A stretch of 64,000 nucleotides of DNA from Roseobacter sp. (lineage in GTDB: Bacteria; Pseudomonadota; Alphaproteobacteria; Rhodobacterales; Rhodobacteraceae), in contig JADFAE010000005.1 of NCBI GenBank assembly GCA_015665415.1, positions 186,001 to 250,000 of the forward strand. The letters run 5' to 3'. The translations under genes and the position numbers were made by a program. Under the pieces are notes generated by a model. The model saw nothing but the letters and a program-made list of their open reading frames with translations, was not told the origin of the DNA and did no database searches. Shown here in pieces: positions 1-64,000 of this stretch (position 1 is its first letter; every line of letters starts with the position of its first letter).

Positions 1-833
<833 letters not shown>

Positions 834-921
834 TCATAGGGGGCGGGTTGGGATGTGCACCTGCAAAATTCGCAACTATCGGATAAATTTCGCGATAGTC
901 ATTCGTTATATTGTAATATAG

Positions 922-927
922 TATAAT
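922..927 (+). promoter_or_regulatory. Possible -10 box in front of the Lrp pair
   Basis: A perfect TATAAT sits only about 4 bp before the ATG at 932, inside an AT-rich stretch (about 905-930) that is unusual for this GC-rich window. If used as a -10 element the transcript would be leaderless or nearly so. No convincing -35 box is seen, so the AT-rich stretch may instead be an operator shared with the divergent ilvC. Confidence 0.3.
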
Positions 928-931
928 TTTC

Positions 932-1387
932 ATGCTTGATGATCTTGATCGGCGCATATTGCGCCATATGCAAAGCGACCCGGACCAGTCGATTCCCGAT
1001 CTGGCAACGCGCCTGGGCCTGACGCCTTCGCGGCTGTCGCGCCGCCTGGAGAAGCTGCGTGAGGGGGGCGTGCTCTTGGGGCTGCGCGCCGTGATCGACT
1101 GGCGTGCGCTTGGCTACGCGGTCGAGGTCTCGCTGCGCATCACCCTGGACAAGACCAATCCGCGGGCCTTTGATGAATTCACTGTCGAGGCGCGCGCGAT
1201 CCCAGAGGTCTTGGAAATCCAGACCTTTCTGGGCCAGGTGGATGTGCGGCTCTCGGTGATTGCCCGCGACATGGCGCATTACCAGGAGATCTATCGCAGC
1301 AGCATCCTGACCCTGCCGCATATCGCCGACATCGAGGCGCTGATGCATGTGGCGCGGATCAAAACCGATGAAAGCCTGCCGCTATGA
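932..1387 (+). CDS. Lrp/AsnC family transcriptional regulator (first of a tandem pair)
   Basis: A 151-residue regulator with the usual two-part layout: an N-terminal winged helix-turn-helix (about residues 4-60, beginning LDDLDRRILRHMQ, recognition region LGLTPSRLSRRLEKL) and a C-terminal RAM/effector-binding domain (about 68-140). Lrp/AsnC proteins form dimers or octamers and sense amino acids. Its stop overlaps the start of the next Lrp gene by 4 bp (ATGA), so the two are translationally coupled. It diverges from ilvC, suggesting branched-chain amino acid control (inference). A siroheme-decarboxylase role, known for some Lrp-like pairs, is unlikely because no heme d1 genes are nearby. Confidence 0.92.
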   Translation: MLDDLDRRILRHMQSDPDQSIPDLATRLGLTPSRLSRRLEKLREGGVLLGLRAVIDWRALGYAVEVSLRITLDKTNPRAFDEFTVEARAIPEVLEIQTFLGQVDVRLSVIARDMAHYQEIYRSSILTLPHIADIEALMHVARIKTDESLPL

Positions 1388-1842
1388 ATGATTTGGACGC
1401 CATCGACTTTGGCCTGCTGCGCGCACTCAGCCAGGATGCAAGCCAATCGGCTGGGGCGCTGGGGCGCGCTTTGGGCCTCAGCCAGCCTGCCACCTGGCGG
1501 CGGATCAAACGGTTGCAGGATCTCGGCATCATCACCGGGCGACGCCTGGATCTCGACCGCGAAAAGCTGGGCTTTGGCGTCACCGTCTTTTTGGGCATCA
1601 AGCTTGGCACCAAGGGCCGCGTCAGCCTGGAGGATTTTGAACGCGCGGTTTGCGCCATCCCCGAAGTCCAGACGGTGGAGCATGTGTTGGGCCTATATGA
1701 CTACCGCCTGCGGGTCACAGCGCGCGATATTGCCGATTTTGAACGGGTGCTGCGCCGCCGGATCATGCTTTTGCCCGGGGTTGGATCTGTAGACGCCAAT
1801 GTTCTGCTGAGCGAAGAGCGGCGACCTGGCCCCTTGGCTTGA
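1384..1842 (+). CDS. Lrp/AsnC family transcriptional regulator (second of a tandem pair)
   Basis: A 152-residue paralogue of the preceding gene. The N-terminal HTH (about residues 3-55, LGLSQPATWRRIKRL in the recognition region) is followed by the RAM domain (about 65-140). It starts inside the stop codon of the first regulator (4-bp overlap), so the two are probably made in fixed ratio and could form a hetero-oligomer; this is inferred from coupling only. The effector is unknown. Confidence 0.9.
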   Translation: MNDLDAIDFGLLRALSQDASQSAGALGRALGLSQPATWRRIKRLQDLGIITGRRLDLDREKLGFGVTVFLGIKLGTKGRVSLEDFERAVCAIPEVQTVEHVLGLYDYRLRVTARDIADFERVLRRRIMLLPGVGSVDANVLLSEERRPGPLA

Positions 1843-2015
1843 CTAGAAACTTTGTTTCCCATCGGAAACTTGATTGGCGAAAACCGCATCGCTTTGTGTC
1901 GGATCACGGCTACCCTTGGCGGTGAAACTTGCCAGTATCAGCCTCCGCCGGGAGGAGAACCGTCGTATACTGCGGTCGACTGACCGGATGGCGTAAATAC
2001 AGGGAGGCCGCAACA

Positions 2016-3140
2016 ATGGCACTATTGGACACTGTGGACCCAACAGGTCTTGATGAATTTTCCGTGGTCTTCACCGACCGCTCGCTCAACCATATGTCGA
2101 AGACCTTCCAGACGGTGATGCTGGACATCAATGCGATGTTGAAACAGGTCTACAAGGCCGAAGCTGTGGCGCTGGTGCCCGGTGGCGGCACCTATGCGAT
2201 GGAGGCGGTGGCGCGTCAGTTTGCCCGGGGGGAATCCGCCCTGGTGGTACGCAATGGCTGGTTCTCCTACCGTTGGAGCCAGATCTTCGAGGCGGGGGGC
2301 TTCACCTCCTCCGCCACGGTGATGAAGGCGCGCCGCTCCGGCAATGAGTTGCAATCCGCCTTTGCGCCCGCTCCCATCGATGAGGTGGTCGAGGCGATCC
2401 GCTCTGAAAAACCCGGCATCGTCTTTGCTCCTCATGTCGAAACGGCAGCTGGCGTCATCCTGCCTGATGATTATGTCACCGCCATGGCTGCTGCGGCCCA
2501 TGAGGTGGGCGCGCTGATGGTGCTGGATTGTATCGCCTCTGGCTGTGCCTGGATCGACATGGCAGCCACCGGTGTGGATGTGCTGATCTCGGCCCCGCAA
2601 AAAGGCTGGAGCGCATCGCCCTCTGCTGGTCTGGTGATGATGTCGACCCGCGCCCTGGCCCGGATGGAAGAGACCACTTCGGACAGTTTTGCCCTGAACC
2701 TCAAGCAATGGCGCGCAATCATGAAGGCCTATGAGGATGGTGGTCACGCCTATCACGCTACCATGCCCACAGATGCGCTGCGGGCCTTCCGTGACACCAT
2801 GCTGGAAACCCGCGACTACGGCTTTGAAACGCTGCGTGATGCGCAATGGGCGCTGGGGGACGGGGTGCGCCAGATGCTGCGCGACAAGGGCATCAAATCC
2901 GTCGCCGCTGAGGGCTTTGGCGCGCCGGGTGTGGTGGTCAGCTATACCGAAGACCCCGAGATCCAGACCGGCAAGAAATTCCTCGCCCAGGGCATGCAGA
3001 TTGCTGCAGGCGTGCCGCTGCAATGCGATGAGCCAGAAGGGTTTCGCACCTTCCGTCTCGGCCTCTTTGGTCTCGACAAGCTCTATGACGTGGATGCCAC
3101 CCTGCTACGTCTGAAGAAAGTGATTGAAGAGGTCCTCTGA
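2016..3140 (+). CDS. Class-V PLP-dependent aminotransferase
   Basis: A 374-residue aminotransferase of the alanine-glyoxylate/serine-pyruvate type. The ATG at 2016 is chosen because AGGGAGG lies about 9 bp upstream; an in-frame extension to 1929 has no such site. VPGGGTYAME (about residues 50-60) fits the N-terminal cofactor-binding loop, VLDCIASG holds the Asp that contacts the pyridine ring, and LISAPQKGWSAS supplies the Schiff-base lysine at residue 196. Substrate cannot be read from sequence; branched-chain or glyoxylate transamination are candidates. It follows the Lrp pair after about 170 bp and ends just before a strong terminator hairpin, so it looks like a single-gene unit. Confidence 0.85.
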   Translation: MALLDTVDPTGLDEFSVVFTDRSLNHMSKTFQTVMLDINAMLKQVYKAEAVALVPGGGTYAMEAVARQFARGESALVVRNGWFSYRWSQIFEAGGFTSSATVMKARRSGNELQSAFAPAPIDEVVEAIRSEKPGIVFAPHVETAAGVILPDDYVTAMAAAAHEVGALMVLDCIASGCAWIDMAATGVDVLISAPQKGWSASPSAGLVMMSTRALARMEETTSDSFALNLKQWRAIMKAYEDGGHAYHATMPTDALRAFRDTMLETRDYGFETLRDAQWALGDGVRQMLRDKGIKSVAAEGFGAPGVVVSYTEDPEIQTGKKFLAQGMQIAAGVPLQCDEPEGFRTFRLGLFGLDKLYDVDATLLRLKKVIEEVL

Positions 3141-3180
3141 GCACTTTTTCATTTTGCCAGAAAATACCTCCGCCGGAGGC

Positions 3181-3212
3181 ACCGGCTTTCCCTCGGGAAA
3201 GCCGGTTTCTTT
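3181..3212 (+). terminator. Rho-independent terminator of the aminotransferase gene
   Basis: A perfect 12-bp stem (3181-3192 pairing with 3195-3206, arm ACCGGCTTTCCC, very short loop) is followed by a T-rich run (TTTCTTTT). It lies 40 bp after the aminotransferase stop and abuts the 3' end of the convergent hydroxylase gene. Confidence 0.85.
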
Positions 3213-4423
3213 TATTTCACCCCAAGGCCCATCTGCATCAGGGTTCGCCGTACCGGTGCCATGGAATACAACGCATTGAGGCCAAAGGCGCGCAGATCGC
3301 GCAGGGGGCGTGGCGTCAGCATCGAGGTGCGGTTGAGCAGATCAATCCCCTTGATCCGCAGCATGATCTCACTGTGACGGGCCTTGTGATAGGCGCTGAG
3401 CATCTGCGCATCCCCCAGCCCTTCGGGGCGGGTCTGGGCCAGCTCGATCAGGCAGCGCAGATCCCCCAGTGACATGTTCAGCCCCTGGGCCCCAATTGGG
3501 GGTACAACATGGGCGGCCTCGGCCATCAGCGCCAGACGTTCGCCGTCCAGCCGCACCGCTGATTGGCTGATGATCGGCCAGATGCTGCGGCGCGAGGCCA
3601 GTTTCAGATCGCCAAACAAGCCACAAGAGCGGCGGGTCATCTCGGCCTCGAACTGTTCCGGCGCCATGTGCAGCAGCTCATCCGCACGCGGTCCCCGCTC
3701 CATCCAGACAATCGCCGACGAAGGCTGCCCTTGATAATCGGGCAGCGGCACCAGGGTGAAAGGCCCGCCAGAGCGGTGGATCTCAGTGGAGACATTTTCG
3801 TGAGGCACCGGGTGGGTCACCGCAAAGGCCAGGGCCTTTTGCCCATAGCGGGTGGTCTTGACCTCAATTGCGGCGGCGTTGCGCATCGGAGAATTGCGCC
3901 CGTCACAGGCCAGCACCAGTTTTGCCCGTACCCGGCTGCCATCGCTGAGGCTGACCCGGGCCTCATTCAGACGGGTGAACAGGGCAGAGGTGCCGGTGCC
4001 TGCGCGAAAATCCACATTCGGCAGCTCATGGATGCGCTTGAGCAGCTCACGCCGCAGCAGCCAGTTGGGCAGGTTCCAGCCAAAGGGCCGGTCCGAAATA
4101 TCAGAGGCGTTGAAATCCTTGACGATACGGGCGCTGGGCGCGGCCCCGCCGGCATCGACAATGCGCATGATCTGCAAGGGCGCGGCGTGATCGGCCAGCG
4201 CAGGCCAGATGCCGAATCGGTCCAGCAGCTCTTGGGCGGGTTGCAAAAAGGCGGTGGTGCGCAGATCGGACCCGGCCGCATCGCGTTCGGTGACCGGAGG
4301 CGTTGGATCGACGCAGATCACCTTGAACCCGGCCGCCCCAAAGCAAGCCGCTGCGGTCAAGCCGGCGACTCCGCCGCCGGAAATCAGAATGTCACAGGTT
4401 TCGCTCTCACCGGTCTGTTTCAT
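3212..4423 (-). CDS. UbiH/UbiF/COQ6-family FAD-dependent monooxygenase
   Basis: A 403-residue flavoprotein hydroxylase of the ubiquinone-biosynthesis family, expected to hydroxylate the aromatic ring of a polyprenylated ubiquinone precursor using NAD(P)H and O2. Signature elements: N-terminal ADP-binding GGGVAGLTAAA (about residues 16-26), the mid-protein DG motif ACDGRNSPMR, and the C-terminal FAD motif GAQGLNMSLGD. Length is normal. Which ring position it acts on cannot be decided here; Rhodobacterales carry several paralogues. It is convergent with the aminotransferase. Confidence 0.88.
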   Translation of the reverse strand: MKQTGESETCDILISGGGVAGLTAAACFGAAGFKVICVDPTPPVTERDAAGSDLRTTAFLQPAQELLDRFGIWPALADHAAPLQIMRIVDAGGAAPSARIVKDFNASDISDRPFGWNLPNWLLRRELLKRIHELPNVDFRAGTGTSALFTRLNEARVSLSDGSRVRAKLVLACDGRNSPMRNAAAIEVKTTRYGQKALAFAVTHPVPHENVSTEIHRSGGPFTLVPLPDYQGQPSSAIVWMERGPRADELLHMAPEQFEAEMTRRSCGLFGDLKLASRRSIWPIISQSAVRLDGERLALMAEAAHVVPPIGAQGLNMSLGDLRCLIELAQTRPEGLGDAQMLSAYHKARHSEIMLRIKGIDLLNRTSMLTPRPLRDLRAFGLNALYSMAPVRRTLMQMGLGVK

Positions 4424-4521
4424 TGCCCTGCCTTTCCTATCTCCTGATCAGATAGGCCCGCAGGCAGGGCAATGACAAGCGGCATAGTGTCCGCTGTCCG
4501 GGCTTGGGCCAAGAATGGCCG

Positions 4522-4773
4522 CTAGCCGCGGGAAATTGCGATCAAAAGGATGAAGATCACCGGCACCAGGGCAACCGCAGGCAGGTAGAGGCCTGGAATG
4601 CCAAATAACAGGATGGAGCAGCCCCAGAGGCAGACAAGACTGGCGAGGGCGTAGATGAAATTCTCTTCCGCGCCATAGGCGATCTCTTTGGAAATCCGTC
4701 CCAACAGCGGGATGGCAAAGAGCATGCGTTGCCACAGGGGCAGATGGTCGGGGAGGGTGTAGGCAAGCGCCAT
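4522..4773 (-). CDS. Small membrane protein, unknown function
   Basis: An 83-residue protein with two hydrophobic stretches (about residues 40-57 and 60-79), consistent with a small two-pass inner-membrane protein. No enzyme motif is visible and I do not recognise the family. It lies between the UbiH-type hydroxylase and the HAD phosphatase, all on the same strand, and may be co-transcribed with them. Confidence 0.6.
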   Translation of the reverse strand: MALAYTLPDHLPLWQRMLFAIPLLGRISKEIAYGAEENFIYALASLVCLWGCSILLFGIPGLYLPAVALVPVIFILLIAISRG

Positions 4774-4935
4774 GCGGTGATCCTTTTGGGTTTGGTTCGC
4801 CGCTGGATATAGGATCGAAAATATGCATTTGGGAGGGCTGTTTTGCTTGCAGCTGCCCTGTTTGCCTGCGGCAGAGTGCCTCGCGTCCTCGCGTCCTGGC
4901 GGGCAGAGGGCGGGCAGGCGGCAGGCAGGCGCGGG

Positions 4936-5583
4936 TTACAGGAGTTTGGCCAGAAACCCTGAAAGATCATCGGTGTGATGATGGATGTGATCCTCTTGGG
5001 CCAGCGCATCGGGAGCAACATGTACGGTGCGCATGCCCATGGCATGGGGTGCGTTCAGGTTGCGTGGGTCATCCTCGAACATGGCGGCCTGCTCCGACTG
5101 GATGCCCGCCTTGGCAAACACCATATCAAAGGCCGCGCGTTCCGGTTTGGGGCGGAAATCCGCATGTTCGACGCCAAAAATCCCATCAAACAGTCCCGAC
5201 AAGCCACGGGCCGCAAGCACCCGCTCGGCGTAGGGCGCGCTGCCATTGGTGTAGACAAAGCTCTTGCCGGGCAAGGCCCGAATCCGGTCCGCAAGATCGG
5301 CGTCTTTTTCCAGGTGATCCAGCGAGATGTCATGCACCGCTTCAAGATAGGGCAGCGGATCCATGTCATGGTCGCGCATCAACCCGGCCAATGTGGTGCC
5401 ATGTTCGCGCCAGTAATGGCTGCGTAAACGGTCTGCCTCCGCTTGATCGACCCCAAGTTCAGCCATGACATAATCCGTCATCTTGACCTCGATCTGATCA
5501 AACAGCCGGGCCGAAGGGTGATACAGCGTGTTGTCCAGATCAAAGACCCAGTGACGCACATGAGAGAAGGAATTTTTGACCAT
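4936..5583 (-). CDS. HAD-superfamily pyrimidine 5'-nucleotidase-type phosphatase
   Basis: A 215-residue HAD hydrolase. Motif I is FDLDNTLY (nucleophile and acid Asp, about residues 14-21), motif II is VYTNGS, motif III contains the KPE lysine (FRPKPERAAFD), and motif IV is MFEDDPRNL. This arrangement matches the SDT1/pyrimidine 5'-nucleotidase branch, which dephosphorylates UMP/CMP-like nucleotides in the cytoplasm. The ATG at 5583 is preferred over an upstream in-frame extension because the extension lacks HAD-family character. It diverges from a GntR regulator. Confidence 0.87.
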   Translation of the reverse strand: MVKNSFSHVRHWVFDLDNTLYHPSARLFDQIEVKMTDYVMAELGVDQAEADRLRSHYWREHGTTLAGLMRDHDMDPLPYLEAVHDISLDHLEKDADLADRIRALPGKSFVYTNGSAPYAERVLAARGLSGLFDGIFGVEHADFRPKPERAAFDMVFAKAGIQSEQAAMFEDDPRNLNAPHAMGMRTVHVAPDALAQEDHIHHHTDDLSGFLAKLL

Positions 5584-5736
5584 AGGCAGGCAGTAGGCAA
5601 AGGTGACGTCGGAATCAATGCTTCGATTGTCCGTTGTTGGGCTTTTCCCCAGGGCATTTCGTCCCAAACTGGCGCTGAGGCTTGAATGACGGGCCGGGAC
5701 CTGTAGGAATACCCTCCAACTTGTGCGGGAAATCAG

Positions 5737-6381
5737 ATGAACCAGAGCCGAAGCAACCAGAACGACGCCTATTCCCTGATCCTGGAAGCGATCGATGTTG
5801 GCGTGTACAAACCCGGTGACCGTCTGGTCGAAAGCGATCTGGCCGAACGGTTCGGGGTGTCGCGCACGCCGATCCGCGAGGCCCTGCAGCGGTTGGAAAC
5901 CCAATCCCTGCTAGAGCGGGACGGGCGCTCGCTGATCGTGGCTTCATTGGACCACAACCAGATGGCCGAACTCTATATGGTGCGGCGCGAGCTGGAAGGT
6001 CTGGCGGCCAGTCTGGCCGCCCGGCATGCCACCGCGGAAGAAGTCCGGGTGCTCAAGGATATGGTCGCCGAAGATGACGCGCTGATCGAAAACCCCACCG
6101 AATTGGCCAAGGCCAACCGCCGCTTTCACGAACAGATTCACCTGGCCTCGCACAACCGCTATCTGGTGCAGCAGTTGAATCTGGTGCATCGCTCTATGGC
6201 GCTGATGGCAACCACCTCGCTGGCAGCCGAAGGGCGCGGAGAAATCGCTCAGGCAGAGCACAAGCGCATTGTCGCCGCCATTGAGGCGCGGGACGAGGCC
6301 GCAGCGGGACAGGCCTTGAAGGATCACATCTCTGTCGCCTTCATGACCCGTCTGAAGCAGGATGCGGGGGCGCGGGGCTAG
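5737..6381 (+). CDS. GntR-family regulator, FCD (FadR-type) subgroup
   Basis: A 214-residue regulator. Residues about 10-75 form the winged helix (RFGVSRTPIREALQRLE), and residues about 80-205 form the all-helical FCD ligand domain, in which metal-binding FCD residues usually lie (NRRFHEQIH, and the later H of EHKRI). It diverges from the HAD phosphatase. Its 3' end overlaps the 3' end of the convergent glycosyltransferase by about 41 bp. The target and ligand are not evident. Confidence 0.9.
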   Translation: MNQSRSNQNDAYSLILEAIDVGVYKPGDRLVESDLAERFGVSRTPIREALQRLETQSLLERDGRSLIVASLDHNQMAELYMVRRELEGLAASLAARHATAEEVRVLKDMVAEDDALIENPTELAKANRRFHEQIHLASHNRYLVQQLNLVHRSMALMATTSLAAEGRGEIAQAEHKRIVAAIEARDEAAAGQALKDHISVAFMTRLKQDAGARG

Positions 6382-8452
6382 GATCGCTGTTGGCGCTTGC
6401 CTGAGGCGACGAGCCCTCAAACTGTTGATTTGTATCGCTGGCTTTAGTCGCGAGATGCGCCTGTGTCGCGAGATGGGCCTGGGCATCCCTGTCTGGCGGA
6501 TGCAGCCCATGGCTGGTCTTGTCCCAGAAAAAGGGATGAAACAGCAGCTCATATAGCGCCTTGTAGACCGCAATGGGCCCCATCAGGAAATAGATCGGCA
6601 GGCACAGCGCCCAGGCTGCAAGATCCGGGCGACGGGCGCTAAAGGCGGCGACCACCGCGATGCTGATCCCCAGCACTTCAAAGAAGAGCAAGGAGGAGAC
6701 GACCAGCTGAACCATCAGCTCCGGCACAAGCGCCTGGCTGGGGTGGGCAAACCCCAAAAGCACCAGCCAATAGCTCCACAGAAAGGGGGCCAGCAGGAAT
6801 TGCCCGACGGCCCCAAGGAAGAAGGCCTGAAAGCCGAGAAAGCCACGCCAGCCAAGATCCCGGGCAAGCTGCACCGGACGGCGTATATGGACCAGATAGG
6901 TGGCCATGAAGCCCTTGAGCCAGCGCGACCTTTGGCGGATCCAGGCGCGCGGATGGCACGCGGCCTCTTCATAGGTGGCGCTGGCCAGCATCTGGGTACG
7001 ATAGCCCGCGCGAAACAGTCGCACCCCCAGATCGGCATCTTCGGTGACGTTGTGGGAATCCCAGCCCCCCAGACGGTCCAGGACGTGACGGCGCACAAAC
7101 ATGGTGGTGCCGCCCAGAGGCACCACCAGCCCCATCCGGGCAATGCCGGGCAGGACAATGCGAAACCAGCTGGCATATTCCAGAGTAAAGCAGCGAGAGA
7201 TCCAGTTGGCGCGCGGATTGTAATAATCCAGCACGCCCTGCAGGCAGGCCACCTCTGGCGGGGCGCTGGCAAAAGCGGCTGCAACCTGCTGCAGCTGATC
7301 CGGTTGGGGCGCATCTTCGGCATCCCAGACCCCGATGATCTCCCCGCGGCAGAAATTCAGCGCATAGTTCATCGCGCGTGGCTTGGTCCGCAAATCCCCC
7401 CAGGTGGGGACTTCGACAACCTTGATCCAGCTCGGCAGCCGGGTGTCATTGATGGCCTGACGGGTCACAGTGTCGCCTTCCTCGAGAACCAAAAGGACCT
7501 CCAGCCGGTCCCGGGGGTATTTGAGGCGGCGCAGGCGCTTGAGCAGCACCGCACTGATTTCAGCCTCGCAATAGAGCGGAGCCAGGACAGAGATCATCGG
7601 CAAGGTGCTGCTGTGCGGCAGCTGCTCTGGACGCAGGGGAGTGGCGCTTGGCTGGGACAGATGCGCGATCAGACCGCAGAATTTAAGCCCGGCAAAAAAC
7701 ACCAGCAGGATGAAGGCCAGGCCGCAAAGCAGGGTAAAAGCCATGCGCGGGAACAGAAGCACCAGAGGCAGCAAGGTGCTGAACGGCAACAACTGCCTGA
7801 TCGGGGTGTTGGTCTGATGAAACAGGAAGCGAGAGCTGGGGCCGGGGATGATGCTTTCGCTGGCACGACGGGCGATTGAGGCTTTGAAATGCTGCAACAA
7901 AAGCCCGGAGATCTGCGCCCGGGGGGCCAGCACGGGAATGAAAGGGCCAAAACACTCGGTCAGCACCTGCTTTTGACGCTCAGCTTCGGCGGCATCGGCA
8001 AATGCAATGGCAATGGTATCGCCGAGCTGCACCCATGGGATGGCGCAGTGGCGCAACCAGTATCGGGCGGATTTACGCTGTAGCAGGGGAATGCTGGGGC
8101 GGTGTCTGCTGAGGTCAACAGAGCGCAGTGCCAGGGCTTCGCCGCGAAAGACGCCGGGGATCTCTGCGCGCGGGCAGGGCTTTTTGACGGGCTGCGGAGG
8201 CTGCGCCTGTGCGGTCAGCCGACTGGCGCTCTGCGCGGGCCGATGGGGTGCGGGACTGGGGGAGGGGGGGGCAGTGCTTGGCAGAGACAGCCGCTGCAGG
8301 CGCCCCTGATAGGCCTTTAGCTGGCGCAGGGTGAGGTCGCGGATATCCATGCTCACCGGTTTGGGGCCCGGTGGTGGCGTCACCTTCCCAAGGCCAAGAG
8401 GGCGCAAGGGGCGGCGAAGTCGACGATATCCGCGAGACTGTGAACCGTGCAT
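6341..8452 (-). CDS. Membrane glycosyltransferase family 2 with GspE-N (MshEN)-like N-terminal domain
   Basis: About 703 residues if translation starts at 8452; a second in-frame ATG at 8350 is also possible. The ORF could open further upstream but would then run through the carA terminator. After a Pro-rich N-terminus, a segment around residues 130-195 resembles the MshEN/GspE N-terminal fold (YWLRHCAIPWVQLGD). Then follow two hydrophobic helices and a processive GT2 domain: a DxD-like VWDAEDAPQPDQL, a TED motif (NVTEDADLGVRLFRAGY) and QRSRWLKG (the QxxRW motif of cellulose-synthase-like enzymes), and several C-terminal membrane helices. It probably polymerises and exports a polysaccharide; the sugar is unknown. 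Its last 41 bp overlap the GntR gene tail to tail. Confidence 0.85.
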   Translation of the reverse strand: MHGSQSRGYRRLRRPLRPLGLGKVTPPPGPKPVSMDIRDLTLRQLKAYQGRLQRLSLPSTAPPSPSPAPHRPAQSASRLTAQAQPPQPVKKPCPRAEIPGVFRGEALALRSVDLSRHRPSIPLLQRKSARYWLRHCAIPWVQLGDTIAIAFADAAEAERQKQVLTECFGPFIPVLAPRAQISGLLLQHFKASIARRASESIIPGPSSRFLFHQTNTPIRQLLPFSTLLPLVLLFPRMAFTLLCGLAFILLVFFAGLKFCGLIAHLSQPSATPLRPEQLPHSSTLPMISVLAPLYCEAEISAVLLKRLRRLKYPRDRLEVLLVLEEGDTVTRQAINDTRLPSWIKVVEVPTWGDLRTKPRAMNYALNFCRGEIIGVWDAEDAPQPDQLQQVAAAFASAPPEVACLQGVLDYYNPRANWISRCFTLEYASWFRIVLPGIARMGLVVPLGGTTMFVRRHVLDRLGGWDSHNVTEDADLGVRLFRAGYRTQMLASATYEEAACHPRAWIRQRSRWLKGFMATYLVHIRRPVQLARDLGWRGFLGFQAFFLGAVGQFLLAPFLWSYWLVLLGFAHPSQALVPELMVQLVVSSLLFFEVLGISIAVVAAFSARRPDLAAWALCLPIYFLMGPIAVYKALYELLFHPFFWDKTSHGLHPPDRDAQAHLATQAHLATKASDTNQQFEGSSPQASANSDPSPAPPHPASDGS

Positions 8453-8460
8453 GGAACCAC

Positions 8461-8500
8461 TCAAAACAAAACCCCCGGAAGCATGATGCCTCCGAGGGTG
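8461..8500 (-). terminator. Rho-independent terminator of carA
   Basis: Read on the minus strand, a hairpin (arms roughly 8470-8482 and 8485-8497, core GGAGGCATCATGCTTCC with one mismatch) is followed by TTTTGTTTTG. It lies about 75 bp after the carA stop and before the glycosyltransferase start, which argues that the glycosyltransferase has its own promoter. Confidence 0.75.
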
Positions 8501-8571
8501 GTGAGCGTGTCTTAACAGAGTTTTAACCACAACTGTGGCGGGATATTTTTAACCGGGTATTAACCTAGGGC

Positions 8572-9735
<1,164 letters not shown>

Positions 9736-9932
9736 GACAGAGACTCTCCTGCGGGTGAAATTCATCGGCTTTTAGGGGGCAGCGGTGATGGGGTCAAGTC
9801 CACCTGATATGGCTTTGATCGCAGAACGGCCATTCCTTGCCCTTGCGTCATGCTTAAAGTGGGGGTGCTTGAAATGCGCAAATTGATTGGATAGAGGTGC
9901 GAGTTCCGGTTTCCTCTGGATGGATAGAGAGT

Positions 9933-10406
9933 ATGGATACGCGAACCCTGGTCAACCAGGCTCTGAAACAGGCGATGCGAGACAAGGCGACCCAACGCCT
10001 GACCACGCTGCGTCTGATCAATGCGGCAATCAAGGACAAGGAAATCGCAGCCCGAGGGGGCGATGGCGAAGACAGTATCGGCGACGCGGAAATCCTTGCA
10101 ATCCTTGGCAAGATGACCAAGCAGCGCAACGAAAGCGCACGTGCCTACGAAGAGGGCGGACGGTTGGATCTGGCCGAACGCGAACTGGAAGAAATTGCCA
10201 TCATCGAAGAATTCCTGCCCAAGCAGCTGGATGAAGATGAAATCCGTGCCGCTGTCAAAGCCGCTGTGGTCGAGACCGGTGCGGCATCGATTCGCGACAT
10301 GGGCAAGGTAATGGGGGCTTTGAAGGCAAAGTTCACCGGCCAGATGGATTTTGGCAAAGTTGGCCCCATGGTCAAGGACGAGCTGTGCAAGGACGGCGGC
10401 TGCTAG
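9933..10406 (+). CDS. GatB/YqeY domain protein
   Basis: About 157 residues, entirely made of the YqeY fold that is also the tail of the GatB amidotransferase subunit. Conserved features: RLINAAIKDKEI near residues 25-36, EFLPKQLDEDEI in the middle and the C-terminal GKVMGALKAKFTGQMD tRNA-handling segment. The start at 9933 is preferred because the family begins here (MDTRTLVNQAL). The role is thought to be tRNA- or aminoacylation-related but is not well defined. It diverges from carA and ends at a clear terminator. Confidence 0.9.
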   Translation: MDTRTLVNQALKQAMRDKATQRLTTLRLINAAIKDKEIAARGGDGEDSIGDAEILAILGKMTKQRNESARAYEEGGRLDLAERELEEIAIIEEFLPKQLDEDEIRAAVKAAVVETGAASIRDMGKVMGALKAKFTGQMDFGKVGPMVKDELCKDGGC

Positions 10407-10451
10407 GCGGGCCACCGGCTTTCGAAGCGAAGCGATACCAAGTGTCACACC

Positions 10452-10480
10452 AAGGGATCCGAAGAGCGGGTCCCTTTTTG
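10452..10480 (+). terminator. Rho-independent terminator after the YqeY-like gene
   Basis: An 8-10 bp stem (GGGATCCG / CGGGTCCC with one wobble) with a 5-nt loop followed by TTTTTG, about 50 bp after the stop codon. Confidence 0.8.
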
Positions 10481-10689
10481 TTTGGCCGCTGTCTTTGAAG
10501 TGGATTGCAATCGGCACCGCCCCTTAGGCGCTGGCGGGAAACCTCGAGAATGTGCCGTCACGCGCTGCCGCATTCTTGCGCACACCGGCGGGCGAAACCC
10601 GGGTTTGGCAGTGCTAGGGTGACCTGCTGCGCCATTGACCCATGCAGTTATGTCTTGCGTTTCAGGCTCATTGGGGCCAATCGAAACAT

Positions 10690-12414
10690 ATGCGATCTCT
10701 ATCCCTCCTTCTTTCGGCAACGCTGACTGTCGGTATCGTCGTGGGCATTTTCAGGGTGTCTTATGGGTATTTTGTCTCTGAAGAGCTGGCAAAGGCGCAG
10801 GGCCGACTGACTCTGTATCAGAGCACGGTCAACGCCGAGTTCGAGCGATTTTCACATCTCACCCATGTGCTGTCGCGCGATACCTTTGTCATAGCAACGG
10901 CCCAGGGCGAGGCAACCCAGGAGCTGAATCTGCGACTGGAGGGTTTTGCAAATCAGGCCGGGCTGGATGCAATCTATCTGATGGATGCTACGGGCCTGAC
11001 CATTGCGGCCTCAAACCATGCGGATCCGGGCAGTTTTATTGGCCAGAACTACGCCTTCAGGCCCTATTTGCAGCAGGCTTTGAGCGGGCAGCAGGGCCGG
11101 TTTTACGCCATCGGAACCACAACCGGCTTGCCCGGCTACTTCATTGCGGACGCCGTGCGCGATGCACAGGGAGAGGTGTTGGGAGTTATCGCCATCAAGA
11201 TTGGATTTGCACCGCTAGAGCAAAGTTGGCGCGGATCCGGAGAACAGGTGCTGCTTGCCAATCAGGATGGTGTGGTGCTGTTGTCGTCCAACCCGCAGTG
11301 GCGATATCAGACCTTGGGTGCCTTGGATCAGGCCCAGCGCCAGCGCATAGACGCCTCCCGCCAATTCCCCGGGCAGGGGCTGCATCCCCTGGACTGGGCC
11401 GCGATCTCTGAGACGCGGGCGAGGATCGCAGGGGATGAGCGCCTGCACCTGATTGCAGACAGGCTGCACCAGGGCTGGGAGCTGCATTATTTCGCCAGCG
11501 ATGATCGCGCGGTGGCCCGCAGTTGGTTGGTGACGGCGCTGGCCGTGCTTTTGGCGGGGGTGGCGTTGATCTTTGTCCAGATCCAGCGGGTGCGGCAGGT
11601 GGCCGTCGCGCTGCGGCGTTCTGAACAGGAAGAGGCAAAGCTGCGGCAGGCGAATGCGCAATTGGCCATCGAGATCGCCGAACGCAACACCGCGCAGCGG
11701 CGTCTCAGGCGCACCGAGCGAGAGCTGGAGCGGGCCAGCCGCCTTGCAGCACTTGGGCAGCTTTCTGCCTCTGTCACCCATGAGCTGGTGCAACCCATTG
11801 CAGCCATGCGCAATCATCTGGCCGCCGCCGAAATCGCCAGACCTGCCATGACGGGGCTCACCGACAGGATTGGCGGGCTGGTGGATCGCATGGAGGGGAT
11901 TATCCGGCAGTTGAAATTCTTTGCCCGCTCTGAGCGGGAAGAATTTCAAGATGTCGATCTAAGCGCAGCCCTGAGCGCGGCCCTGGCGCTGGTGGCCCCC
12001 AATATTGCGGAATTTCAGGTCGAGATCGAGACCGACACGCCCGACGCACCGGTGCTGATCCGCGGCAGTAGTCTGCGCGTCGAACAGGTTATGACCAACC
12101 TGCTGCGCAACGCCATTGATGCGGTGGAGGAGAACGCAGCCCCTAAGGTCGCTGTCGCCATCGGAGTTTCAAACGGGCAGGCCTGGTTTCAAGTTGCGGA
12201 CAATGGCCACGGTCTCGGAGACGCCACACTCAATGACCTGCAGGAGCCCTTTGTCTCTACCCGTGAAAGCGGCCGTGGAATGGGGCTGGGGTTGGCCATT
12301 TCCGCCAGTATCATCAACGATCACGGGGGCACGATGGCGGCGCACAATGCAGACAGCGGTGGCGCCGTGTTTACCGTCACTTTCCCCGATGCAGATGCAG
12401 AGGATGCGCTATGA
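10690..12414 (+). CDS. dctB: C4-dicarboxylate-type sensor histidine kinase (DctB family)
   Basis: About 574 residues from the ATG at 10690 (an in-frame ATG at 10642 would add 16 residues before the first membrane helix). Layout: membrane helix near the N-terminus, a periplasmic double-Cache-like sensor region (about residues 35-270), a second membrane helix near 285, a coiled coil, then HisKA with the H-box SVTHELVQPIAAM (His 364) and an HATPase_c domain with N-box (NLLRNAIDA), DNGHGLG and GMGLGLAISASI motifs. It overlaps dctD by 4 bp, and both sit directly upstream of a DctPQM transporter, so it probably senses the transported organic acid. Confidence 0.9.
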   Translation: MRSLSLLLSATLTVGIVVGIFRVSYGYFVSEELAKAQGRLTLYQSTVNAEFERFSHLTHVLSRDTFVIATAQGEATQELNLRLEGFANQAGLDAIYLMDATGLTIAASNHADPGSFIGQNYAFRPYLQQALSGQQGRFYAIGTTTGLPGYFIADAVRDAQGEVLGVIAIKIGFAPLEQSWRGSGEQVLLANQDGVVLLSSNPQWRYQTLGALDQAQRQRIDASRQFPGQGLHPLDWAAISETRARIAGDERLHLIADRLHQGWELHYFASDDRAVARSWLVTALAVLLAGVALIFVQIQRVRQVAVALRRSEQEEAKLRQANAQLAIEIAERNTAQRRLRRTERELERASRLAALGQLSASVTHELVQPIAAMRNHLAAAEIARPAMTGLTDRIGGLVDRMEGIIRQLKFFARSEREEFQDVDLSAALSAALALVAPNIAEFQVEIETDTPDAPVLIRGSSLRVEQVMTNLLRNAIDAVEENAAPKVAVAIGVSNGQAWFQVADNGHGLGDATLNDLQEPFVSTRESGRGMGLGLAISASIINDHGGTMAAHNADSGGAVFTVTFPDADAEDAL

Positions 12415-13751
12415 CTGACAGCGAAGGCTTTCGGGTTCTTGTGGTCGATGACGACAAATCCATGCGGCTGTCCCTGGTGGAGCTGTTGGAGGCCGCGGGC
12501 TGGCAGGTCAAAGCGCTGTCGCGTGCCAATCCTGTGGCAGATCATCTGGGCCGCTGGCTGCCGGATGTGATCCTGACGGACATGCGGATGCCGGGCATGT
12601 CGGGGCTTGAGCTGCTCCACAGTCTGGAGCCAAACCATGCGCCACCGCTGATCCTGATTTCCGCCCATGGCGATATCCCTCTGGCGGTCCAGGCGATCCA
12701 GGACGGGGCCTATAGTTTTGTCGAGAAACCCTATGAGCCGAAGCGGCTATTGGCGATTTTGAAGAATGCCGCCACCCAGAACCGGATGCGGCAAAGCAAT
12801 GCGCGTCTCAAGGAGCGATTGGGGAAACTCTCTGGGCTGGATCGGGTTCTGCTGGGTGGCAGCGGTCTGGTGGCGGATCTGCGTCGCGACATTCTGGACC
12901 TCGCCGATACGGGTGCAGCTGTCTTCATCGAAGGCGAAACCGGCACCGGCAAGGAACTGGTTGCCCGGGCGCTGCATGACCTCAGCGCCGACGCAGATGC
13001 CCCGTTTCTGGCCCTGAACTGTGCAACCCTGTCTGCCGATACATTCGAGGCGGAAATGTTTGGCACAGCCGACGGGGGGACAGGCCGGCTTTTGGCGGCC
13101 TCGGGCGGGACGCTGTTTCTCGATGAGATCTGTTCCTGTCCGCCGCTGGTTCAGGCCAAATTGCTGCGGGTCATAGAAGACAAGACCCTGTTGCCGATTG
13201 GCGCTCAGGAGCCCATACCGGTCCGCTTTCGGGTGATTTCGGCAACCAATGAGGACATGGCGCAGGCGGTTCGCGACAACCGGTTTCGCCAGGACCTGCT
13301 GTTTCGGATCAATACGGTGACCCTGTATCTTCCGGCGCTTCGCGACCGGCGCGAAGATCTGGTGTTGCTGGCAACCCATTTCCTGAAGGACTATGCCCGG
13401 ATCTACGAAACCGCTTGTCCGAGCATTGCGCAGGATGATCTTGCGGCGCTTCTGGCGCATGACTGGCCTGGAAACGTGCGGGAATTGCGCAATGCCTGTG
13501 AGCGGCGGGTGCTGGCTGCGCGGCGCGGGGGTGGGGGCTTTGCCGATGCGATTCACGCGGATCAGGGCCTTGCGGATGTGCCGGACACGCTGCGCGAAGC
13601 GGTGGCCGCCTTTGAGCGTGAGCTGATCGCCAAGGCCATTCGCGCCTATGAGGGCCGGATGGATGCAGCCGCAGATGCGCTGGGCATCGGGCGGCGAACC
13701 CTCAATGAAAAGATCGTCAAGCTGGGGTTGGACAAGGACTCCTTGCTGTGA
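12411..13751 (+). CDS. dctD: DctD-type response regulator with AAA+ domain lacking the GAFTGA loop
   Basis: A 446-residue response regulator. The receiver domain (about 5-115) has the phospho-acceptor in LTDMRMPG (Asp 57); the AAA+ domain (about 140-375) has Walker A GETGTGKE and Walker B GGTLFLDEI; a Fis-type HTH (DALGIGRRTLNEKI) closes the protein. The loop that normally carries GAFTGA, the sigma-54 contact, is absent: the sequence runs EMFGTADGGTGRLL straight into the following strand. It may therefore activate through the housekeeping RNA polymerase, as known for Rhodobacter NtrC. Probable target: the downstream TRAP genes. Confidence 0.88.
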   Translation: MTDSEGFRVLVVDDDKSMRLSLVELLEAAGWQVKALSRANPVADHLGRWLPDVILTDMRMPGMSGLELLHSLEPNHAPPLILISAHGDIPLAVQAIQDGAYSFVEKPYEPKRLLAILKNAATQNRMRQSNARLKERLGKLSGLDRVLLGGSGLVADLRRDILDLADTGAAVFIEGETGTGKELVARALHDLSADADAPFLALNCATLSADTFEAEMFGTADGGTGRLLAASGGTLFLDEICSCPPLVQAKLLRVIEDKTLLPIGAQEPIPVRFRVISATNEDMAQAVRDNRFRQDLLFRINTVTLYLPALRDRREDLVLLATHFLKDYARIYETACPSIAQDDLAALLAHDWPGNVRELRNACERRVLAARRGGGGFADAIHADQGLADVPDTLREAVAAFERELIAKAIRAYEGRMDAAADALGIGRRTLNEKIVKLGLDKDSLL

Positions 13752-13878
13752 CGAATGGCGCCCTGCGGAAACCCGCAGAGACGGTCAAATTTCGCCTGCA
13801 ATTTGCTTCATAGGCAAAGGTAGGCCCTTTCCGAATAATCGCGGCATCAAAATCCGCATGCTTTTGGGAGGAAACACC

Positions 13879-14889
13879 ATGCGCAAATACCTGAACCGAG
13901 CGGCCGTTGCGGCGCTGTCCCTGGCTTTTGTCTCTGAGGCGGCCGCCACCGAGTGGAACGTGTCCTTGTGGGGCAAACGCCGCGCCTTTACCGAACATGT
14001 CGAAAAACTGGCAGAGCTGGTCAGTGAAAAGACGGATGGTGAATTCACGCTGAACATCAGCTACGGCGGGCTGTCCAAGAACAAGGAAAACCTCGACGGA
14101 ATTTCCATCGGAGCCTTCGAGATGGCGCAGTTCTGTGCCGGCTATCACCGGGACAAGAACCCCTCGATCACGGTGCTGGAATTGCCTTTCCTGGGTGTGT
14201 CCTCGCTGGAGCAGGAGGTTGATCTGTCGATGGCAGTTTACCAGCACCCGGCGGTTCAAAAGGATCTTGCGCGGTGGAATGCGACCTTGTTGATGCCTTC
14301 GCCCCTGCCGCAATACAATCTGGTTGGTCTGGGTGAAGCGCCCAAAGACCTTGGTGATTTTGTGGGGCTGAACGTGCGCGCCACAGGCGGCATTGGCGCG
14401 GCGATGGCAACCATTGGTGCGGTTCCGACCTCGATGTCGGCCTCTGAGGTGCGCCAGGCCATGGACAGCGGCATTGTCAAAGCCGTTGCCTTTGCCCCGC
14501 ATGCGCATATGTCGTTTGGCACCATCGAGAACGGCACATGGTGGACCACCAACCTCAACCCAGGCACCGTGAATTGCCCAGTGGTGGCCAATACCGACGC
14601 GCTGAATGATCTGCCCGAAGATCACCGCGCCGCGCTTCTGGGCTCAATCGATGAAGCCCTGGATCACTACGTCGACAACTACACCAGCAACACCATGGTG
14701 GCCTGGGGCCCGGCGCTGGAGGAACGCGGGATCGCAAAGGTGGATTTCTCGGATGTTGAAATCGAGGCGTTCAAAGCCGTTGCGGCCGCGCCTGCCGCAG
14801 AGGCTTGGATCGAGCAGAACAGCGCCCGGGGACTGCCTGCACAAGAGCTGTATGATCTTGTGACCGGGTTGATTTCCGAGGCCCAGTAA
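13879..14889 (+). CDS. dctP: TRAP transporter solute-binding protein (DctP)
   Basis: A 336-residue periplasmic binding protein with a Sec signal peptide (about residues 1-24, cleavage after SEAAA). The mature part shows the DctP fold, with the signature Arg in LNVRATGG that binds the substrate carboxylate. GGGAGG lies about 8 bp before the ATG at 13879; a longer reading frame from 13648 overlaps dctD and is not real. It is the first gene of a dctP-dctQ-dctM set placed 128 bp after dctBD. The ligand is an organic acid of unknown identity. Confidence 0.92.
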   Translation: MRKYLNRAAVAALSLAFVSEAAATEWNVSLWGKRRAFTEHVEKLAELVSEKTDGEFTLNISYGGLSKNKENLDGISIGAFEMAQFCAGYHRDKNPSITVLELPFLGVSSLEQEVDLSMAVYQHPAVQKDLARWNATLLMPSPLPQYNLVGLGEAPKDLGDFVGLNVRATGGIGAAMATIGAVPTSMSASEVRQAMDSGIVKAVAFAPHAHMSFGTIENGTWWTTNLNPGTVNCPVVANTDALNDLPEDHRAALLGSIDEALDHYVDNYTSNTMVAWGPALEERGIAKVDFSDVEIEAFKAVAAAPAAEAWIEQNSARGLPAQELYDLVTGLISEAQ

Positions 14890-14981
14890 CCCGGCCTTTG
14901 TCCCCTGCGCGGCACCGCCTTGGCGCAGGGGAACACACACACACTCTCTCTCTGCATCGCAAAGCCTGAAGGATAGCTGCC

Positions 14982-15614
14982 ATGGCAGGTTCGTCACTTG
15001 TGCTGTCTGATGACAGCCGTCTCAGTAGAATTGACCAAAGCCTTTACCGGCTAGAAGGAGGGCTGGCCCTTGTCAGCGGGGTCGCCGTCTTTTCATTGAT
15101 GTTGCTGGCCGTGATCTCGGTCAGTGGACGGAATTTCTTTAACCATCCCCTGTCCGGATATGTCGACTGGATCGAACAGGCGATGCCGTTGATCGCCTTT
15201 ATGGGGGTGGCCTATACCCAGCGCGACGGTGGCCATATTCGGATGGATATGTTGGTGGGCAAGCTGACGGGGCGACCGCTCTATCTGGTGGAGCTGGTCA
15301 CAACCGGGGCAATGCTGCTCTTGATGTTGCTGTTGGTCTGGGGCAGCTGGGCCCATTTCGAGCGCAGCTTTGACTTCAGCGCCCCAATGTGGAGTCGCGA
15401 CAGCTCCATGGATATCTCGCTCCCGCTTTGGCCGGCCAAGCTGCTGGCACCGGTGGCATTTGCGGTGCTGTCCCTGCGCCTGACCCTGCAGGTCTGGGCC
15501 TATGGCCGTGCCTTCTTGCGCAACGAGAAGGATCCGATTGCGGTGCCTCTGATCGCGGATGCCGCCACACAAGCCGCCATCGAAGCCGAGCATGTCTCGG
15601 GCCACGACACTTGA
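14982..15614 (+). CDS. dctQ: TRAP transporter small permease (DctQ)
   Basis: A 210-residue four-helix inner-membrane protein. Helices lie near residues 25-50, 60-80 (PLIAFMGVAYTQRDGGHIR), 105-128 and 148-170; the YTQRDGGHIRMDM segment matches the conserved DctQ loop. It starts about 90 bp after dctP; that gap contains a short CA/CT dinucleotide run (ACACACACACTCTCTCTC). It partners the large permease dctM that follows after 11 bp. Confidence 0.9.
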   Translation: MAGSSLVLSDDSRLSRIDQSLYRLEGGLALVSGVAVFSLMLLAVISVSGRNFFNHPLSGYVDWIEQAMPLIAFMGVAYTQRDGGHIRMDMLVGKLTGRPLYLVELVTTGAMLLLMLLLVWGSWAHFERSFDFSAPMWSRDSSMDISLPLWPAKLLAPVAFAVLSLRLTLQVWAYGRAFLRNEKDPIAVPLIADAATQAAIEAEHVSGHDT

Positions 15615-15625
15615 GGTGATTGAAA

Positions 15626-17026
15626 ATGGAACCTATTGAAATCGGCCTGATCGTCTCGGGCGGGATGCTTGTTCTGGTCATCTTGGGAATGCGGGTGGCA
15701 TTCGCCGCCGGGCTGGCCGGCATGATTGGCCTGATCTGGATTTTCTGGGCCAAATTTGGCTATGATCCTTCCCGGTTTTTCAAGGCGCTGACCATCGCTG
15801 CCAAAACCGCGGGCCAAGTCCCCCATTCCAAGATCTCCTCGCAGGCGCTCAGCCTGATCCCGACCTTCATTCTAATCGGCTATCTGGCCTATTACGCCGG
15901 GCTGACCAAGGCGTTGTTTGAGGCGGCCAAGCGCTGGCTGGCCTGGGTGCCGGGGGGGCTAGCGGTCTCGACGGTGTTTGCGACAGCAGGGTTTGCTGCT
16001 GTCTCCGGGGCCTCTGTCGCCACCTCTGCGGTCTTTGCCCGCATCGCCATCCCGGAAATGCTCAAGATCGGCTATGACAAGCGCTTTGCAGCTGGTGTTG
16101 TGGCTGCGGGTGGCACCCTGGCCTCGCTGATCCCGCCCTCGGCGATCCTGGTGATCTATGCGATCATCGTGGAACAGGACGTGGGCAAGCTGCTGCTGGC
16201 GGGGTTCATCCCCGGGGCCTTTTCTGCCCTTATCTATGGCCTGTTGATCATCGGCATGGCAGTGACAATCAAGGGGTTCGGCCCGCCGGTCAGCGGCTTT
16301 ACCTGGCGCGAAAGATTTGCCGCCCTGCCAGCGGCGCTGCCGATTGTCTTTGTGGTCGCAACCATTATTTTGTTTGTCTACAACCCCTTTGGCGGTGACG
16401 CCTGGGGAACTCCAACAGAAGGCGGTGCGATCGGGGCCTTTATCGTTTTTGTGATGGCGCTGTTTCAGGGCATGCGCTGGGCTGAGCTGAAGGATGCGCT
16501 GCTGGAGACAGCCAAGCTGAGCGTGATGATCTTCACCATCATCTGGGGCGTGCTGATCTACGTGCGTTTCCTTGGATTTGCCCAATTGCCTTCGGCCTTT
16601 TCCGACTGGATTACCTCTCTGACCCTGTCACCGATGTTGATCCTGATCTGCATCCTCTTGGCCTATGCGGTGCTGGGCATGTTCATGGATGCCATCGGCA
16701 TGCTGCTGCTGACGCTGCCGGTGGTCTACCCGGCGGTGATGGCCCTGAACGGCGGCGAAGCGGTGTCGGCTGCAGAGGCGACCTTTGGCATGTCCGGGCC
16801 CATGTGTGCGATCTGGTTTGGCATACTGGTGGTCAAGATGGCCGAGTTCTGTCTGATCACGCCCCCCATTGGCCTCAACTGCTTTGTGGTGGCCGGGGTG
16901 CGCGATGACCTCAGCGTGCAGGATGTGTTCAAGGGCGTGACCCCGTTTTTCATTGCTGATGCGATCACCATCGCTCTGCTGGTGGCCTTCCCGGCCATCG
17001 TGCTGTGGTTGCCGTCACAGGTCTGA
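15626..17026 (+). CDS. dctM: TRAP transporter large permease (DctM)
   Basis: A 466-residue permease with about 12 hydrophobic helices that carries out Na+-driven import of the DctP-bound acid. Family motifs include GGTLASLIPPSAILVIY and the C-terminal VKMAEFCLITPPIGLN. The ATG at 15626 is used; a TTG 6 bp upstream is also in frame. The preceding TTGAGGTGAT holds the ribosome site and overlaps the dctQ stop, so dctQ and dctM are coupled. Confidence 0.93.
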   Translation: MEPIEIGLIVSGGMLVLVILGMRVAFAAGLAGMIGLIWIFWAKFGYDPSRFFKALTIAAKTAGQVPHSKISSQALSLIPTFILIGYLAYYAGLTKALFEAAKRWLAWVPGGLAVSTVFATAGFAAVSGASVATSAVFARIAIPEMLKIGYDKRFAAGVVAAGGTLASLIPPSAILVIYAIIVEQDVGKLLLAGFIPGAFSALIYGLLIIGMAVTIKGFGPPVSGFTWRERFAALPAALPIVFVVATIILFVYNPFGGDAWGTPTEGGAIGAFIVFVMALFQGMRWAELKDALLETAKLSVMIFTIIWGVLIYVRFLGFAQLPSAFSDWITSLTLSPMLILICILLAYAVLGMFMDAIGMLLLTLPVVYPAVMALNGGEAVSAAEATFGMSGPMCAIWFGILVVKMAEFCLITPPIGLNCFVVAGVRDDLSVQDVFKGVTPFFIADAITIALLVAFPAIVLWLPSQV

Positions 17027-17161
17027 GGCCAGGACCCAAAGCGGCCCGCGATGAGGTCGCAGCAAAAGATCTGGTCCGCCTGGAGGTTGGCGGGCCAGAA
17101 GACGTATCAGACAGAGTGCCCAGCCTGAGCGTTCAGGCAGATCTCTTAGGCCAGCATAGGA

Positions 17162-17680
17162 TTAGGGTGTTGAAAAGACCCGGGTCAGTTCCTGATACAG
17201 GGCCTTGCGCTCCTCTTCGGACAGAAAGGCGCCGATTTCGACTTCGCGCCCGCCGCCGCGCAGGGTGACATAGTTGGGCAGGGGGCCATCGCTGGCGTGT
17301 AATTCGACGGACACCCAGTAGCGATTGCAGTGCCAGCTTTGCTCTGCGCCCTTGGCATCGCGGTGGATCAGCCGTGCCTCATTGGCATCAAGGCTCAGCA
17401 CCTCGAGAATCTGTGCATCACGGCGATTGCGATCCAGCGCCCATTTCAATCCAAACAAAGCCAGCAGTAAAAACGGCAGCAAGGCCCACAGCGCAAATGT
17501 CCCCAACAGCGGCAGCAGCGGCAATGTGATCAGCGCAGCGGTCACCCAGAGAAACCGGGCGTACCCTTTGGGCCGCAGCGATTGATGCGGCCACAGGTGC
17601 AGTTCTGCGGCGGCTGGGGTGTTGGGCTGCGCGCCTGCGTCGTGCTGTTGCGCAGGGAGGGTGATCCAGGAATAGGGCAT
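17162..17680 (-). CDS. DUF2244 family membrane protein
   Basis: A 172-residue protein of the DUF2244 type: a short N-terminal region, two closely spaced hydrophobic helices (about residues 45-80), then a soluble C-terminal part rich in beta strands (WVSVELHASDGPLPNYVTL, then RGGGREVEIGAFLSEEER). The gene is commonly found near cytochrome oxidase genes in Alphaproteobacteria and here it follows ctaD on the same strand. Function is unknown; an accessory role in respiration is only suggested by neighbourhood. Confidence 0.85.
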   Translation of the reverse strand: MPYSWITLPAQQHDAGAQPNTPAAAELHLWPHQSLRPKGYARFLWVTAALITLPLLPLLGTFALWALLPFLLLALFGLKWALDRNRRDAQILEVLSLDANEARLIHRDAKGAEQSWHCNRYWVSVELHASDGPLPNYVTLRGGGREVEIGAFLSEEERKALYQELTRVFSTP

Positions 17681-17775
17681 GGAGAAAAGAGCGTAGCAGG
17701 GAGGAGAGTTGATGCAATTATGTGGTTTGATAACGGTGTTTCAAGCGGCAATTCATCGCGGTTGATCTTGGTATG

Positions 17776-17812
17776 AAAAAGGCCCCGAAGCATCTGCTCC
17801 GGGGCCTTTCGT
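17776..17812 (-). terminator. Rho-independent terminator of ctaD
   Basis: On the minus strand, a long GC stem (AAGGCCCCG pairing with CGGGGCCTT, extended by AGC/GCT after one mismatch, loop near 17792-17795) is followed by TTTTT. It lies about 20 bp past the ctaD stop and separates it from the DUF2244 gene. Confidence 0.85.
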
Positions 17813-17829
17813 TTAGCTGTCACCAGGAT

Positions 17830-19503
17830 TTAGTGAGAGTGGGATTTGTCCCAGTCTTCCTGCTTTGGCAGGATCTCGAAGGTATGCTCTGGCGGGGGCG
17901 AGGGCAGGGTCCATTCGAGGGTGTCGGCATATTCATTCCAGTAGTTGTTCTGGGTGATACGGGCGCCGCGCAGCAGCGAGTAGATCACCACACCAAAGAA
18001 CAGCAGGAACGATGCAAAGGACAGGAACGCGCCATAGGACGAGATCTTGTTCCAGTAGGCAAAGCCTTCGGGGTAGTCGATGTAACGACGGGGCATGCCC
18101 TGACGACCCAGGAAGTGCTGGGGGAAGAAGGTCAGGTTGGCACCGATGAAGAACATCCAGAAGTGAATCTGTGCGCCCAGCTCGTTGTACTGACGACCGG
18201 TCATCTTGCCGAAGTAGAAGTAGACACCCGAGAAGATGGCAAAAACAGCACCCAGGCTCATCACGTAGTGGAAGTGGGCCACAACGTAATAGGTGTCGTG
18301 ATAGGCACGGTCGACGGCGGCCTGCGACAGAACCACGCCGGTGACACCACCAACGGTGAACAGGAACAGGAAACCGAAGGCAAACATCATGGGCGCTTTG
18401 AACTCGATGGAGCCGCCCCACATGGTGGCAATCCAGGAGAACACCTTAACGCCGGTAGGCACCGCGATGACCATGGTGGCCAGCATGAAGTAGGCCTGTT
18501 GGTTCAGCGACATGCCAACAGTGTACATGTGGTGCGCCCAAACGACAAAGCCCAGAACACCAATCGCGATGATCGCCCAGACCATGGGCAGGTAGCCAAA
18601 GACGGGCTTGCGCGCGAAGGTGGCGATCACGTGAGAGATGATACCAAAGCCGGGCAGGATCACGATGTAAACTTCGGGGTGACCAAAGAACCACAGGATG
18701 TGCTGATATAGGATCGGATCACCACCGCCGGCAGGGTCAAAGAAGGTGAAGCCAAAGTTGCGGTCCATCAGCAGCATGGTGATGGCACCGGCCAGAACAG
18801 GCAGGCTGAGGAGGATCAGCCAGGAGGTGACAAAGATCGACCAGCTGAACAGCGGCACCTTGAACAGAGTCATGCCGGGGGCACGCATGTTCAGGAAGGT
18901 GGTGATCATGTTGATCGCGCCCAGGATCGAAGAGGCACCAGACACGTGCACCGCAAAGATCGCCAGATCCATCGAATAACCGCCCTCATTGACCGAGAGC
19001 GGCGGGTACAGGACCCAACCCACGCCAGAGCCAAGCTGGTCGTTGCCGCCAGGCGACAGAACCGAGGCCACCGCCAGCGAGGTACCGGCAACATAAAGCC
19101 AGAAGCTGAGGTTGTTCATCCGCGGGAAGGCCATGTCAGGCGCGCCGATTTGCAGCGGCATGAAGTAGTTGCCAAAGCCGCCGAACAGCGCCGGGATCAC
19201 CACGAAGAACATCATCAGGATGCCATGGGCGGTGATCAGCACGTTCCAGAGATGACCGTTCGGGGTACAGGGCCGTGAGGCATCCGCGAAGAAACGCGCA
19301 CCCTCATCACACATGTACTGAACGCCGGGATCCATCAGTTCAAGCCGCATGTAAACGGTGAACGCGACGGAGATGAAACCAACGATCGCCGAAACGACCA
19401 GGTAGAGAATGCCGATATCCTTATGGTTCGTGCTCATGAACCAGCGCGTAAAAAATCCGCGCTCGTCTTCGTGGCCGTGACCATGAATGGCTGCGTCTGC
19501 CAT
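17830..19503 (-). CDS. ctaD: Cytochrome c oxidase subunit I (aa3-type)
   Basis: A 557-residue, 12-helix catalytic subunit that reduces O2 to water and pumps protons. The heme a/a3 and CuB ligands appear in [25 protein letters not shown] (His-Tyr crosslink region), WAHHMYTVG and [11 protein letters not shown]. The start at 19503 ([14 protein letters not shown]) follows GGAGG by 7 bp. The other subunits are not adjacent, which is usual in Rhodobacteraceae. The N-terminus is His-rich, and the C-terminal tail ends DKSHSH. Confidence 0.97.
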
Positions 19504-19840
19504 TAGGTGCCTCCTGTTGCATAACTTTGGGCCTCCGGGAAGAACTCCTGGCGGCCTCAGACTCACCCGCGGTTTTAGTGTGCCGGGTAGGCGCCTTCAA
19601 TGGTGGAGTTTGATCTGGATCAAGAATAATTGTCGCGGGGGCTTGTTTTCCTCTCGGATTCTCCGGTTTTCCGGGTTTTGGCGGCCTGTTTTTGTCTTTT
19701 CATTCTTTCCTCCGCGTTGAAACGCTGCGGCACGTGGGGCCGAGGGCTGGCCCAGGCGGCTGCCGGTGGCGCGCAAAGCCTTGACCCGGCCCCGCGTGGG
19801 TCGCAAAACGCTGACACATCATTGCAAAGGAGGGCATCCG
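19504..19840. other. Intergenic region between ctaD and the HIT gene
   Basis: About 337 bp between two divergent genes; it must hold both promoters. A T-rich stretch on the plus strand (about 19635-19715) is the only compositional feature. No clear -35/-10 pair, operator or RNA gene was recognised. Confidence 0.4.
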
Positions 19841-20263
19841 ATGACGGCCTATGATCGCGAAAACATATTTGCCAAAATTCTGCGCGCAGAAATCCCGGCC
19901 GCGCGGGTCTATGAGGATGACGACACTTTGGCCTTTATGGATATCATGCCGCGGGCGGACGGACATTTGCTGGTGATCCCCAAAACGCCCTGTCGCAATG
20001 TGCTGGATGCCAGCCCTCAGCAGCTCGCCGCAGTGATGTTGACCGTCCAAAGGTTGAGCCACGCGGTGCGCAAGGCCTTTGATGCGGATGGGGTGACCTT
20101 GCAGCAATTCAATGAGGCCGCAGGGGGACAGGAAGTGTTCCATCTGCATTTTCACATTCTACCGCGCCATGAAGGGGACAAGCTGCGCCCCCCCGGCAAG
20201 ATGGCCGAACGGGAGCAGATCGAAGCTGATGCGGCCAAAATTCGCGCCGCCCTCGCGCTGTAG
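19841..20263 (+). CDS. HIT-family (histidine triad) nucleotide-binding protein
   Basis: A 140-residue HIT protein, expected to hydrolyse purine nucleoside phosphoramidates or dinucleotides. Core motifs: FAKILRAEIPAARVYEDDDT at the N-terminus, and the triad VFHLHFHILPR near residues 92-102. The start at 19841 follows AAAGGAGGG by about 8 bp; an upstream in-frame extension has no such signal. It stands alone, diverging from ctaD. Confidence 0.93.
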   Translation: MTAYDRENIFAKILRAEIPAARVYEDDDTLAFMDIMPRADGHLLVIPKTPCRNVLDASPQQLAAVMLTVQRLSHAVRKAFDADGVTLQQFNEAAGGQEVFHLHFHILPRHEGDKLRPPGKMAEREQIEADAAKIRAALAL

Positions 20264-20283
20264 CACCCAATCGGCAAGAGGCT

Positions 20284-20322
20284 CCGGAGCGGGGAGTGGC
20301 GTAGCGCTCCCCCGGTCCGGCA
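20284..20322 (+). repeat. Large imperfect inverted repeat downstream of the HIT gene
   Basis: The arms CCGGAGCGGGGAG and CTCCCCCGGTCCGG can form a long GC-rich stem with small bulges around a loop near 20298-20306. It lies 20 bp past the HIT stop. No T-run follows, so it may be a processing or stability hairpin rather than an intrinsic terminator. The next 230 bp are unusually AT-rich. Confidence 0.5.
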
Positions 20323-20555
20323 CTGTAAAACTTGCTGTAAATATTCAATGCGTCGCAACGTGTAGTTGAAATATTTTTTCTGATGCGTATTGTTCGCGAA
20401 ATTTTTAGATATTCCTTTTTGAAATTCTCTTGAGGGAATTCTTTTGATAATCCGGTGCGTTTTTGCCGTGGGCGCAGTGTCGGACGTGGTGGCTTGCCCC
20501 CCCCCGACTGCAGGTGAGTTTGAGTTGAACGGGGGCTGAGGGTCTACTTGAAAAT

Positions 20556-22472
20556 GTGGTTGAAAACGCACCCGCTATGCTCTGGGGCCACTCTGGTGTG
20601 CTTGGGGGCGGTGTGACAGATCCGTTGCGGATCTCGGTGCCCTCTGGGCCGCAGATTGTTGCCGCAATCTATGAAACGGTTTTGCGGCCCGAGCTGGTCG
20701 ACAGGTTTTGCGTGGCGCAACAGGTCGCGCCGCTTGGCAAGGTCGCGCCTTTACCCGTCGCGAGCGAGAGCGTTTTGCAAGCCTCTGAAGTGGCGTCTCA
20801 TTTCTCCCGATCCCTGGAAATATTGGAGCAGAAGTGGCGACAGCTGGGCTGCCCTGATCCTCTTGTCGCCTTGGCGGATCCTATCCAGAACGATTGGGCA
20901 GAGGCAGGGCCCACCGGAGCTCGTGGCTGGCTGTTGCTTGATCTGGAAAGACGACCCCTGCGTTGTTGCCAGAGTTTCCTGGCGGGCGTTCCGACAGCCG
21001 GGATGTCGACACCAGAGGGTTCAGCTGTGGGCGCCAAATTGGCGACAGGTGAGGGCGGGCCGCTGTCGGCGCTGGAACTGACTGAGGCGGCCAGCGGGGC
21101 CCTGCGCGAGTTCACACGCCACATTCTTGGGCCAGAGTTTTCTTGGCAGGACTTTCGCGTTCTTGAAACATTCTTGCCGGACAAAATTTTGCTGTGCAGG
21201 CCGGTCTGGGTCGGTCCCTCTGCTCAGGCCGATTCTCAGGCCGCAGCTCTGGTCGATGTTCAGTCTCGTGTTGAGACCAGTCGCCAGCCCGCTGCCGGAG
21301 CGGTCGCGCTGATGATCGAGGTGCTGGATGCGGCTTGGCCTGTTGGCAGTGCCGATTGCATCGCCGGGACCTTTGGCTTGGGGCCGCAGGAGGTGGATCT
21401 GTTGCAACAGTGTCTGACCGGCCAGGCGCAAGAGACCGATCTGTCCCAGGCGCTCTCTCTCAGTGCCGCGAAGGTGGGCATTCCCGGAGCGGTAGAATTG
21501 ATCCGGCTTGCAGGCTTCTTGTTGCGAGAAGCGGCCCAGGATCTGGCGATTTCGCAGGGCTTGCAATTGCCGCCCAGCTTTCGGGTCATCGGGGAAGCGG
21601 GCGAAGACACCCAATGCTTCAGACTGGGCGCCGAGACCGGGCAGCCGGTGATCTTTGTGCATGGAATGATCGATGGAATCGCGGGTGTCCAGCGCTTGCA
21701 GGGGCAGCTTCGCACCAGCGGGTTTCGGGTCTATGCCCCAATGCGCGGCGGCTATGGGGCCTCACGCCCGGTGCCGGGAACCAATCAGCAGCTGAATGCC
21801 TATGTCGCCCAGATCGAGGCGCTGATTGATCAGGAAAACCTGCAACGCCCGATCTTGCTGGGGCACCGCAGCGGAGCCATTTTTGCCCGCGCCATTGCGC
21901 TGCAGCTTCGCGGTAGGATTGGCGGAGTCGTCGGGGTTGCGCCGGAATTGCCGCTGAAACAGACCCGCAACTACAAAAATCTGCGCGGACATCAAAAGGG
22001 GCTGGCGATCTGCGCCAGCTATCTGCCGGTTTTGGTGCCGCTGGTGCTCAAGTCCTGGTCAAGGTCGGTGCGCAGGCGGGGCGCTGCAACCCTTGTGCGG
22101 CGTCAGGCGCAACCCGGCAGTCGGGCGCTGGCCGAGATCAACGCAATGGAGCTGGATCCGGTTCTGGGGCTCAGTCATGCGCTGCTGATGCAGCAGGCGG
22201 GGGCCGGGTTTCTGGCTGATTTGGCTCTGTCCAAGCTGGGCGATTGGTTGCAGACGGCGCAAAATATGGCGCCGACCATTTATCTGTGTGGACAAGAAGA
22301 AACCTCCCTGCCGCAGGAAGGGCTGTATCCGGCATTGAAAGGCGAAGAGAAGATCCAGACCCGCATCTGCGCCGAGGCTGGCAATGTTCTGTTTTATGTC
22401 CGTCCCGAACTGGTCCTGGCCGCGCTGGAGGAATTGGCCACAGAGCCGCCACCTGCGACCGGAGTTCTCTAG
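20556..22472 (+). CDS. Alpha/beta hydrolase with degenerate LuxR-type HTH region
   Basis: Up to 638 residues from a GTG at 20556; ATG 20577 and GTG 20613 are also in frame and the start is uncertain. The C-terminal third (about residues 365-620) is an alpha/beta hydrolase with an oxyanion-side VIFVHGMIDG and a nucleophile elbow GHRSGA (Ser 439). Just before it, GTFGLGPQEVDLLQQCLTG and the later PGAVELIRLAGFLL align in style with a LuxR HTH (FGLT..E..L...L..G, then R..AELVRL), but the central recognition helix is eroded (ALSLSAAKVGI). The N-terminal 260 residues are unassigned. Roseobacters have LuxR-hydrolase fusions; this looks like one that has lost DNA binding. Substrate is unknown. Confidence 0.75.
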   Translation: MVENAPAMLWGHSGVLGGGVTDPLRISVPSGPQIVAAIYETVLRPELVDRFCVAQQVAPLGKVAPLPVASESVLQASEVASHFSRSLEILEQKWRQLGCPDPLVALADPIQNDWAEAGPTGARGWLLLDLERRPLRCCQSFLAGVPTAGMSTPEGSAVGAKLATGEGGPLSALELTEAASGALREFTRHILGPEFSWQDFRVLETFLPDKILLCRPVWVGPSAQADSQAAALVDVQSRVETSRQPAAGAVALMIEVLDAAWPVGSADCIAGTFGLGPQEVDLLQQCLTGQAQETDLSQALSLSAAKVGIPGAVELIRLAGFLLREAAQDLAISQGLQLPPSFRVIGEAGEDTQCFRLGAETGQPVIFVHGMIDGIAGVQRLQGQLRTSGFRVYAPMRGGYGASRPVPGTNQQLNAYVAQIEALIDQENLQRPILLGHRSGAIFARAIALQLRGRIGGVVGVAPELPLKQTRNYKNLRGHQKGLAICASYLPVLVPLVLKSWSRSVRRRGAATLVRRQAQPGSRALAEINAMELDPVLGLSHALLMQQAGAGFLADLALSKLGDWLQTAQNMAPTIYLCGQEETSLPQEGLYPALKGEEKIQTRICAEAGNVLFYVRPELVLAALEELATEPPPATGVL

Positions 22473-22530
22473 GGTCGCTTGGGCTGCTCCTTTGGGAGGC
22501 TGCAGCCAAGAGGCTTGCGGCCCTGCGCAG

Positions 22531-22556
22531 GTTAGTAAGGCAGGTTAGTAAGGCAG
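22531..22556 (+). repeat. 13-bp tandem duplication
   Basis: Two exact copies of GTTAGTAAGGCAG lie head to tail just after the 3' end of lipB, in the gap between convergent genes. Probably a replication-slippage product; no function is visible. Confidence 0.85.
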
Positions 22557-22557
22557 G

Positions 22558-23244
22558 TCAGCGGGTCAGGTCAGCAGAGGGCGCGCGTTCGGGTGTTGCG
22601 TCAAACACCGTCAGGAAGCTGCGTTGCAGGGCGACATCCACATCGGTCAGGGTTACCGGTAGCCCAAGGTCGACCAGGCTGGTGACGCCATGTTCCTGAA
22701 TGCCACAGGGAACAATGCCGCCAAAGTGCTCGAGATCGGGTTCGACGTTGATCGAAATCCCATGAAAGCTCACCCATTTGCGCAGCCGGATGCCGATGGC
22801 GGCAACCTTGTCTTCGCGCAATCCGCCATCCGCTCGCCGGGCCTTGTCGGGACGTTCAATCCAGACGCCAACGCGGCCCTCGCGAATATGGCCGGTCAGA
22901 TTGAACTCTGCCAGGGCTTTGATCACCCAGGTCTCCAGCTGTTGGACAAACCGGCGCACATCATGGCCGCGCTTGCCGACATCCAGCATAACGTAGACCA
23001 CCCGCTGGCCAGGACCGTGATAGGTATACTGGCCGCCGCGTTTGGAGGGGTAAACCGGAAACCGATCGGGATCAGTGAGGTCTTCGATTTTGGCTGACGT
23101 GCCGGCGGTATAAAGCGGTGGGTGTTCCAGCAGCCAGATGCATTCTTCCGATTCGCCTGCGGCAATGGCCGCTGCGCGTGTCTCCATAAAGGAAATCGCC
23201 TCATCATAGTCAATCAGGCCGTCGGAGGTGATCCATTCAACCAT
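22558..23244 (-). CDS. lipB: Lipoyl(octanoyl) transferase
   Basis: A 228-residue enzyme that moves octanoyl groups from octanoyl-ACP to lipoyl domains of 2-oxoacid dehydrogenases and GcvH. The family signature [16 protein letters not shown] lies near residues 69-84; the acyl-accepting Cys is in GGIVPCGI (Cys 180), and the partner Lys in [11 protein letters not shown]. Length and start (MVEWITSDG) are normal. It diverges from the secreted peptidoglycan-binding-like gene and has no lipA neighbour. Confidence 0.96.
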
Positions 23245-23370
23245 GAAGTATCCTGTTCATTTGGGTGAGGGTCGGGCAGCCCGGCCGCAGCATTTTGGGA
23301 ATTATCTAGGTTTGCAGGCGCAAATTGTCTATTCTGATTCCATTCTTCACAGTTATAGGAGGGGGGTGGC

Positions 23371-25038
23371 ATGTTTTCAAAGTCACTAAAAACGGCCATG
23401 GCCGCAACACTTGTTCTGACATCCGGCGCCGGCTCCGTCGCCGCCAACGATCTGGGGGCTGCTCTGGTCGGGGGGCTGATTGGCGGCGCAATCGTCAATG
23501 AAGTCCACCGCAACAGGCGCACCACGACCCGGCGCACGACCACCAGCCGCAACTATTCGGCAGCGCGGGCACAAAACCGTGAAACCCAGACATCGTTGAA
23601 TTATTTCGGTTTCCCAGCAGGAACAGCAGATGGGGTCATGGGGCGCAAATCGCGCTCAGCCATCAGCCAGTACCAGGTCTACATGGGCTTTCCCGCAACC
23701 GGGCAGCTAACCACCTATGAGCGTGACTTTCTGGTCTCGTCCTACAGTCGGGCGCAGATTGGCGGCCCGCAGGTAATCAAGGCCATGCAGGGTGGCAAGG
23801 GCGTGCGCGGCTTGCTGCATACCTGGCGCGACGAGGCCACTGGCGGCCACGGTGGCTCTGGCTATGCCGGGATGCCGATCGAGGTCAGCCAGGCAGTGGA
23901 TGAAATCGCCGCCAGCGCGGAGCCTAGTGCAGAACAGCTGCTGCAGCGTTCCGGGTTCATCCATCTTGCCGACCTGAATGGCGACGGCAAAAACGACTAT
24001 ATGATCGATACCTCTGTATCCGGCAGTTCATTCTGGTGCGGGGCCTCGCATTGTTCCGTGATGGTCTTTGCCTCCACGCCGCAGGGCTATCAGCGTAATG
24101 ATTTCATGGCCCGTGGCGTGACCACGGCCGATTTCTCCTGCCACCAGGGCACCTGTCGCATGACTGAGGCCACGCAACTGGCCAGTGTGGCACCATCCAC
24201 CACTGCACCGGTGCAGAATGGGACCGTGATGGCGACAGCACCAGCACCAACGGCAGTTGCACCGGCACCAACGACTGAGCTTGTGGCCGCGGCTCCGCCG
24301 ACTCCAACGCAGCCTCTGGGCGGTATCCAGCTTTTTGCAGCACCCGCCGCCCCGGCTCCGATGCTGTCCTTGGCCAGTCATTGCAGCAAGCTGAGCCTGC
24401 TGACCGGCTCTAACGGTGGTTATATGACCGAAGCCTCGATGACCGATCCCGAACTGGCCCTGGGAGAGCAGTTCTGCCTGGCCCGCTCTTATGCGATCAA
24501 TTCAGGCGAGGGCATGGTTGCCAAGTTGAACGGCGTGACCCAGGCCCAGGTCGACAGTCAATGTGACGCCTTTGGTCCGGCGGTTCAGCCGTTCCTGGCC
24601 AAACTTGACAGCCACTCCAGCGAGGCGCTTGTTGCGGAGGTGCAGAAGTTCATCTTGCAGTCGAACATGTCAATTGACCAGCTGGCCAATACGGCGGGGA
24701 TCTGTCTGTTCTCCGGCTATCGCCGCGACAATATGGATGTGGCCCTGGGGGCAGCGCTGCTGATGGTCGGGATTGGACAAAAACCCTATGCAGAGCTCGT
24801 CGGCCATCATCTGTCGCAGGGCTTTGGGGTGACCCGGGCAACCAGTCAGGCGCAGGATTGGTATGGTTTGGCACTGCGGGCACTGGACGGTGGCGCCGAG
24901 CCGGTCTTTGCACCGGGGCAGCCTGAGCGTATAGGGCTGATCAAGATGGCAGCAGCACAGCTGGGCGGGAGCGCATTGGTCGAGCCGGTACCGGCAACAG
25001 CATCCCGTGCCCTTTTGCCGAGCTTCACTTCGGACTGA
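23371..25038 (+). CDS. Secreted protein with peptidoglycan-binding-like domain
   Basis: A 555-residue exported protein. A Sec signal peptide spans about residues 1-25 (AANDLGAA after the cleavage site), followed by a small Gly-rich hydrophobic segment and an Arg/Thr-rich linker. Residues about 70-115 (LNYFGFPAGTADGVMGRKSR) look like a PG_binding_1 repeat. A long Ala/Pro/Thr linker (about 270-330) separates it from a helical C-terminal half of unknown fold. AGGAGGGGGG precedes the ATG, predicting strong translation. It stands alone and ends at a clear terminator. A cell-envelope role is likely. Confidence 0.75.
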   Translation: MFSKSLKTAMAATLVLTSGAGSVAANDLGAALVGGLIGGAIVNEVHRNRRTTTRRTTTSRNYSAARAQNRETQTSLNYFGFPAGTADGVMGRKSRSAISQYQVYMGFPATGQLTTYERDFLVSSYSRAQIGGPQVIKAMQGGKGVRGLLHTWRDEATGGHGGSGYAGMPIEVSQAVDEIAASAEPSAEQLLQRSGFIHLADLNGDGKNDYMIDTSVSGSSFWCGASHCSVMVFASTPQGYQRNDFMARGVTTADFSCHQGTCRMTEATQLASVAPSTTAPVQNGTVMATAPAPTAVAPAPTTELVAAAPPTPTQPLGGIQLFAAPAAPAPMLSLASHCSKLSLLTGSNGGYMTEASMTDPELALGEQFCLARSYAINSGEGMVAKLNGVTQAQVDSQCDAFGPAVQPFLAKLDSHSSEALVAEVQKFILQSNMSIDQLANTAGICLFSGYRRDNMDVALGAALLMVGIGQKPYAELVGHHLSQGFGVTRATSQAQDWYGLALRALDGGAEPVFAPGQPERIGLIKMAAAQLGGSALVEPVPATASRALLPSFTSD

Positions 25039-25068
25039 TCTCTTCGGGGCGATTTAATCTCTGTGCTC

Positions 25069-25111
25069 AAGGGCTGGCCATCTTGGCTGGCCCTTGGTTT
25101 TTGGCTTTTTT
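25069..25111 (+). terminator. Rho-independent terminator of the peptidoglycan-binding-like gene
   Basis: AAGGGC-TGGCC pairs with GGCTG-GCCCTT (11 bp with two wobbles, loop ATCTT), followed by two T-runs (TTTTT, TTTTTT). It is about 30 bp after the stop. Confidence 0.8.
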
Positions 25112-25193
25112 CCAAAACATGCACAAAGGATGATTTTGTCTCTTCACATCCTTGTATCCCTCGTCTAATACGCCCTCACCAAGCCTAGACAGT

Positions 25194-25280
25194 GCGGTCG
25201 TGGCGGAATTGGTAGACGCGCAGCGTTGAGGTCGCTGTGGGGTAACACCCGTGGAAGTTCGAGTCTTCTCGACCGCACCA
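25194..25280 (+). tRNA. tRNA-Leu (GAG anticodon)
   Basis: An 87-nt class-II tRNA including an encoded CCA. The acceptor stem is GCGGTCG/CGACCGC; the anticodon arm CAGCG-TTGAGGT-CGCTG gives anticodon GAG (reads CUC/CUU). A long variable arm (TGGGGTAACACCC region) and a T-arm with TTCGAGT follow. The discriminator base is A, as expected for leucine. Integration debris starts about 30 bp downstream. Confidence 0.97.
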
Positions 25281-25311
25281 TTTTACATTCAGATGTAAGA
25301 AATCCCAAAAA

Positions 25312-25602
25312 CTAAAATATTACAGATACTTGCGGAGTTCGAAAACCGTTTTGGCGGTCATAGGCCAAAGGTGCTTTGAATGCAGTTTTGAGGATGGTTT
25401 TCTTCACTGCAAGTGGCCCTTTATCGTAGATATTCCAAGGGTTTGACAGGAACTACCGCAATAGTTCGAAAATCTGACCCATGCTCGCCTTCGGTTTCGT
25501 GTATTGCGTGATTTTGTCACTCAGGCGCAGCTTGTCTTCATCCAGCGTTGCAATCTTTGTTTCGAGTGCTGCGATCACCTTGGGGTTTGTTGTTTCGATC
25601 AT
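25312..25602 (-). pseudogene. Decayed C-terminus of a large serine recombinase
   Basis: Read on the minus strand from 25602, one frame gives a coiled-coil segment starting MIETTNPKVIAALETKI and, after an in-frame TAG at 25453-25455, continues with FLSNPWNIYDKGPLAVKK and then RQNGFRTPQVSVIF to a stop at 25312. The F-L-x-N-P-W block and the closing R..GFRTP segment are hallmarks of the C-terminal end of large serine recombinases. The catalytic and DNA-binding domains are gone and another stop precedes the remnant. It sits 32 bp past tRNA-Leu(GAG), as expected for an old integration site. Confidence 0.75.
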
Positions 25603-25762
25603 CTACCCCGTCTAACCGCATGGATGCGTTATGTGAAACCTTATCGGTCAGAGTTTCGCAACAACGCCCTGCATATGGATCAGGCCCGATGCTGGGGTGA
25701 CTGGTAGGTCGTCACACCAACGCCAATTTTCTCGATGAGACGGAGGAACTATTGGTGGCAAT

Positions 25763-27322
25763 TCAGGAGATTTGACGCTGATGCCCCCGCCAGTGTGGTT
25801 TGCGCAATTCTGTTTTCAACACCTTATTTGCTCCGGACAGAGGGAAGGGCTCTGTCCGGTATTCGATGCTGCGTGGGCATTTGTATCCGGCGATCAGAGT
25901 GTGGCAGTGTGCTTGCAGCTCTTCGGTGGTGACTGCCGCATCCGGGTGCAGGATGACAAGGGCATGGACACTTTCGCCCCATCGCTCGCTGGGAATACCA
26001 ATCACAGCACTTGTTGCGACGGCTGGATGTTGGCCCAGGGCATTCTCTACTTCAGCAGAATAAACGTTTTCACCGCCTGACACGATCATGTCCTTTACCC
26101 GGTCCACCAGAAAGACAAATCCGTCTTCGTCCATATAGCCGGCATCCCCGGTCATGACCCAACCGTCGATGATGGTTTCGGCGGTCACCTCGGGTTTGTT
26201 CCAATATCCAAGCATGGTGGTTGGCCCCTTGACGGCAATCTGGCCGACATCTCCCTTGGCCACTTCTTGCTGCTGATCATCGACAATGCGAATTTCACAG
26301 ACCCGTGTCGCGCGCCCGGCAGAGCGCAGCTTACCTGCTTTGGGGCCTTCAAACACGTGGTATTCTGCGGGCAAAATCGTCGCCACGGGGCTGAGTTCAG
26401 TTTGGCCAAAGGCCTGCAGAAAGGAAACATTGGGAAATTTCTCAAAGGCCTCTTTCAGAACAGCCTCAGTGATTGGGGAGGCGCCATAGGCAATCTGGCG
26501 CAAAGACGAGGTATCCGTCTGCGCCAAGCTGTCGCTTTGCAACACCATCTGCAACATGACAGGCACCAGCAAAACCTGGTCTGGTTGGTGTTTCTCGATC
26601 GCCTCCAGGGCGCCTTCGGGGGTAAACATGGGAATGATGACATGGGTGCCTGCCATCAGGGTAACAGCGGTGAACCACAGCAAATCAGCGATGTGAAACA
26701 TTGGTGCTGCGTGCAGGTAGACGGTTCTGTCTTGCATGTTGATGTCATGGGCATTTGCCACGGCACCCACATACATATTGGTATGAGACAGCATTACCCC
26801 TTTGGGAAACCCGGTGGTGCCCCCAGTGTAGAAGACTCCGGCTAAATCATCGCCGCTGCGCTCAGCATCCTTGGCGGGCTGGGCGGCGGAGATCAGCTCT
26901 TCGTAGCTCTGCATGTCCTTTGGCGTCTCGCCGTCGCCGGCATAGATCAGGGTCGTTAGGCCTGCCACTTGTGGTTTCACCTCGGCAGCCAGGTCTTTGA
27001 ATGTTTCATCACAGACTAGAATTTCTGCCCCAGCGTCGTTGAGCGCATAGGCGCATTCGGCAGCGCTCCAGCGGATGTTCATTGGCATCATTGCACCACC
27101 GCCCCAGACCACTGCAAAATAGTATTCGATAAACCGATCCGAGTTCAGCGAAACCAGGGCCACACGGTCACCGGGCTTCATACCCAACCCTTGCAACGCG
27201 CCCGCCAGGCGGGCCACACGGTCCAGCATCTGGTTCCAGCTTTGCTGGCGATCCTGGAAAATCGTTGCAATCCCGTTGGGATTGATCTGGGCGGCCCGTT
27301 TGATCATAGACGTGATCTGCAT
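25763..27322 (-). CDS. AMP-forming acyl-CoA synthetase (fatty/aryl acid-CoA ligase)
   Basis: A 519-residue member of the ANL adenylate-forming family. The P-loop YTGGTTGFPKGVMLSH (about residues 165-180), the A5-like FGQTELSP, the MTGDAGYMDEDGFV hinge-region motif and the C-terminal catalytic Lys in GANKVLKTELRK are all intact. It should activate a carboxylic acid with ATP and CoA; the acid is not predictable but long-chain or aromatic acids are typical. It diverges from a biotin-dependent carboxyltransferase gene, so the pair may serve one acyl-CoA pathway. Confidence 0.9.
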   Translation of the reverse strand: MQITSMIKRAAQINPNGIATIFQDRQQSWNQMLDRVARLAGALQGLGMKPGDRVALVSLNSDRFIEYYFAVVWGGGAMMPMNIRWSAAECAYALNDAGAEILVCDETFKDLAAEVKPQVAGLTTLIYAGDGETPKDMQSYEELISAAQPAKDAERSGDDLAGVFYTGGTTGFPKGVMLSHTNMYVGAVANAHDINMQDRTVYLHAAPMFHIADLLWFTAVTLMAGTHVIIPMFTPEGALEAIEKHQPDQVLLVPVMLQMVLQSDSLAQTDTSSLRQIAYGASPITEAVLKEAFEKFPNVSFLQAFGQTELSPVATILPAEYHVFEGPKAGKLRSAGRATRVCEIRIVDDQQQEVAKGDVGQIAVKGPTTMLGYWNKPEVTAETIIDGWVMTGDAGYMDEDGFVFLVDRVKDMIVSGGENVYSAEVENALGQHPAVATSAVIGIPSERWGESVHALVILHPDAAVTTEELQAHCHTLIAGYKCPRSIEYRTEPFPLSGANKVLKTELRKPHWRGHQRQIS

Positions 27323-27553
27323 GTTGCGACCTCTCAGCTTGCCGTGATGCGGATTGGGTGATGCGAAATATCAGCCAAAGTTGATCACCTGAACCGTGCA
27401 AGTCAACGCTTTGACCGGTTGGAAAAATCCAATTTTGATGTGACGGAACGTCCTTTGCACAGGGCTGCGCAACTGGCGCATGTTAAAGCCAGACCCTTTT
27501 CGAAGAACTGCTAGGACCAAGGATCTCAGGTCCAGAAAACCAAGAGGCCTGAC

Positions 27554-29329
27554 GTGAAGACCATCAAAGCGGAAAACCCTGCAATCGTCTCAGAAATACG
27601 CGTGGCGCTGGGAGATGAGGTGGCTAATGGCACAGTTTTGCTTGTGACGGAGCTGATGAAAATGCAGCATGAGATCCGCGCCGGCGAAAGTGGCGTGATC
27701 AAAGCCCTGCATGTGTCACCAGGGGATGAGTTGCGCGGTGGTGAGCCGCTGGTCAGTTTTGAACCGGCCGAGGTTTCTGCGCAGGTGTCGCAGGACGAAC
27801 AGGGGCAACGGTTGGAGCTTAGTGAGTTTGAAGCGCGTATGGCACTGCTTGCAGATAGTGGCAGAGCAAAGGCGGTTGCCAAGCGCCATCAATCTGGCGG
27901 CCGGACTGCGCGGGAAAACATCGAGGACCTGTTCGACCCCGGTTCCTTTACGGAATACGGTGCCCTCGCGGTTGCAGCCCAACGCACCAAACGCCCGCTG
28001 GCGGACCTACAGGCACGCACTCAGGGAGATGGGATTATCTGTGGTATCGGGACTGTGCAGGGACGGCCTGTGGCTGTCATGGCGGTTGACTACATGGTTA
28101 TTGCGGGCACCCAGGGTTACAATCACCACCGCAAGATGGACCGCTTGATTGAGCGTGCCGGGCGGGACAACCTGCCGATTGTTCTCTTTGCTGAGGGCGG
28201 CGGTGGGCGGCCAAATGATTATGATGTGGCTCCCCTTATGGTAGCGGGACTGAATGTCCCGTCCTTTCGCCACTTTGCCGCTCATAGGGGCCCAAAAATC
28301 GGCATCGCGGCTGGGTTGTGTTTTGCGGGAAATGCGGCGCTGTTTGGTTTGTGTAACGTTCGTATTGCCACTCAAAATAGCTGTATCGGCATGGGTGGCC
28401 CGGCGATGATCGAAGGTGGTGGCCTGGGCGTAGTACAGGCCCATGAAATAGGGCCATCCGAGGTTCAAAAGGCAAATGGTGTCATTGATTTGTTGCGGGC
28501 GGATGAGGCCGGGGCGGTTGCCGCTGCCAAGGCGCTGCTGGCCCTGCCGCACTCAGATGAGGCGGATCAGGCGGCAACCCCGGAGGAGGCCCTGCGCAGC
28601 GTAGTCCCTGCGGATCGCACCCGCGCCTATGACATGCGCCAGGCACTTGACGCGCTGGCGGATCCGGGCAGTTTTCTGGAATTGCGCCGTGATTTTGGCC
28701 ATGGAATGATCACCGGCTTCATCCGCATAAAGGGGCAGGCTTTTGGGGTTTTGGCGAATAACCCCTTGCATATTGGTGGTGCCATCGATGCGCCTGCCGC
28801 AGACAAAGGTGCGCGGTTTCTGCAGCTCTGTGATGCCTGGGGGCTACCCGTTGTGACCCTGTGCGACACACCGGGCTTTATGGTGGGGCCTGAGATCGAA
28901 GAGACGGGGCAGGTGGCGCATATCTCGCGCTTGTTCCTTGCGGGGGCCCATTTCAGCCAACCTTTGGTGACTGTCATCCTGCGCAAGGCCTATGGGTTGG
29001 GAGCGATGGCGATGGCGGGGGGTGGCTTTGACCGACCACATTATTGCTGCGCCTGGCCAACAGGTGAAGTGGGGGCCATGGGACTGGAAGGCGCCGTTAA
29101 GCTGGGGCAACGTGACCGTCTTGCTGCGATGTCAGATCCAATAGAACGCGAAGCTGAGTACCAGCGTTTGGTGGCCGAGCTATACCAAAACGGCTCAGCT
29201 TTGAATGCGGCAAGCCTTTTGGAGTTTGACGCCGTGATTGATCCGGCCCAGACCCGCGAGGAAATCTCGCGTGTTGTGGCCACTGTCGGCCCCAGCAGTT
29301 GCAGTGACCGTTATGTGGATGCTTGGTAG
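27554..29329 (+). CDS. Biotinyl domain fused to acyl-CoA carboxyltransferase
   Basis: A 591-residue fusion starting at GTG 27554. Residues about 1-75 form a biotinyl/lipoyl domain with the attachment motif LMKM (Lys 36; the common form is AMKM). Residues about 95-590 form a two-lobed carboxyltransferase like the beta subunit of propionyl-, methylcrotonyl- or geranyl-CoA carboxylases (GRTARENIEDLFDPGSFTEY in the N-lobe; FGVLANNPLHIGGAID and TLCDTPGFMVGPEIE in the C-lobe). It would carboxylate an acyl-CoA using carboxybiotin. No biotin carboxylase gene is in the window, so that activity must come from elsewhere. It diverges from the acyl-CoA synthetase. Confidence 0.87.
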   Translation: MKTIKAENPAIVSEIRVALGDEVANGTVLLVTELMKMQHEIRAGESGVIKALHVSPGDELRGGEPLVSFEPAEVSAQVSQDEQGQRLELSEFEARMALLADSGRAKAVAKRHQSGGRTARENIEDLFDPGSFTEYGALAVAAQRTKRPLADLQARTQGDGIICGIGTVQGRPVAVMAVDYMVIAGTQGYNHHRKMDRLIERAGRDNLPIVLFAEGGGGRPNDYDVAPLMVAGLNVPSFRHFAAHRGPKIGIAAGLCFAGNAALFGLCNVRIATQNSCIGMGGPAMIEGGGLGVVQAHEIGPSEVQKANGVIDLLRADEAGAVAAAKALLALPHSDEADQAATPEEALRSVVPADRTRAYDMRQALDALADPGSFLELRRDFGHGMITGFIRIKGQAFGVLANNPLHIGGAIDAPAADKGARFLQLCDAWGLPVVTLCDTPGFMVGPEIEETGQVAHISRLFLAGAHFSQPLVTVILRKAYGLGAMAMAGGGFDRPHYCCAWPTGEVGAMGLEGAVKLGQRDRLAAMSDPIEREAEYQRLVAELYQNGSALNAASLLEFDAVIDPAQTREEISRVVATVGPSSCSDRYVDAW

Positions 29330-29484
29330 GCGCGGGAAACACCAGCATTGAAACCACCCCGAGCATATCTTGGTTTGCAAATGGCGTCCCCTCTGTAGTG
29401 AGTTCCTGTTCCGGTTGTTTACAAATCAGCATTCATCCGTCATCAGGCCGGGAGAGTAATCCCTAGACTGCAAGCTGGCCAAGT

Positions 29485-30543
29485 ATGACATCTGAAGCAA
29501 TCACCCGCCCTCAAGAAATTGAATATCACTTTGGCGGAGCCGCTGCCGCACCTGCCGCCGCACAGGGTTGCGTCTTTCAAGTGCACTACGGAAGCGCAGA
29601 TTTTGTGGATGTCAGCACGTCACCCGCCAGAATGGGCATTGCAATGCAATCTGATAGCTGTGCTGTCGATCTTGTCGAGAATTGGTACGCCGACAGCAGC
29701 GCAGAGACTACAACCGGGGCGATCCTCGATGGGCAGATGCGCTACATCGAACTTGGGGATGAGATCCTGTTCTTTGGAGAACTGGGGCGGCTTGCGGATG
29801 TCGAGGGCTCCAGCTTTCAATCCTACAAAGCGATCCTAGATACCCTGCACCAAAAGGGGTTTCACACTCTGGTGCGGTCATGGAACTTTATCCCGCAAAT
29901 CAACCACTGCCCGGAAGGCGCAATCGAGATCTATCAAGATTTTTGCAAGGGCCGCGCATTGGCCTTTGACGCCCGCGGTATTGATGAATTCCAATTGCCG
30001 GCAGCCACGGGAATCGGGTCTTATACCACCGCGATTACTGGCTATTTGATCGCGTCAAAGCGAGCGGATTATCTCCATGTAGAAAACCCCTTGCAAAGCC
30101 CAGCCTACAAGTACCCACCAAAATTTGGACCCAAATCTCCCAGTTTTGCCAGGGGCACCCTACATCTGGAATCAGGTCATGGCAGGGCGCAGGGAACCCG
30201 TTTTTTCCTGTCAGGGACTGCCAGCATCAGGGGTGCAGAGACGATGTGGCCGGGCGATGTCCGCCGCCAGCTCACCACATTGATGGAAAACATCCGCTAT
30301 CTGGTCAGTGATGAAAACCCACATCTGGCACAGCAGGGCCTGTCGATGGGTCTGGGGGACTTTGATCACTTCAAGGTCTATTTTCGCCATGCCAAGGACT
30401 TTGACATCATTCGCAAACTCTTGCTTGAGGACTGGCAGATCGCAGCGGAGAAACTCCATTTTATGAATGTTGATATCTGCCGCTCAGACCTGTTGGTTGA
30501 GCTTGAGGGCTGTATCAACAGGGCTGGTCCCATCGCAGTCTGA
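29485..30543 (+). CDS. Chorismatase (FkbO/Hyg5/XanB2-like) for hydroxybenzoate starter
   Basis: A 352-residue protein with the layout and motifs of chorismatases: LVRSWNFIPQIN (about residues 130-141), YQDFCKGRALAF (about 150-161), and the C-terminal FFLSGTASIRGAETMWPGD. FkbO makes dihydroxycyclohexadiene carboxylate, Hyg5 makes 3-hydroxybenzoate, and XanB2 makes 3- and 4-hydroxybenzoate from chorismate. Because the gene ends 1 bp from a convergent ten-gene-plus aryl polyene operon, the XanB2/Hyg5 role (aromatic starter for the polyene) is the best inference. The exact product cannot be read from sequence. Confidence 0.82.
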   Translation: MTSEAITRPQEIEYHFGGAAAAPAAAQGCVFQVHYGSADFVDVSTSPARMGIAMQSDSCAVDLVENWYADSSAETTTGAILDGQMRYIELGDEILFFGELGRLADVEGSSFQSYKAILDTLHQKGFHTLVRSWNFIPQINHCPEGAIEIYQDFCKGRALAFDARGIDEFQLPAATGIGSYTTAITGYLIASKRADYLHVENPLQSPAYKYPPKFGPKSPSFARGTLHLESGHGRAQGTRFFLSGTASIRGAETMWPGDVRRQLTTLMENIRYLVSDENPHLAQQGLSMGLGDFDHFKVYFRHAKDFDIIRKLLLEDWQIAAEKLHFMNVDICRSDLLVELEGCINRAGPIAV

Positions 30544-30544
30544 C

Positions 30545-31261
30545 CTAGGAACAACCGCCATCAATGCTAATCTGTTGGCCAGAAATGAACCCGGCCTTGT
30601 CGCTGGCCAGATAGCCGACGAGGGCGGCAACTTCCTCGACCGTGCCGCCGCGCCGCGCTGGCGTCATTTTCACCAATTCGTCGTAGTTGCTGAGGTTGGT
30701 CGTCTCGGCGGTGTCGATCAGTCCCGGGGCCACCACATTGGCGGTGATGCCACGCGAGCCGTATTCCTGGGTCAGGGATTTCACCAGGGGCAGGAACCCG
30801 CCCTTTGCGGCGGCATAGTTGGTCTGGCCGCGATTGCCGCGCACGGCTGTCAGGGAAGACAGTGCAATAATGCGCCCCCATCTGCTGCGCAGCATTGGCA
30901 TGATCAGCGGCCGAACGGCGGAGTAAAAGCTCGTCAGATTGAGATCGATGACACTTTTCCAATCGTCGAACTCCATCGCGGCAAAGGGTTTGTCGATCTG
31001 CCCACCGACGCAGTGCACCACCACCTGTATCGGCCCATCCGTGGTAAGCGCCTCCAGCTGGCTGACGGCCTCGGGGTTCTGGATGTCCAGTTGCAATGCC
31101 TCTGCGCTGCCACCATTTGCCGTGATACTGTCCACGCAGGCCTGCGCCTGATCCAGGTTTCTGTTTGCATGAACAAAGACATGCATCCCCATAGACGCCA
31201 GCTCATTACTCACGGCTCGCCCAATTGGGCTGGATCCGCCTACTACCAAGGCCCGCTTCAT
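30545..31261 (-). CDS. 3-ketoacyl-ACP reductase of the aryl polyene cluster (ApeQ/FabG-like SDR)
   Basis: A 238-residue short-chain dehydrogenase. The cofactor loop is VVGGSSPIGRA (residues 7-17), the catalytic Ser is in IIALSSLTAV, and the Tyr-Lys pair is in NYAAAKGG. It would reduce the beta-keto group of each newly added two-carbon unit with NADPH. It is the last gene of the long minus-strand operon, overlapping the preceding dehydratase by 4 bp, and runs tail to tail with the chorismatase. Confidence 0.87.
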   Translation of the reverse strand: MKRALVVGGSSPIGRAVSNELASMGMHVFVHANRNLDQAQACVDSITANGGSAEALQLDIQNPEAVSQLEALTTDGPIQVVVHCVGGQIDKPFAAMEFDDWKSVIDLNLTSFYSAVRPLIMPMLRSRWGRIIALSSLTAVRGNRGQTNYAAAKGGFLPLVKSLTQEYGSRGITANVVAPGLIDTAETTNLSNYDELVKMTPARRGGTVEEVAALVGYLASDKAGFISGQQISIDGGCS

Positions 31262-31683
31262 TCTGCTTCTCCCTGCATCTTGAGGGTTGCGCGCCCCTCG
31301 ATGTATTTCTGCCCTTGAGAGCTGACCTCAAAATCATAAAGGGCGCCGTTGCCGTCAAAATGCAGCTGGCGGGCTGTGATGTGCAGATTGTCAGAGCAAT
31401 CAGTCACTATGGAAGTCACGAGATCGACGTTTTGCAGACCAATCAGCAGACCGGTGTGGTTGCCCTTCAAATCCCCCGTCGAGGCATGGGCGGCAGCCGC
31501 CTGAGCACCAAGTTCGACCAGATTGGCAGTGTATAGGATGCCGTCCAGTCGCAGTGGGTAACCCGCATCTCCGTGAGGCACGCCCAAACAGTGGATCTCT
31601 GCCTCGTTGACCGAAATGATCCTGTCAATCAACCGCATCGCGCCCTTGTGGGGCATGCGCTCCAATACGGTGTCAAACCTCAC
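31258..31683 (-). CDS. Hotdog-fold dehydratase (ApeP/FabZ-like)
   Basis: A 141-residue single-hotdog protein. LERMPHKGAMRLIDRI (residues 7-22) and VELGAQAAAAH (about 57-67) match the FabZ/ApeP pattern, with the His and Glu positions that form the dehydration site. It starts with GTG at 31683, overlapping the preceding ketosynthase-like gene by 4 bp (GTGA). In described aryl polyene systems ApeP works together with a second hotdog, ApeI, found here at 37274-37570. Confidence 0.82.
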   Translation of the reverse strand: MRFDTVLERMPHKGAMRLIDRIISVNEAEIHCLGVPHGDAGYPLRLDGILYTANLVELGAQAAAAHASTGDLKGNHTGLLIGLQNVDLVTSIVTDCSDNLHITARQLHFDGNGALYDFEVSSQGQKYIEGRATLKMQGEAE

Positions 31684-32471
31684 AGCACTGTCACCTCTAG
31701 GTTCAAATTCATCCCGCCGTTGAGGCCAAGTGTGACATCTCCAGGAGCACGTTCGGCCAGTTTTTCAAACAGGGGCAGGATGGAAAATACCGGGTTTTGG
31801 GTTGCAAATGCCGCTTGGGAATAGCTGGTCTGAGGTGGTGTCTCAGCCTGTTTCACGAGTGAAAAGGCAATGCTGGCAAAGGATTGTTGGCTTTGTCGGC
31901 TGGACAGGGCCAGCCCGGCACCAGCGGGGCAGGACAGGCGATGTGATGTATCAAGCGGCGCAGGCAGTGGCGCATCAAATAGGACAACACCTACAGGGCG
32001 CTGCTCAAGTTGTACCTGCAATAGGGCCTTTAGCAGGCTGGAGCCCGCCGTATGATCAGCGCCACAGATACTGGTGGCCGCTGTCTTGATGCTCTGCGCA
32101 ATGGTCCACTGGCCGGAGGCCGCATTATGCACCGAGTTCTGAAACCGAGTGGGTCGGATTGCCATAGTCGGGCCGCGCAGCGCTTCGAGGATCAGCTGCA
32201 GGGTCTCGCCTTCTCCATAGGCGGAACCAAAGACCCAGGCTGCATCCTCTGCCAGTGCCGGGGAAATGTTTTCGGCCGCTTGAATTGCCAAAAGCGTTTG
32301 CGGGCTATAGCGCCGACGGGCGCGTGCAGGAATGCTTTCGGGGCTGGGTTTCCAGCCCTCGGGGAAGGCTGTGAAATCGGCGGTTGCAAGGGACCTCGCC
32401 AGGGGTTGGGCACCGTCTTTTGAAGGGGCGATCAGCGAAACGGCATCTACAAAGATCTGTGTTTGGGTCAT
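31680..32471 (-). CDS. Short ketosynthase-like chain-length factor (ApeC-like)
   Basis: A 263-residue protein corresponding to only the N-terminal half to two-thirds of a ketosynthase. Around SICGADHTAGSSLLKA the canonical TACSSS nucleophile site is replaced, and the two C-terminal His motifs are missing, so it should be catalytically inactive. In aryl polyene systems such a protein (ApeC) pairs with an active ketosynthase (ApeO) as a chain-length factor. It overlaps the active ketosynthase gene by 4 bp, fitting one-to-one assembly. Confidence 0.8.
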   Translation of the reverse strand: MTQTQIFVDAVSLIAPSKDGAQPLARSLATADFTAFPEGWKPSPESIPARARRRYSPQTLLAIQAAENISPALAEDAAWVFGSAYGEGETLQLILEALRGPTMAIRPTRFQNSVHNAASGQWTIAQSIKTAATSICGADHTAGSSLLKALLQVQLEQRPVGVVLFDAPLPAPLDTSHRLSCPAGAGLALSSRQSQQSFASIAFSLVKQAETPPQTSYSQAAFATQNPVFSILPLFEKLAERAPGDVTLGLNGGMNLNLEVTVL

Positions 32472-33658
32472 CGGCTCAGCACCAATGCGCAGTTGGAGCC
32501 GCCAAAGCCAAATGAGTTGCTAACCACATGCTTCAAAGCTGCGTTGCGGCACTGTGCTGTGACGTTTGGCAGGGCCTTGGGATCCAGTTTTTCGAGACCG
32601 GGGTTGCCGGGAATGATGCCTTCTTCCAACGCATAGATACACAACACGGCCTCGGCGGCGCCAGCGGCACCCAGGGTATGGCCAATGGCGCCTTTTAGGG
32701 AGGAGGCGGGGACATGCGCGCCGATCGAAGAGCTGACGGCCTGAGCTTCGGCAGCATCATTCACAACCGTGGCCGTGCCATGCAAATTGACGTAGTCGAT
32801 CTCCTCCGCTGTGAGGCAGGCACGCCGGAGCGCTTGTCGGATTGCAGCGGCAGCACCGGCGCCGTCTTCGGGAGGGGTGGACATATTGGTTCCATCCGAG
32901 CTTTCGCCAAAACCGCTCATCCGGATGCAGTTTTTGCCGTCGCGTTCGACAATCAAAAAGGCTGCCGCCTCGCCGATGGACAGGCCATCACGGTTGCTGT
33001 CACAGGGTTTGCAGGGTCTGCGAGAGATCAGCTCCAGAGATTCAAACCCATTGAGAGAGGTCAGGCAGAGACTGTCGACGCCGCCAACCAGAACCGCGTC
33101 ACAAAGGCCGGCCTCGATGAGTTGATAGGCATCCACCAGCGCCTTTGCGGAGGAGGAGCAGGCGGTTGAAATCGAATAGCTTGGGCCCTGGAAATCCAGA
33201 TAGTCCTGCAGGAATGCCGCAACGGCCTGTTGGCTGTCATGGTGGTGCATCGAATAGCTTTCGGGCATCGGGTCGTCCTCTTCTCGCGCCCGGTAGACAC
33301 GTTCCAACATCTCAACGCCCGCAGTGGAAGTACCCATGACAATGCCACAGCGTGCCGCACCCCATTTTCCCCGCGTAGCCAATGCTGCCTGATCAAAGCC
33401 ATCGCTTGCCAGTGCGGCCAGGGCCAAGCGGTTGGCCCGGTTATCATAGGCGCTCAGCCCTGCCGGAAAGCTGAGGGCAGCCAAGTCATCAACTTCACCG
33501 AGAAAGCAACTGAAGGGCAGGTTCAGATGATGGTCCTCGCGCAGCCCGGAGGTGCCATCACGCAGCGCGGTCACATGGGCGGTGCGTCCCCGACCCAGGC
33601 AGGACACAAGCGTGCTATGGGAAATGCCGATATCAGAGGCACCTAGTGTATTCGTCAT
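32468..33658 (-). CDS. Beta-ketoacyl synthase of the aryl polyene cluster (ApeO-like)
   Basis: A 396-residue condensing enzyme with an intact thiolase-fold triad: Cys 167 in STACSSSAKAL, His in NLHGTATVVND and His in GAIGHTLGAAGAAEAV, plus the closing NSFGFGGSN motif. It should extend the acyl-ACP polyene by decarboxylative condensation with malonyl-ACP. It overlaps both neighbours by 4 bp (MMPL pump upstream, chain-length factor downstream). Confidence 0.88.
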   Translation of the reverse strand: MTNTLGASDIGISHSTLVSCLGRGRTAHVTALRDGTSGLREDHHLNLPFSCFLGEVDDLAALSFPAGLSAYDNRANRLALAALASDGFDQAALATRGKWGAARCGIVMGTSTAGVEMLERVYRAREEDDPMPESYSMHHHDSQQAVAAFLQDYLDFQGPSYSISTACSSSAKALVDAYQLIEAGLCDAVLVGGVDSLCLTSLNGFESLELISRRPCKPCDSNRDGLSIGEAAAFLIVERDGKNCIRMSGFGESSDGTNMSTPPEDGAGAAAAIRQALRRACLTAEEIDYVNLHGTATVVNDAAEAQAVSSSIGAHVPASSLKGAIGHTLGAAGAAEAVLCIYALEEGIIPGNPGLEKLDPKALPNVTAQCRNAALKHVVSNSFGFGGSNCALVLSR

Positions 33659-35850
33659 TGGTCTTCATTTCGTTTAGTCTGTGCAAGGGTCAAAAACAGC
33701 ATCAACATCAGTCCCATAGTCACTGTTGCACCTATCTGATGGAGGATTTGAACTTCAGAAAGAGAGAGGACCAGGAAGGCGATCAAAGTGGAGCCTGCGC
33801 ATACAAAGACTGATCTGGCAGAGGTCTTGCTGTCTTTGTCTCCCTTCATGCCGGTCAGGATGAGATCATAATCCACGCCAATTCCCACAACAAGTGCCAT
33901 AGCGACGATGTGAAAGATGCTGAACGCACCGTAAACTGCGATGATGATGCAGGCGCTGCCGCCCAGAACCGCGCAGCAGGTGCGAAAAATGCGCAGGGCT
34001 TCGCCCCGGCTGCCCAGCCCAACAGCCAGCAGCCCCATACCGCAGAGCAATCCAGCAAAGAGCCAGGAGGCAATGCGACTGCGCAGATCTGTCATGGTTT
34101 GACGAATTGGGGCCAGTAGATCGACCAGCTCAGCGCCTGGTGTGGTGAGGGTAAGATCCAACTGAGAGCTGCCCTGTGGCAAGACCAGCTCAACCCGTTC
34201 CTGCCAGCGCCCTTCTGAGACCGACAGCCGCCTGGCCAAGCCCTGCAACTCGGGGAACCTGCTCAGGTCTTCTGGCTGAAGGCCTGGGGCCAAAAGGGCG
34301 CGTTCAAACTCAAGGGTCTGTTGCTCGGCGAAGGCGACGGCCATGCCTGCTTTCTCCAGCGCCAGTTCGGCCTCGGCTCTGAAGCCGGAAACCGGGCTAT
34401 GAAGCGCTCGCGAGGGTGAGAGCCATTGAGAGAGCATCTGATAGGATTGCAATGCCCCATCTTCGATGGCCTGATCCAAGAGCACCGCCAGTTGCACCTC
34501 GTTTTCAAGCAGCGCGCCGAGCGTTTCGCCCTCTACATCGATGGCATATGTGCTGGAGGGCAGATCCAGCTTTTCGTTCAATTCAGCCAGCTCTGTGCGG
34601 ATGTGCTCTGGCGGTTCAAACAGGGCAATGGGGGGCTGCTGATTGAACAGCACCGCGGTGACCAGCCCAACCAGGATGAGCACTGTCTCGATCCAGGTCT
34701 TGGCGGGCAGATAAAAGCCAAAGTTGCTGAGCGTGACGCCTCTTATTTCAGCCTTTTTGGACACGGGCATCGCGACGGAGGCAATGGCGGCGATGGACAG
34801 CCCAACCAGGATAAAGACCCCGGTTTGAACCAAGGCGGGTACCTGTGAGCCAACCATGGCCAAAAACGAAAGCCCCGTGGTTGCGGCGCCCAGCAGGATC
34901 AGCCTATGGGCCTTGCTGCGGCGGCTGCCGTGATGGGCCATGACATGGATCGGATAGTCCAGTGCCAGACCCAAAAGAACGCCACCAAAGGCCAGGGCCA
35001 CAATATGCACCGAGCCAAATGCCAGATTGACCACGCCAATGGCAGAAGTCACGCCCAGGGCGAGGGGGAGAAAGGCATGCACCACCAAGAGCACAGAGCG
35101 CAGTGACCAGATCAGCCAGATGACCAATAGCAGGCTGGCAATCATCGAGGCGCGTGCCGAGGCTGCGGAATTGAAATGTGTGGTCTCTGCGGCGATGACC
35201 CGAACCCCCAGCAGATGAGCCGTGACCTTCTCTTGTGCAGCAAGGTCACGCAGGGCCGCTGACCAATCCTTTAGCGCTTGGGCGTCAAAGGGTTGTTGTA
35301 CCAGGCGGATATGCAGAATTGCGGCAGAGTTGTCACTGGATTGCCAGACGCCGTCTTCAACTGGGAAGGTGCCTTTGGGGTTCTCAAACCGTTTGACAAT
35401 GCGCCAATAGCTTCCTGTTGGATCACGCAGGAAACGATCCCCAAACACGATGCTGGCCGCATCGGAAAAATAGTCTTTTGCCTCGACAAGCCGCCGGGAC
35501 ATACTTTGGCTTTCCAGATCCGCCTGTTCGGGAGGGGCTAGCAGGAGCCGGTTTTCCCAGATCCATCTGTCAAATTCCTCCGAGGGGGCCGGGGTGCTGA
35601 AAAGAACCTCACTGACCAGCGGGTCTTGCTTCAGGTGTTGTGCAATTGCTTTTGCTGCTTGGTTGCGTTGGGCAACCTGGGGGTGGCTCAGCGCGACAAG
35701 CACATCCAAGCCCGTCCCCTCCGTGAGAGAGGGAAGCCCGGCATTCTCCCCGACGATCAATGCTTCGGTGTCGGAGCTGATCGTGACCCAGGGCGCGAAG
35801 AGCAGGATCAGCCCGATCAGGCCCAACGTAGCCAAGATAGTCCGCGTCAT
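33655..35850 (-). CDS. MMPL/RND-family exporter of the aryl polyene cluster
   Basis: A 731-residue inner-membrane protein with the duplicated RND/MMPL plan: one N-terminal helix, a periplasmic loop (about residues 35-215), five or six helices (about 225-370), a second helix near 395, another periplasmic loop (about 420-600) and a second helix bundle (about 600-720). The short GVDYDLILTG segment carries the conserved Asp-Tyr of MMPL helices. It is expected to move the finished aryl polyene lipid across or out of the inner membrane. 4-bp overlaps on both sides tie it to the operon. Confidence 0.85.
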   Translation of the reverse strand: MTRTILATLGLIGLILLFAPWVTISSDTEALIVGENAGLPSLTEGTGLDVLVALSHPQVAQRNQAAKAIAQHLKQDPLVSEVLFSTPAPSEEFDRWIWENRLLLAPPEQADLESQSMSRRLVEAKDYFSDAASIVFGDRFLRDPTGSYWRIVKRFENPKGTFPVEDGVWQSSDNSAAILHIRLVQQPFDAQALKDWSAALRDLAAQEKVTAHLLGVRVIAAETTHFNSAASARASMIASLLLVIWLIWSLRSVLLVVHAFLPLALGVTSAIGVVNLAFGSVHIVALAFGGVLLGLALDYPIHVMAHHGSRRSKAHRLILLGAATTGLSFLAMVGSQVPALVQTGVFILVGLSIAAIASVAMPVSKKAEIRGVTLSNFGFYLPAKTWIETVLILVGLVTAVLFNQQPPIALFEPPEHIRTELAELNEKLDLPSSTYAIDVEGETLGALLENEVQLAVLLDQAIEDGALQSYQMLSQWLSPSRALHSPVSGFRAEAELALEKAGMAVAFAEQQTLEFERALLAPGLQPEDLSRFPELQGLARRLSVSEGRWQERVELVLPQGSSQLDLTLTTPGAELVDLLAPIRQTMTDLRSRIASWLFAGLLCGMGLLAVGLGSRGEALRIFRTCCAVLGGSACIIIAVYGAFSIFHIVAMALVVGIGVDYDLILTGMKGDKDSKTSARSVFVCAGSTLIAFLVLSLSEVQILHQIGATVTMGLMLMLFLTLAQTKRNEDQ

Positions 35851-36428
35851 TGAGACAGAAACTTGATTTGGCGGTTTTGATTGCCTGTCATCTCGAGGTC
35901 GATGGCCTGCAAGACATCGCCACAGCCGGAAAAGACAATGCTGCCGCCGCCGCTTTGGCGCAGCGAAATACGGGCGATCCAGCCAGTCGATGTCGAGGTG
36001 ATCTTATGCGGCAGCGGGGGCAAATCAGAAATGCCCTGATTGAACACTGCCGCCTGTAGGACGGTGAAAAACGCGTTCATACGCTTGGGGATCGCGCGGG
36101 TGATCTCTGTTCCATCACGCTGGATGGTGATGGTCTTGGGGCCGATTGTCATCTCTTCGACTTTGGGTGTGGTTTGCCGTCGCAACAAGAATTTGTCGTG
36201 GGTCAAGACAAAGACACCGCCATTTTGAACCGCAGTGCCAAAGGCCGGATGTGCAATGATTTCCGCATAGGCCACTGAGCCACCTACAGAAATGGGTTCT
36301 GCCATCAAGGCTGCCTCCAGAGTAGCAGGGGCAGGCTGCAAGCAGTTCGGCTCAGCGGCGCCAGATATCGAAGAAGTTGAACCAGTTATAAGGATCGACG
36401 CGGCACCAACCTTCGAGAGCCTTTGCAT
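35847..36428 (-). CDS. LolA-like periplasmic carrier of the aryl polyene cluster
   Basis: About 193 residues from ATG 36428, giving a plausible signal peptide (MQRLSKVGAASILITGS, cleavage near SGAAEPN); a longer frame reaches 36515. The beta-rich remainder (FVLTHDKFLLRRQTTPKVEE, then IGPKTITIQRDGTEITRAIP) is like the LolA-fold proteins found next to MMPL pumps in aryl polyene clusters. It probably carries the polyene lipid across the periplasm. Unusually, its start lies 77 bp inside the preceding acyltransferase gene; it overlaps the MMPL gene by 4 bp. Confidence 0.7.
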   Translation of the reverse strand: MQRLSKVGAASILITGSTSSISGAAEPNCLQPAPATLEAALMAEPISVGGSVAYAEIIAHPAFGTAVQNGGVFVLTHDKFLLRRQTTPKVEEMTIGPKTITIQRDGTEITRAIPKRMNAFFTVLQAAVFNQGISDLPPLPHKITSTSTGWIARISLRQSGGGSIVFSGCGDVLQAIDLEMTGNQNRQIKFLSQ

Positions 36429-37281
36429 AATCCTGCGCCATGCATGCAGCGGCGCTGGCGCGCTCAGATCGTGGCACAGGTGCCCCATCATAGAACTGTG
36501 TGAATTCAGCGGCATAGTGGTCTTTGGATTCCCATCTGGCGAAACTGAGGATAATTGGAACCCTGGCTGCCATTGCAGTCAGGTAGGGGGATAGCGGAAC
36601 TTGTATATCATCGCCCAGAAATGAGACATCCTGTTTCGCACGCACAGTCGCATCGGGCAGTCGATCGCCAAGAATGGCCACAAACTCGCCGCTGCTTAAG
36701 GCGTCGGAGACTTGGATCATGGCCATGGGGCCGTTTTCCAAAGCGATGATCTTTTCACTGACCTCCGGGTTGATGCCCTCCAATATGCTAGTGCTTTTGC
36801 CAGCGTGTTGAGTGAACATCATATAGCGAACCGACAGACCTGGGAGTTCACGATCCAGCGCTCTGAGGGCCTCAAAGCTACCGTAGTGCGCCCCCAGCAG
36901 CACTGCCCCCTTGCCCTGATTTACGAGCTCTTGAATAGGCTCGGCACCGCGCGTCGACACGGAAAACTGGTGAACTCCGCGCCCCAGCAACCGCACTCGA
37001 TCAAAGAAGACATGACTAAAGGTTCTGGCATGCCGCATGCGTTCAATCAGCGTTGGAGCACGGCCCAGAATACGGGTGAGAAAGGCGATCGAAGCGCGGG
37101 TGCTCAGCCGCCGTTTGTCGATCGCAAAGATCAGTGAAATGACCCAGAGCAGAGGGACATATATGAGGCTTGGTGGTCTGCTTGCCAGTAGCCGCATGAA
37201 TTTCAACTGCCACAAAGATCCAGACTCCCTGGCTTTTATCCAGCCAGACACCTGTTTCTCCCCGGATGCCTGCTCAACCAT
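36352..37281 (-). CDS. LpxL/HtrB-type lipid acyltransferase
   Basis: A 309-residue inner-membrane acyltransferase with one N-terminal hydrophobic segment (about residues 36-53). The catalytic HX4(D/E) motif is HYGSFEALR near residues 133-141. The Lipid A acyltransferase family transfers acyl chains from ACP. In aryl polyene clusters a homologue is thought to help attach the polyene to its lipid anchor. The C-terminus (NWFNFFDIWRR) is typical of the subgroup. It overlaps the small dehydratase gene by 8 bp upstream and the LolA-like gene by 77 bp downstream. Confidence 0.82.
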   Translation of the reverse strand: MVEQASGEKQVSGWIKARESGSLWQLKFMRLLASRPPSLIYVPLLWVISLIFAIDKRRLSTRASIAFLTRILGRAPTLIERMRHARTFSHVFFDRVRLLGRGVHQFSVSTRGAEPIQELVNQGKGAVLLGAHYGSFEALRALDRELPGLSVRYMMFTQHAGKSTSILEGINPEVSEKIIALENGPMAMIQVSDALSSGEFVAILGDRLPDATVRAKQDVSFLGDDIQVPLSPYLTAMAARVPIILSFARWESKDHYAAEFTQFYDGAPVPRSERASAAACMAQDYAKALEGWCRVDPYNWFNFFDIWRR

Positions 37282-37570
37282 TGATCGGACGCAGTTCTAC
37301 CCGCGCATTAGCCAGGGCCCCCGTCCCTGATCTCCACGCAATCTTGGCAAGGGTTTCCCCTATTTCTATGGTGATATCAAAAGGTTGACCCGGGGTCAGT
37401 TGACGCAGAAACTTTATGCGTTGAACGCATTTGATCTCATAACCGATGTCTCGTAGCCCCTGTTCCGCCAGGCCCAACAAAACCGCCCCGGGAACAATTG
37501 GGTTCCCGGGGAAATGGCCGTCCAAGAAATTTGACTTGGGACTAACGCCATCTGATCTCATTAGCTGCAC
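37274..37570 (-). CDS. Small hotdog dehydratase (ApeI-like)
   Basis: A 98-residue hotdog protein with FLDGHFPGNPIVPGAVLL (about residues 15-32), the FabA/FabZ-type catalytic His and central helix entry. The start is GTG at 37570, supported by GGAGG about 8 bp upstream; ATG 37561 is the alternative. It is expected to form the active dehydratase with the ApeP-like protein at 31258-31683, introducing each double bond. Confidence 0.8.
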   Translation of the reverse strand: MQLMRSDGVSPKSNFLDGHFPGNPIVPGAVLLGLAEQGLRDIGYEIKCVQRIKFLRQLTPGQPFDITIEIGETLAKIAWRSGTGALANARVELRPING

Positions 37571-37613
37571 AGCCAGGCCTCCGAGCGGATGTACCGGACC
37601 GGGTTGCCCAGGA

Positions 37614-38015
37614 TTACTTCAGGCAAAAGATCACATCGTTGGTCAGGTTTTCGATCCAGCTGTTGTAGCGTTTATGGATGGTGTTTTTGGCAGCGTTGTA
37701 CTTCATGTTGGTCGAGTCTCGGTAGGAGATCTTGAAAGCCTGGCTGCTGTATTCAACGTCAACTTCAACATAATGTTTGCCGCGCACGGCCAGTTGTCCA
37801 ATTAATTTGCCTTGGGCCACACGGCTGAACTTCCAGCCACGTGCCGAGCTGCATGTTTTCAGGGCGTTCTCTACACCACGGAGTGTGGTGTTCTTAGAGG
37901 TCACTTCGCTGAGCTGGACAAAGGAGGTCTCGATTTTCTCCAGAGCTGCGGCAGTTGTCGCTGTCAGTGGTTGCAGGGCAAAGGCCCCCAGGAAAGCATA
38001 GGTCAAAAGTTTCAT
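37614..38015 (-). CDS. Small secreted protein inside the aryl polyene operon, unknown function
   Basis: A 133-residue exported protein. The ATG at 38015 is preceded by GAGGAG with 7-bp spacing. The signal peptide is about residues 1-23 (cleavage near TAAA). The mature part has two Cys (CSSARGW and the penultimate-region FCLK), the strand-rich RGKHYVEVDVEYSS, and a closing IHKRYNSWIENL pattern. Similar H..YN.W...L endings occur in small periplasmic or lipoprotein families of Proteobacteria, but no lipobox is present here. The Cys pair could form a disulfide. Position between the glycosyltransferase and the ApeI-like dehydratase suggests an accessory envelope role. Confidence 0.65.
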   Translation of the reverse strand: MKLLTYAFLGAFALQPLTATTAAALEKIETSFVQLSEVTSKNTTLRGVENALKTCSSARGWKFSRVAQGKLIGQLAVRGKHYVEVDVEYSSQAFKISYRDSTNMKYNAAKNTIHKRYNSWIENLTNDVIFCLK

Positions 38016-38025
38016 TTTTTTCTCC

Positions 38026-38769
38026 TCAATTACGTTTCTGATCAATAAGTCCCAAGGCTTTCAAAAAGCCCATTGGGCGTAGGCCTCTAAGAAGCAGGAA
38101 TTCTGTGACAAGCCCAAACAACCGCATGAAGTCACGCAGTGGATCAAAGTGGCTTGGGCGCAAGACAAAACCCTCATAGCGGGCTTTCAGGGGCACATAT
38201 TCAAAGGGAATTCCCTTCTCTGCGGCATAGAGTAATACGGCGGTTTCGAATTTGAACCCCGCGACATGACGCTTGGGAATATCTATCCGTTTTAACGCGC
38301 TCGCCGGGTAGAGCCGCATTCCACATTGGGCGTCCTTGATCCTGCGACCACAGGCCCAGCCAATAAAGAAGTTGCCAAACTTGATGCCTTTGCGGCGGGA
38401 GCCGGGCATGTTTTCCATATCGGCAGAGCGATCCCCCATGACAATGGCCAGGGGGGTGTCGTGATGCTTTGCCAAGAATTTCGGGATATCCGCAGGATCG
38501 TGCTGCATGTCAGCATCCAGCACGATTACCGCCGTTGCACCTTTGTCCATTGCCGCTTGGAAACCTTCGACCAGACGATCCCCCTTGCCCTGGTTGATTT
38601 CATGACGCAGCACAATAGCACCGGTATCGGATAAGGACTCCGCCGTGCCATCCGTCGACCCGTCATCAACCACAATCACCCGGTCCACCATCGGAATGGT
38701 CTCCTCGACCACCTGTTGAACGGTCAGGATCTCGTTATGTGCCGGGATCAGTGCAAAGGAATTGGACAT
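38026..38769 (-). CDS. GT2 glycosyltransferase (DPM1-like) of the aryl polyene cluster
   Basis: A 247-residue cytoplasmic GT2 with ALIPAHNEILTVQQVVEE at the start, VIVVDDGSTDGTA (nucleotide binding) and the DxD motif VLDADMQHDPAD. It resembles dolichol-phosphate-mannose synthases without the C-terminal membrane domain. It probably adds a sugar or prepares a lipid-linked sugar when the polyene is anchored. It lies 16 bp after the methyltransferase and 10 bp before the small secreted protein gene. Confidence 0.83.
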   Translation of the reverse strand: MSNSFALIPAHNEILTVQQVVEETIPMVDRVIVVDDGSTDGTAESLSDTGAIVLRHEINQGKGDRLVEGFQAAMDKGATAVIVLDADMQHDPADIPKFLAKHHDTPLAIVMGDRSADMENMPGSRRKGIKFGNFFIGWACGRRIKDAQCGMRLYPASALKRIDIPKRHVAGFKFETAVLLYAAEKGIPFEYVPLKARYEGFVLRPSHFDPLRDFMRLFGLVTEFLLLRGLRPMGFLKALGLIDQKRN

Positions 38770-38785
38770 AAGGGGTCAGCGCCTG

Positions 38786-39520
38786 CTATCGGCGCGCAAC
38801 ATATTCAGAGAAACAGCCCAGCAATGAGTTGTGCTCGACTGTTGTGAACCCTGCTTTACGCAGACTGTCCAAGACGTTTTCAATAGGAACCATCTGATCC
38901 ATGGATTCCCAGTAATAACGCATCAGACGAAAGACATTGCGGTCTCTTGTCAGGATCATCGCAACCGTAGGCAGGATATGCTTGAAGTAGAGGCGGAACA
39001 GGGCCTTTGGAATGGCTTTTTCTGGTACCGTCACATCCATGATCAGCACCTTGCCGCCATCTTTCAGAACGCGGTGATATTCCGCAAAGCTGTCCTCCAG
39101 ACTGTCCACATGACGCAGGGCAAACCCCATGGTCAGAAAGTCGAAGCTTTCGCTTTCAACGGGTAGTTTTTCTGCGGTGGATTGGTGGAAGGTCACCGGC
39201 ACACGTTTCTTTGCCTCTGCGATCATACCGGCCGAAGGCTCAACGCATTCAATCTGTTTTGGGTTATCCAAAATGGTCATCAACGCCCGTGCCACCTGAC
39301 CAGTGCCGGTCGCAACATCAAGAACCCGCATTTCGGAGGTCACACCATTGCGGCGCAGGGCCTCGCGACGATACCAGTCGCCAGAGCCGAACCAGCCCCA
39401 TTTTGCGATGGCCTCATAGTTCTTTGCAGTGTCGTCAAACACTTGGCGCAGGAAGGCCTGCTTTTCGGCGTGAGACTCGTAATACTCACCAACTACGATT
39501 GGTTTATTGCCGTCAGACAT
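38786..39520 (-). CDS. SAM-dependent methyltransferase (UbiE/COQ5-like)
   Basis: A 244-residue class-I methyltransferase starting at ATG 39520. Motif I is VLDVATGTGQVAR (about residues 64-76), with the acidic ribose contact in IECVEPSAGM, and ALRHVDSLEDSF and GGKVLIMDVTVPE as motifs II/III. Although it looks UbiE-like, its place at the head of the polyene operon suggests it methylates the aryl head group or hydroxyl of the polyene, a modification known from aryl polyenes. It diverges from the acyltransferase gene across about 200 bp. Confidence 0.8.
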   Translation of the reverse strand: MSDGNKPIVVGEYYESHAEKQAFLRQVFDDTAKNYEAIAKWGWFGSGDWYRREALRRNGVTSEMRVLDVATGTGQVARALMTILDNPKQIECVEPSAGMIAEAKKRVPVTFHQSTAEKLPVESESFDFLTMGFALRHVDSLEDSFAEYHRVLKDGGKVLIMDVTVPEKAIPKALFRLYFKHILPTVAMILTRDRNVFRLMRYYWESMDQMVPIENVLDSLRKAGFTTVEHNSLLGCFSEYVARR

Positions 39521-39717
39521 TAATAAGACCCTGTCGCCTAGATACCTGGCCAAAACTCTCGAATCAGATTTTTGGCTCTTCAGCGCAACTTATACCAGTA
39601 GGGAATTCATGCCTGCCAGCCCTGCATCGTGCCTAACCTGCGCAACGAGTGATTTTAAAAGTAGTTTGTTGCGTTTCATTCGACGTGTATAGACGATTTT
39701 GCACACGTACTAAGCTG

Positions 39718-40503
39718 ATGGAAGTCATGGATACCTTTGCCCGCAAAGAAACCGTTCAGTCAAAGCGACTTTTGCCCTATTTGGCTGCCTGGCTGAGAAC
39801 CCGTGTCTATGAAGCCTTTGTTTTTCTGGTCAGTATTGCAGCAGGCGCCTGTATCATTTTTTATCTGCACTGGCGGCCGTCGCCGGTGTTGGTGCGTCGA
39901 TTGCTTCGATTTTGGTCCTGCGGCTATATTTATGGCGCCAAATACATCCTTGGGGTGACTTATAAGATCGAAGGTCAGGAACATATCCCCTCTGGGCCTG
40001 TGATCTATATGGGCAATCACCTTACCGCTTGGGAATCCGTGATGATGACGGTGCTGGTGCCGCATGTGAACATGGTGACCAAACGCGCCGCCATGTCCAT
40101 TCCGGTGTTTGGTTGGGGTTTGAAACATGCCCCGATGACGCCCATTGACCCCGATACCCCAGGCAAAAACATCCGCCGCCTGTTAAAAGAGGGCAAGGCC
40201 TCGATCCGCGAGGGCAGGAACATGGTCATTTTTCCAGAAGGATCTCGTGTTCCTATCGGAGAAACACGCCCCTATGCGCGAGGGTATGAGATCCTGTACA
40301 AACACTGTGGCGTGCAGGTTGTACCCTTTGTTACGGATTCAGGACTCCATTGGCCGTCGGGCTACTCGACAAAACCTGCCGCAGAAATCACTCTTCGGTT
40401 CCTGCCACCCATCGATGCAGGCAAAGATCCGAATGAATTTGCAGCAGAGCTGGAAGAAACCATCCGCTCGGAAGCGGCCAAACTGATGGCTCCTCAGGTA
40501 TAA
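39718..40503 (+). CDS. PlsC-type 1-acylglycerol-phosphate acyltransferase
   Basis: About 261 residues; ATG 39718 or 39727 could start it, and an in-frame GTG at 39649 is less likely. A hydrophobic helix (about 25-47) is followed by the acyltransferase motifs MGNHLTAWES (HX4E) and MVIFPEGSRVPIGE. The only plus-strand gene inside the aryl polyene cluster, it diverges from the methyltransferase and faces the AMP ligase. It probably places an acyl chain (possibly the polyene itself) on a glycerol phosphate. Confidence 0.83.
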   Translation: MEVMDTFARKETVQSKRLLPYLAAWLRTRVYEAFVFLVSIAAGACIIFYLHWRPSPVLVRRLLRFWSCGYIYGAKYILGVTYKIEGQEHIPSGPVIYMGNHLTAWESVMMTVLVPHVNMVTKRAAMSIPVFGWGLKHAPMTPIDPDTPGKNIRRLLKEGKASIREGRNMVIFPEGSRVPIGETRPYARGYEILYKHCGVQVVPFVTDSGLHWPSGYSTKPAAEITLRFLPPIDAGKDPNEFAAELEETIRSEAAKLMAPQV

Positions 40504-40554
40504 GCCTGCGGGCGGTGAAACTGCGGGCCTGAGCCTAAGCGCCCCCACTGTAGG

Positions 40555-41901
40555 TTAGCTATGCAACCCGGCCTTCTTTAACAGATCTATCGTTATTGCA
40601 CGGGTGATCTTCCCGGTAGCAGAGCGGGGAATTTCAGGTAGAAACAGCAGCTTTTTGGGAACAAAGGCTGCGTCGAGGTGGAGCAATAGGTGGCGGCGCA
40701 CCAGGCTGCGTATCTCCGTTTCTGACAGGGAACTGCCCTGAAGCGGCACCACTGCTATGGCCAGGGCATCAGACTCGCTGCGTTTGTCGTGCAGGAAAAC
40801 CCCATCGGATATCTCTGCAACCTCCGAAAGAGTCGCATTCAAGGCGGCAAGTCGGCTGCGTTTTCCGCGCACGCTCACCATATCACCAGCGCGGCCAAGC
40901 AGGGTAAAGCGCCCGTCCGGATGCTGCTCGATCTCGTCTTCCAGCGCGATAGGCACCGGCAGATGCGGTGCCGCCGCCAGGCAGGTCGCTGGGGTCTTTT
41001 GCAGTTCAAACCCAGCCGAGAGGCTCCAGGCCTCTTCAAATGCGGTTTGACGCAGCGCCATAGAGCCGGTCTCGGTGCTGCCATAGATCTCCATGACCTT
41101 CAGGTTGTCTCTGGCGGCCAGTTTTTGGGCCAGGGCCTGTGGAAAAGGCGCAGTGGCGGAGAGCACGCAAATGATTTCCGGTGCGGCCAAAATGGCTGCC
41201 TCAAGAAACCGCAGATGCGCAGGGCTGGTGATCAGGACAAGCTTGGAAATCCCGCAGGCGCGCGCCGCCTCTATCGCCGCTTCCAGGTCAGCGGGGTAGA
41301 AAATGGTGTCCCGATAGGTGGCATGTCCAAAGCCAAGCGTGGCAAAAATTGTGGCCTCCAGCCCGTACATATGACCATGTGGCGTGGTACCCAGCAGACC
41401 AACCTCTGAGGGCTGCACCTCCAGTTCCTGTAAGATCTGATCGGTAATTGCCGCGCCGCCACGCAACATCTTCCAGGTTTTGACGTTGCATTTTGGCTGC
41501 CTGGTCGAGCCTGAGCTATAGACGTGAATTTCCGTGGGGTTGGCTTGCAGTGACGTTGCATAGTCCCAGTTCTTCGCCGGTTCAGACTGCGCAGCTTCAA
41601 ATGACAGGCGGGCCGCAAGCGCGTCATGTTCTGCGTTGTCGCTCAGTATGACCGGGGCAGGCGCATCGGCAATCGAGGACCGGATCGCTTCCGGTGCCAG
41701 CGAAGGGGGCAGGATAATCGTCTGATTATTGAGCAACCCTGCGACAATGCCGAGGGCAAATTGGTAGCGATTCTGGAACAGGTTGCAAATCGAACCTGCC
41801 GCCTGCAATTGAGCGCGCAGGGCAGCAAGATCGGTGACGAATTGCTTGTGATCAATAACGCCATCTTTTGAAAAGAATAATTTTCTGTCCGCTGCATACA
41901 T
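40555..41901 (-). CDS. AMP-forming ligase of the aryl polyene cluster (ApeH-like)
   Basis: A 448-residue ANL-family enzyme, shorter than ordinary acyl-CoA synthetases. The P-loop region reads VYSSGSTRQPKCNVKTWK (with CNVKTW in place of KGV..TH), then EIYGSTETGSMA, the hinge LGRAGDMVSVRGKR and the C-terminal Lys motif PRSATGKITR. It most likely adenylates the hydroxybenzoate starter and loads it on the ACP encoded two genes upstream. The ATG at 41901 lies 2 bp after the stop of the membrane protein gene, so translation is coupled. Confidence 0.85.
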   Translation of the reverse strand: MYAADRKLFFSKDGVIDHKQFVTDLAALRAQLQAAGSICNLFQNRYQFALGIVAGLLNNQTIILPPSLAPEAIRSSIADAPAPVILSDNAEHDALAARLSFEAAQSEPAKNWDYATSLQANPTEIHVYSSGSTRQPKCNVKTWKMLRGGAAITDQILQELEVQPSEVGLLGTTPHGHMYGLEATIFATLGFGHATYRDTIFYPADLEAAIEAARACGISKLVLITSPAHLRFLEAAILAAPEIICVLSATAPFPQALAQKLAARDNLKVMEIYGSTETGSMALRQTAFEEAWSLSAGFELQKTPATCLAAAPHLPVPIALEDEIEQHPDGRFTLLGRAGDMVSVRGKRSRLAALNATLSEVAEISDGVFLHDKRSESDALAIAVVPLQGSSLSETEIRSLVRRHLLLHLDAAFVPKKLLFLPEIPRSATGKITRAITIDLLKKAGLHS

Positions 41902-41903
41902 GT

Positions 41904-42542
41904 TCAAATTTCCAATTTCTTCCAGGTATCATGCTGCATGATCAAAGATATAGAGCGCTGCCAGGTTTCCGGCCGCTTAAACCGAACGCGTGCGATTTCA
42001 TGAGATATGACAAACCACAGCGCCTGAGCAAACAGAAGCGTGACCAAAACTACCCCAGCAAACACGCGTAGTGGCTCAGCCACCAGGGCTAGTAGGCTCA
42101 GGCCTGCAGAGAACAGGCCGATGCCCAGCCAGACAGCGCATTGTTGCCTTAGATAGGTCGCGAATTTGCAAGATGGGCTTGGACCCAAATGGGCGGATGT
42201 GACGAACTGGAGCAAGATGCAGGGTCGGCCTCGCAGCAGATTGTGGCCAAAGACATAAGCCATGCTCAGGTTGATCGCGATGACGGCGAGATAGGGCACA
42301 AATTGCAGCTCTGGTTTCAAAAGCGACAGGAGCACCCCTAAGGGGCCTCCGATCCCCAGCAAGATTAGTCTGCCCCTTTGCAGGCCGCAGACATCACGCA
42401 AAAACAGCGAGAAGACATGTAGGGTAAACAGAATGAAGACGGCATTCAGCAGAGGCGAAGCAAACAGCCAACTGGAGATCAGCAAGGCAGCCGTGACGGC
42501 GCCCCTCAGCTGAGGAGGCCAGCCTGCCGGATTGAGGCTCAC
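41904..42542 (-). CDS. Polytopic membrane protein of aryl polyene clusters (COG4648-like)
   Basis: About 212 residues from the GTG at 42542, whose codon overlaps the ACP stop by 4 bp (GTGA). Six or so hydrophobic stretches are seen (about residues 12-32, 35-50, 60-95 and 130-180). Its position between an ACP and an AMP ligase is characteristic of the COG4648 membrane protein in aryl polyene clusters. No catalytic motif is visible; a scaffold or membrane-anchoring role is possible. Confidence 0.75.
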   Translation of the reverse strand: MSLNPAGWPPQLRGAVTAALLISSWLFASPLLNAVFILFTLHVFSLFLRDVCGLQRGRLILLGIGGPLGVLLSLLKPELQFVPYLAVIAINLSMAYVFGHNLLRGRPCILLQFVTSAHLGPSPSCKFATYLRQQCAVWLGIGLFSAGLSLLALVAEPLRVFAGVVLVTLLFAQALWFVISHEIARVRFKRPETWQRSISLIMQHDTWKKLEI

Positions 42543-42832
42543 GTCTTCCGGTTTTCCGCGATGTGACTGGAGAGGGCGCGCACGCAAGAGAAGATCTCTT
42601 GGTTGCGCTCATCATCGGAGCGCAGCTTGAAGCCATAGGTCTCGCTGATGGCAAAAGCGATTTCCAGAGCGTCGATGGAATCAAGCCCAAGCCCCTCGCC
42701 AAACAGGGGCGCATCAAAATCAATTTCCGCAGCAGTCACGTCATCCAGAACCAAGGCGTTCACAATCAATTCAGCGACTTCAAGTTGTAGCTTTTTGAAA
42801 TCACTCTGATCTGCGAGTTGGGTTGTTGACAT
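42539..42832 (-). CDS. Acyl carrier protein of the aryl polyene cluster
   Basis: A 97-residue ACP. The phosphopantetheine Ser is in LGLDSIDALEIA (Ser 52), flanked by the acidic helices expected of an ACP. ATG 42832 has GGAG about 8 bp upstream; an in-frame start at 42853 is less supported. It is the first gene of a three-gene operon (ACP, membrane protein, AMP ligase). Only one ACP was found, whereas described aryl polyene clusters usually have two. Confidence 0.87.
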   Translation of the reverse strand: MSTTQLADQSDFKKLQLEVAELIVNALVLDDVTAAEIDFDAPLFGEGLGLDSIDALEIAFAISETYGFKLRSDDERNQEIFSCVRALSSHIAENRKT

Positions 42833-43651
42833 GTCTGCTCCATTCTTTGGCACTGCCCCGAAGCAGATTTCGCCACGGCCTGTTTAGCAGCAATTTTCTA
42901 TCTGCCGGGAACTGTCACGTCCAGCCAAAAATGGGGAGAGTTTATTCGCTAGCCGACACCGGGAGCAATAGGGGGAGCGGCCTTGGGTAGTCAGCAGAGG
43001 CCGAGGTCTGTTCCTCTGCTCGCAGCCCGAAACGGTCATCGACAGAGAGTGCCACGCCATCAATGCCGCAGTTGCGAGGACTGCGGGCCAGCCTCCCAAA
43101 AGCGGTCATTGAACCACCCTGGCGTTGGACCGCCAATGCTGCAATCAGCACCAGCGGCAGCTATGCGCAGAAAGCGACATTTGCAAAGTCATCCCGCGAA
43201 GGGGGAATGCCGCACGAGCTGCTCTATCGGGTCATTGAGCGATTGCTCTCGATGCGGTGCCGTAACCTGTCACAGGTGACATTCACTGTGCGGGTCAAAA
43301 AGGACTCTTTAAAATTGCAGCCCTATCCGTATGCGATTATCTAGGATCGTTATTATTTTGTTACGTAATTTGTAACCGAGACTGTTTTGGCAGACACATA
43401 TTTTCGAGTGCAGGTTGAAAAGGATCAGCAAAAAAATTGGCCAGCGCCCCTGCTGACACATACCAAGAACAACAGGCCTCGCGAGGTGCCATTGTCGACC
43501 AAGGCTGTGGAGTTGCTACAGGCTTTGGGCTCTGATCCTTAGTCATATTCGGGCGTTGACGACGACGTCCTGCATGGGCGTGCAGGTAAAGGATATGTCA
43601 ATGTCATTTGCCTAGGATGCGGGGAGCTGCACATTCAGACAGAAGGCTGAT
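42833..43651. other. Long intergenic region upstream of the aryl polyene ACP operon
   Basis: About 819 bp between divergent genes with no frame that looks coding on either strand. It must hold the promoter for the ACP operon and for the muramidase gene. Two small inverted repeats stand out: ACCTGT-C-ACAGGT at 43265-43277 and GTTAC-N7-GTAAC at 43360-43376, the second in an AT-rich patch. The rest, rich in short GC words, looks like decayed sequence. Nothing else was recognised. Confidence 0.45.
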
Positions 43652-44434
43652 ATGAGACACCCTGGCGCGAGGCTGCCCCTCTGGACCTTGATAACGATCC
43701 TGCTAGCCGGGCCCTTGGCTGCGGCAGAGCGGTTTTCCATCGTCAATGAGGGATTCTTTCAACAGGGGGCAGTCCAGGCGGCGCGTCCGGTTCTGGCGCG
43801 CCATGCGCCAGCTTCGGTTCTGGAAGCGGCACCTTCGGGTGGGGCTGATCAGGATCTGGAAGCAGAGATGGAGGCAGTGCAATCCAGTCTTGCCAGCCTG
43901 TTCACCGGGCGCAGCGGCACCAGCCTGTTTCGCGATTTGCCAAAGGGTGTAGCCAAGGGGGCCGTGCAAAAGCTGATGCAGTTGATTGCCAGCGCAGAAG
44001 CGGGCAGCGCGCAATATGATGCGGTGCAACATGCCGCCCGGATCAAACCGGGTAAACGTCCGACCACCATGACCCTGGGTGAAATCTACGACTGGATCGC
44101 CAGAACACCGGGGCAGCAGCATGCCATCGGGCGGTATCAATTCATCCCTGCCACTCTCAAACGGTTGGCCAAAAAGGCGGGCGCCACACGACAAGATCTG
44201 TTCTCGCCGCAATTGCAGGATCGCCTGGCCCATCAGTTGCTCGAGGAGGCGGGTTTTAGCGCCATGTTGGCAAAGGGCATGAGCCGCACGGATTTCATGA
44301 ACAATCTGGCGAAGATCTGGGCCGGGCTGCCGACTTCCAGCGGGAAATCCTACTATCACGGGATTGCGGGCAACCGCGCCACCATGACCTGGAGCCATTT
44401 TGAGGCTGAGATGAGCCGGATTTTTCCCAGTTGA
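43652..44434 (+). CDS. Secreted muramidase-like (lambda-endolysin-like) protein
   Basis: A 260-residue exported protein with a signal peptide (about residues 1-25, cleavage after LAAA). Residues about 110-250 resemble the lysozyme-like transglycosylase fold of lambda endolysin: LIASAEAGSAQYDAV with a likely catalytic Glu, LGEIYDWIART, and GQQHAIGRYQFIPATLKRLA, followed by LFSPQLQDRLAHQLLEEAG. It probably cleaves peptidoglycan in the periplasm. Not part of a prophage here; it stands alone and abuts the convergent BASS gene. Confidence 0.78.
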   Translation: MRHPGARLPLWTLITILLAGPLAAAERFSIVNEGFFQQGAVQAARPVLARHAPASVLEAAPSGGADQDLEAEMEAVQSSLASLFTGRSGTSLFRDLPKGVAKGAVQKLMQLIASAEAGSAQYDAVQHAARIKPGKRPTTMTLGEIYDWIARTPGQQHAIGRYQFIPATLKRLAKKAGATRQDLFSPQLQDRLAHQLLEEAGFSAMLAKGMSRTDFMNNLAKIWAGLPTSSGKSYYHGIAGNRATMTWSHFEAEMSRIFPS

Positions 44435-45373
44435 TCAGGCTTGAGGCTTCAGGGCGCTTTCATAAAAGCGGCGCATAAGGACCGGCGTCAGATACATTGG
44501 CAATTGATAGCAGCCCAGAAAGATCAGCAGCGGGTCGGTGGTGCTGGCCGGCAGGGCGATGAGGAACAGCGCAAAGTTGCGATTGCCTGCAACAATGGCA
44601 GTGGGCGCGGCAATGTCGCGGTGACCGCGCCAAACAAGCCCGCGCAGGGTCAGATATTGCAACCCGAAATTGGCAGCAAAGACGACGCCCAACCATTTTG
44701 CCACCTCCATTGGCGCGGTGAACAGGGCCGGCCCCAGCGCGGCCATCAGGCCAATCACAATCACCGCCAAGGCTAATATCGTCAGCCCATCCACGGCGCG
44801 GCCCGCACGCTCCGACAGGTCGGGGGCCAATAGATGGCGACAGGCAAAGCCCAGTCCTGCGGCCAGGGCGATGGTTGCGGTCAGTCGAATGGAGGCCTGT
44901 ATGACCTCCCAGAGACTGCCCAGGTTGGGGGAGAGCAGGAAGATCGGCACTACGGTCAAAGGCATCAGCGTGGTGCCAAGGATCAGCAAGCGAAAGGCCG
45001 GATCCGGCGCATGTCCCAAGAGCTGAGTAAGGTTGGGGCTGCCGGTGAGGGCCGGGGCCGCCAGCATCAGCACCAGTGCCACCGCGATGGGCGTGGTTGC
45101 CACGCCCAGGGCCTGAAACAGCAGCACCGCGCTCAGCGGCAGCAGCATTTGCAGGACCAGCACCGCCTTGAGGCTGGAGATCCCGTCGCGCAATCCGCCC
45201 AGGGCACGCCGGGCACCAATGCGAAAACTGTTGAGACACAAAAGCCCGGCCACCATCTGTGGCAGCCAGGGTTTGAGGGCGGCGGCCAGGTCTTGCAGAA
45301 CAAGCCCGGCCACCAGTCCAATAACCAGTGCCACCTGCCCATGGCGGGCGACAAGGTTCAGCAGCTTGATCAA
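44435..45373 (-). CDS. BASS-family (bile acid:Na+ symporter-like) transporter
   Basis: A 312-residue, about ten-helix membrane protein. The C-terminal IVAGNRNFALFLIALP segment is the discontinuous-helix motif of BASS/NTCP-like Na+ symporters. Such bacterial carriers move organic acids. The start appears to be TTG 45373, only 4 bp after the dctM stop, so it is probably co-transcribed with the TRAP genes; no better ATG exists before the first helix. Finding a second carrier in a TRAP operon is uncommon. Confidence 0.8.
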   Translation of the reverse strand: MIKLLNLVARHGQVALVIGLVAGLVLQDLAAALKPWLPQMVAGLLCLNSFRIGARRALGGLRDGISSLKAVLVLQMLLPLSAVLLFQALGVATTPIAVALVLMLAAPALTGSPNLTQLLGHAPDPAFRLLILGTTLMPLTVVPIFLLSPNLGSLWEVIQASIRLTATIALAAGLGFACRHLLAPDLSERAGRAVDGLTILALAVIVIGLMAALGPALFTAPMEVAKWLGVVFAANFGLQYLTLRGLVWRGHRDIAAPTAIVAGNRNFALFLIALPASTTDPLLIFLGCYQLPMYLTPVLMRRFYESALKPQA

Positions 45374-45377
45374 GGTG

Positions 45378-46694
45378 CTACCCGCCTGAAGGCCCGCTGC
45401 GCAGGTTGTTGGGCAGCCAGGTGGCGAGCTCTGGCCAGACCACCAGGATCACCACCATCAGCATCATCAGCCCCACCATGGGAATGGCGGTCTTGGCGAT
45501 ATAGGAGATCTCGTGGCGGGTCATGCTTTGCAACACAAAGAGGTTGAAGCCGATCGGCGGCGTCACCTGGGCCATTTCGACCACCACCACGATGAAGATA
45601 CCAAACCAGATCACGTCGATGCCAGCCTGCCGGATCATCGGCTCGACGATGGCCATGGTCAGCACCACCGAGGAAATCCCGTCCAGGAACATGCCCAGCA
45701 CCACATAGAACAGCGTCAGCGCGATGATCAGCACCAGGGGGGAGAGGTTCATCTGATCAATCCAGGCGGCCAGGGCGCGCGGCAAGCCGGTGAACCCCAT
45801 GGCTAGCGACAGGAACGACGCCCCCATCAGGATCAGCGCGATCATCGCCGAGGTCCGGGTGGCCCCCATCAGCGATTCCGTAAAGGTGCTCCAGCCCAGC
45901 GACCCCTGCGCCATAGCCAGCGTCAGGGCCCCAATCACGCCAACCGCGGCGGCCTCTGTGGCGGTGGCAAGGCCCAGATACATCGAGCCGATCACGGCAG
46001 TGACTAACATCAGCACCGGGATCAAAAACCGGCTTTCGGCTATCATCTCGCGCAGCGACATCGAAGGCTCTGGCGCGGGGCGCTGGTCTTTGGCAAAGAA
46101 ATGCCAGCCCATGATATAGGCCATGAACAGGCTTGCCAGCACCAAGCCCGGAAAGATCCCGGCCATGAACAGCTTGGTGATCGATTCATTGATCGAGACC
46201 CCATAGACGATCAGCGTCAGCGAGGGCGGGATCATCAATCCCAGCGTCGCAGCGCCCGCCAGGGTGCCGACGATCATGTATTCCGGATAGCCGCGTTTGC
46301 GCAGCTCGGGGATCGACATCTTGCCCACGGTGGTCAGCGTCGCGGCAGAGGAGCCAGAGACGGCGGCAAAGATGGTGCAGCCCGCGATATTGGTGTGTAG
46401 CAGCCCGCCGGGCAGCCAGCGCATCCAGGGGGCGAGCCCGCGGAACATGTCCTGTGACAGGCGCGTCCGATATAGGATTTCACCCATCCAGATGAACAGC
46501 GGCAGCGCTGTCAGGGTCCAGCTTGAGGCACCGGTCCAGATGGTGGTGATCATGGCATCGCCTGCGGGGCGGGTGGTAAACAGCTCCATCCCGACCCAGG
46601 CCACGCCCATCAGCGCCAGGCCGATCCAGACCGAACTGCCAAGCAGCGCAAACAGCACAAAGAGAAAGATGACGGTTGTATAGATCTCGCCCAT
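45378..46694 (-). CDS. dctM: TRAP transporter large permease (DctM), second system
   Basis: A 438-residue permease with about 12 helices. Motifs: AGAATLGLMIPPSLTLIVYG and VVVEMAQVTPPIGFNLFVLQ. The ATG at 46694 overlaps the dctQ stop by one base (TAATG), showing coupling; a longer in-frame extension is not needed. It imports the acid captured by the dctP product at 47481-48461. Confidence 0.92.
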   Translation of the reverse strand: MGEIYTTVIFLFVLFALLGSSVWIGLALMGVAWVGMELFTTRPAGDAMITTIWTGASSWTLTALPLFIWMGEILYRTRLSQDMFRGLAPWMRWLPGGLLHTNIAGCTIFAAVSGSSAATLTTVGKMSIPELRKRGYPEYMIVGTLAGAATLGLMIPPSLTLIVYGVSINESITKLFMAGIFPGLVLASLFMAYIMGWHFFAKDQRPAPEPSMSLREMIAESRFLIPVLMLVTAVIGSMYLGLATATEAAAVGVIGALTLAMAQGSLGWSTFTESLMGATRTSAMIALILMGASFLSLAMGFTGLPRALAAWIDQMNLSPLVLIIALTLFYVVLGMFLDGISSVVLTMAIVEPMIRQAGIDVIWFGIFIVVVVEMAQVTPPIGFNLFVLQSMTRHEISYIAKTAIPMVGLMMLMVVILVVWPELATWLPNNLRSGPSGG

Positions 46695-47407
46695 TATTCC
46701 ACGGCCTCCGAATTGATGCTGGCGCGGCGCGTGACCAGCAGCCGACACAGATAGTCCCACAGCGCCAGTGCAAGCAGGATGGTTCCAATCGACATGGGCA
46801 GCTGCGGTAGCCAGACCGGGGTGTAGACCCAGTCAGACCCGGTCTCGGCCCAGAGCTTGCCCCAGTCAGCCGGAGAGGTGGCAAACATGGCAAAGAAGGA
46901 GAGCAGCCATTCGGGGACAAAATCCTGTCCCTGGGTGCGGTCGTTCAGCATCTCCGACATGATGTTGGTCTTGATGGCAAAGCGGGCAAAATAGGTGGCG
47001 GTCACAGCCGCGATCCACATGGCGACGGCGTCGAGCCAAAGCCCAAAGCGCGGGCTCATGTTGAGAAAGATCGAGACCCGAATATGGGCCCCTCGTGTCA
47101 ACGCATGGGCCAATGCCAGGAAGGAGGTCGCGGCCATGGCATAGCCGGCATACTCGGTCGAGCCGGGAAAGGTGAGGCTGCTCCAGCGGGCAATCATCTG
47201 CGCCACGATCAGCAACAGGATGGTGACCATGAAGACGGAGGCGAGAACGCCGGACAGAAGGTAAAGCCGGTCAAACACCCGCTGCAAAGGTCTGATCAGA
47301 CGCCCTGTTGGTTCAGGTGCTGCCAGACAGGCCAGCGCCAGAACTGTTGGAAAAACAAAGAGCCAAGCCCAAAGCGGCAAGCCCAGAAACGGTAGCCAGT
47401 CGCGCAT
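46694..47407 (-). CDS. dctQ: TRAP transporter small permease (DctQ), second system
   Basis: A 237-residue membrane protein with an extra N-terminal helix before the four DctQ helices. The GSTEYAGYAMAATSFLALAH helix and the following LTRGAHIRVSIFL loop fit the family. Between it and dctP lies a terminator-like hairpin, so less permease than binding protein should be made. Coupled to dctM by a 1-bp overlap. Confidence 0.88.
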   Translation of the reverse strand: MRDWLPFLGLPLWAWLFVFPTVLALACLAAPEPTGRLIRPLQRVFDRLYLLSGVLASVFMVTILLLIVAQMIARWSSLTFPGSTEYAGYAMAATSFLALAHALTRGAHIRVSIFLNMSPRFGLWLDAVAMWIAAVTATYFARFAIKTNIMSEMLNDRTQGQDFVPEWLLSFFAMFATSPADWGKLWAETGSDWVYTPVWLPQLPMSIGTILLALALWDYLCRLLVTRRASINSEAVE

Positions 47408-47426
47408 TCCCGATCCCCCAGAAGTG

Positions 47427-47467
47427 TAAAAAAGACGGCCCCCGCCCTAAGGCATAGGGGCCGTCAT
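47427..47467 (-). terminator. Terminator-like hairpin between dctP and dctQM
   Basis: On the minus strand GACGGCCCC pairs with GGGGCCGTC around a 14-nt loop, followed directly by TTTTTT. It lies about 15 bp after the dctP stop and 20 bp before the dctQ start, inside the operon. Such hairpins allow high binding-protein and lower permease expression. Confidence 0.8.
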
Positions 47468-47480
47468 GTGAGTGATGGGC

Positions 47481-48461
47481 CTAGTTGGCGTTATAGGCGT
47501 CCAGGATGGCCTTGCCGTCGTCCCCGGCGGCCTCAAGCCAGTCGGCGGTCATCTTGGCACCAATCTCCTGCAGCTCGGCCAGGAACTCGGGGCCCGCGTC
47601 GGTCACGGCCATGCCATTGCCCGAGAGCTGCTCGAAGTACCAGTTTGCCAGCTCTTCGGATTTGGCGGCACAGGCGGCGCCGGTCTCATCGGCGGCCTGT
47701 TGCACCTGGCCCTGGGTCTCAGCGCTGAGCCCTTCCCAGACCTGCTTGTTGACCATGACATAGTTGCGCGGCAGCCAGGCGTTGACCTTGTAGTAATGGC
47801 TCAGATGCTCCCAGACCTTGCGGTCATAGCCGGTGGAGCCCGACGAGATAAAGGCCTCGGCGACGCCGGTGGCCAGCGCCTGGCTCAGCTCGGCGGCTTC
47901 GATCTGCACCGGGATCATGCCCAGTTCTTCGGCAAAGGTTGCCGTGGCGGTATTGTAGCTGCGGAACTTGATGCCCTGGGTGTCACCGGAGGAGGTCACC
48001 TCTTTGTTGAAATAGAAGCCCTGACCCGGCCATGGGCAGGTATAAAGTGCCACCAGATTGAGGTCACCAAGCTGCGCGTTCACCCGATCCTTGGCGGCGT
48101 GCCAGAGTTTTTCGTTGTCGGCATAGGTGCTGGCGACAAAGGGCAGGTTGTCCCAGCCCAGCAGCGGGGCTTCGTTGGCATGGGCAGACATGAAGCGTTC
48201 GCCAATCGGGGCCTGGCCGGTCTGCACTGCGCGCTTGATCTCGCCGCCTTTGAACAGAGAACCACCGGCATGTACGGTGATGTCGATGTCGCCACCGGTG
48301 TAGTCGCGCACCTTGTCGGCAAAGACGACACCCATTTCGGAATGGAAGTTGGTGGCAGCATAGGCCATGGGCATATCCCAGTTTTCCGCTGTGGCTGCAG
48401 AAGCCGCGAGGGCCAGCGCCGAGGCGGTGAGGGACATCTTGATCGAAGGTGTTACAGTCAT
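47481..48461 (-). CDS. dctP: TRAP transporter solute-binding protein (DctP), second system
   Basis: A 326-residue periplasmic protein with a signal peptide (about residues 1-25, cleavage after ATA). The ligand-carboxylate Arg is in GIKFRSYNTATATF (about residue 150). Its first mature residues (ENWDMPMAYAATNFHSEM) are typical of DctP proteins. It lies between a DadA-like dehydrogenase gene and dctQM on the same strand, which points to an amino acid or amino-acid-derived ligand (inference). Confidence 0.92.
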   Translation of the reverse strand: MTVTPSIKMSLTASALALAASAATAENWDMPMAYAATNFHSEMGVVFADKVRDYTGGDIDITVHAGGSLFKGGEIKRAVQTGQAPIGERFMSAHANEAPLLGWDNLPFVASTYADNEKLWHAAKDRVNAQLGDLNLVALYTCPWPGQGFYFNKEVTSSGDTQGIKFRSYNTATATFAEELGMIPVQIEAAELSQALATGVAEAFISSGSTGYDRKVWEHLSHYYKVNAWLPRNYVMVNKQVWEGLSAETQGQVQQAADETGAACAAKSEELANWYFEQLSGNGMAVTDAGPEFLAELQEIGAKMTADWLEAAGDDGKAILDAYNAN

Positions 48462-48521
48462 TGTCTTCTCCCTGAAGTTTGATTTTTGATTGTTTGTTCT
48501 TGCTGTTGGGTTGGGCGTCTT

Positions 48522-49763
48522 TCAGGCAAAGCGACCCGGTTCAAAGGGGCGCATGTCGATATTTGTGGCCTTGCCGGTAATCAGGTCCGCCACCATGCGG
48601 CCCGTCTTGGCGCCTCCGGTCAGGCCGATGTGATGGTGGCCAAAGGCAGTATAGACCCCGGTTGAATTCAGCTCGCCGATCAAGGGCAGGCTGTCGGTTG
48701 GGGCAGGACGGAACCCCAGCCATTCTTCTTCTTCGGCAGCCTCAAGCTGCGGAAAGGTCTCGCGCACCGTGCGACGCAACAGCTCCAGCGGCGCGCGCGA
48801 TGGGGTTTCATCCAATCCGCCGAACTCAACCACACCGGCACAGCGTAGCCCTTGATCCATCGGTGTCGCAACGAATTTTCCTGCGGCAACCATCATCGGA
48901 TAACGCGGCAGGATATTGGGGGATTTGAACAGGATATGGTAGCCACGTTCGGCCTCCATCGGCACCTTGAGGCCCAGCTTGCCCATCAAAGGTTTGGACC
49001 AGATACCCGCCGAGATCACCGCCTGGTCGCAGGTGATGCGGCCCTGGCTGGTCTCAACGGCTGAGATCTTGCCGCCGCTGAGGTCAAAATCCTTGACCTC
49101 GGCCTGGGTAAAGGTGCCGCCCATCTCCTGCAGCAGTTTGACCAGATCCTTGACGTAGTTGGCGGGGTTGAGGATGAATCCGTGGTTTTTGTTCACAGCC
49201 AGCAGATTGGTGTTCTGGCCCAGGATCGGGTCGTGCTCCTGCACCGCCGGGCCCTCGATGATCTCGGGGATGAAACCGGCTTCGCGGCGCAGCTCCCAGA
49301 CATAGGAATCGGCCTCAAAGGCGGCGCGGTCCTTGTAGGCAAAGTTGTAATCGCTCTCCTGGATCCATTTGGCCGCCGGGGTGCCCTGGGTCAGCGCCTG
49401 ATGCTGTTCGAGACTGTCGCCGACAATATGGGTCAGCGATTTGGCGATGCGGCGGGTGTCGCTATCATTGGCGTGAGAGAGATATTTCATCAGCCAGGGC
49501 AATAGCTTGGGGGCGTAGCCCCAGCGCATGAACAATGGGAATTTGGGATCCAGCAGGTATTTTGGCCCCTTGGGGATCAGCCCCGGCGTTGTCACCGGCA
49601 CCATGGCGCAGCTGGCCAGCAGGCAGCCATTGCCAAAGGAGGCGCCCATCCCCGGTTCGCCCTTGTCGATCAGGGTGACTTGGTGGCCCGCCCTTTTGAG
49701 CCAGAGCGCCGTGGCGGCGCCGACAATTCCTGCGCCCACAACGACGCTGTGTTGGCCACTCAT
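48522..49763 (-). CDS. DadA-like FAD-dependent D-amino-acid dehydrogenase
   Basis: A 413-residue flavoprotein of the DAO/DadA family. The FAD motif VVGAGIVGAATALWLKRAG starts at residue 8, LIDKGEPGMGASFGNGC follows, and the C-terminal TGVYTAFGHHHIGLTGGAKTG closes the flavin site. It should deaminate a D-amino acid or related amine to the oxo acid at the inner membrane. It leads the TRAP operon and diverges from a LysR regulator. Confidence 0.87.
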   Translation of the reverse strand: MSGQHSVVVGAGIVGAATALWLKRAGHQVTLIDKGEPGMGASFGNGCLLASCAMVPVTTPGLIPKGPKYLLDPKFPLFMRWGYAPKLLPWLMKYLSHANDSDTRRIAKSLTHIVGDSLEQHQALTQGTPAAKWIQESDYNFAYKDRAAFEADSYVWELRREAGFIPEIIEGPAVQEHDPILGQNTNLLAVNKNHGFILNPANYVKDLVKLLQEMGGTFTQAEVKDFDLSGGKISAVETSQGRITCDQAVISAGIWSKPLMGKLGLKVPMEAERGYHILFKSPNILPRYPMMVAAGKFVATPMDQGLRCAGVVEFGGLDETPSRAPLELLRRTVRETFPQLEAAEEEEWLGFRPAPTDSLPLIGELNSTGVYTAFGHHHIGLTGGAKTGRMVADLITGKATNIDMRPFEPGRFA

Positions 49764-49863
49764 CCGGAGAACCCGTTGTCGGCAGGGTGAATTTTACTGA
49801 TCATTCCTGGTCTTTCCAATTTCTTCAGACAGAACCATGCCTCTTGGGCGGTATCATTTCAAA

Positions 49864-49886
49864 TATGGATTTGGATGTACTCCATA
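49864..49886. promoter_or_regulatory. Candidate LysR operator
   Basis: TATGGA and TCCATA form an inverted repeat separated by 11 bp, the T-N11-A geometry bound by LysR-type regulators. It lies 22 bp before the lysR start in the 145-bp gap between the divergent lysR and dadA-like genes. Confidence 0.5.
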
Positions 49887-49908
49887 ATAAAAAGTGATAT
49901 GAAGCCGT

Positions 49909-50805
49909 ATGAATCTCCGTTTCAGACAGCTTCAGGCCTTTCATGCGGTCATCGAGACCGGAACCGTCACGGGTGCAGCGGCGTTTTTGGGAATTTCGCA
50001 GCCTGCGGTGTCGAATCTCTTGTATCAGCTGGAGCGCCAGACCCGCTTCAAGCTGTTTGAGCGCGACCGGGGGCGATTGCGGGCCACACCGGAGGCCAAT
50101 CTGCTGTTTCGCGAAATTGACACGGTGGTGCGCGGATTTGATCATGTCACCCAGGCGGTGATTGATTTGCAGAACAAACAGGCAGGCCAGTTGCAGATCG
50201 CCTCGCAGCACTCGATGTCTTTTGGTTTCATGCCGCAATTGATTGCCCGGTTTGCCCGAGATCGTCCGGATATGTCGATCTCTTTTCAGTCGCAATATTC
50301 CTCGAAAATTCAGGAATGGGTCACGTCCGGCCTGTTTGAAATCGGCATCTGTGAAACGCCGCTGTTGCACGATGGGCTCGAGGCGCATGCCATCAAGGTA
50401 GCGACGCGGCTGGCGCTTCCCGCGGACAGTGATCTGGCCCGTCACGAAGTGCTGACGCCGGAGCTGCTGGAGGGGGTGCCCTTTGTGGTAATGGGGCCTG
50501 ATCACATGACGCACCGGCGCTTGCGAGATGCGTTTCAGGCGGCAGGGGTGCCCTGGAAGACACGGGTGCATGCGCATCTGTTCAAGAACCTGCTCAGCTT
50601 TGTGAAAGAAGGGATGGGGGTGGCGATTCTGGATCCCTTTGTGCTGGATTTCGACCGCGAGGGCGGCTTTGTGTCCCGGCCGTTTCAGCCGCAGATCCTG
50701 ATGGAGATGGCGGTGATCACCTCGCGGTCACGGCCGTTGTCTTCGATTGGTCAGGAATTCTTGGCGGCCTTGAAGGTGGAGTTGCAAGCCTATTGCCTGC
50801 CCTGA
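49909..50805 (+). CDS. LysR-type transcriptional regulator
   Basis: A 298-residue LTTR. Residues 1-60 hold the winged HTH (FRQLQAFHAVIETGTVTGAA and ISQPAVSNLLYQLE), then a linker helix and a periplasmic-binding-like effector domain (about 90-295). It diverges from the DadA-like gene, so it most likely controls the dadA-dctPQM-BASS operon in response to its substrate. Confidence 0.92.
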   Translation: MNLRFRQLQAFHAVIETGTVTGAAAFLGISQPAVSNLLYQLERQTRFKLFERDRGRLRATPEANLLFREIDTVVRGFDHVTQAVIDLQNKQAGQLQIASQHSMSFGFMPQLIARFARDRPDMSISFQSQYSSKIQEWVTSGLFEIGICETPLLHDGLEAHAIKVATRLALPADSDLARHEVLTPELLEGVPFVVMGPDHMTHRRLRDAFQAAGVPWKTRVHAHLFKNLLSFVKEGMGVAILDPFVLDFDREGGFVSRPFQPQILMEMAVITSRSRPLSSIGQEFLAALKVELQAYCLP

Positions 50806-51153
50806 ACCCTGAGGAAGGGGGGGCTCCCGCTCGGTGCCTGGGCAATCATAGATTGCCCGTCTCCCGTTGGGCCAAGCACCGCGCTGACGCGCGGTGCGGT
50901 TGCTGATTGGTATAGAGCGGCTGCGGAACAGAGTTCGGCGGGCTGACAACGGGGGCCGACTGGCGGCACCTCAGGTTTGTCTGCTTGGCCCTGCCCATTT
51001 GGCATTGCCCGTTTGGTAGGGGCCCCAAGGGCTCTGCCTGATTGGCCTGGCACCCAGGGCTGCGCCTAACTGGCATTGCCCCTAGGGCTGCGCCCGTTTG
51101 CAAGCAAAACCTTCCCCCGGAAGCTTCCCCCGCAAGCTGTCCGGGGAACTTGC
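50806..51153. other. Intergenic region with degenerate short repeats
   Basis: About 348 bp between convergent lysR and the ThDP-enzyme gene. From about 50985 to 51100 short words recur in shuffled order (TGGCATTGCCC twice, GGGCTGCGCC twice, several AGGGGCC-like blocks), suggesting repeated slippage. No coding frame or RNA gene was recognised. Confidence 0.5.
51106..51146 (-). terminator. Possible terminator of the ThDP-enzyme gene
   Basis: On the minus strand CCCCGGACAGCTT can pair imperfectly with AAGCTTCCGGGG (about 51115-51146); a short TTTT follows after a GGAAGG stretch. Weak T-run, so confidence is moderate. Confidence 0.4.
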
Positions 51154-52845
51154 TCACCCCATCCACCGCCTGACAGGCGCGTTGCTTTCTTCCAGGGCCT
51201 GACAGACTACATCCACCAGAGTGGGGCCGTCATGGGCAACCGCTTCGCGCATGACCCGCTCCAGATCGGCAGGGTCCTCGACCCGCCAGCTTTTTACGCC
51301 ATAGGCGGCGGCAATGGCGGCATGGTCGGTGCGGTTGAAATCGACGTTGTAGTAGCGCGCGTCCTTGTCGGCATATTGGCTGGCCTTGATCCAGCCAAAG
51401 TTCGAATTGGAGAACACCACGAAGGTGATCGGCGCGCGGGCGCGGCAGACGGTTTCCAGCTCTCCGACCGTGAAGCCAAAGGATCCATCCCCCATCAGGG
51501 CCACGGTCTTGGAGGCGGGGCGGCCAAACCAGGCCCCAAGCGAGGCTGAGAGCGAATAGCCCAGAGCGCCATGGGCGCGGTTGGTGATAAAATACCGCCC
51601 CGGCTGCTGCAGCTGATAATAGGAGGAAAAATATGGGCAGCTGGTGCCGGGATCAGAGACGATGGTGGCATCCGGCGGCAGCACCTTCATCAGCGTATTG
51701 ATGATGCGCTCGGGGCGGATCGGGGCTTGGTCGCTTTGGGCCAATGTGTTGAAGATCTCGAACTTGCGCGCCTTGATATCGGCAATGGCGGCGGCACCGC
51801 CAAAGGTCGCCGCCCCCTGGTCGCGACGATCGAGAATGGCGTTGACCTCCGCCAGGCTGAGCCGCAAATCCCCAACCACGCCGACCTCGGTGCGGTAGTT
51901 GGCCCCGATGACCATGGGATCATTGTCGAAATGCACCACCCTGGTGCCGGGGGCGGGGGCTTCCCAGCGAGAGGTGGTGGTGGAACCTGCCCGACAGCCC
52001 ATAAAGACCACCAGATCCGCAGCCTCCATCATCTCCCAGGTCTGGTCGGTGCCGCCATTTGATCCCACAACTCCCAGGCAGTTGGCGTGGGTTTCCGCCA
52101 GTGACCCCTGACCGGAGATCGAGGTGGCCACCGGAATGTCGAGGCGGGTGGCAAGACGCGAGAGCTCCTCCATGGCGCCGGCAATGACCACACCGCCGCC
52201 GCAGATGATCAGTGGCGACTTGGCCGACAGGATGGCGTCGATCGCAGCCTCGGCGGCACCGGGCTCAGGCGCTTGCGGGTAGGCCGGATAGCTTTGATGC
52301 TTGGGGTCGGCCCAGATGTCGCTGGGGTCCACCGCCTCATATTGGATGTCGTAGGGCAGACCGAGATGCGCCGCGCCGGAGCGACCCGTTGTCATCGCCT
52401 TGAAGGCGGTCCGCACCATGCGCGGGATGTGCTGGGCCTGTTTGATCACCGTGTTCCATTTGGTCAGCGGACGCATCAGCGCGTCCTGATCGACCTCGGT
52501 CAGCGGGTATTTCCCATAGGAGGAGACGGAGATATCGGTGGTGATGCCAAGCACAGCATAGGAGCTTTCGGAGGCTTCGATCAGGCCCGGCAGGATATAG
52601 GTGGCGCCTCCTCCCGAAGGGCCCTCGGCCACGCCGGGGCGACCGGTGACGCGGGAATAGGCATCCGCCATATAGGTGGCGCTGCGCTCATCGCGGGTCA
52701 ACACATGGGTGATGTTGTGATCCAGCCCATGCATGGCGTCATAAAAGGGCAGGGTGGTGTCACCGCAGAGGCCAAAGATATGGCGCACATCATGGGCCTC
52801 CAACATCCGCACCATGGCCTCGGCACCGTTCATTGTATTGCTCAT
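51154..52845 (-). CDS. ThDP-dependent enzyme of the acetolactate synthase family
   Basis: A 563-residue three-domain ThDP enzyme. The N-terminal PYR domain has RHIFGLCGDTTLPFYDAM and the cofactor-activating Glu in LTRDERSATYMAD; the middle domain has LIICGGGVVIAGA; the C-terminal PP domain has the ThDP motif MGDGSFGFTVGELETVCR ending SNSNFG. It is not the biosynthetic acetolactate synthase (no IlvH neighbour; divergent PSGGGAT region), and more likely a catabolic decarboxylase or carboligase of a 2-oxo acid. AAGGAAAG precedes ATG 52845. It diverges from a GntR regulator. Confidence 0.83.
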   Translation of the reverse strand: MSNTMNGAEAMVRMLEAHDVRHIFGLCGDTTLPFYDAMHGLDHNITHVLTRDERSATYMADAYSRVTGRPGVAEGPSGGGATYILPGLIEASESSYAVLGITTDISVSSYGKYPLTEVDQDALMRPLTKWNTVIKQAQHIPRMVRTAFKAMTTGRSGAAHLGLPYDIQYEAVDPSDIWADPKHQSYPAYPQAPEPGAAEAAIDAILSAKSPLIICGGGVVIAGAMEELSRLATRLDIPVATSISGQGSLAETHANCLGVVGSNGGTDQTWEMMEAADLVVFMGCRAGSTTTSRWEAPAPGTRVVHFDNDPMVIGANYRTEVGVVGDLRLSLAEVNAILDRRDQGAATFGGAAAIADIKARKFEIFNTLAQSDQAPIRPERIINTLMKVLPPDATIVSDPGTSCPYFSSYYQLQQPGRYFITNRAHGALGYSLSASLGAWFGRPASKTVALMGDGSFGFTVGELETVCRARAPITFVVFSNSNFGWIKASQYADKDARYYNVDFNRTDHAAIAAAYGVKSWRVEDPADLERVMREAVAHDGPTLVDVVCQALEESNAPVRRWMG

Positions 52846-52911
52846 CTCGGTCTTTCCTTCTCGGCTTGCCCGGATGTGCCGCTTGTCTTGCGGATTCGAG
52901 CTTTTGCGTTC

Positions 52912-52926
52912 AATATTGTATACAGT
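52912..52926. promoter_or_regulatory. Candidate GntR (FCD) operator
   Basis: The palindrome TGTATACA (52917-52924), in the wider context ATTGTATACAGT, matches the TNGTATACNA type of site used by FCD-type GntR regulators. It lies in the 176-bp gap between the ThDP-enzyme gene and the divergent GntR gene. Confidence 0.55.
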
Positions 52927-53021
52927 TTGGAATTCATTATTGCGGACAAGTCAAGCCTGCTCTAGCTTGGCCCTGAGATTGAGCCTCAGGTGGGATGGGG
53001 CGAACAGCAGAAAGAGGCGGA

Positions 53022-53714
53022 ATGGCCAAACGCGAAAGCAATGTGGATCGGGTCTATGAGGCCCTGCGACGGATGGCGGCGGATTTTGCCTTTAAGCCGG
53101 ATCAGCGCATTAACGAAAGCGCGCTGTCAGAGGTGTTGGGGGCCAGTCGCACCCCCCTGCGTGAGGCGCTCAACCGGTTGGTGGCAGAGGGGTTTTTGAC
53201 CTTTCAGAACAACCGTGGTTTTTTCTGCCGGCCGCTGACGCCGAGCTACATTCTCGACCTCTATGAGGCGCGGGTGGCCGTGGAATGCGAGGCTTTGCGG
53301 ATTGCCTGCCAGCGGGCGTCGGATGCGGATATCGCTGCGGTCTCTGACTATCTGGACGGGATGGAGCCGGGCTATCAAACGGCCACAGAGCTGGAAGAGC
53401 TGTTGGCGCTTGACGAAAGTTTTCATACTCGTTTGGTTCAGCTTTCCGGCAATAATGAACTGCTACGCATGCTCAAGAACCTCAATGGCCGGATTCGCTA
53501 TATTCGCCTGATAGACCTCAAGCGGATGCGCGATCAGGCCGATGGCCGTGCGCCGGGGGATGTCTCGGCACATCGCCGGGTGCTGGAGGCCTTGGCGACA
53601 CGCAATGTGGCGGCGGCGGTAGAGGCCCTGCGCAGCCATATCGAGAAACGCCGCGAAGAGGCCACAGAGGCGGTGCGCATCGCCTTTTCACAACTATACG
53701 TACCGGAAGACTGA
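53022..53714 (+). CDS. GntR-family regulator, FCD subgroup
   Basis: A 230-residue regulator; the ATG at 53022 is chosen for its GAGGCGG ribosome site. The winged helix (about residues 8-70, with ALSEVLGASRTPLREALNRL) is followed by the FCD domain (about 75-220; DESFHTRLV and the later AHRRVLEAL carry likely metal ligands). It diverges from the ThDP-enzyme gene and is followed after 14 bp by the racemase-like gene, so it probably controls both units. Confidence 0.9.
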   Translation: MAKRESNVDRVYEALRRMAADFAFKPDQRINESALSEVLGASRTPLREALNRLVAEGFLTFQNNRGFFCRPLTPSYILDLYEARVAVECEALRIACQRASDADIAAVSDYLDGMEPGYQTATELEELLALDESFHTRLVQLSGNNELLRMLKNLNGRIRYIRLIDLKRMRDQADGRAPGDVSAHRRVLEALATRNVAAAVEALRSHIEKRREEATEAVRIAFSQLYVPED

Positions 53715-53728
53715 TGAGAGGGTGAACC

Positions 53729-54469
53729 ATGGAACAGGGCGGCAAGACGGTCTATGGAGCGCCAGTTGGCATCCTGATGCTGGAAACACAGTTTCCGCGC
53801 ATCCACGGCGATATGGGCAATGCCATGACCTGGAACTTTCCGGTGCACTATCGGGTGGTGCGCGGGGCGACTCCGGATTTGGTGGTGCGTGGTGATCCCA
53901 CGCAATTGTTGGATCTTTTTGTCGAGGCTGGGCGGGATCTGGTTGCCATGGGCTGTGATGGGATCACCACCAATTGCGGATTTCTGGCGTTGATCCAGGA
54001 TCAGGTCAAACAGGCGCTGGGCGTGCCGGTGGCGACCTCATCGCTGATGCAGGTGCCGATGGTTCAGGCGCTGTTGCCGCAGGGCAAACGGGTGGGGGTG
54101 CTGACGATCTCGAAGGAGACGCTGAAGCCTGCGCATTTGCAGGCCGCTGGGGTACCACTGGATACGCCCATTGGCGGGACAGACGGGCTACGCTGTTTCA
54201 CCCGCGATATTCTGGGCGACGCGCCACAGATCGATTTCGAGTCCTGTCGGCTCGACATGATCGATGGGGCCCGCGCCTTGGTGGCGGAAAACCCCGATCT
54301 GGGGGCGATTGTACTGGAATGCACAAATATGGTGCCCTATGCGCGTGATGTCCGTCGCGCCACCGGGCTGCCGGTGTTCTCGATCGAAAGTTTTGTGACC
54401 TGGTTTCAGGCCGGGCTGCTGCCGCGACGCTTTGATCTGGAGCTGGATGATCCGCGCTGGTCTAGCTGA
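53729..54469 (+). CDS. Asp/Glu/hydantoin racemase-superfamily protein
   Basis: A 246-residue protein of the Asp/Glu racemase fold. Two lobes each offer a cysteine: TTNCGFLAL (about residue 84) and LECTNMVPY (about residue 196), the spacing of the two-base racemase/isomerase site. Amino-acid racemase, hydantoin racemase or maleate isomerase-type activities are all possible. It is the second gene of the GntR operon and overlaps the convergent AEC transporter gene by 8 bp. Confidence 0.8.
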   Translation: MEQGGKTVYGAPVGILMLETQFPRIHGDMGNAMTWNFPVHYRVVRGATPDLVVRGDPTQLLDLFVEAGRDLVAMGCDGITTNCGFLALIQDQVKQALGVPVATSSLMQVPMVQALLPQGKRVGVLTISKETLKPAHLQAAGVPLDTPIGGTDGLRCFTRDILGDAPQIDFESCRLDMIDGARALVAENPDLGAIVLECTNMVPYARDVRRATGLPVFSIESFVTWFQAGLLPRRFDLELDDPRWSS

Positions 54470-55394
54470 GCACCAGCAGCCAGAACCAGACCGTAAATAC
54501 CGAGGCCGCTGTGGCAATCAGCACGGAAGAGGCCGCTACGCGTTTTGCGCGGCCATACATATTGGCAAAGATATAGCCATTGAACCCGGTTGCCATCGCC
54601 CCATTCAGCACGGCGGAGCGAAACAGATCCATCTTCAGGTTCAGGCTGCTGCCCAGGGTCCAGACGATGGCAGGATGGATCATCAGAGTGGTGAAACAGA
54701 CAAAGAGGATGGTGCGCAGATCACCTTCGGGGCGGTATTGCACCAGCACGCCCCCGAGCGCAAACAGGGCGGTCGGCAGGGCGGCGCGGATCAGCAGCTG
54801 CAGTGCTGAATCCACCGCGCTGGGCACCACCAGCCCAGTCAGATTGAAGATAAAGCCGAGGGAAATGCCGAGGATCAGCACATTCTTGAACATCGCTGTC
54901 AGCACCGAGGAGACGGTTTTGAACCCGCCGGCACCCCGGTTGCGGACAATCTCCATCACGGTGATGCCAAGCCCGTAGCAAAAGGGCGAATGGAAGGCGA
55001 TGATGGCGTAGTTGCCCGTCAGATTGTCAGGGCCAAAGGCGCGCTCGGTGATGGGCAGTCCCAAAAGGACAGTATTGGAAAACAGGCAACAAAATCCGAT
55101 GGCCACACTGTCCTCCCAGTCGCGCTTGAACAACAGGCGGGCACCGATGATCCCGATGCAGAAACAGGCCGCAGCTCCGGTGTAAAAACTGAGCAACAGC
55201 TTGGGGTCAAAACCGGCGGAAAGATCCAGATTGGCGATGGCACGAAACAGCAGGCAGGGAATGGCGAAGCTCTGGGTGAACTTCATCAACCCGTCGATCT
55301 GCGGTTGGGTGAAAAACCCGCGCTGCGTGGCAAGATATCCTGCAACCACCACCAGAAAGACCGGCAGGATGACGTCAATCAAACTTTGCAGCAT
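54462..55394 (-). CDS. AEC-family (auxin efflux carrier) transporter
   Basis: A 310-residue, ten-helix transporter of the AEC family, which includes malonate, malate and organic-acid carriers. The N-terminal half has VVVAGYLATQRGFFT and FTQSFAIPCLLFRAI, the latter a conserved AEC helix; the C-terminal bundle ends with VLIATAASVFTVWFWLLV. It lies tail to tail with the racemase-like gene and may import or release the same acid. Confidence 0.88.
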   Translation of the reverse strand: MLQSLIDVILPVFLVVVAGYLATQRGFFTQPQIDGLMKFTQSFAIPCLLFRAIANLDLSAGFDPKLLLSFYTGAAACFCIGIIGARLLFKRDWEDSVAIGFCCLFSNTVLLGLPITERAFGPDNLTGNYAIIAFHSPFCYGLGITVMEIVRNRGAGGFKTVSSVLTAMFKNVLILGISLGFIFNLTGLVVPSAVDSALQLLIRAALPTALFALGGVLVQYRPEGDLRTILFVCFTTLMIHPAIVWTLGSSLNLKMDLFRSAVLNGAMATGFNGYIFANMYGRAKRVAASSVLIATAASVFTVWFWLLVLS

Positions 55395-55528
55395 TGGCGG
55401 GCTCCTGATGGGGCGGGGGACTGGTCAAAAGGCAATGGTGCTTTGAAAGAGGCAGGGCCAAAAAACGGGGGCAATATCAGAAAATCAACGCCCCAGATCC
55501 GAGAAGAGGGGCGCTGACGGAACCCGCG

Positions 55529-56326
55529 TTACAGCGGGCAGCGGATCACCATGCCATCATAGGCCGGGGTGATGTGATCCGCGGTTTCGGCCACCAGCGT
55601 GTCATAATCGAGATCGATGTGCATATTGGTCAATACTGCGCGTTTGGGCTGCATCCGGTCGATCCAGTCCAGCGCCTGCTCGAGATTGAAATGGGTCGGA
55701 TGCGGCGCACGGCGTAGCGAATCCAACACCCAGTAGTCGAGCCCTTCCAGAAACGGCAGCGCCTGGTCCGGAATTTCCACGACATCCGGCAAATAGGCCA
55801 GCCCGCCGATGCGAAACCCCAGTGCATCCATGGCACCGTGGTTGACCTGGAACGGCAGAAACGGGATCTCACCACCTGGGCCGTCGATACTAAAAGCGCC
55901 ATCGATGGTATGCAGGTCCAGGATTGGCGGATAGGGCGAGCCTTCGGGCTGAACAAAGGCATAGCCAAAGCGGGACAGCAGCGCGTTCTGCGTATCGCCA
56001 TCGGCATAGACCGGAATACGCTTGCGCATATTGTAGACGATCATGCGCAGATCATCCATGCCATGCACGTGATCGGCATGGGAATGGGTATAAATCACCG
56101 CGTCCAACCGACCGGTGCCACTGTCGAGCAACTGGCTGCGCATGTCGGGCGAGGTATCGATCAACACTGAGGTGGTGCCCTCTGAGCTGTCGCGCTCGAC
56201 CAGCATGGAGCAGCGGCGGCGTCGGTTGCGCGGATTGTCCGGGTCGCAATCGCCCCAGTGTCCGCCCAGGCGCGGGACCCCCCCGGATGAGCCGCAGCCC
56301 AAAATGGTGTAGCGCAGCTCCCCCAT
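55529..56326 (-). CDS. MBL-fold metallo-hydrolase (PhnP-like)
   Basis: A 265-residue metallo-beta-lactamase-fold phosphodiesterase-type enzyme. LGCGSSGGVPRLGGHWG (about residues 9-25) and the metal motif YTHSHADHVHGMDD (about 79-92) place it near PhnP / tRNase-Z-like hydrolases. No phn genes are nearby; the conserved pairing with tatD suggests a housekeeping nucleotide-processing role. Its ATG overlaps the tatD stop by 1 bp. Confidence 0.87.
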   Translation of the reverse strand: MGELRYTILGCGSSGGVPRLGGHWGDCDPDNPRNRRRRCSMLVERDSSEGTTSVLIDTSPDMRSQLLDSGTGRLDAVIYTHSHADHVHGMDDLRMIVYNMRKRIPVYADGDTQNALLSRFGYAFVQPEGSPYPPILDLHTIDGAFSIDGPGGEIPFLPFQVNHGAMDALGFRIGGLAYLPDVVEIPDQALPFLEGLDYWVLDSLRRAPHPTHFNLEQALDWIDRMQPKRAVLTNMHIDLDYDTLVAETADHITPAYDGMVIRCPL

Positions 56327-57135
56327 CAGGCAGCGGCCTCATAACGGGCAGCCTTCCAGAACAGGCGGTCGAAATTGGCTTGGGTCTGGGCGGCAAATTC
56401 GGGGTAGTCGATGCCAAAGGCCTGGGCACCGATCTGCGCGGTCAGCGCGCTATAGGCGGGCTCATTGCGTTTGCCGCGATGGGGCGGTGGGGACAGATAG
56501 GGCGCGTCCGTTTCCACCAGAATCCGATCGAGTGGTGCGCTGGCAAAGATGTCGCGCAGTTCCTTGCTTTTGGGGAAGGCTGCGATGCCCGACATCGACA
56601 GGTAAAAGCCGAGATCCAGTGCCGCACGACCCAGTTCGGGCGAGGAGGAAAAGCAATGCATCACGCAGCTATAGGCCCCGTTCTGCATCTCTTCGCGCAG
56701 GATCCGCGCCATGTCGTCATCGGCGTCGCGGGCATGAATGATCAGCGGCAGTTTGGTGTCGCGCGCCGCTGCGATATGGGTGCGAAGGGATTTTTGCTGC
56801 GCCTCCGCACTTTCGGCGGTGTAGTGGTAATCCAGACCTGTCTCGCCGATGCCGACAAATTTGGGGTGATCCGCGAGGGCAACCAATTCGTCGTAGCTGG
56901 CCATCGGTTCAGAGGCGACACTCATCGGGTGGGTGCCTGCGGCGTAAAACACCGCGCCATGGGCCTCTGCGATGGCGCGCACGGCGGGTTCGTTTTTCAG
57001 CTTTGTGCAGATGGTCACCATGCGGGTGACGCCGGCCTCGGCGGCGCGTGCAATCACGGCGTCCAACTCGCCTTCGAAATCCGGGAAATCCAGATGGCAG
57101 TGGCTGTCGGTGATTTGTGGAGTAGTGCTGCTCAT
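56326..57135 (-). CDS. TatD-family metal-dependent DNase
   Basis: A 269-residue TIM-barrel hydrolase. The metal ligands appear in DSHCHLDF (residues 10-17), GIGETGLDYHY (Glu), LIIHARDADDD (His), VMHCFSSS (His) and LVETDAPYLSP (Asp). TatD enzymes act as 3'-5' exonucleases or D-aminoacyl-hydrolases. It lies 50 bp after holB and is coupled to the MBL gene. Confidence 0.93.
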   Translation of the reverse strand: MSSTTPQITDSHCHLDFPDFEGELDAVIARAAEAGVTRMVTICTKLKNEPAVRAIAEAHGAVFYAAGTHPMSVASEPMASYDELVALADHPKFVGIGETGLDYHYTAESAEAQQKSLRTHIAAARDTKLPLIIHARDADDDMARILREEMQNGAYSCVMHCFSSSPELGRAALDLGFYLSMSGIAAFPKSKELRDIFASAPLDRILVETDAPYLSPPPHRGKRNEPAYSALTAQIGAQAFGIDYPEFAAQTQANFDRLFWKAARYEAAA

Positions 57136-57185
57136 GCCTGCCTCGTGCTGTCTTTGGCCGGATCCGGGTGCCGCCTGTCTGCGGG

Positions 57186-58322
57186 TCAGCGGGACGCGGT
57201 TTCCTGCATCTTGAAAACCGTATCTAGGACAAGTGAAGCCGGGTCAAGGTTCACCGCCTGACCATGGCGGGCCCGGGCTGTGGCCTCTGCCGACAAATCC
57301 GCCCAAGCGCGCGCCTTTTGCGGGTTCGGTGACAGCCGGGACAGCACGCTGCCTTCGCTTCGGGCGGCCTCGGGCTGTGGCGGCTGGCCGGTGGCACCGG
57401 TCCGGGCCAGGCGGGAGAGGGCAACTTCAATCAGGGTCAGCAGCAGCTCGAATTTTTCGGCCGCGCCGCGCTGGGCGGCGGCCTCGGCCAGGGCCATGGC
57501 GCGCTGGCGATCCAACCGCGGCATTGTATCGAGGATCTGGATCAGTTCTGAATAGATCTGCAGGCCACCCAGGTTCAGCAGGCGCAGGGCAGCCCCAACC
57601 GAGCCCGCCGCCAGTGCTGCCAGATGGTCGGTGTTTTCCGGCAGATCAGCCCCGGCCTGAGCCAGCGCAGATTGCATGTCCTGGGGCGAAAGAGGTCCCA
57701 GCCGCAGGGTGCGACAGCGCGATCGAATGGTGGGCAGCAGCCTTGAGGGCTGGTGGGAGATCAGCAGGATGGAGGTGCGCGCGGGCGGCTCTTCGAGCAT
57801 TTTCAGCAAGGCGTTGGCCGCGCTGATGTTCATATCGTCAGCGGCATCGACAATCACCACCCGACGACCGCCATCGGTGGCCGACAGGCCAAAGAACCGG
57901 TTCAGTTTGCGGATGTCATCCACCACGATCTGATCGCGCAGCTTGCCCTTGTCGTTGTAGCTGCGGCTGATTGCGGCAAGGCCCGGTTCGGCCAGGGCCT
58001 GGATCCGGTGTGACACCGGATGCTCGGCGTTGATGCTCAGCGAGGTGACAGGCGGCGGGGCACCAAACAGGCCGTCTTCGGCGGGCGGATTGGCCAGCAG
58101 AAAGCGGGCGATACGCCAGGCCAGCGTCGCCTTGCCGATCCCCTGCGGGCCGGTCAGCAGCCAGCCGTGGTGCAGCCGGTCCGAGTTATAGGCGGTGAGG
58201 AAATCCTGCTCTGCCTGATCTTGTCCAAACAGTTGCAGGGTTTCGCGTGGGTGCGGCGCGCCGGGTGCCTGATCTGCACGGGGCAGGTCTTCATCGGGTT
58301 TTGCTTTGGGGGCTCGGCTCAT
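57186..58322 (-). CDS. holB: DNA polymerase III subunit delta'
   Basis: A 378-residue clamp-loader subunit. The AAA+ core has LTGPQGIGKATLAWRIARFL (a modified Walker A, near residues 57-76) and VVIVDAADDMNISAANALLK (Walker B/delta' motif) followed by ILLISHQPSRLLPTIRSRC (SRC motif). It loads the beta clamp with the other clamp-loader subunits. It overlaps tmk by 4 bp, the usual tmk-holB order. Confidence 0.93.
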   Translation of the reverse strand: MSRAPKAKPDEDLPRADQAPGAPHPRETLQLFGQDQAEQDFLTAYNSDRLHHGWLLTGPQGIGKATLAWRIARFLLANPPAEDGLFGAPPPVTSLSINAEHPVSHRIQALAEPGLAAISRSYNDKGKLRDQIVVDDIRKLNRFFGLSATDGGRRVVIVDAADDMNISAANALLKMLEEPPARTSILLISHQPSRLLPTIRSRCRTLRLGPLSPQDMQSALAQAGADLPENTDHLAALAAGSVGAALRLLNLGGLQIYSELIQILDTMPRLDRQRAMALAEAAAQRGAAEKFELLLTLIEVALSRLARTGATGQPPQPEAARSEGSVLSRLSPNPQKARAWADLSAEATARARHGQAVNLDPASLVLDTVFKMQETASR

Positions 58323-58987
58323 GGCTGGTCTGATCCGGCTTCTATCGCCAGAGCATCGGTGGCGTGGCGCAGAATATCAGCGGCAACTGTATCGATATCC
58401 TGCACCCCATCAATGACCCTGAAACGCCCGGCGAACTCTTTGGCCAGCGTCAGAAATCCGGCGCGCATCTTCTCCTGCAATCCGATGCCAAAATCTTCAA
58501 ACCGTTCCTCTGTGCCCTGGCGGCCCTTGGCGCGCGACAGTCCTACGGCGGGATCCATGTCGATGAGCATGGTCAGGTCCGGCTCACGCCCAATCATCAG
58601 CGCGTGCAGCTGGTCGACGGTAGCGCGCAGATCGCCACGCGACATCCCCTGATACATCCGGGTACTATCAGCAAAGCGGTCACAGATCACCACCTTGCCG
58701 GCCTCCAGTGCGGGCAGGATGGTGCGTTCCAGATGATCGCGGCGCGCGGCGGTGAACAGCAGGATTTCGGTCTCGGCGGACCATCTATCCGGATTTCCCT
58801 CCAGGACCATGCGGCGGATTTCCTCGGCCCCCGGAGAGCCGCCTGGCTCACGCGTCAGGATCACGTCGTGACCGGCGGCGCGCAGCGATGCGGCCAGACG
58901 TTTGCACTGGGTGGATTTCCCAGAGCCATCAATACCTTCAAAGGTCAGGAATAGGCCTGACGCGGTGTTTGTTTCTTGCTGTGTCAC
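58319..58987 (-). CDS. tmk: Thymidylate kinase
   Basis: A 222-residue dTMP kinase. P-loop FEGIDGSGKSTQ (residues 15-26), the dTMP-binding TREPGGSPGAEEIRR, and the DRFADSTRMYQG motif are all present. It makes dTDP for DNA synthesis. 4-bp overlaps with the D,D-carboxypeptidase gene upstream and holB downstream show a tight operon. Confidence 0.96.
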   Translation of the reverse strand: MTQQETNTASGLFLTFEGIDGSGKSTQCKRLAASLRAAGHDVILTREPGGSPGAEEIRRMVLEGNPDRWSAETEILLFTAARRDHLERTILPALEAGKVVICDRFADSTRMYQGMSRGDLRATVDQLHALMIGREPDLTMLIDMDPAVGLSRAKGRQGTEERFEDFGIGLQEKMRAGFLTLAKEFAGRFRVIDGVQDIDTVAADILRHATDALAIEAGSDQP

Positions 58988-60165
58988 TGGCTTGCCTCAG
59001 GTCCGGCAATAAGTTGCCGGGAGAGCACCAACGCTGCGGTTTTGAGCCGCACAACGAAACCACCGGTGGGAACATCGTTTTCTGCCACCAGAGGCAGGCG
59101 CATCTCGGGCAGGTCATCGGGCTGGAATACAAGTTCGGCCAGTTGCTGGCCTTTTGTGACCGGGGCGGTGATCGGGCCGGTATAGACCACCTCTGCGGCG
59201 ATCTGCTTGCCGGTAAGGGCCGGGAGCAACACCTCGAGATCGCTTTCTGCCACCAGGCCTACCGATTGCTGTGCTCCACGCCAGACCTCTGCCTGGGCAA
59301 CCGGGACACCGGCTTTGGCGATGGTTTTCTGGGCAAATTGGCGAAACGACCAGTTAACCAGGGCCTCAGCCTCCTCTGCGCGCGCGGCATTGCTGTCGAG
59401 CCCGGAAATGACAAAGATCACCCGGCGGTCGCCCTGCTTGGCGGATCCCACCAGCCCATAGCCTGCCTCGGCGGTGTGGCCGGTCTTCAATCCGTCTGCC
59501 CCAATGCCCAGACCCAACAGCGGATTTCGGTTGCGGGTATTGGAGGGCGCGCGGCCATCAAAGGCAAAACTCTTTTCCGAAAACAGCGGGTAATATTGAG
59601 GGAAATCTTCGATCAGATGTTCGGCAAGAATGCCGAGGTCGCGCATCGACATGCGATGTCCGGCGGCGGGCCAGCCGTTGGAATTGGCGAATGTGGCATT
59701 TTCCATGCCGAGTTCCTGGGCCCGTTTGGTCATGTAGCGGGCAAAGCCGGCTTCGGTACCATCCGGGCTCAGCGCTTCGGCGATGACCGCGCAGGCGTCA
59801 TTGCCCGACAGCACGATAATGCCGCGCAACAGGTCCTCGACCCGCACCCGGTCGGTGGTGTCCAGAAACATCGTTGAACCGCCATAGCCCATGGCATGTG
59901 CGCTGACCGGCAGATGTTCATCTAGCGTAAGACGCCCATCACGCAGGGCCTCAAAGGCCACATAGAGCGTCATCAGTTTGGACATCGAGGCCGGAGGCAA
60001 CGGCACCTCGGCGTTTTTGGACAGCAGCACCGTATCCGTGCCCTGGTCCAACACAAAGGCCGCGCGGGCCCGGGTGTCAAAGGCGGCCAGCGGCAAGGCT
60101 GTAAGGCACAGCCCAAGGGTTGTCGAAACAGCGAGTTTGGCAAAGGATCTGAGCGATGGTCTCAT
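58984..60165 (-). CDS. D-alanyl-D-alanine carboxypeptidase (PBP5/6-like)
   Basis: A 393-residue serine peptidase with a signal peptide (about residues 1-28). The three penicillin-binding motifs are SMSK (Ser 60), SGN (VLSGNDAC) and KTG (LKTGHTAEAG). A C-terminal PBP5_C beta domain (about 270-360) follows. It trims D-Ala from peptidoglycan stem peptides in the periplasm. The ATG at 60165 follows CAGGAGG. It lies 29 bp after the SPOR lipoprotein gene. Confidence 0.93.
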   Translation of the reverse strand: MRPSLRSFAKLAVSTTLGLCLTALPLAAFDTRARAAFVLDQGTDTVLLSKNAEVPLPPASMSKLMTLYVAFEALRDGRLTLDEHLPVSAHAMGYGGSTMFLDTTDRVRVEDLLRGIIVLSGNDACAVIAEALSPDGTEAGFARYMTKRAQELGMENATFANSNGWPAAGHRMSMRDLGILAEHLIEDFPQYYPLFSEKSFAFDGRAPSNTRNRNPLLGLGIGADGLKTGHTAEAGYGLVGSAKQGDRRVIFVISGLDSNAARAEEAEALVNWSFRQFAQKTIAKAGVPVAQAEVWRGAQQSVGLVAESDLEVLLPALTGKQIAAEVVYTGPITAPVTKGQQLAELVFQPDDLPEMRLPLVAENDVPTGGFVVRLKTAALVLSRQLIAGPEASQ

Positions 60166-60194
60166 GCCTGGGGCCTCCTGCGGTGAGTGTGCGT

Positions 60195-61127
60195 TTAGTT
60201 GGTTACCGGATAGGCGTCAGTAAAGCCGGCGGATTTGACGCTTTTCAGCAGTTGGCTGCGTTCGGATTTGGTCTGCGCCGGTCCCACAACAACGCGCCAG
60301 AAGGGTTTGCCATTGCTCGATTGCTCCAGCACGGTGGGGATCAGCCCGGCGTTACGCATCTGCGCTGCGGTGTTTCTGGCGTTGTTTTCAACGTTGAAAA
60401 TGCCGATCTGAATAAAAGGCTTGCCTAGGCTGGAAACCTGCGCGACGGGGGCGACCGGGGGCTGCGGCGCGGGGGCTGGGGCGGCCTCGATGGCGGCCGC
60501 AGCTCCGGCGATGGGATCCAGTGCCGTTGCCTCGATCTCACCGGTGGCCAAGGCTGCGGTCTGGGTCTCTTCTAGGGGTGTTTCGTCAAAACTGGCGGGC
60601 TCTGGCTCTGTTGGCAGCTCTTCGGCCTCGCGGCGCAGCGCGGTCACGTTGAGTTCAACCGGTGCACCCGCCAGCATGCCCAGAGCAGCCGCCGCATCCG
60701 AAGAGGTCTGCAGGCGCGGGCCGGGAATTTCCCGTTCGCGACGGAACAGGGCCCCGATGACGAATTTTCCGTTGCTGTTGTTGCGAATGATGACCCGCTC
60801 TGGGTCTTTGGCGTCGGGATGTGCGACCCAGACACCGCCCAGCGAGGGGCGGCCGTCCCAAAGCCCGGCTTCGGTAACCTGGAAGACATCCGGTGCTTCA
60901 ACGTCGCGTTCCACCAATTGGGTGCTGCTGGAGGCGGCGACTTCGCTGTCTGCCGGTTTCGGCTTCAGGAAGGCCAGATTGGCACCGTCTTCGCAGGCGG
61001 CCAATGTCATGAGAGCAAGGGCCGCAAAGCCGAGACCGGCGCTCGGGGTCCGTTTTGACCCATGGGTCGTTTTTGGTTTTGGTGCCCGTTTTGCCCCAAA
61101 TCCCGAATTCGGCATGGTTGCTGTCAT
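60195..61127 (-). CDS. SPOR-domain lipoprotein
   Basis: A 310-residue protein; ATG 61127 is chosen because AAGGA lies 8 bp upstream. A basic N-terminus leads to a hydrophobic helix ending in the lipobox LAAC (about residues 41-44), so it should be lipid-anchored. A low-complexity Ala/Pro/Glu linker (about 165-225) precedes a C-terminal SPOR domain (about 230-305: KPFIQIGIFNVENNARNTA and GKPFWRVVVGPAQTKSER), which binds denuded septal glycan. It heads the dac-tmk-holB operon and likely works at the division site. Confidence 0.9.
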   Translation of the reverse strand: MTATMPNSGFGAKRAPKPKTTHGSKRTPSAGLGFAALALMTLAACEDGANLAFLKPKPADSEVAASSSTQLVERDVEAPDVFQVTEAGLWDGRPSLGGVWVAHPDAKDPERVIIRNNSNGKFVIGALFRREREIPGPRLQTSSDAAAALGMLAGAPVELNVTALRREAEELPTEPEPASFDETPLEETQTAALATGEIEATALDPIAGAAAAIEAAPAPAPQPPVAPVAQVSSLGKPFIQIGIFNVENNARNTAAQMRNAGLIPTVLEQSSNGKPFWRVVVGPAQTKSERSQLLKSVKSAGFTDAYPVTN

Positions 61128-61168
61128 GATTTCGTCCTTGCCTGCGCCTCGTTGGCCTATGCTGCGGT

Positions 61169-61187
61169 GGCCGATGGTCCATCGGCC
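61169..61187. promoter_or_regulatory. 19-bp perfect palindrome upstream of the SPOR gene
   Basis: GGCCGATGG and CCATCGGCC are perfect inverted copies around one T, about 42 bp before the SPOR start. It could be an operator or a 5'-leader hairpin; no regulator is suggested. Confidence 0.45.
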
Positions 61188-61482
61188 GGTGCCGTTTCGG
61201 CCTGTGCTCATTTGCGCCAAAGCGCGCCCCGCCGGATTTCCCGGTCATTCCTTTGATTTGGGGCATGATAACCTGCGCAACCCTGCATGAAAACCCTGTG
61301 GGCGAGGTGCAGGTGCGAAAGCCTAGCAATTGGCATGATCCCGCGTGTCGGAGGCTGCCGCCCATAGCGTGGTTCGAGACAGAGCGCGCTGGCTGAGGCA
61401 AGGTGGGCAACACTGGAGCTGAGGCCGCGTGGCGATTTTCTCTTGCACCGCAGGCAAGCTCGTCTTAAACCGCCCGCAGACC
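61188..61482. other. Intergenic region between the SPOR operon and tRNA-Ser
   Basis: About 295 bp without a believable coding frame. It contains the promoter of the SPOR-dac-tmk-holB operon and, near its right end, that of tRNA-Ser. No specific site was identified apart from the palindrome immediately to its left. Confidence 0.4.
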
Positions 61483-61572
61483 GGGGAGGTGGCAGAGTGG
61501 TCGAATGCGGCGGTCTTGAAAACCGTTGAACGTGAGAGCGTTCCCAGGGTTCGAATCCCTGTCTCCCCGCCA
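61483..61572 (+). tRNA. tRNA-Ser (TGA anticodon)
   Basis: A 90-nt class-II tRNA with encoded CCA. Acceptor GGGGAGG pairs with TCTCCCC (last pair G-T); the anticodon arm GCGGT-CTTGAAA-ACCGT gives TGA, reading UCA/UCG codons. A long variable arm (GAACGTGAGAGCGTTC) and TTCGAAT in the T-loop follow; the discriminator is G as expected for serine. A tyrosine integrase gene begins 4 bp past its 3' end, a typical integration site. Confidence 0.97.
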
Positions 61573-61576
61573 CTTT

Positions 61577-62389
61577 TCAATGATTTAAGTGATTGTTGAG
61601 TAATTGAAAGCAGTGGGTCAAGTTGCGGGTTTCCCACTTTGTTTCCCACGTCCATGATCTGTTTTTATTCCGTTCTCTGAGATTTTGGGCTTCCTTTGCC
61701 AAGTGCTTTTGATTCGCCCCCTTTGAATACTTCCGCACCATCGACAAACTCTTGTGCCCAGTGATGGCTGCAATTTGCTGATCGGTACACCCAGCTTCTG
61801 CGAGTTCGCTTGCGGCGCTGTAGCGAAGGCCATGAAGTGAGAACTCTTTAAGCCCGGCTTTTTCCCGCACAGCCATCACCTTTTTCTGAACCTGGTCATA
61901 GTTTAATGCCCGACCGTGTTGGTCGGCCAATATATGCCGCAATCTGGTTCGTCTGGTCTGGCGCAAGATGGTTGTAAGGCTCTCTGTAAAGGGGATCCAA
62001 AGGCGTGCTTGGGTTTTGTTTTGTGTCACCCAGATTCCGCCATCCTCAATGTGTTGCCATTCCATTCGGGGGAGGTCTGAGGCACGTTGACCGGTGTCTA
62101 GCGCCAGTTCAAAAGCGAGCAGAGGCAGCCCATCGGCCTTCCTGCGAAAAGTCGCAATAGCTGACCGTGGCCAGGGCTTGTGGCCATCGCCTGTCTTGAT
62201 CTTCTCGATTCCCTTTGCTGGGTTGTCGCGCTGCCAATCCAAATTAATCACATGCTCAAAAAGGTTCGAGAGCATGTGCAGAATGTAGTTGGCAAACCGC
62301 GCCCGGTGCCGATTTGCCATCTGGGCCGCAATAACCGAGGATCGGCGTAGTTTTGTGGGGTATTTTTCCCGATAGTGCCGTGCAGGTAC
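61577..62389 (-). pseudogene. Tyrosine integrase lacking its N-terminal domain
   Basis: An open frame of about 270 codons ends at 61577; an ATG at 62320 would give 247 residues, but homologous-looking sequence (HYREKYPTKLRRSSVIAAQ) continues upstream to a TGA at 62390-62392. The catalytic residues are present: Arg in DTGQRASDL, HGLR in LHGLRYSAAS, His in GHKSLS and Tyr in MVRKYSKG. Such integrases are normally about 350-400 residues, so the arm-binding N-terminus is missing. It abuts tRNA-Ser. Probably non-functional. Confidence 0.8.
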
Positions 62390-62400
62390 TCAAGTACCTT

Positions 62401-62580
62401 TTAACAATCGGGTTTTGTGCGTGGCGCCAAGGGGCCCAGATAAGGGCGCGGGCGCAGGCCAACAGACCGTTTGAAGGCGACAATGGCCGCATCCGTCCTG
62501 GGCCCACGTATCCCGTAGACAGGTCCAAGATCGAAACCCAGTTCAAGCAGACGATCCTGAATAGTTTCAAAGTAGCTCAC
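62401..62580 (-). pseudogene. Truncated peptidoglycan-binding domain protein (phage lysin-like)
   Basis: From GTG 62580, preceded by AGGAGAC, a 59-residue frame gives one PG_binding_1 repeat (IQDRLLELGFDLGPVYGIRG, then PRTDAAIVAFKRSVGL) and then loses similarity (LAPRTKPDC) at the junction with the integrase fragment. In phages and gene-transfer agents such domains end lysins or stand alone behind them. The C-terminus appears cut off by a deletion. Confidence 0.6.
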
Positions 62581-62590
62581 GGCCTGTCTC

Positions 62591-62863
62591 CTATTGAGTA
62601 TCGGGGGAATAGTTCGGAAAAGGTAAGACACGGCGGTCAAGACGCGAGCGGATATCAACCAAGGTCTCGAGAATGCGATCTAGGGTGACATCTTGCGCAC
62701 TGATCCGTTGCTCGACCTGGCGCAAACGCGGATTGATACTCTCGAGCTGATCCTCGAGCCGCTGGAAATCATCCAGCGCAACAACCTGCCCCTCGAGACG
62801 ACTGATTGTCGCATCGGTCACTGACATGCGCGTGTTGAACTGCGCCCATGCAAAGGCGCACAC
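62591..62863 (-). CDS. Coiled-coil phage-like protein, possibly N-terminally truncated
   Basis: Up to 90 residues (ATG 62827 would give 78). Heptad-like sequence (ISRLEGQVVALDDFQRLEDQ, then LESINPRLRQVEQRISAQDV) predicts a coiled coil. The first residues (FAWAQFNTRM) look like the tail of a lost membrane helix, as in small phage proteins encoded beside lysins. It lies 10 bp upstream of the truncated peptidoglycan-binding gene. Its 5' end overlaps the divergent gene at 62826. Confidence 0.45.
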   Translation of the reverse strand: MCAFAWAQFNTRMSVTDATISRLEGQVVALDDFQRLEDQLESINPRLRQVEQRISAQDVTLDRILETLVDIRSRLDRRVLPFPNYSPDTQ

Positions 62864-63140
62864 CGAAGCGGCTCAACACGCCGCCGAATTGAACGCGGCC
62901 TTGCATGGTCGCTCCAATTCTCCCGAGAACGTCCTGTGCTTTGCATACGCAGCCTTATGGCCACTCATGCCAGAAAGCCACGCGGACGACGTCGTGAACT
63001 GGTTGAAGCCGTACCCTGGTCACCCAGGGGTTCTTCCGAGACCGCGTAAGGTTGGGCCCTACGAGCGCTGGGACGTTGAAGAATTGCGGGCCGTGATGCG
63101 CGGAGATTTCGCGGACGGATTCGAGGATATCCAATGGTAA
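62826..63140 (+). CDS. Hypothetical protein in the integration scar
   Basis: A 104-residue protein of unknown family (AYAALWPLMPESHADDVVNW, then WDVEELRAVMRGDFADGFED). Codon usage looks coding, and its stop overlaps the ATG of the integrase fragment at 63134 by 7 bp (ATGGTAA), so the two were probably co-translated. The first residues may belong to a different gene because they overlap the minus-strand coiled-coil gene. Confidence 0.5.
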   Translation: MRVLNCAHAKAHTEAAQHAAELNAALHGRSNSPENVLCFAYAALWPLMPESHADDVVNWLKPYPGHPGVLPRPRKVGPYERWDVEELRAVMRGDFADGFEDIQW

Positions 63141-63357
63141 AGAAGAAATTCACGACCACCAAAATGGTTAAGGGTCGGCTATACCAATTTTTCCGAAGGG
63201 AAGGTCTCCATGTCCGTTTGCCGGATGATCCGACGAGCGAAGAATATGACCGGAGAATACTGGCGCCTGATGCGAGGTGGAGGAGAGCTGGCCAACAAAT
63301 TCAGCTTTGACAAACTGATTTCGAGCTATAAGCAGAGCCCAAATTGGAACCGCTTGG
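63134..63357 (+). pseudogene. Frameshifted N-terminal fragment of a tyrosine integrase
   Basis: From ATG 63134 the frame reads MVKKKFTTTKMVKGRLYQFF and VRLPDDPTSEEYD, typical of the N-terminus of alphaproteobacterial phage integrases. Near 63250 the frame shifts by one base and continues as EYWRLMRGGGELANKFSFDK and LISSYKQSPNWNRL, then the similarity ends abruptly at about 63357, where minus-strand serine recombinase sequence begins. Confidence 0.65.
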
Positions 63358-63607
63358 GGCGCTGTTTTGACAGTTTTTCGCCCAGCATCGGCTTCTCACG
63401 CTTCATCTTCTCAATGCGTTTTTCATAGGCTGTGATGATAGATGGGCTGTCCGCTTCGACGATGCGGTCCAGCAGCCCGTCGATTTGTTTTTGCAGCTTA
63501 ACGCGTTCCATGCAGATCACACGCTTGTCCGCCTGCATCTGATTGCTCCGCTGGCCCCACCTATCCTGACTGTTGATGAGCTCCACCAGGCCGTAGGTGG
63601 AAATCAC
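63358..63607 (-). pseudogene. Serine recombinase C-terminal fragment
   Basis: Minus-strand sequence with the coiled-coil segment of large serine recombinases (LQKQIDGLLDRIVEADSPSI, then ITAYEKRIEKMKREKPMLG). It lacks the catalytic domain and is cut at about 63358 by the integrase fragment. The same protein segment, more decayed, occurs at 25312-25602. Confidence 0.65.
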
Positions 63608-64000
63608 GGCGGCCCGCGTTCAGTTGGCCCTTGGTTCAGGCAGAGCGTCTGTGCCGGTGGATCCTGACCCTAGCGGCATGGGATTCCCCTCAGAAACTCT
63701 CTGAATCAAGGGGGCGGTATTTTGGCAACCCGGCGACACCTTGCTGCTCGCTTCACTTTGAAGTGTTTTGAAAATTCGCGCGAAACTTAAAATAAATCTG
63801 CTCTTAGTTGCATTTGTTGGAGAGGTCGCAAACGTGTGGTCGCAAACGTGTGACTGTGCGAGTATTGGCCGTTTTCGCGATTGATAAAGATTTCACTGGA
63901 AATGATATGCAATTTTTGGTTGTATTTGAAGAGTCCCTCAAATGCTGCGATTGCGCGTGTTTTGGTGGACGACTGTCTTGTCCCGGGTCTGGAGGGCCGG
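63608..64000. other. Right-end region without a clear gene
   Basis: About 390 bp. It includes AT-rich sequence near 63780-63820 and a 14-bp tandem repeat. An ATG at 63936 opens a frame that runs off the window edge (MLRLRVFWWTTVLSRVW), which could be the start of the next gene, but too little is visible to judge. Confidence 0.35.
63825..63852 (+). repeat. 14-bp tandem duplication
   Basis: Two exact head-to-tail copies of GTCGCAAACGTGTG in an AT-rich, apparently non-coding stretch. Could be a slippage product or a paired binding site. Confidence 0.8.

Follow-up and report, generated by a model that had tools for sequence, protein, structure and literature searches.

The window analysed here (64,000 nucleotides of Roseobacter sp. 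contig JADFAE010000005.1, from a bacterium of the Pseudophaeobacter type) contains, at positions 29,485-42,853, 16 neighbouring genes that together form a complete-looking aryl polyene (APE) pathway of the xanthomonadin/arcuflavin type (Table 1). It is highly probable that the cluster is a xanthomonadin-type APE pathway, with a predicted lipid-joined polyene as its product. A sequence-only reading had counted fifteen genes; each function that it named was found in a gene at the claimed place (by Pfam or NCBIfam match, position or motifs), but the count rises to 16 with the addition of a 143-aa exported-looking protein (37614-38045). The boundaries that it gave also fit, since 29,485 corresponds to the ATG of the chorismatase gene and 42,832 to that of the acyl carrier protein (ACP) gene; for the latter, a GTG start at 42,853 is possible. 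At seven joints of the cluster, neighbouring genes share 4-8 bases and this, together with the active-site motifs and the conservation across the genus, indicates that the grouping is not due to chance. Four of the 16 genes (those for the first dehydratase, the LolA-like protein, the 143-aa protein and the membrane protein) gave no Pfam or NCBIfam match.

Table 1. Genes and edges of the APE block (positions in the window)
Feature	Position	Strand	Evidence
Chorismatase, predicted 3-hydroxybenzoate starter	29485-30543	+	TIGR04444, PF21168, residues G176/G244/C332/E339, trees
FabG-type ketoreductase, ApeQ-like	30545-31261	-	NF004200 277.8 bits (cut-off 273); motifs; 44% to E. coli cluster
Hotdog dehydratase, ApeP/ArcI position	31258-31683	-	Synteny and homologues in related clusters; no Pfam/NCBIfam match
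Chain-length factor, N-terminal ketosynthase half only	31680-32471	-	PF13723 2e-23, 263 aa; alignment
Elongating ketosynthase, ApeO/ArcK-like	32468-33658	-	NF006618; C167, H293, K322, H327 by motif position
MMPL/RND exporter, ApeM-like	33655-35850	-	PF03176 32.6 bits (cut-off 20.5)
LolA-like periplasmic carrier	35847-36428	-	hhalign and position; start codon unsure
Lipid A/lysophospholipid-type acyltransferase, ApeJ C-terminal half	36352-37281	-	PF03279 23.3 bits (cut-off 22.3); 28% to E. coli
Small hotdog dehydratase, ApeI-like	37274-37570	-	PF07977 23.9 bits (cut-off 23); GHFPGNPIVPGA motif
Exported-looking 143-aa protein, ApeA-like	37614-38045	-	No family match; weak: 32% over 95 aa to E. 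coli ApeA
Family 2 glycosyltransferase, ApeJ N-terminal half	38026-38769	-	PF00535 1e-22; 33% to E. coli
SAM methyltransferase, UbiE-like	38786-39553	-	PF01209 5.5e-31
PlsC-type acyltransferase, antiparallel	39649-40503	+	PF01553 1.8e-15; L078 and L111: same place and strand
AMP-forming aryl-ACP ligase, ApeH/ArcT-like, predicted	40555-41907	-	PF00501 2.7e-11; motifs; 25% to E. coli
Membrane protein, ApeG/ArcU (COG4648) position	41904-42587	-	Synteny; no family match
Acyl carrier protein, Ser of LDSID motif	42539-42853	-	NF006617 117.3 bits (cut-off 70); motif
Block edges, DNA homology to relatives ends on both sides	29350-42950	.	Comparison with relatives' DNA

The APE reading is supported by the ketosynthase (KS) and the ACP, both of which are above the cut-offs of their NCBIfam models. 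The KS scored 438.9 bits against NF006618 (cut-off 407) versus 219-220 bits against two FabF models (cut-offs 494 and 387), so that the HMM searches proposed as a check with the sequence-only reading did not assign it to fatty-acid models. Among the control proteins, the values obtained with NF006618 were 556 bits for E. coli ApeO, 513 for Azospirillum and 496 for Roseomonas, the window KS being the lowest of the four; NF006617 recognized both ACPs of the alphaproteobacterial clusters and one of the two from E. coli. E. coli ApeR matches NF006587 instead. In a midpoint-rooted tree of 36 KS rows (35 different ones, L003 and L075 being one contig), the window KS falls in a 28-row group (100/100), apart from an 8-row group that holds E. 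coli. The larger group is labelled xanthomonadin-type from the gene complement of the majority of its rows, none of its 28 rows being listed by name as Xanthomonas or Azoarcus. Four of the 28 rows (L084, L085, L093 and L125) show few cluster genes in the stretch fetched. To this placement is added a second feature of the xanthomonadin/arcuflavin subgroup, the lack of a DUF3261 protein (E. coli ApeN): the domain was found in none of the 12 xanthomonadin-type genomes tested and in both E. coli-type alphaproteobacteria (G652 and G313), whose hits are the sole positive control of a search in which 0 of 14 control genomes matched. Next to the KS lies the truncated chain-length factor where, on our reading of the alignment, Asp replaces the catalytic Cys, and a dedicated ACP, ligase, reductase and two dehydratases are found alongside.

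The core enzymes are related to those that make fatty acids and the reductase is above the cut-off of a FabG model, as would be seen if a standard operon for fatty acids, lipid A or polyhydroxyalkanoate had been mistaken for an APE cluster. This is nevertheless very improbable: the NF006618 score of the KS is twice its FabF score, as is the case for E. coli ApeO; the truncated chain-length factor, the ligase and the chorismatase have no role in fatty-acid synthesis; elsewhere in the genome, four PF00109 matches are stronger; and the KS is unmatched, at E 1e-60, in 7 of the 12 genus genomes.

For the APE pathway, we infer the following course. The chorismatase would convert chorismate to 3-hydroxybenzoate, which the AMP ligase would put onto the ACP. 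The KS, with its truncated chain-length factor, would add malonyl units, each of which would become a conjugated double bond through the action of the ketoreductase and the two hotdog dehydratases. The methyltransferase may cap the aryl hydroxyl, and the glycosyltransferase and the two acyltransferases may join the polyene to lipid. Delivery to the outer membrane could then involve the MMPL pump, the LolA-like carrier and the ApeA-like protein (E. coli ApeA is the first gene of its cluster), and the polyene might act there as a membrane-bound yellow antioxidant, by analogy with known APEs. As to the export set, the MMPL protein is identified by Pfam, the LolA-like one by profile only and the COG4648 protein by position only. 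The LolA-like frame shares bases with the end of the gene before it; its product aligned with three LolA-type proteins (hhalign probability 95.3, E 2e-8), had no Pfam match, nor did five relatives, and gave a pLDDT of 45.5 in a single-sequence AlphaFold2 model of 170 residues. A LolB-like (DUF3261) acceptor was not found in the whole genome. The polyene acid could also be esterified to a dialkylresorcinol, giving a hybrid of the arcuflavin/flexirubin type rather than a glycolipid, and dar genes do occur in 16 of 39 polyene-cluster genomes according to a table in PMC3949708. Such a product is improbable for the window cluster, where none of the 16 genes is dar-like and where the glycosyltransferase and both acyltransferases lie inside the cluster.

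The starter chorismatase was proposed to set the cluster apart from the E. coli type; a chorismatase is indeed part of the cluster, with the correction that it looks Hyg5-like and, from its sequence, is a predicted 3-hydroxybenzoate former. It matched TIGR04444 with E 6.9e-72 (242 bits, below the cut-off of 325) and PF21168 with 78.3 bits (cut-off 27), and gave 181 bits for Hyg5 versus 153 bits for FkbO. Residues G176, G244 and C332, mapped via the sequence of the Hyg5 structure, form a Gly/Gly/Cys set, accompanied by the active-site Glu, E339; this signature is described as that of Hyg5-type (CH-II) chorismatases, which make 3-hydroxybenzoate (PMC7170507). In a 20-row tree, the 11 chorismatases of other APE-bearing proteobacteria, all with Ala in the G176 column, branch apart from that of the window at 100/99. 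The latter sits on a long stem (1.5), and its placement relative to the Hyg5/FkbO rows and the others has low support (58/36 for the competing split). Five rows were left out of this tree, L148 and L161 (long branches), L166 and L167 (Bacteroidota) and L151 (cut by a contig end); in the G176 column, four of them have Gly and L151 has Ala. Keeping them gives a 25-row tree in which a split of 89/96 separates 15 rows (the 11 plus L151, L161, L166 and L167) from the side of the window, whose group pairs with L148 (88/94). The trees are without L160, which has one internal stop, and without L114 and L082, duplicates of L150 and L155. When examined for a XanB2-type (CH-III) placement, the window chorismatase thus did not group with those of the other APE-bearing proteobacteria, in a tree with no biochemically proven XanB2. 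Were the enzyme functionally Hyg5-like, it would represent a second, independent supply of 3-hydroxybenzoate for an APE pathway.

The chorismatase is the unusual part of this otherwise known kind of cluster, and it also varies among carriers. Transposase remnants occupy its place in two carriers, and a halogenase-like gene does so in the two closest clusters of other genera. No chorismatase match was found genome-wide in carriers G303, G304 and G004. UbiC was considered as an alternative source of 4-hydroxybenzoate and rejected, since PF04345 matched 0 of 13 genomes (E. coli was the sole positive among 14 controls). With neither enzyme, these three carriers would have either another aryl acid source or a silent pathway; carriers without chorismatase are a natural test of how the pathway is fed.

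The window's own genome counted, the KS is present in 5 of 12 genus genomes and in 2 of 295 sampled family genomes. Four other genus genomes keep 15 of the 16 genes at 71-98% protein identity, and two of these four keep the chorismatase (73% and 86%); G305 has a cluster fragment only. The block is located at three sites within the genus, has sharp edges, and carries along a piece of a neighbour gene; these three features make it probable that the block was acquired, and relocated within the genus, by recombination. At 55.8%, its G+C content is somewhat below that of the remaining window (59.7%), but the 10 kb on its left are at 58.2%. The patchy presence of the KS, the transposase remnants and the G305 fragment would also suit a cluster in decay that leaves the window strain without pigment. 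We regard this as unlikely, given that all 16 frames are open with intact active-site motifs in the window and that 15 genes are so highly identical in the four relatives. We suggest, tentatively and at somewhat less than even chances, an alphaproteobacterial APE clade with an exchangeable starter/tailoring slot beside the ketoreductase. The slot would hold, in Pseudophaeobacter, a Hyg5-like chorismatase of separate origin, forming 3-hydroxybenzoate only and uncoupled from ubiquinone synthesis and, in G004 and G818, an FAD halogenase; the block as a whole would be a pigment cassette that changes its chromosomal site, with starter genes being gained and lost independently. A biotin-carboxyltransferase fusion encoded upstream (27554-29329) was considered as a malonyl-CoA-supplying member of the cluster and rejected because it has E 1e-100 matches in 10 of 12 genus genomes, five of them without a KS match, and none in G004 and G818.

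As to colour, colonies of Pseudophaeobacter arcticus are described as yellow (PMC3910698), which may have another cause, and those of P. leonis as beige (PMC4127530). An APE cluster need not confer colour: PMC10286705 describes isolates that bear clusters of this kind as unpigmented.

Compared with apeA-R of E. coli CFT073 (PMC8253772, L095), the window cluster has its own chorismatase and a different gene order. Counterparts of ApeA, one ACP, ApeH, ApeJ, ApeO and ApeQ were found by tblastn at E 1e-4, ApeJ corresponding to two genes in the window; the counterpart of ApeL was found by profile, and those of ApeC, G, I, M and P are of the same kind but were missed by tblastn at that threshold. 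ApeR, a second ACP, the thioesterase ApeK and a DUF3261 protein, which are features of the E. coli-type subgroup, were not found among the 16 genes. The gene order had been singled out as unlike that of the E. coli type; it does differ, but is not special, being that of other xanthomonadin-type clusters including those of named Alphaproteobacteria. Annotated plasmids from Roseomonas haemaphysalidis and Azospirillum ramasamyi share the core order, ACP-membrane protein-ligase-dehydratase-acyltransferase-LolA-MMPL-KS-chain-length factor-dehydratase-FabG, except that two genes lie there between MMPL and KS. The KS of these plasmid clusters are 43-44% identical to that of the window. Neither stretch has a chorismatase; the Roseomonas plasmid has a tryptophan-halogenase gene and the Azospirillum plasmid an FAD-dependent oxidoreductase gene.

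In Xanthomonas and Lysobacter, xanthomonadin is made by fatty-acid-like polyene synthesis from a chorismatase-made 3-hydroxybenzoate starter, and XanB2 supplies 4-hydroxybenzoate too. Likened by description rather than by named sequences, these clusters have the starter and the fatty-acid-like synthesis that are predicted for that of the window. The arc genes of Azoarcus sp. BH72, likened by the printed gene table and not by sequence (PMC3949708), comprise a single KS with an N-terminal-KS partner, two dehydratases, a reductase, a ligase and an ACP, as well as two acyltransferases, an exporter, LolA, a glycosyltransferase, a methyltransferase and a chorismatase. They differ in lying at two loci, in including halogenase, antiporter, deacetylase and two-component genes, and in having a dialkylresorcinol partner along with a chorismatase of the XanB2 type; mutation of arcK or of arcT is reported to leave Azoarcus colourless. 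The window cluster adds to a known class, APE clusters being already in print for Alphaproteobacteria: they are reported in Acetobacteraceae (PMC8776678), in Pseudovibrio (PMC5563371) and, as an antiSMASH call, in a Paracoccaceae strain (PMC11426391). Seven arylpolyene clusters are listed among 15 genomes that include Pseudophaeobacter sp. EL27, perhaps a holder (PMC6316421). As far as our searches of the open-licence literature show, Rhodobacterales APEs are in print only as antiSMASH calls. To this class, the window cluster brings as new details a chorismatase with Hyg5-type residues that branches away from those of other APE-bearing proteobacteria, and a sharp-edged block of somewhat lower G+C found at three sites in the genus.

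The 16 genes of the predicted aryl polyene (APE) pathway lie between 29,485 and 42,853 and, by their coordinates, form four runs; seven gene joints of the cluster show overlaps of just 4 to 8 bases. The sequence-only reading had arrived at fifteen genes, which leaves out that of a 143-aa protein (see table).

Features of the cluster and of its left neighbour in the window
Feature	Position	Strand	Remark
Run 1: ACP, membrane protein, ligase	42,853 to 40,555	(-)	
Run 2: PlsC acyltransferase	39,649-40,503	(+)	
Run 3: eleven genes, methyltransferase through ketoreductase	39,553 to 30,545	(-)	
Gene of 143-aa protein	37,614-38,045		missing from earlier count
Signal-peptide-like start of LolA-like frame	36352-36515		overlies last acyltransferase codons, different frame
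Run 4: chorismatase	29,485-30,543	(+)	convergent with ketoreductase
AMP ligase plus biotin-carrier/carboxyltransferase fusion	25763-29329		pair retained in cluster-free relatives

Families were assigned by Pfam and NCBIfam scans. The full ketosynthase scored 438.9 bits with NF006618 (cut-off 407), a separate gene consisting of an N-terminal ketosynthase half matched PF13723, and the ACP scored 117.3 bits with NF006617 (cut-off 70). Since APE is absent from the wording of both NCBIfam models, these were controlled with proteins of known clusters: NF006618 was passed by E. coli ApeO (556 bits) and by the ketosynthases of the Azospirillum cluster (513) and the Roseomonas cluster (496), NF006617 by an E. 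coli gene (15424-15681 of L095, the CFT073 ape locus) and both alphaproteobacterial ACPs; E. coli ApeR and the second E. coli ACP matched other models. The ketoreductase belongs to the FabG reductase family, and further matches were to an MMPL pump, a family 2 glycosyltransferase, a UbiE-like methyltransferase, a PlsC acyltransferase and an AMP-binding ligase; the lipid A-type acyltransferase and the FabA-like dehydratase were each barely above the Pfam cut-off. The chorismatase was above the cut-off of PF21168 and, with 242 bits, below that of TIGR04444 (325). Four genes matched no Pfam or NCBIfam model and were placed by synteny: those for the first dehydratase, the membrane protein and the 143-aa protein, and the LolA-like gene. 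For the LolA-like gene, profile comparison with three LolA-type proteins gave a probability of 95.3 (E 2e-8); none of six family members matched Pfam at E 0.1, and structure prediction gave no usable fold. The ATG of this frame is not kept in the genus, so its true start is uncertain.

The expected active-site motifs were found in the ketosynthase (Cys, Lys and both His), the reductase (Ser and Tyr-Lys), the ACP (LDSID) and the ligase (core motifs). The chain-length factor, of 263 residues, is without the second half and, as we read the alignment, appears to carry an Asp at the ketosynthase Cys position. From these families, and from work on E. coli and Azoarcus, the following pathway may be proposed: chorismate would be converted to 3-hydroxybenzoate, which would be loaded onto the ACP and extended by rounds of malonyl addition, each with reduction and dehydration; a methyl cap would then be added, and the product transferred to a lipid and exported.

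The closest solved structures to the starter enzyme are Hyg5 (181 bits) and FkbO (153 bits); two chorismatases that lie next to xanthomonadin-type clusters (loci L114 and L082) reached 106 and 91 bits when run through this program. Eleven of these phylum and class chorismatases (counts below) were provisionally labelled XanB2-like because an APE-type ketosynthase is also present in all 11 genomes. The Hyg5-type signature residues named in a passage of PMC7170507 are found in the window enzyme as G176, G244 and C332, with Glu 339 as the catalytic residue; at the G176 position Ala is found in each of the 11 XanB2-like rows, which otherwise agree with the window enzyme at G244 and C332. In the chorismatase tree the 11 rows split off at 100/99 when five rows were removed (20 rows left); when these were kept (25 rows), the corresponding split, which takes in four of the five as well, had 89/96. 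No well-supported nesting of the window group inside the Hyg5 rows was obtained (58/36 for the rival split). According to a passage of PMC3949708, accurate prediction of the reaction from chorismatase alignments is impossible, and 3-hydroxybenzoate as the only product is thus a prediction. Chorismatase matches at E 1e-10 occurred in 12 of 398 phylum genomes (own included; top other 124.5 bits), and the class gave matches in six of 385 (own included; top other 114.6 bits). Among plasmid records, the best 8 of 11 matches were annotated as FkbO/Hyg5-family, at 38-45% identity (Streptomyces 5, Pseudonocardia 2, Caballeronia 1). Caballeronia sp. NK8 carries a Hyg5-family chorismatase on pNK83 (L164 5725-6699) and an APE-type cluster on pNK81 (L126); the two might act jointly. 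UbiC, which might feed the pathway in carriers that lack a chorismatase, had no match in any of the 13 genomes searched.

The ketosynthase was matched at E 1e-60, own genome included each time, in five of 12 genus genomes, two of 295 in the family sample (the second being G004), 28 of 385 in the class and 84 of 398 in the phylum. Four genus relatives thus hold the cluster, with the remaining genes in identical order save for the chorismatase, missing from two. The nearest ketosynthases outside the genus are those of G818 (61%, a different family) and G004 (54%). A 36-row tree unites the genus sequences with those of G818 and G004 in a group of 8 rows (100/100), itself nested in a group of 28 (100/100), from which 8 rows including the E. 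coli ketosynthase stand apart (midpoint root). G818 and G004 share one layout, an antiparallel PlsC followed by methyltransferase to ketoreductase in window order; unlike in the window, the ACP-membrane protein-ligase unit sits at the ketoreductase end, with a FAD/tryptophan-halogenase-like gene in between. These FAD-dependent halogenase-like genes adjoin the ketoreductase (L078 5935-7644 and L111 6075-7361), and the pigments of both clusters might be halogenated. An APE-type ketosynthase gene also occurs on a Variovorax megaplasmid (L125 11974-13179), other APE genes being absent within 12 kb. The window's own contig (contig 3, 48626-49378) has a ketosynthase domain in an open frame of 2182 aa, which is probably a type I PKS.

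Similarity of the cluster-free relative G302 to the window ends at 29,350, and on the right DNA similarity ends at 42,934-42,951 in all four cluster-holding relatives. In the window the cluster is inserted at the end of the AMP ligase-carboxyltransferase pair. In G295 it lies at a different chromosomal place and is still accompanied by a remnant of the carboxyltransferase 3' end, about 100 bases long (window 29,224-29,328), an intact gene being elsewhere in the genome; G303 and G304 have it at a third site. The carboxyltransferase gene is present in 10 of 12 genus genomes. G+C is 55.8% in the block and 59.7% in the remaining window, but only 58.2% in the 10 kb left of the block. Edges, sites and composition fit uptake followed by inter-strain recombination.

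The chorismatase is present in the window's own genome, G295 and G298; no match was found in the genomes of the carriers G303 and G304, where the corresponding stretch holds transposase-like frames and similarity to window DNA begins only within the last 65 bases of the chorismatase gene. At both loci a DDE transposase frame (L076 6062-6984, L075 15829-16440) has a 3' end resembling the chorismatase C-terminus, and L076 also holds a weak IS110-like fragment, below the Pfam cut-off. In another relative, G305, whose 86% complete assembly gave no ketosynthase match, the chorismatase match is limited to residues 3-79, adjoining the carboxyltransferase gene (L120 9631-9984) and followed by a 645-aa protein with a ferritin-like domain.

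Pseudophaeobacter arcticus has a type strain with yellow colonies (PMC3910698), whose genome paper contains the word 'polyketide' nowhere. PMC6316421 reports, in the text available, seven arylpolyene clusters among 15 genomes including Pseudophaeobacter sp. EL27, the carriers not being stated; the corresponding portions of six other open-licence papers (PMC10439622, PMC5064897, PMC4127530, PMC10286705, PMC8269258, PMC7993494) name no Pseudophaeobacter APE.

As to subtype, a section of PMC8253772 describes E. coli-type clusters as carrying ApeR, ApeK and ApeN, the last a DUF3261 protein, together with a second ACP; none of these is among the 16 window genes. DUF3261 (PF11659), the family of the LolB-like acceptor, was matched in two of 14 genomes tested, both alphaproteobacteria of E. 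coli type; the window genome, its four cluster-holding relatives, G004 and six xanthomonadin-type phylum genomes gave no match. In its kinds of genes the window cluster agrees with the arc clusters of Azoarcus, in which a ketosynthase mutant and a ligase mutant were both colourless (parts of PMC3949708). The core gene order is that of an annotated Roseomonas haemaphysalidis plasmid, and an Azospirillum ramasamyi plasmid has it with two additional genes between pump and ketosynthase. Since, moreover, published excerpts place APE clusters in Acetobacteraceae, Pseudovibrio and a Paracoccaceae strain, the window cluster belongs to a known kind.
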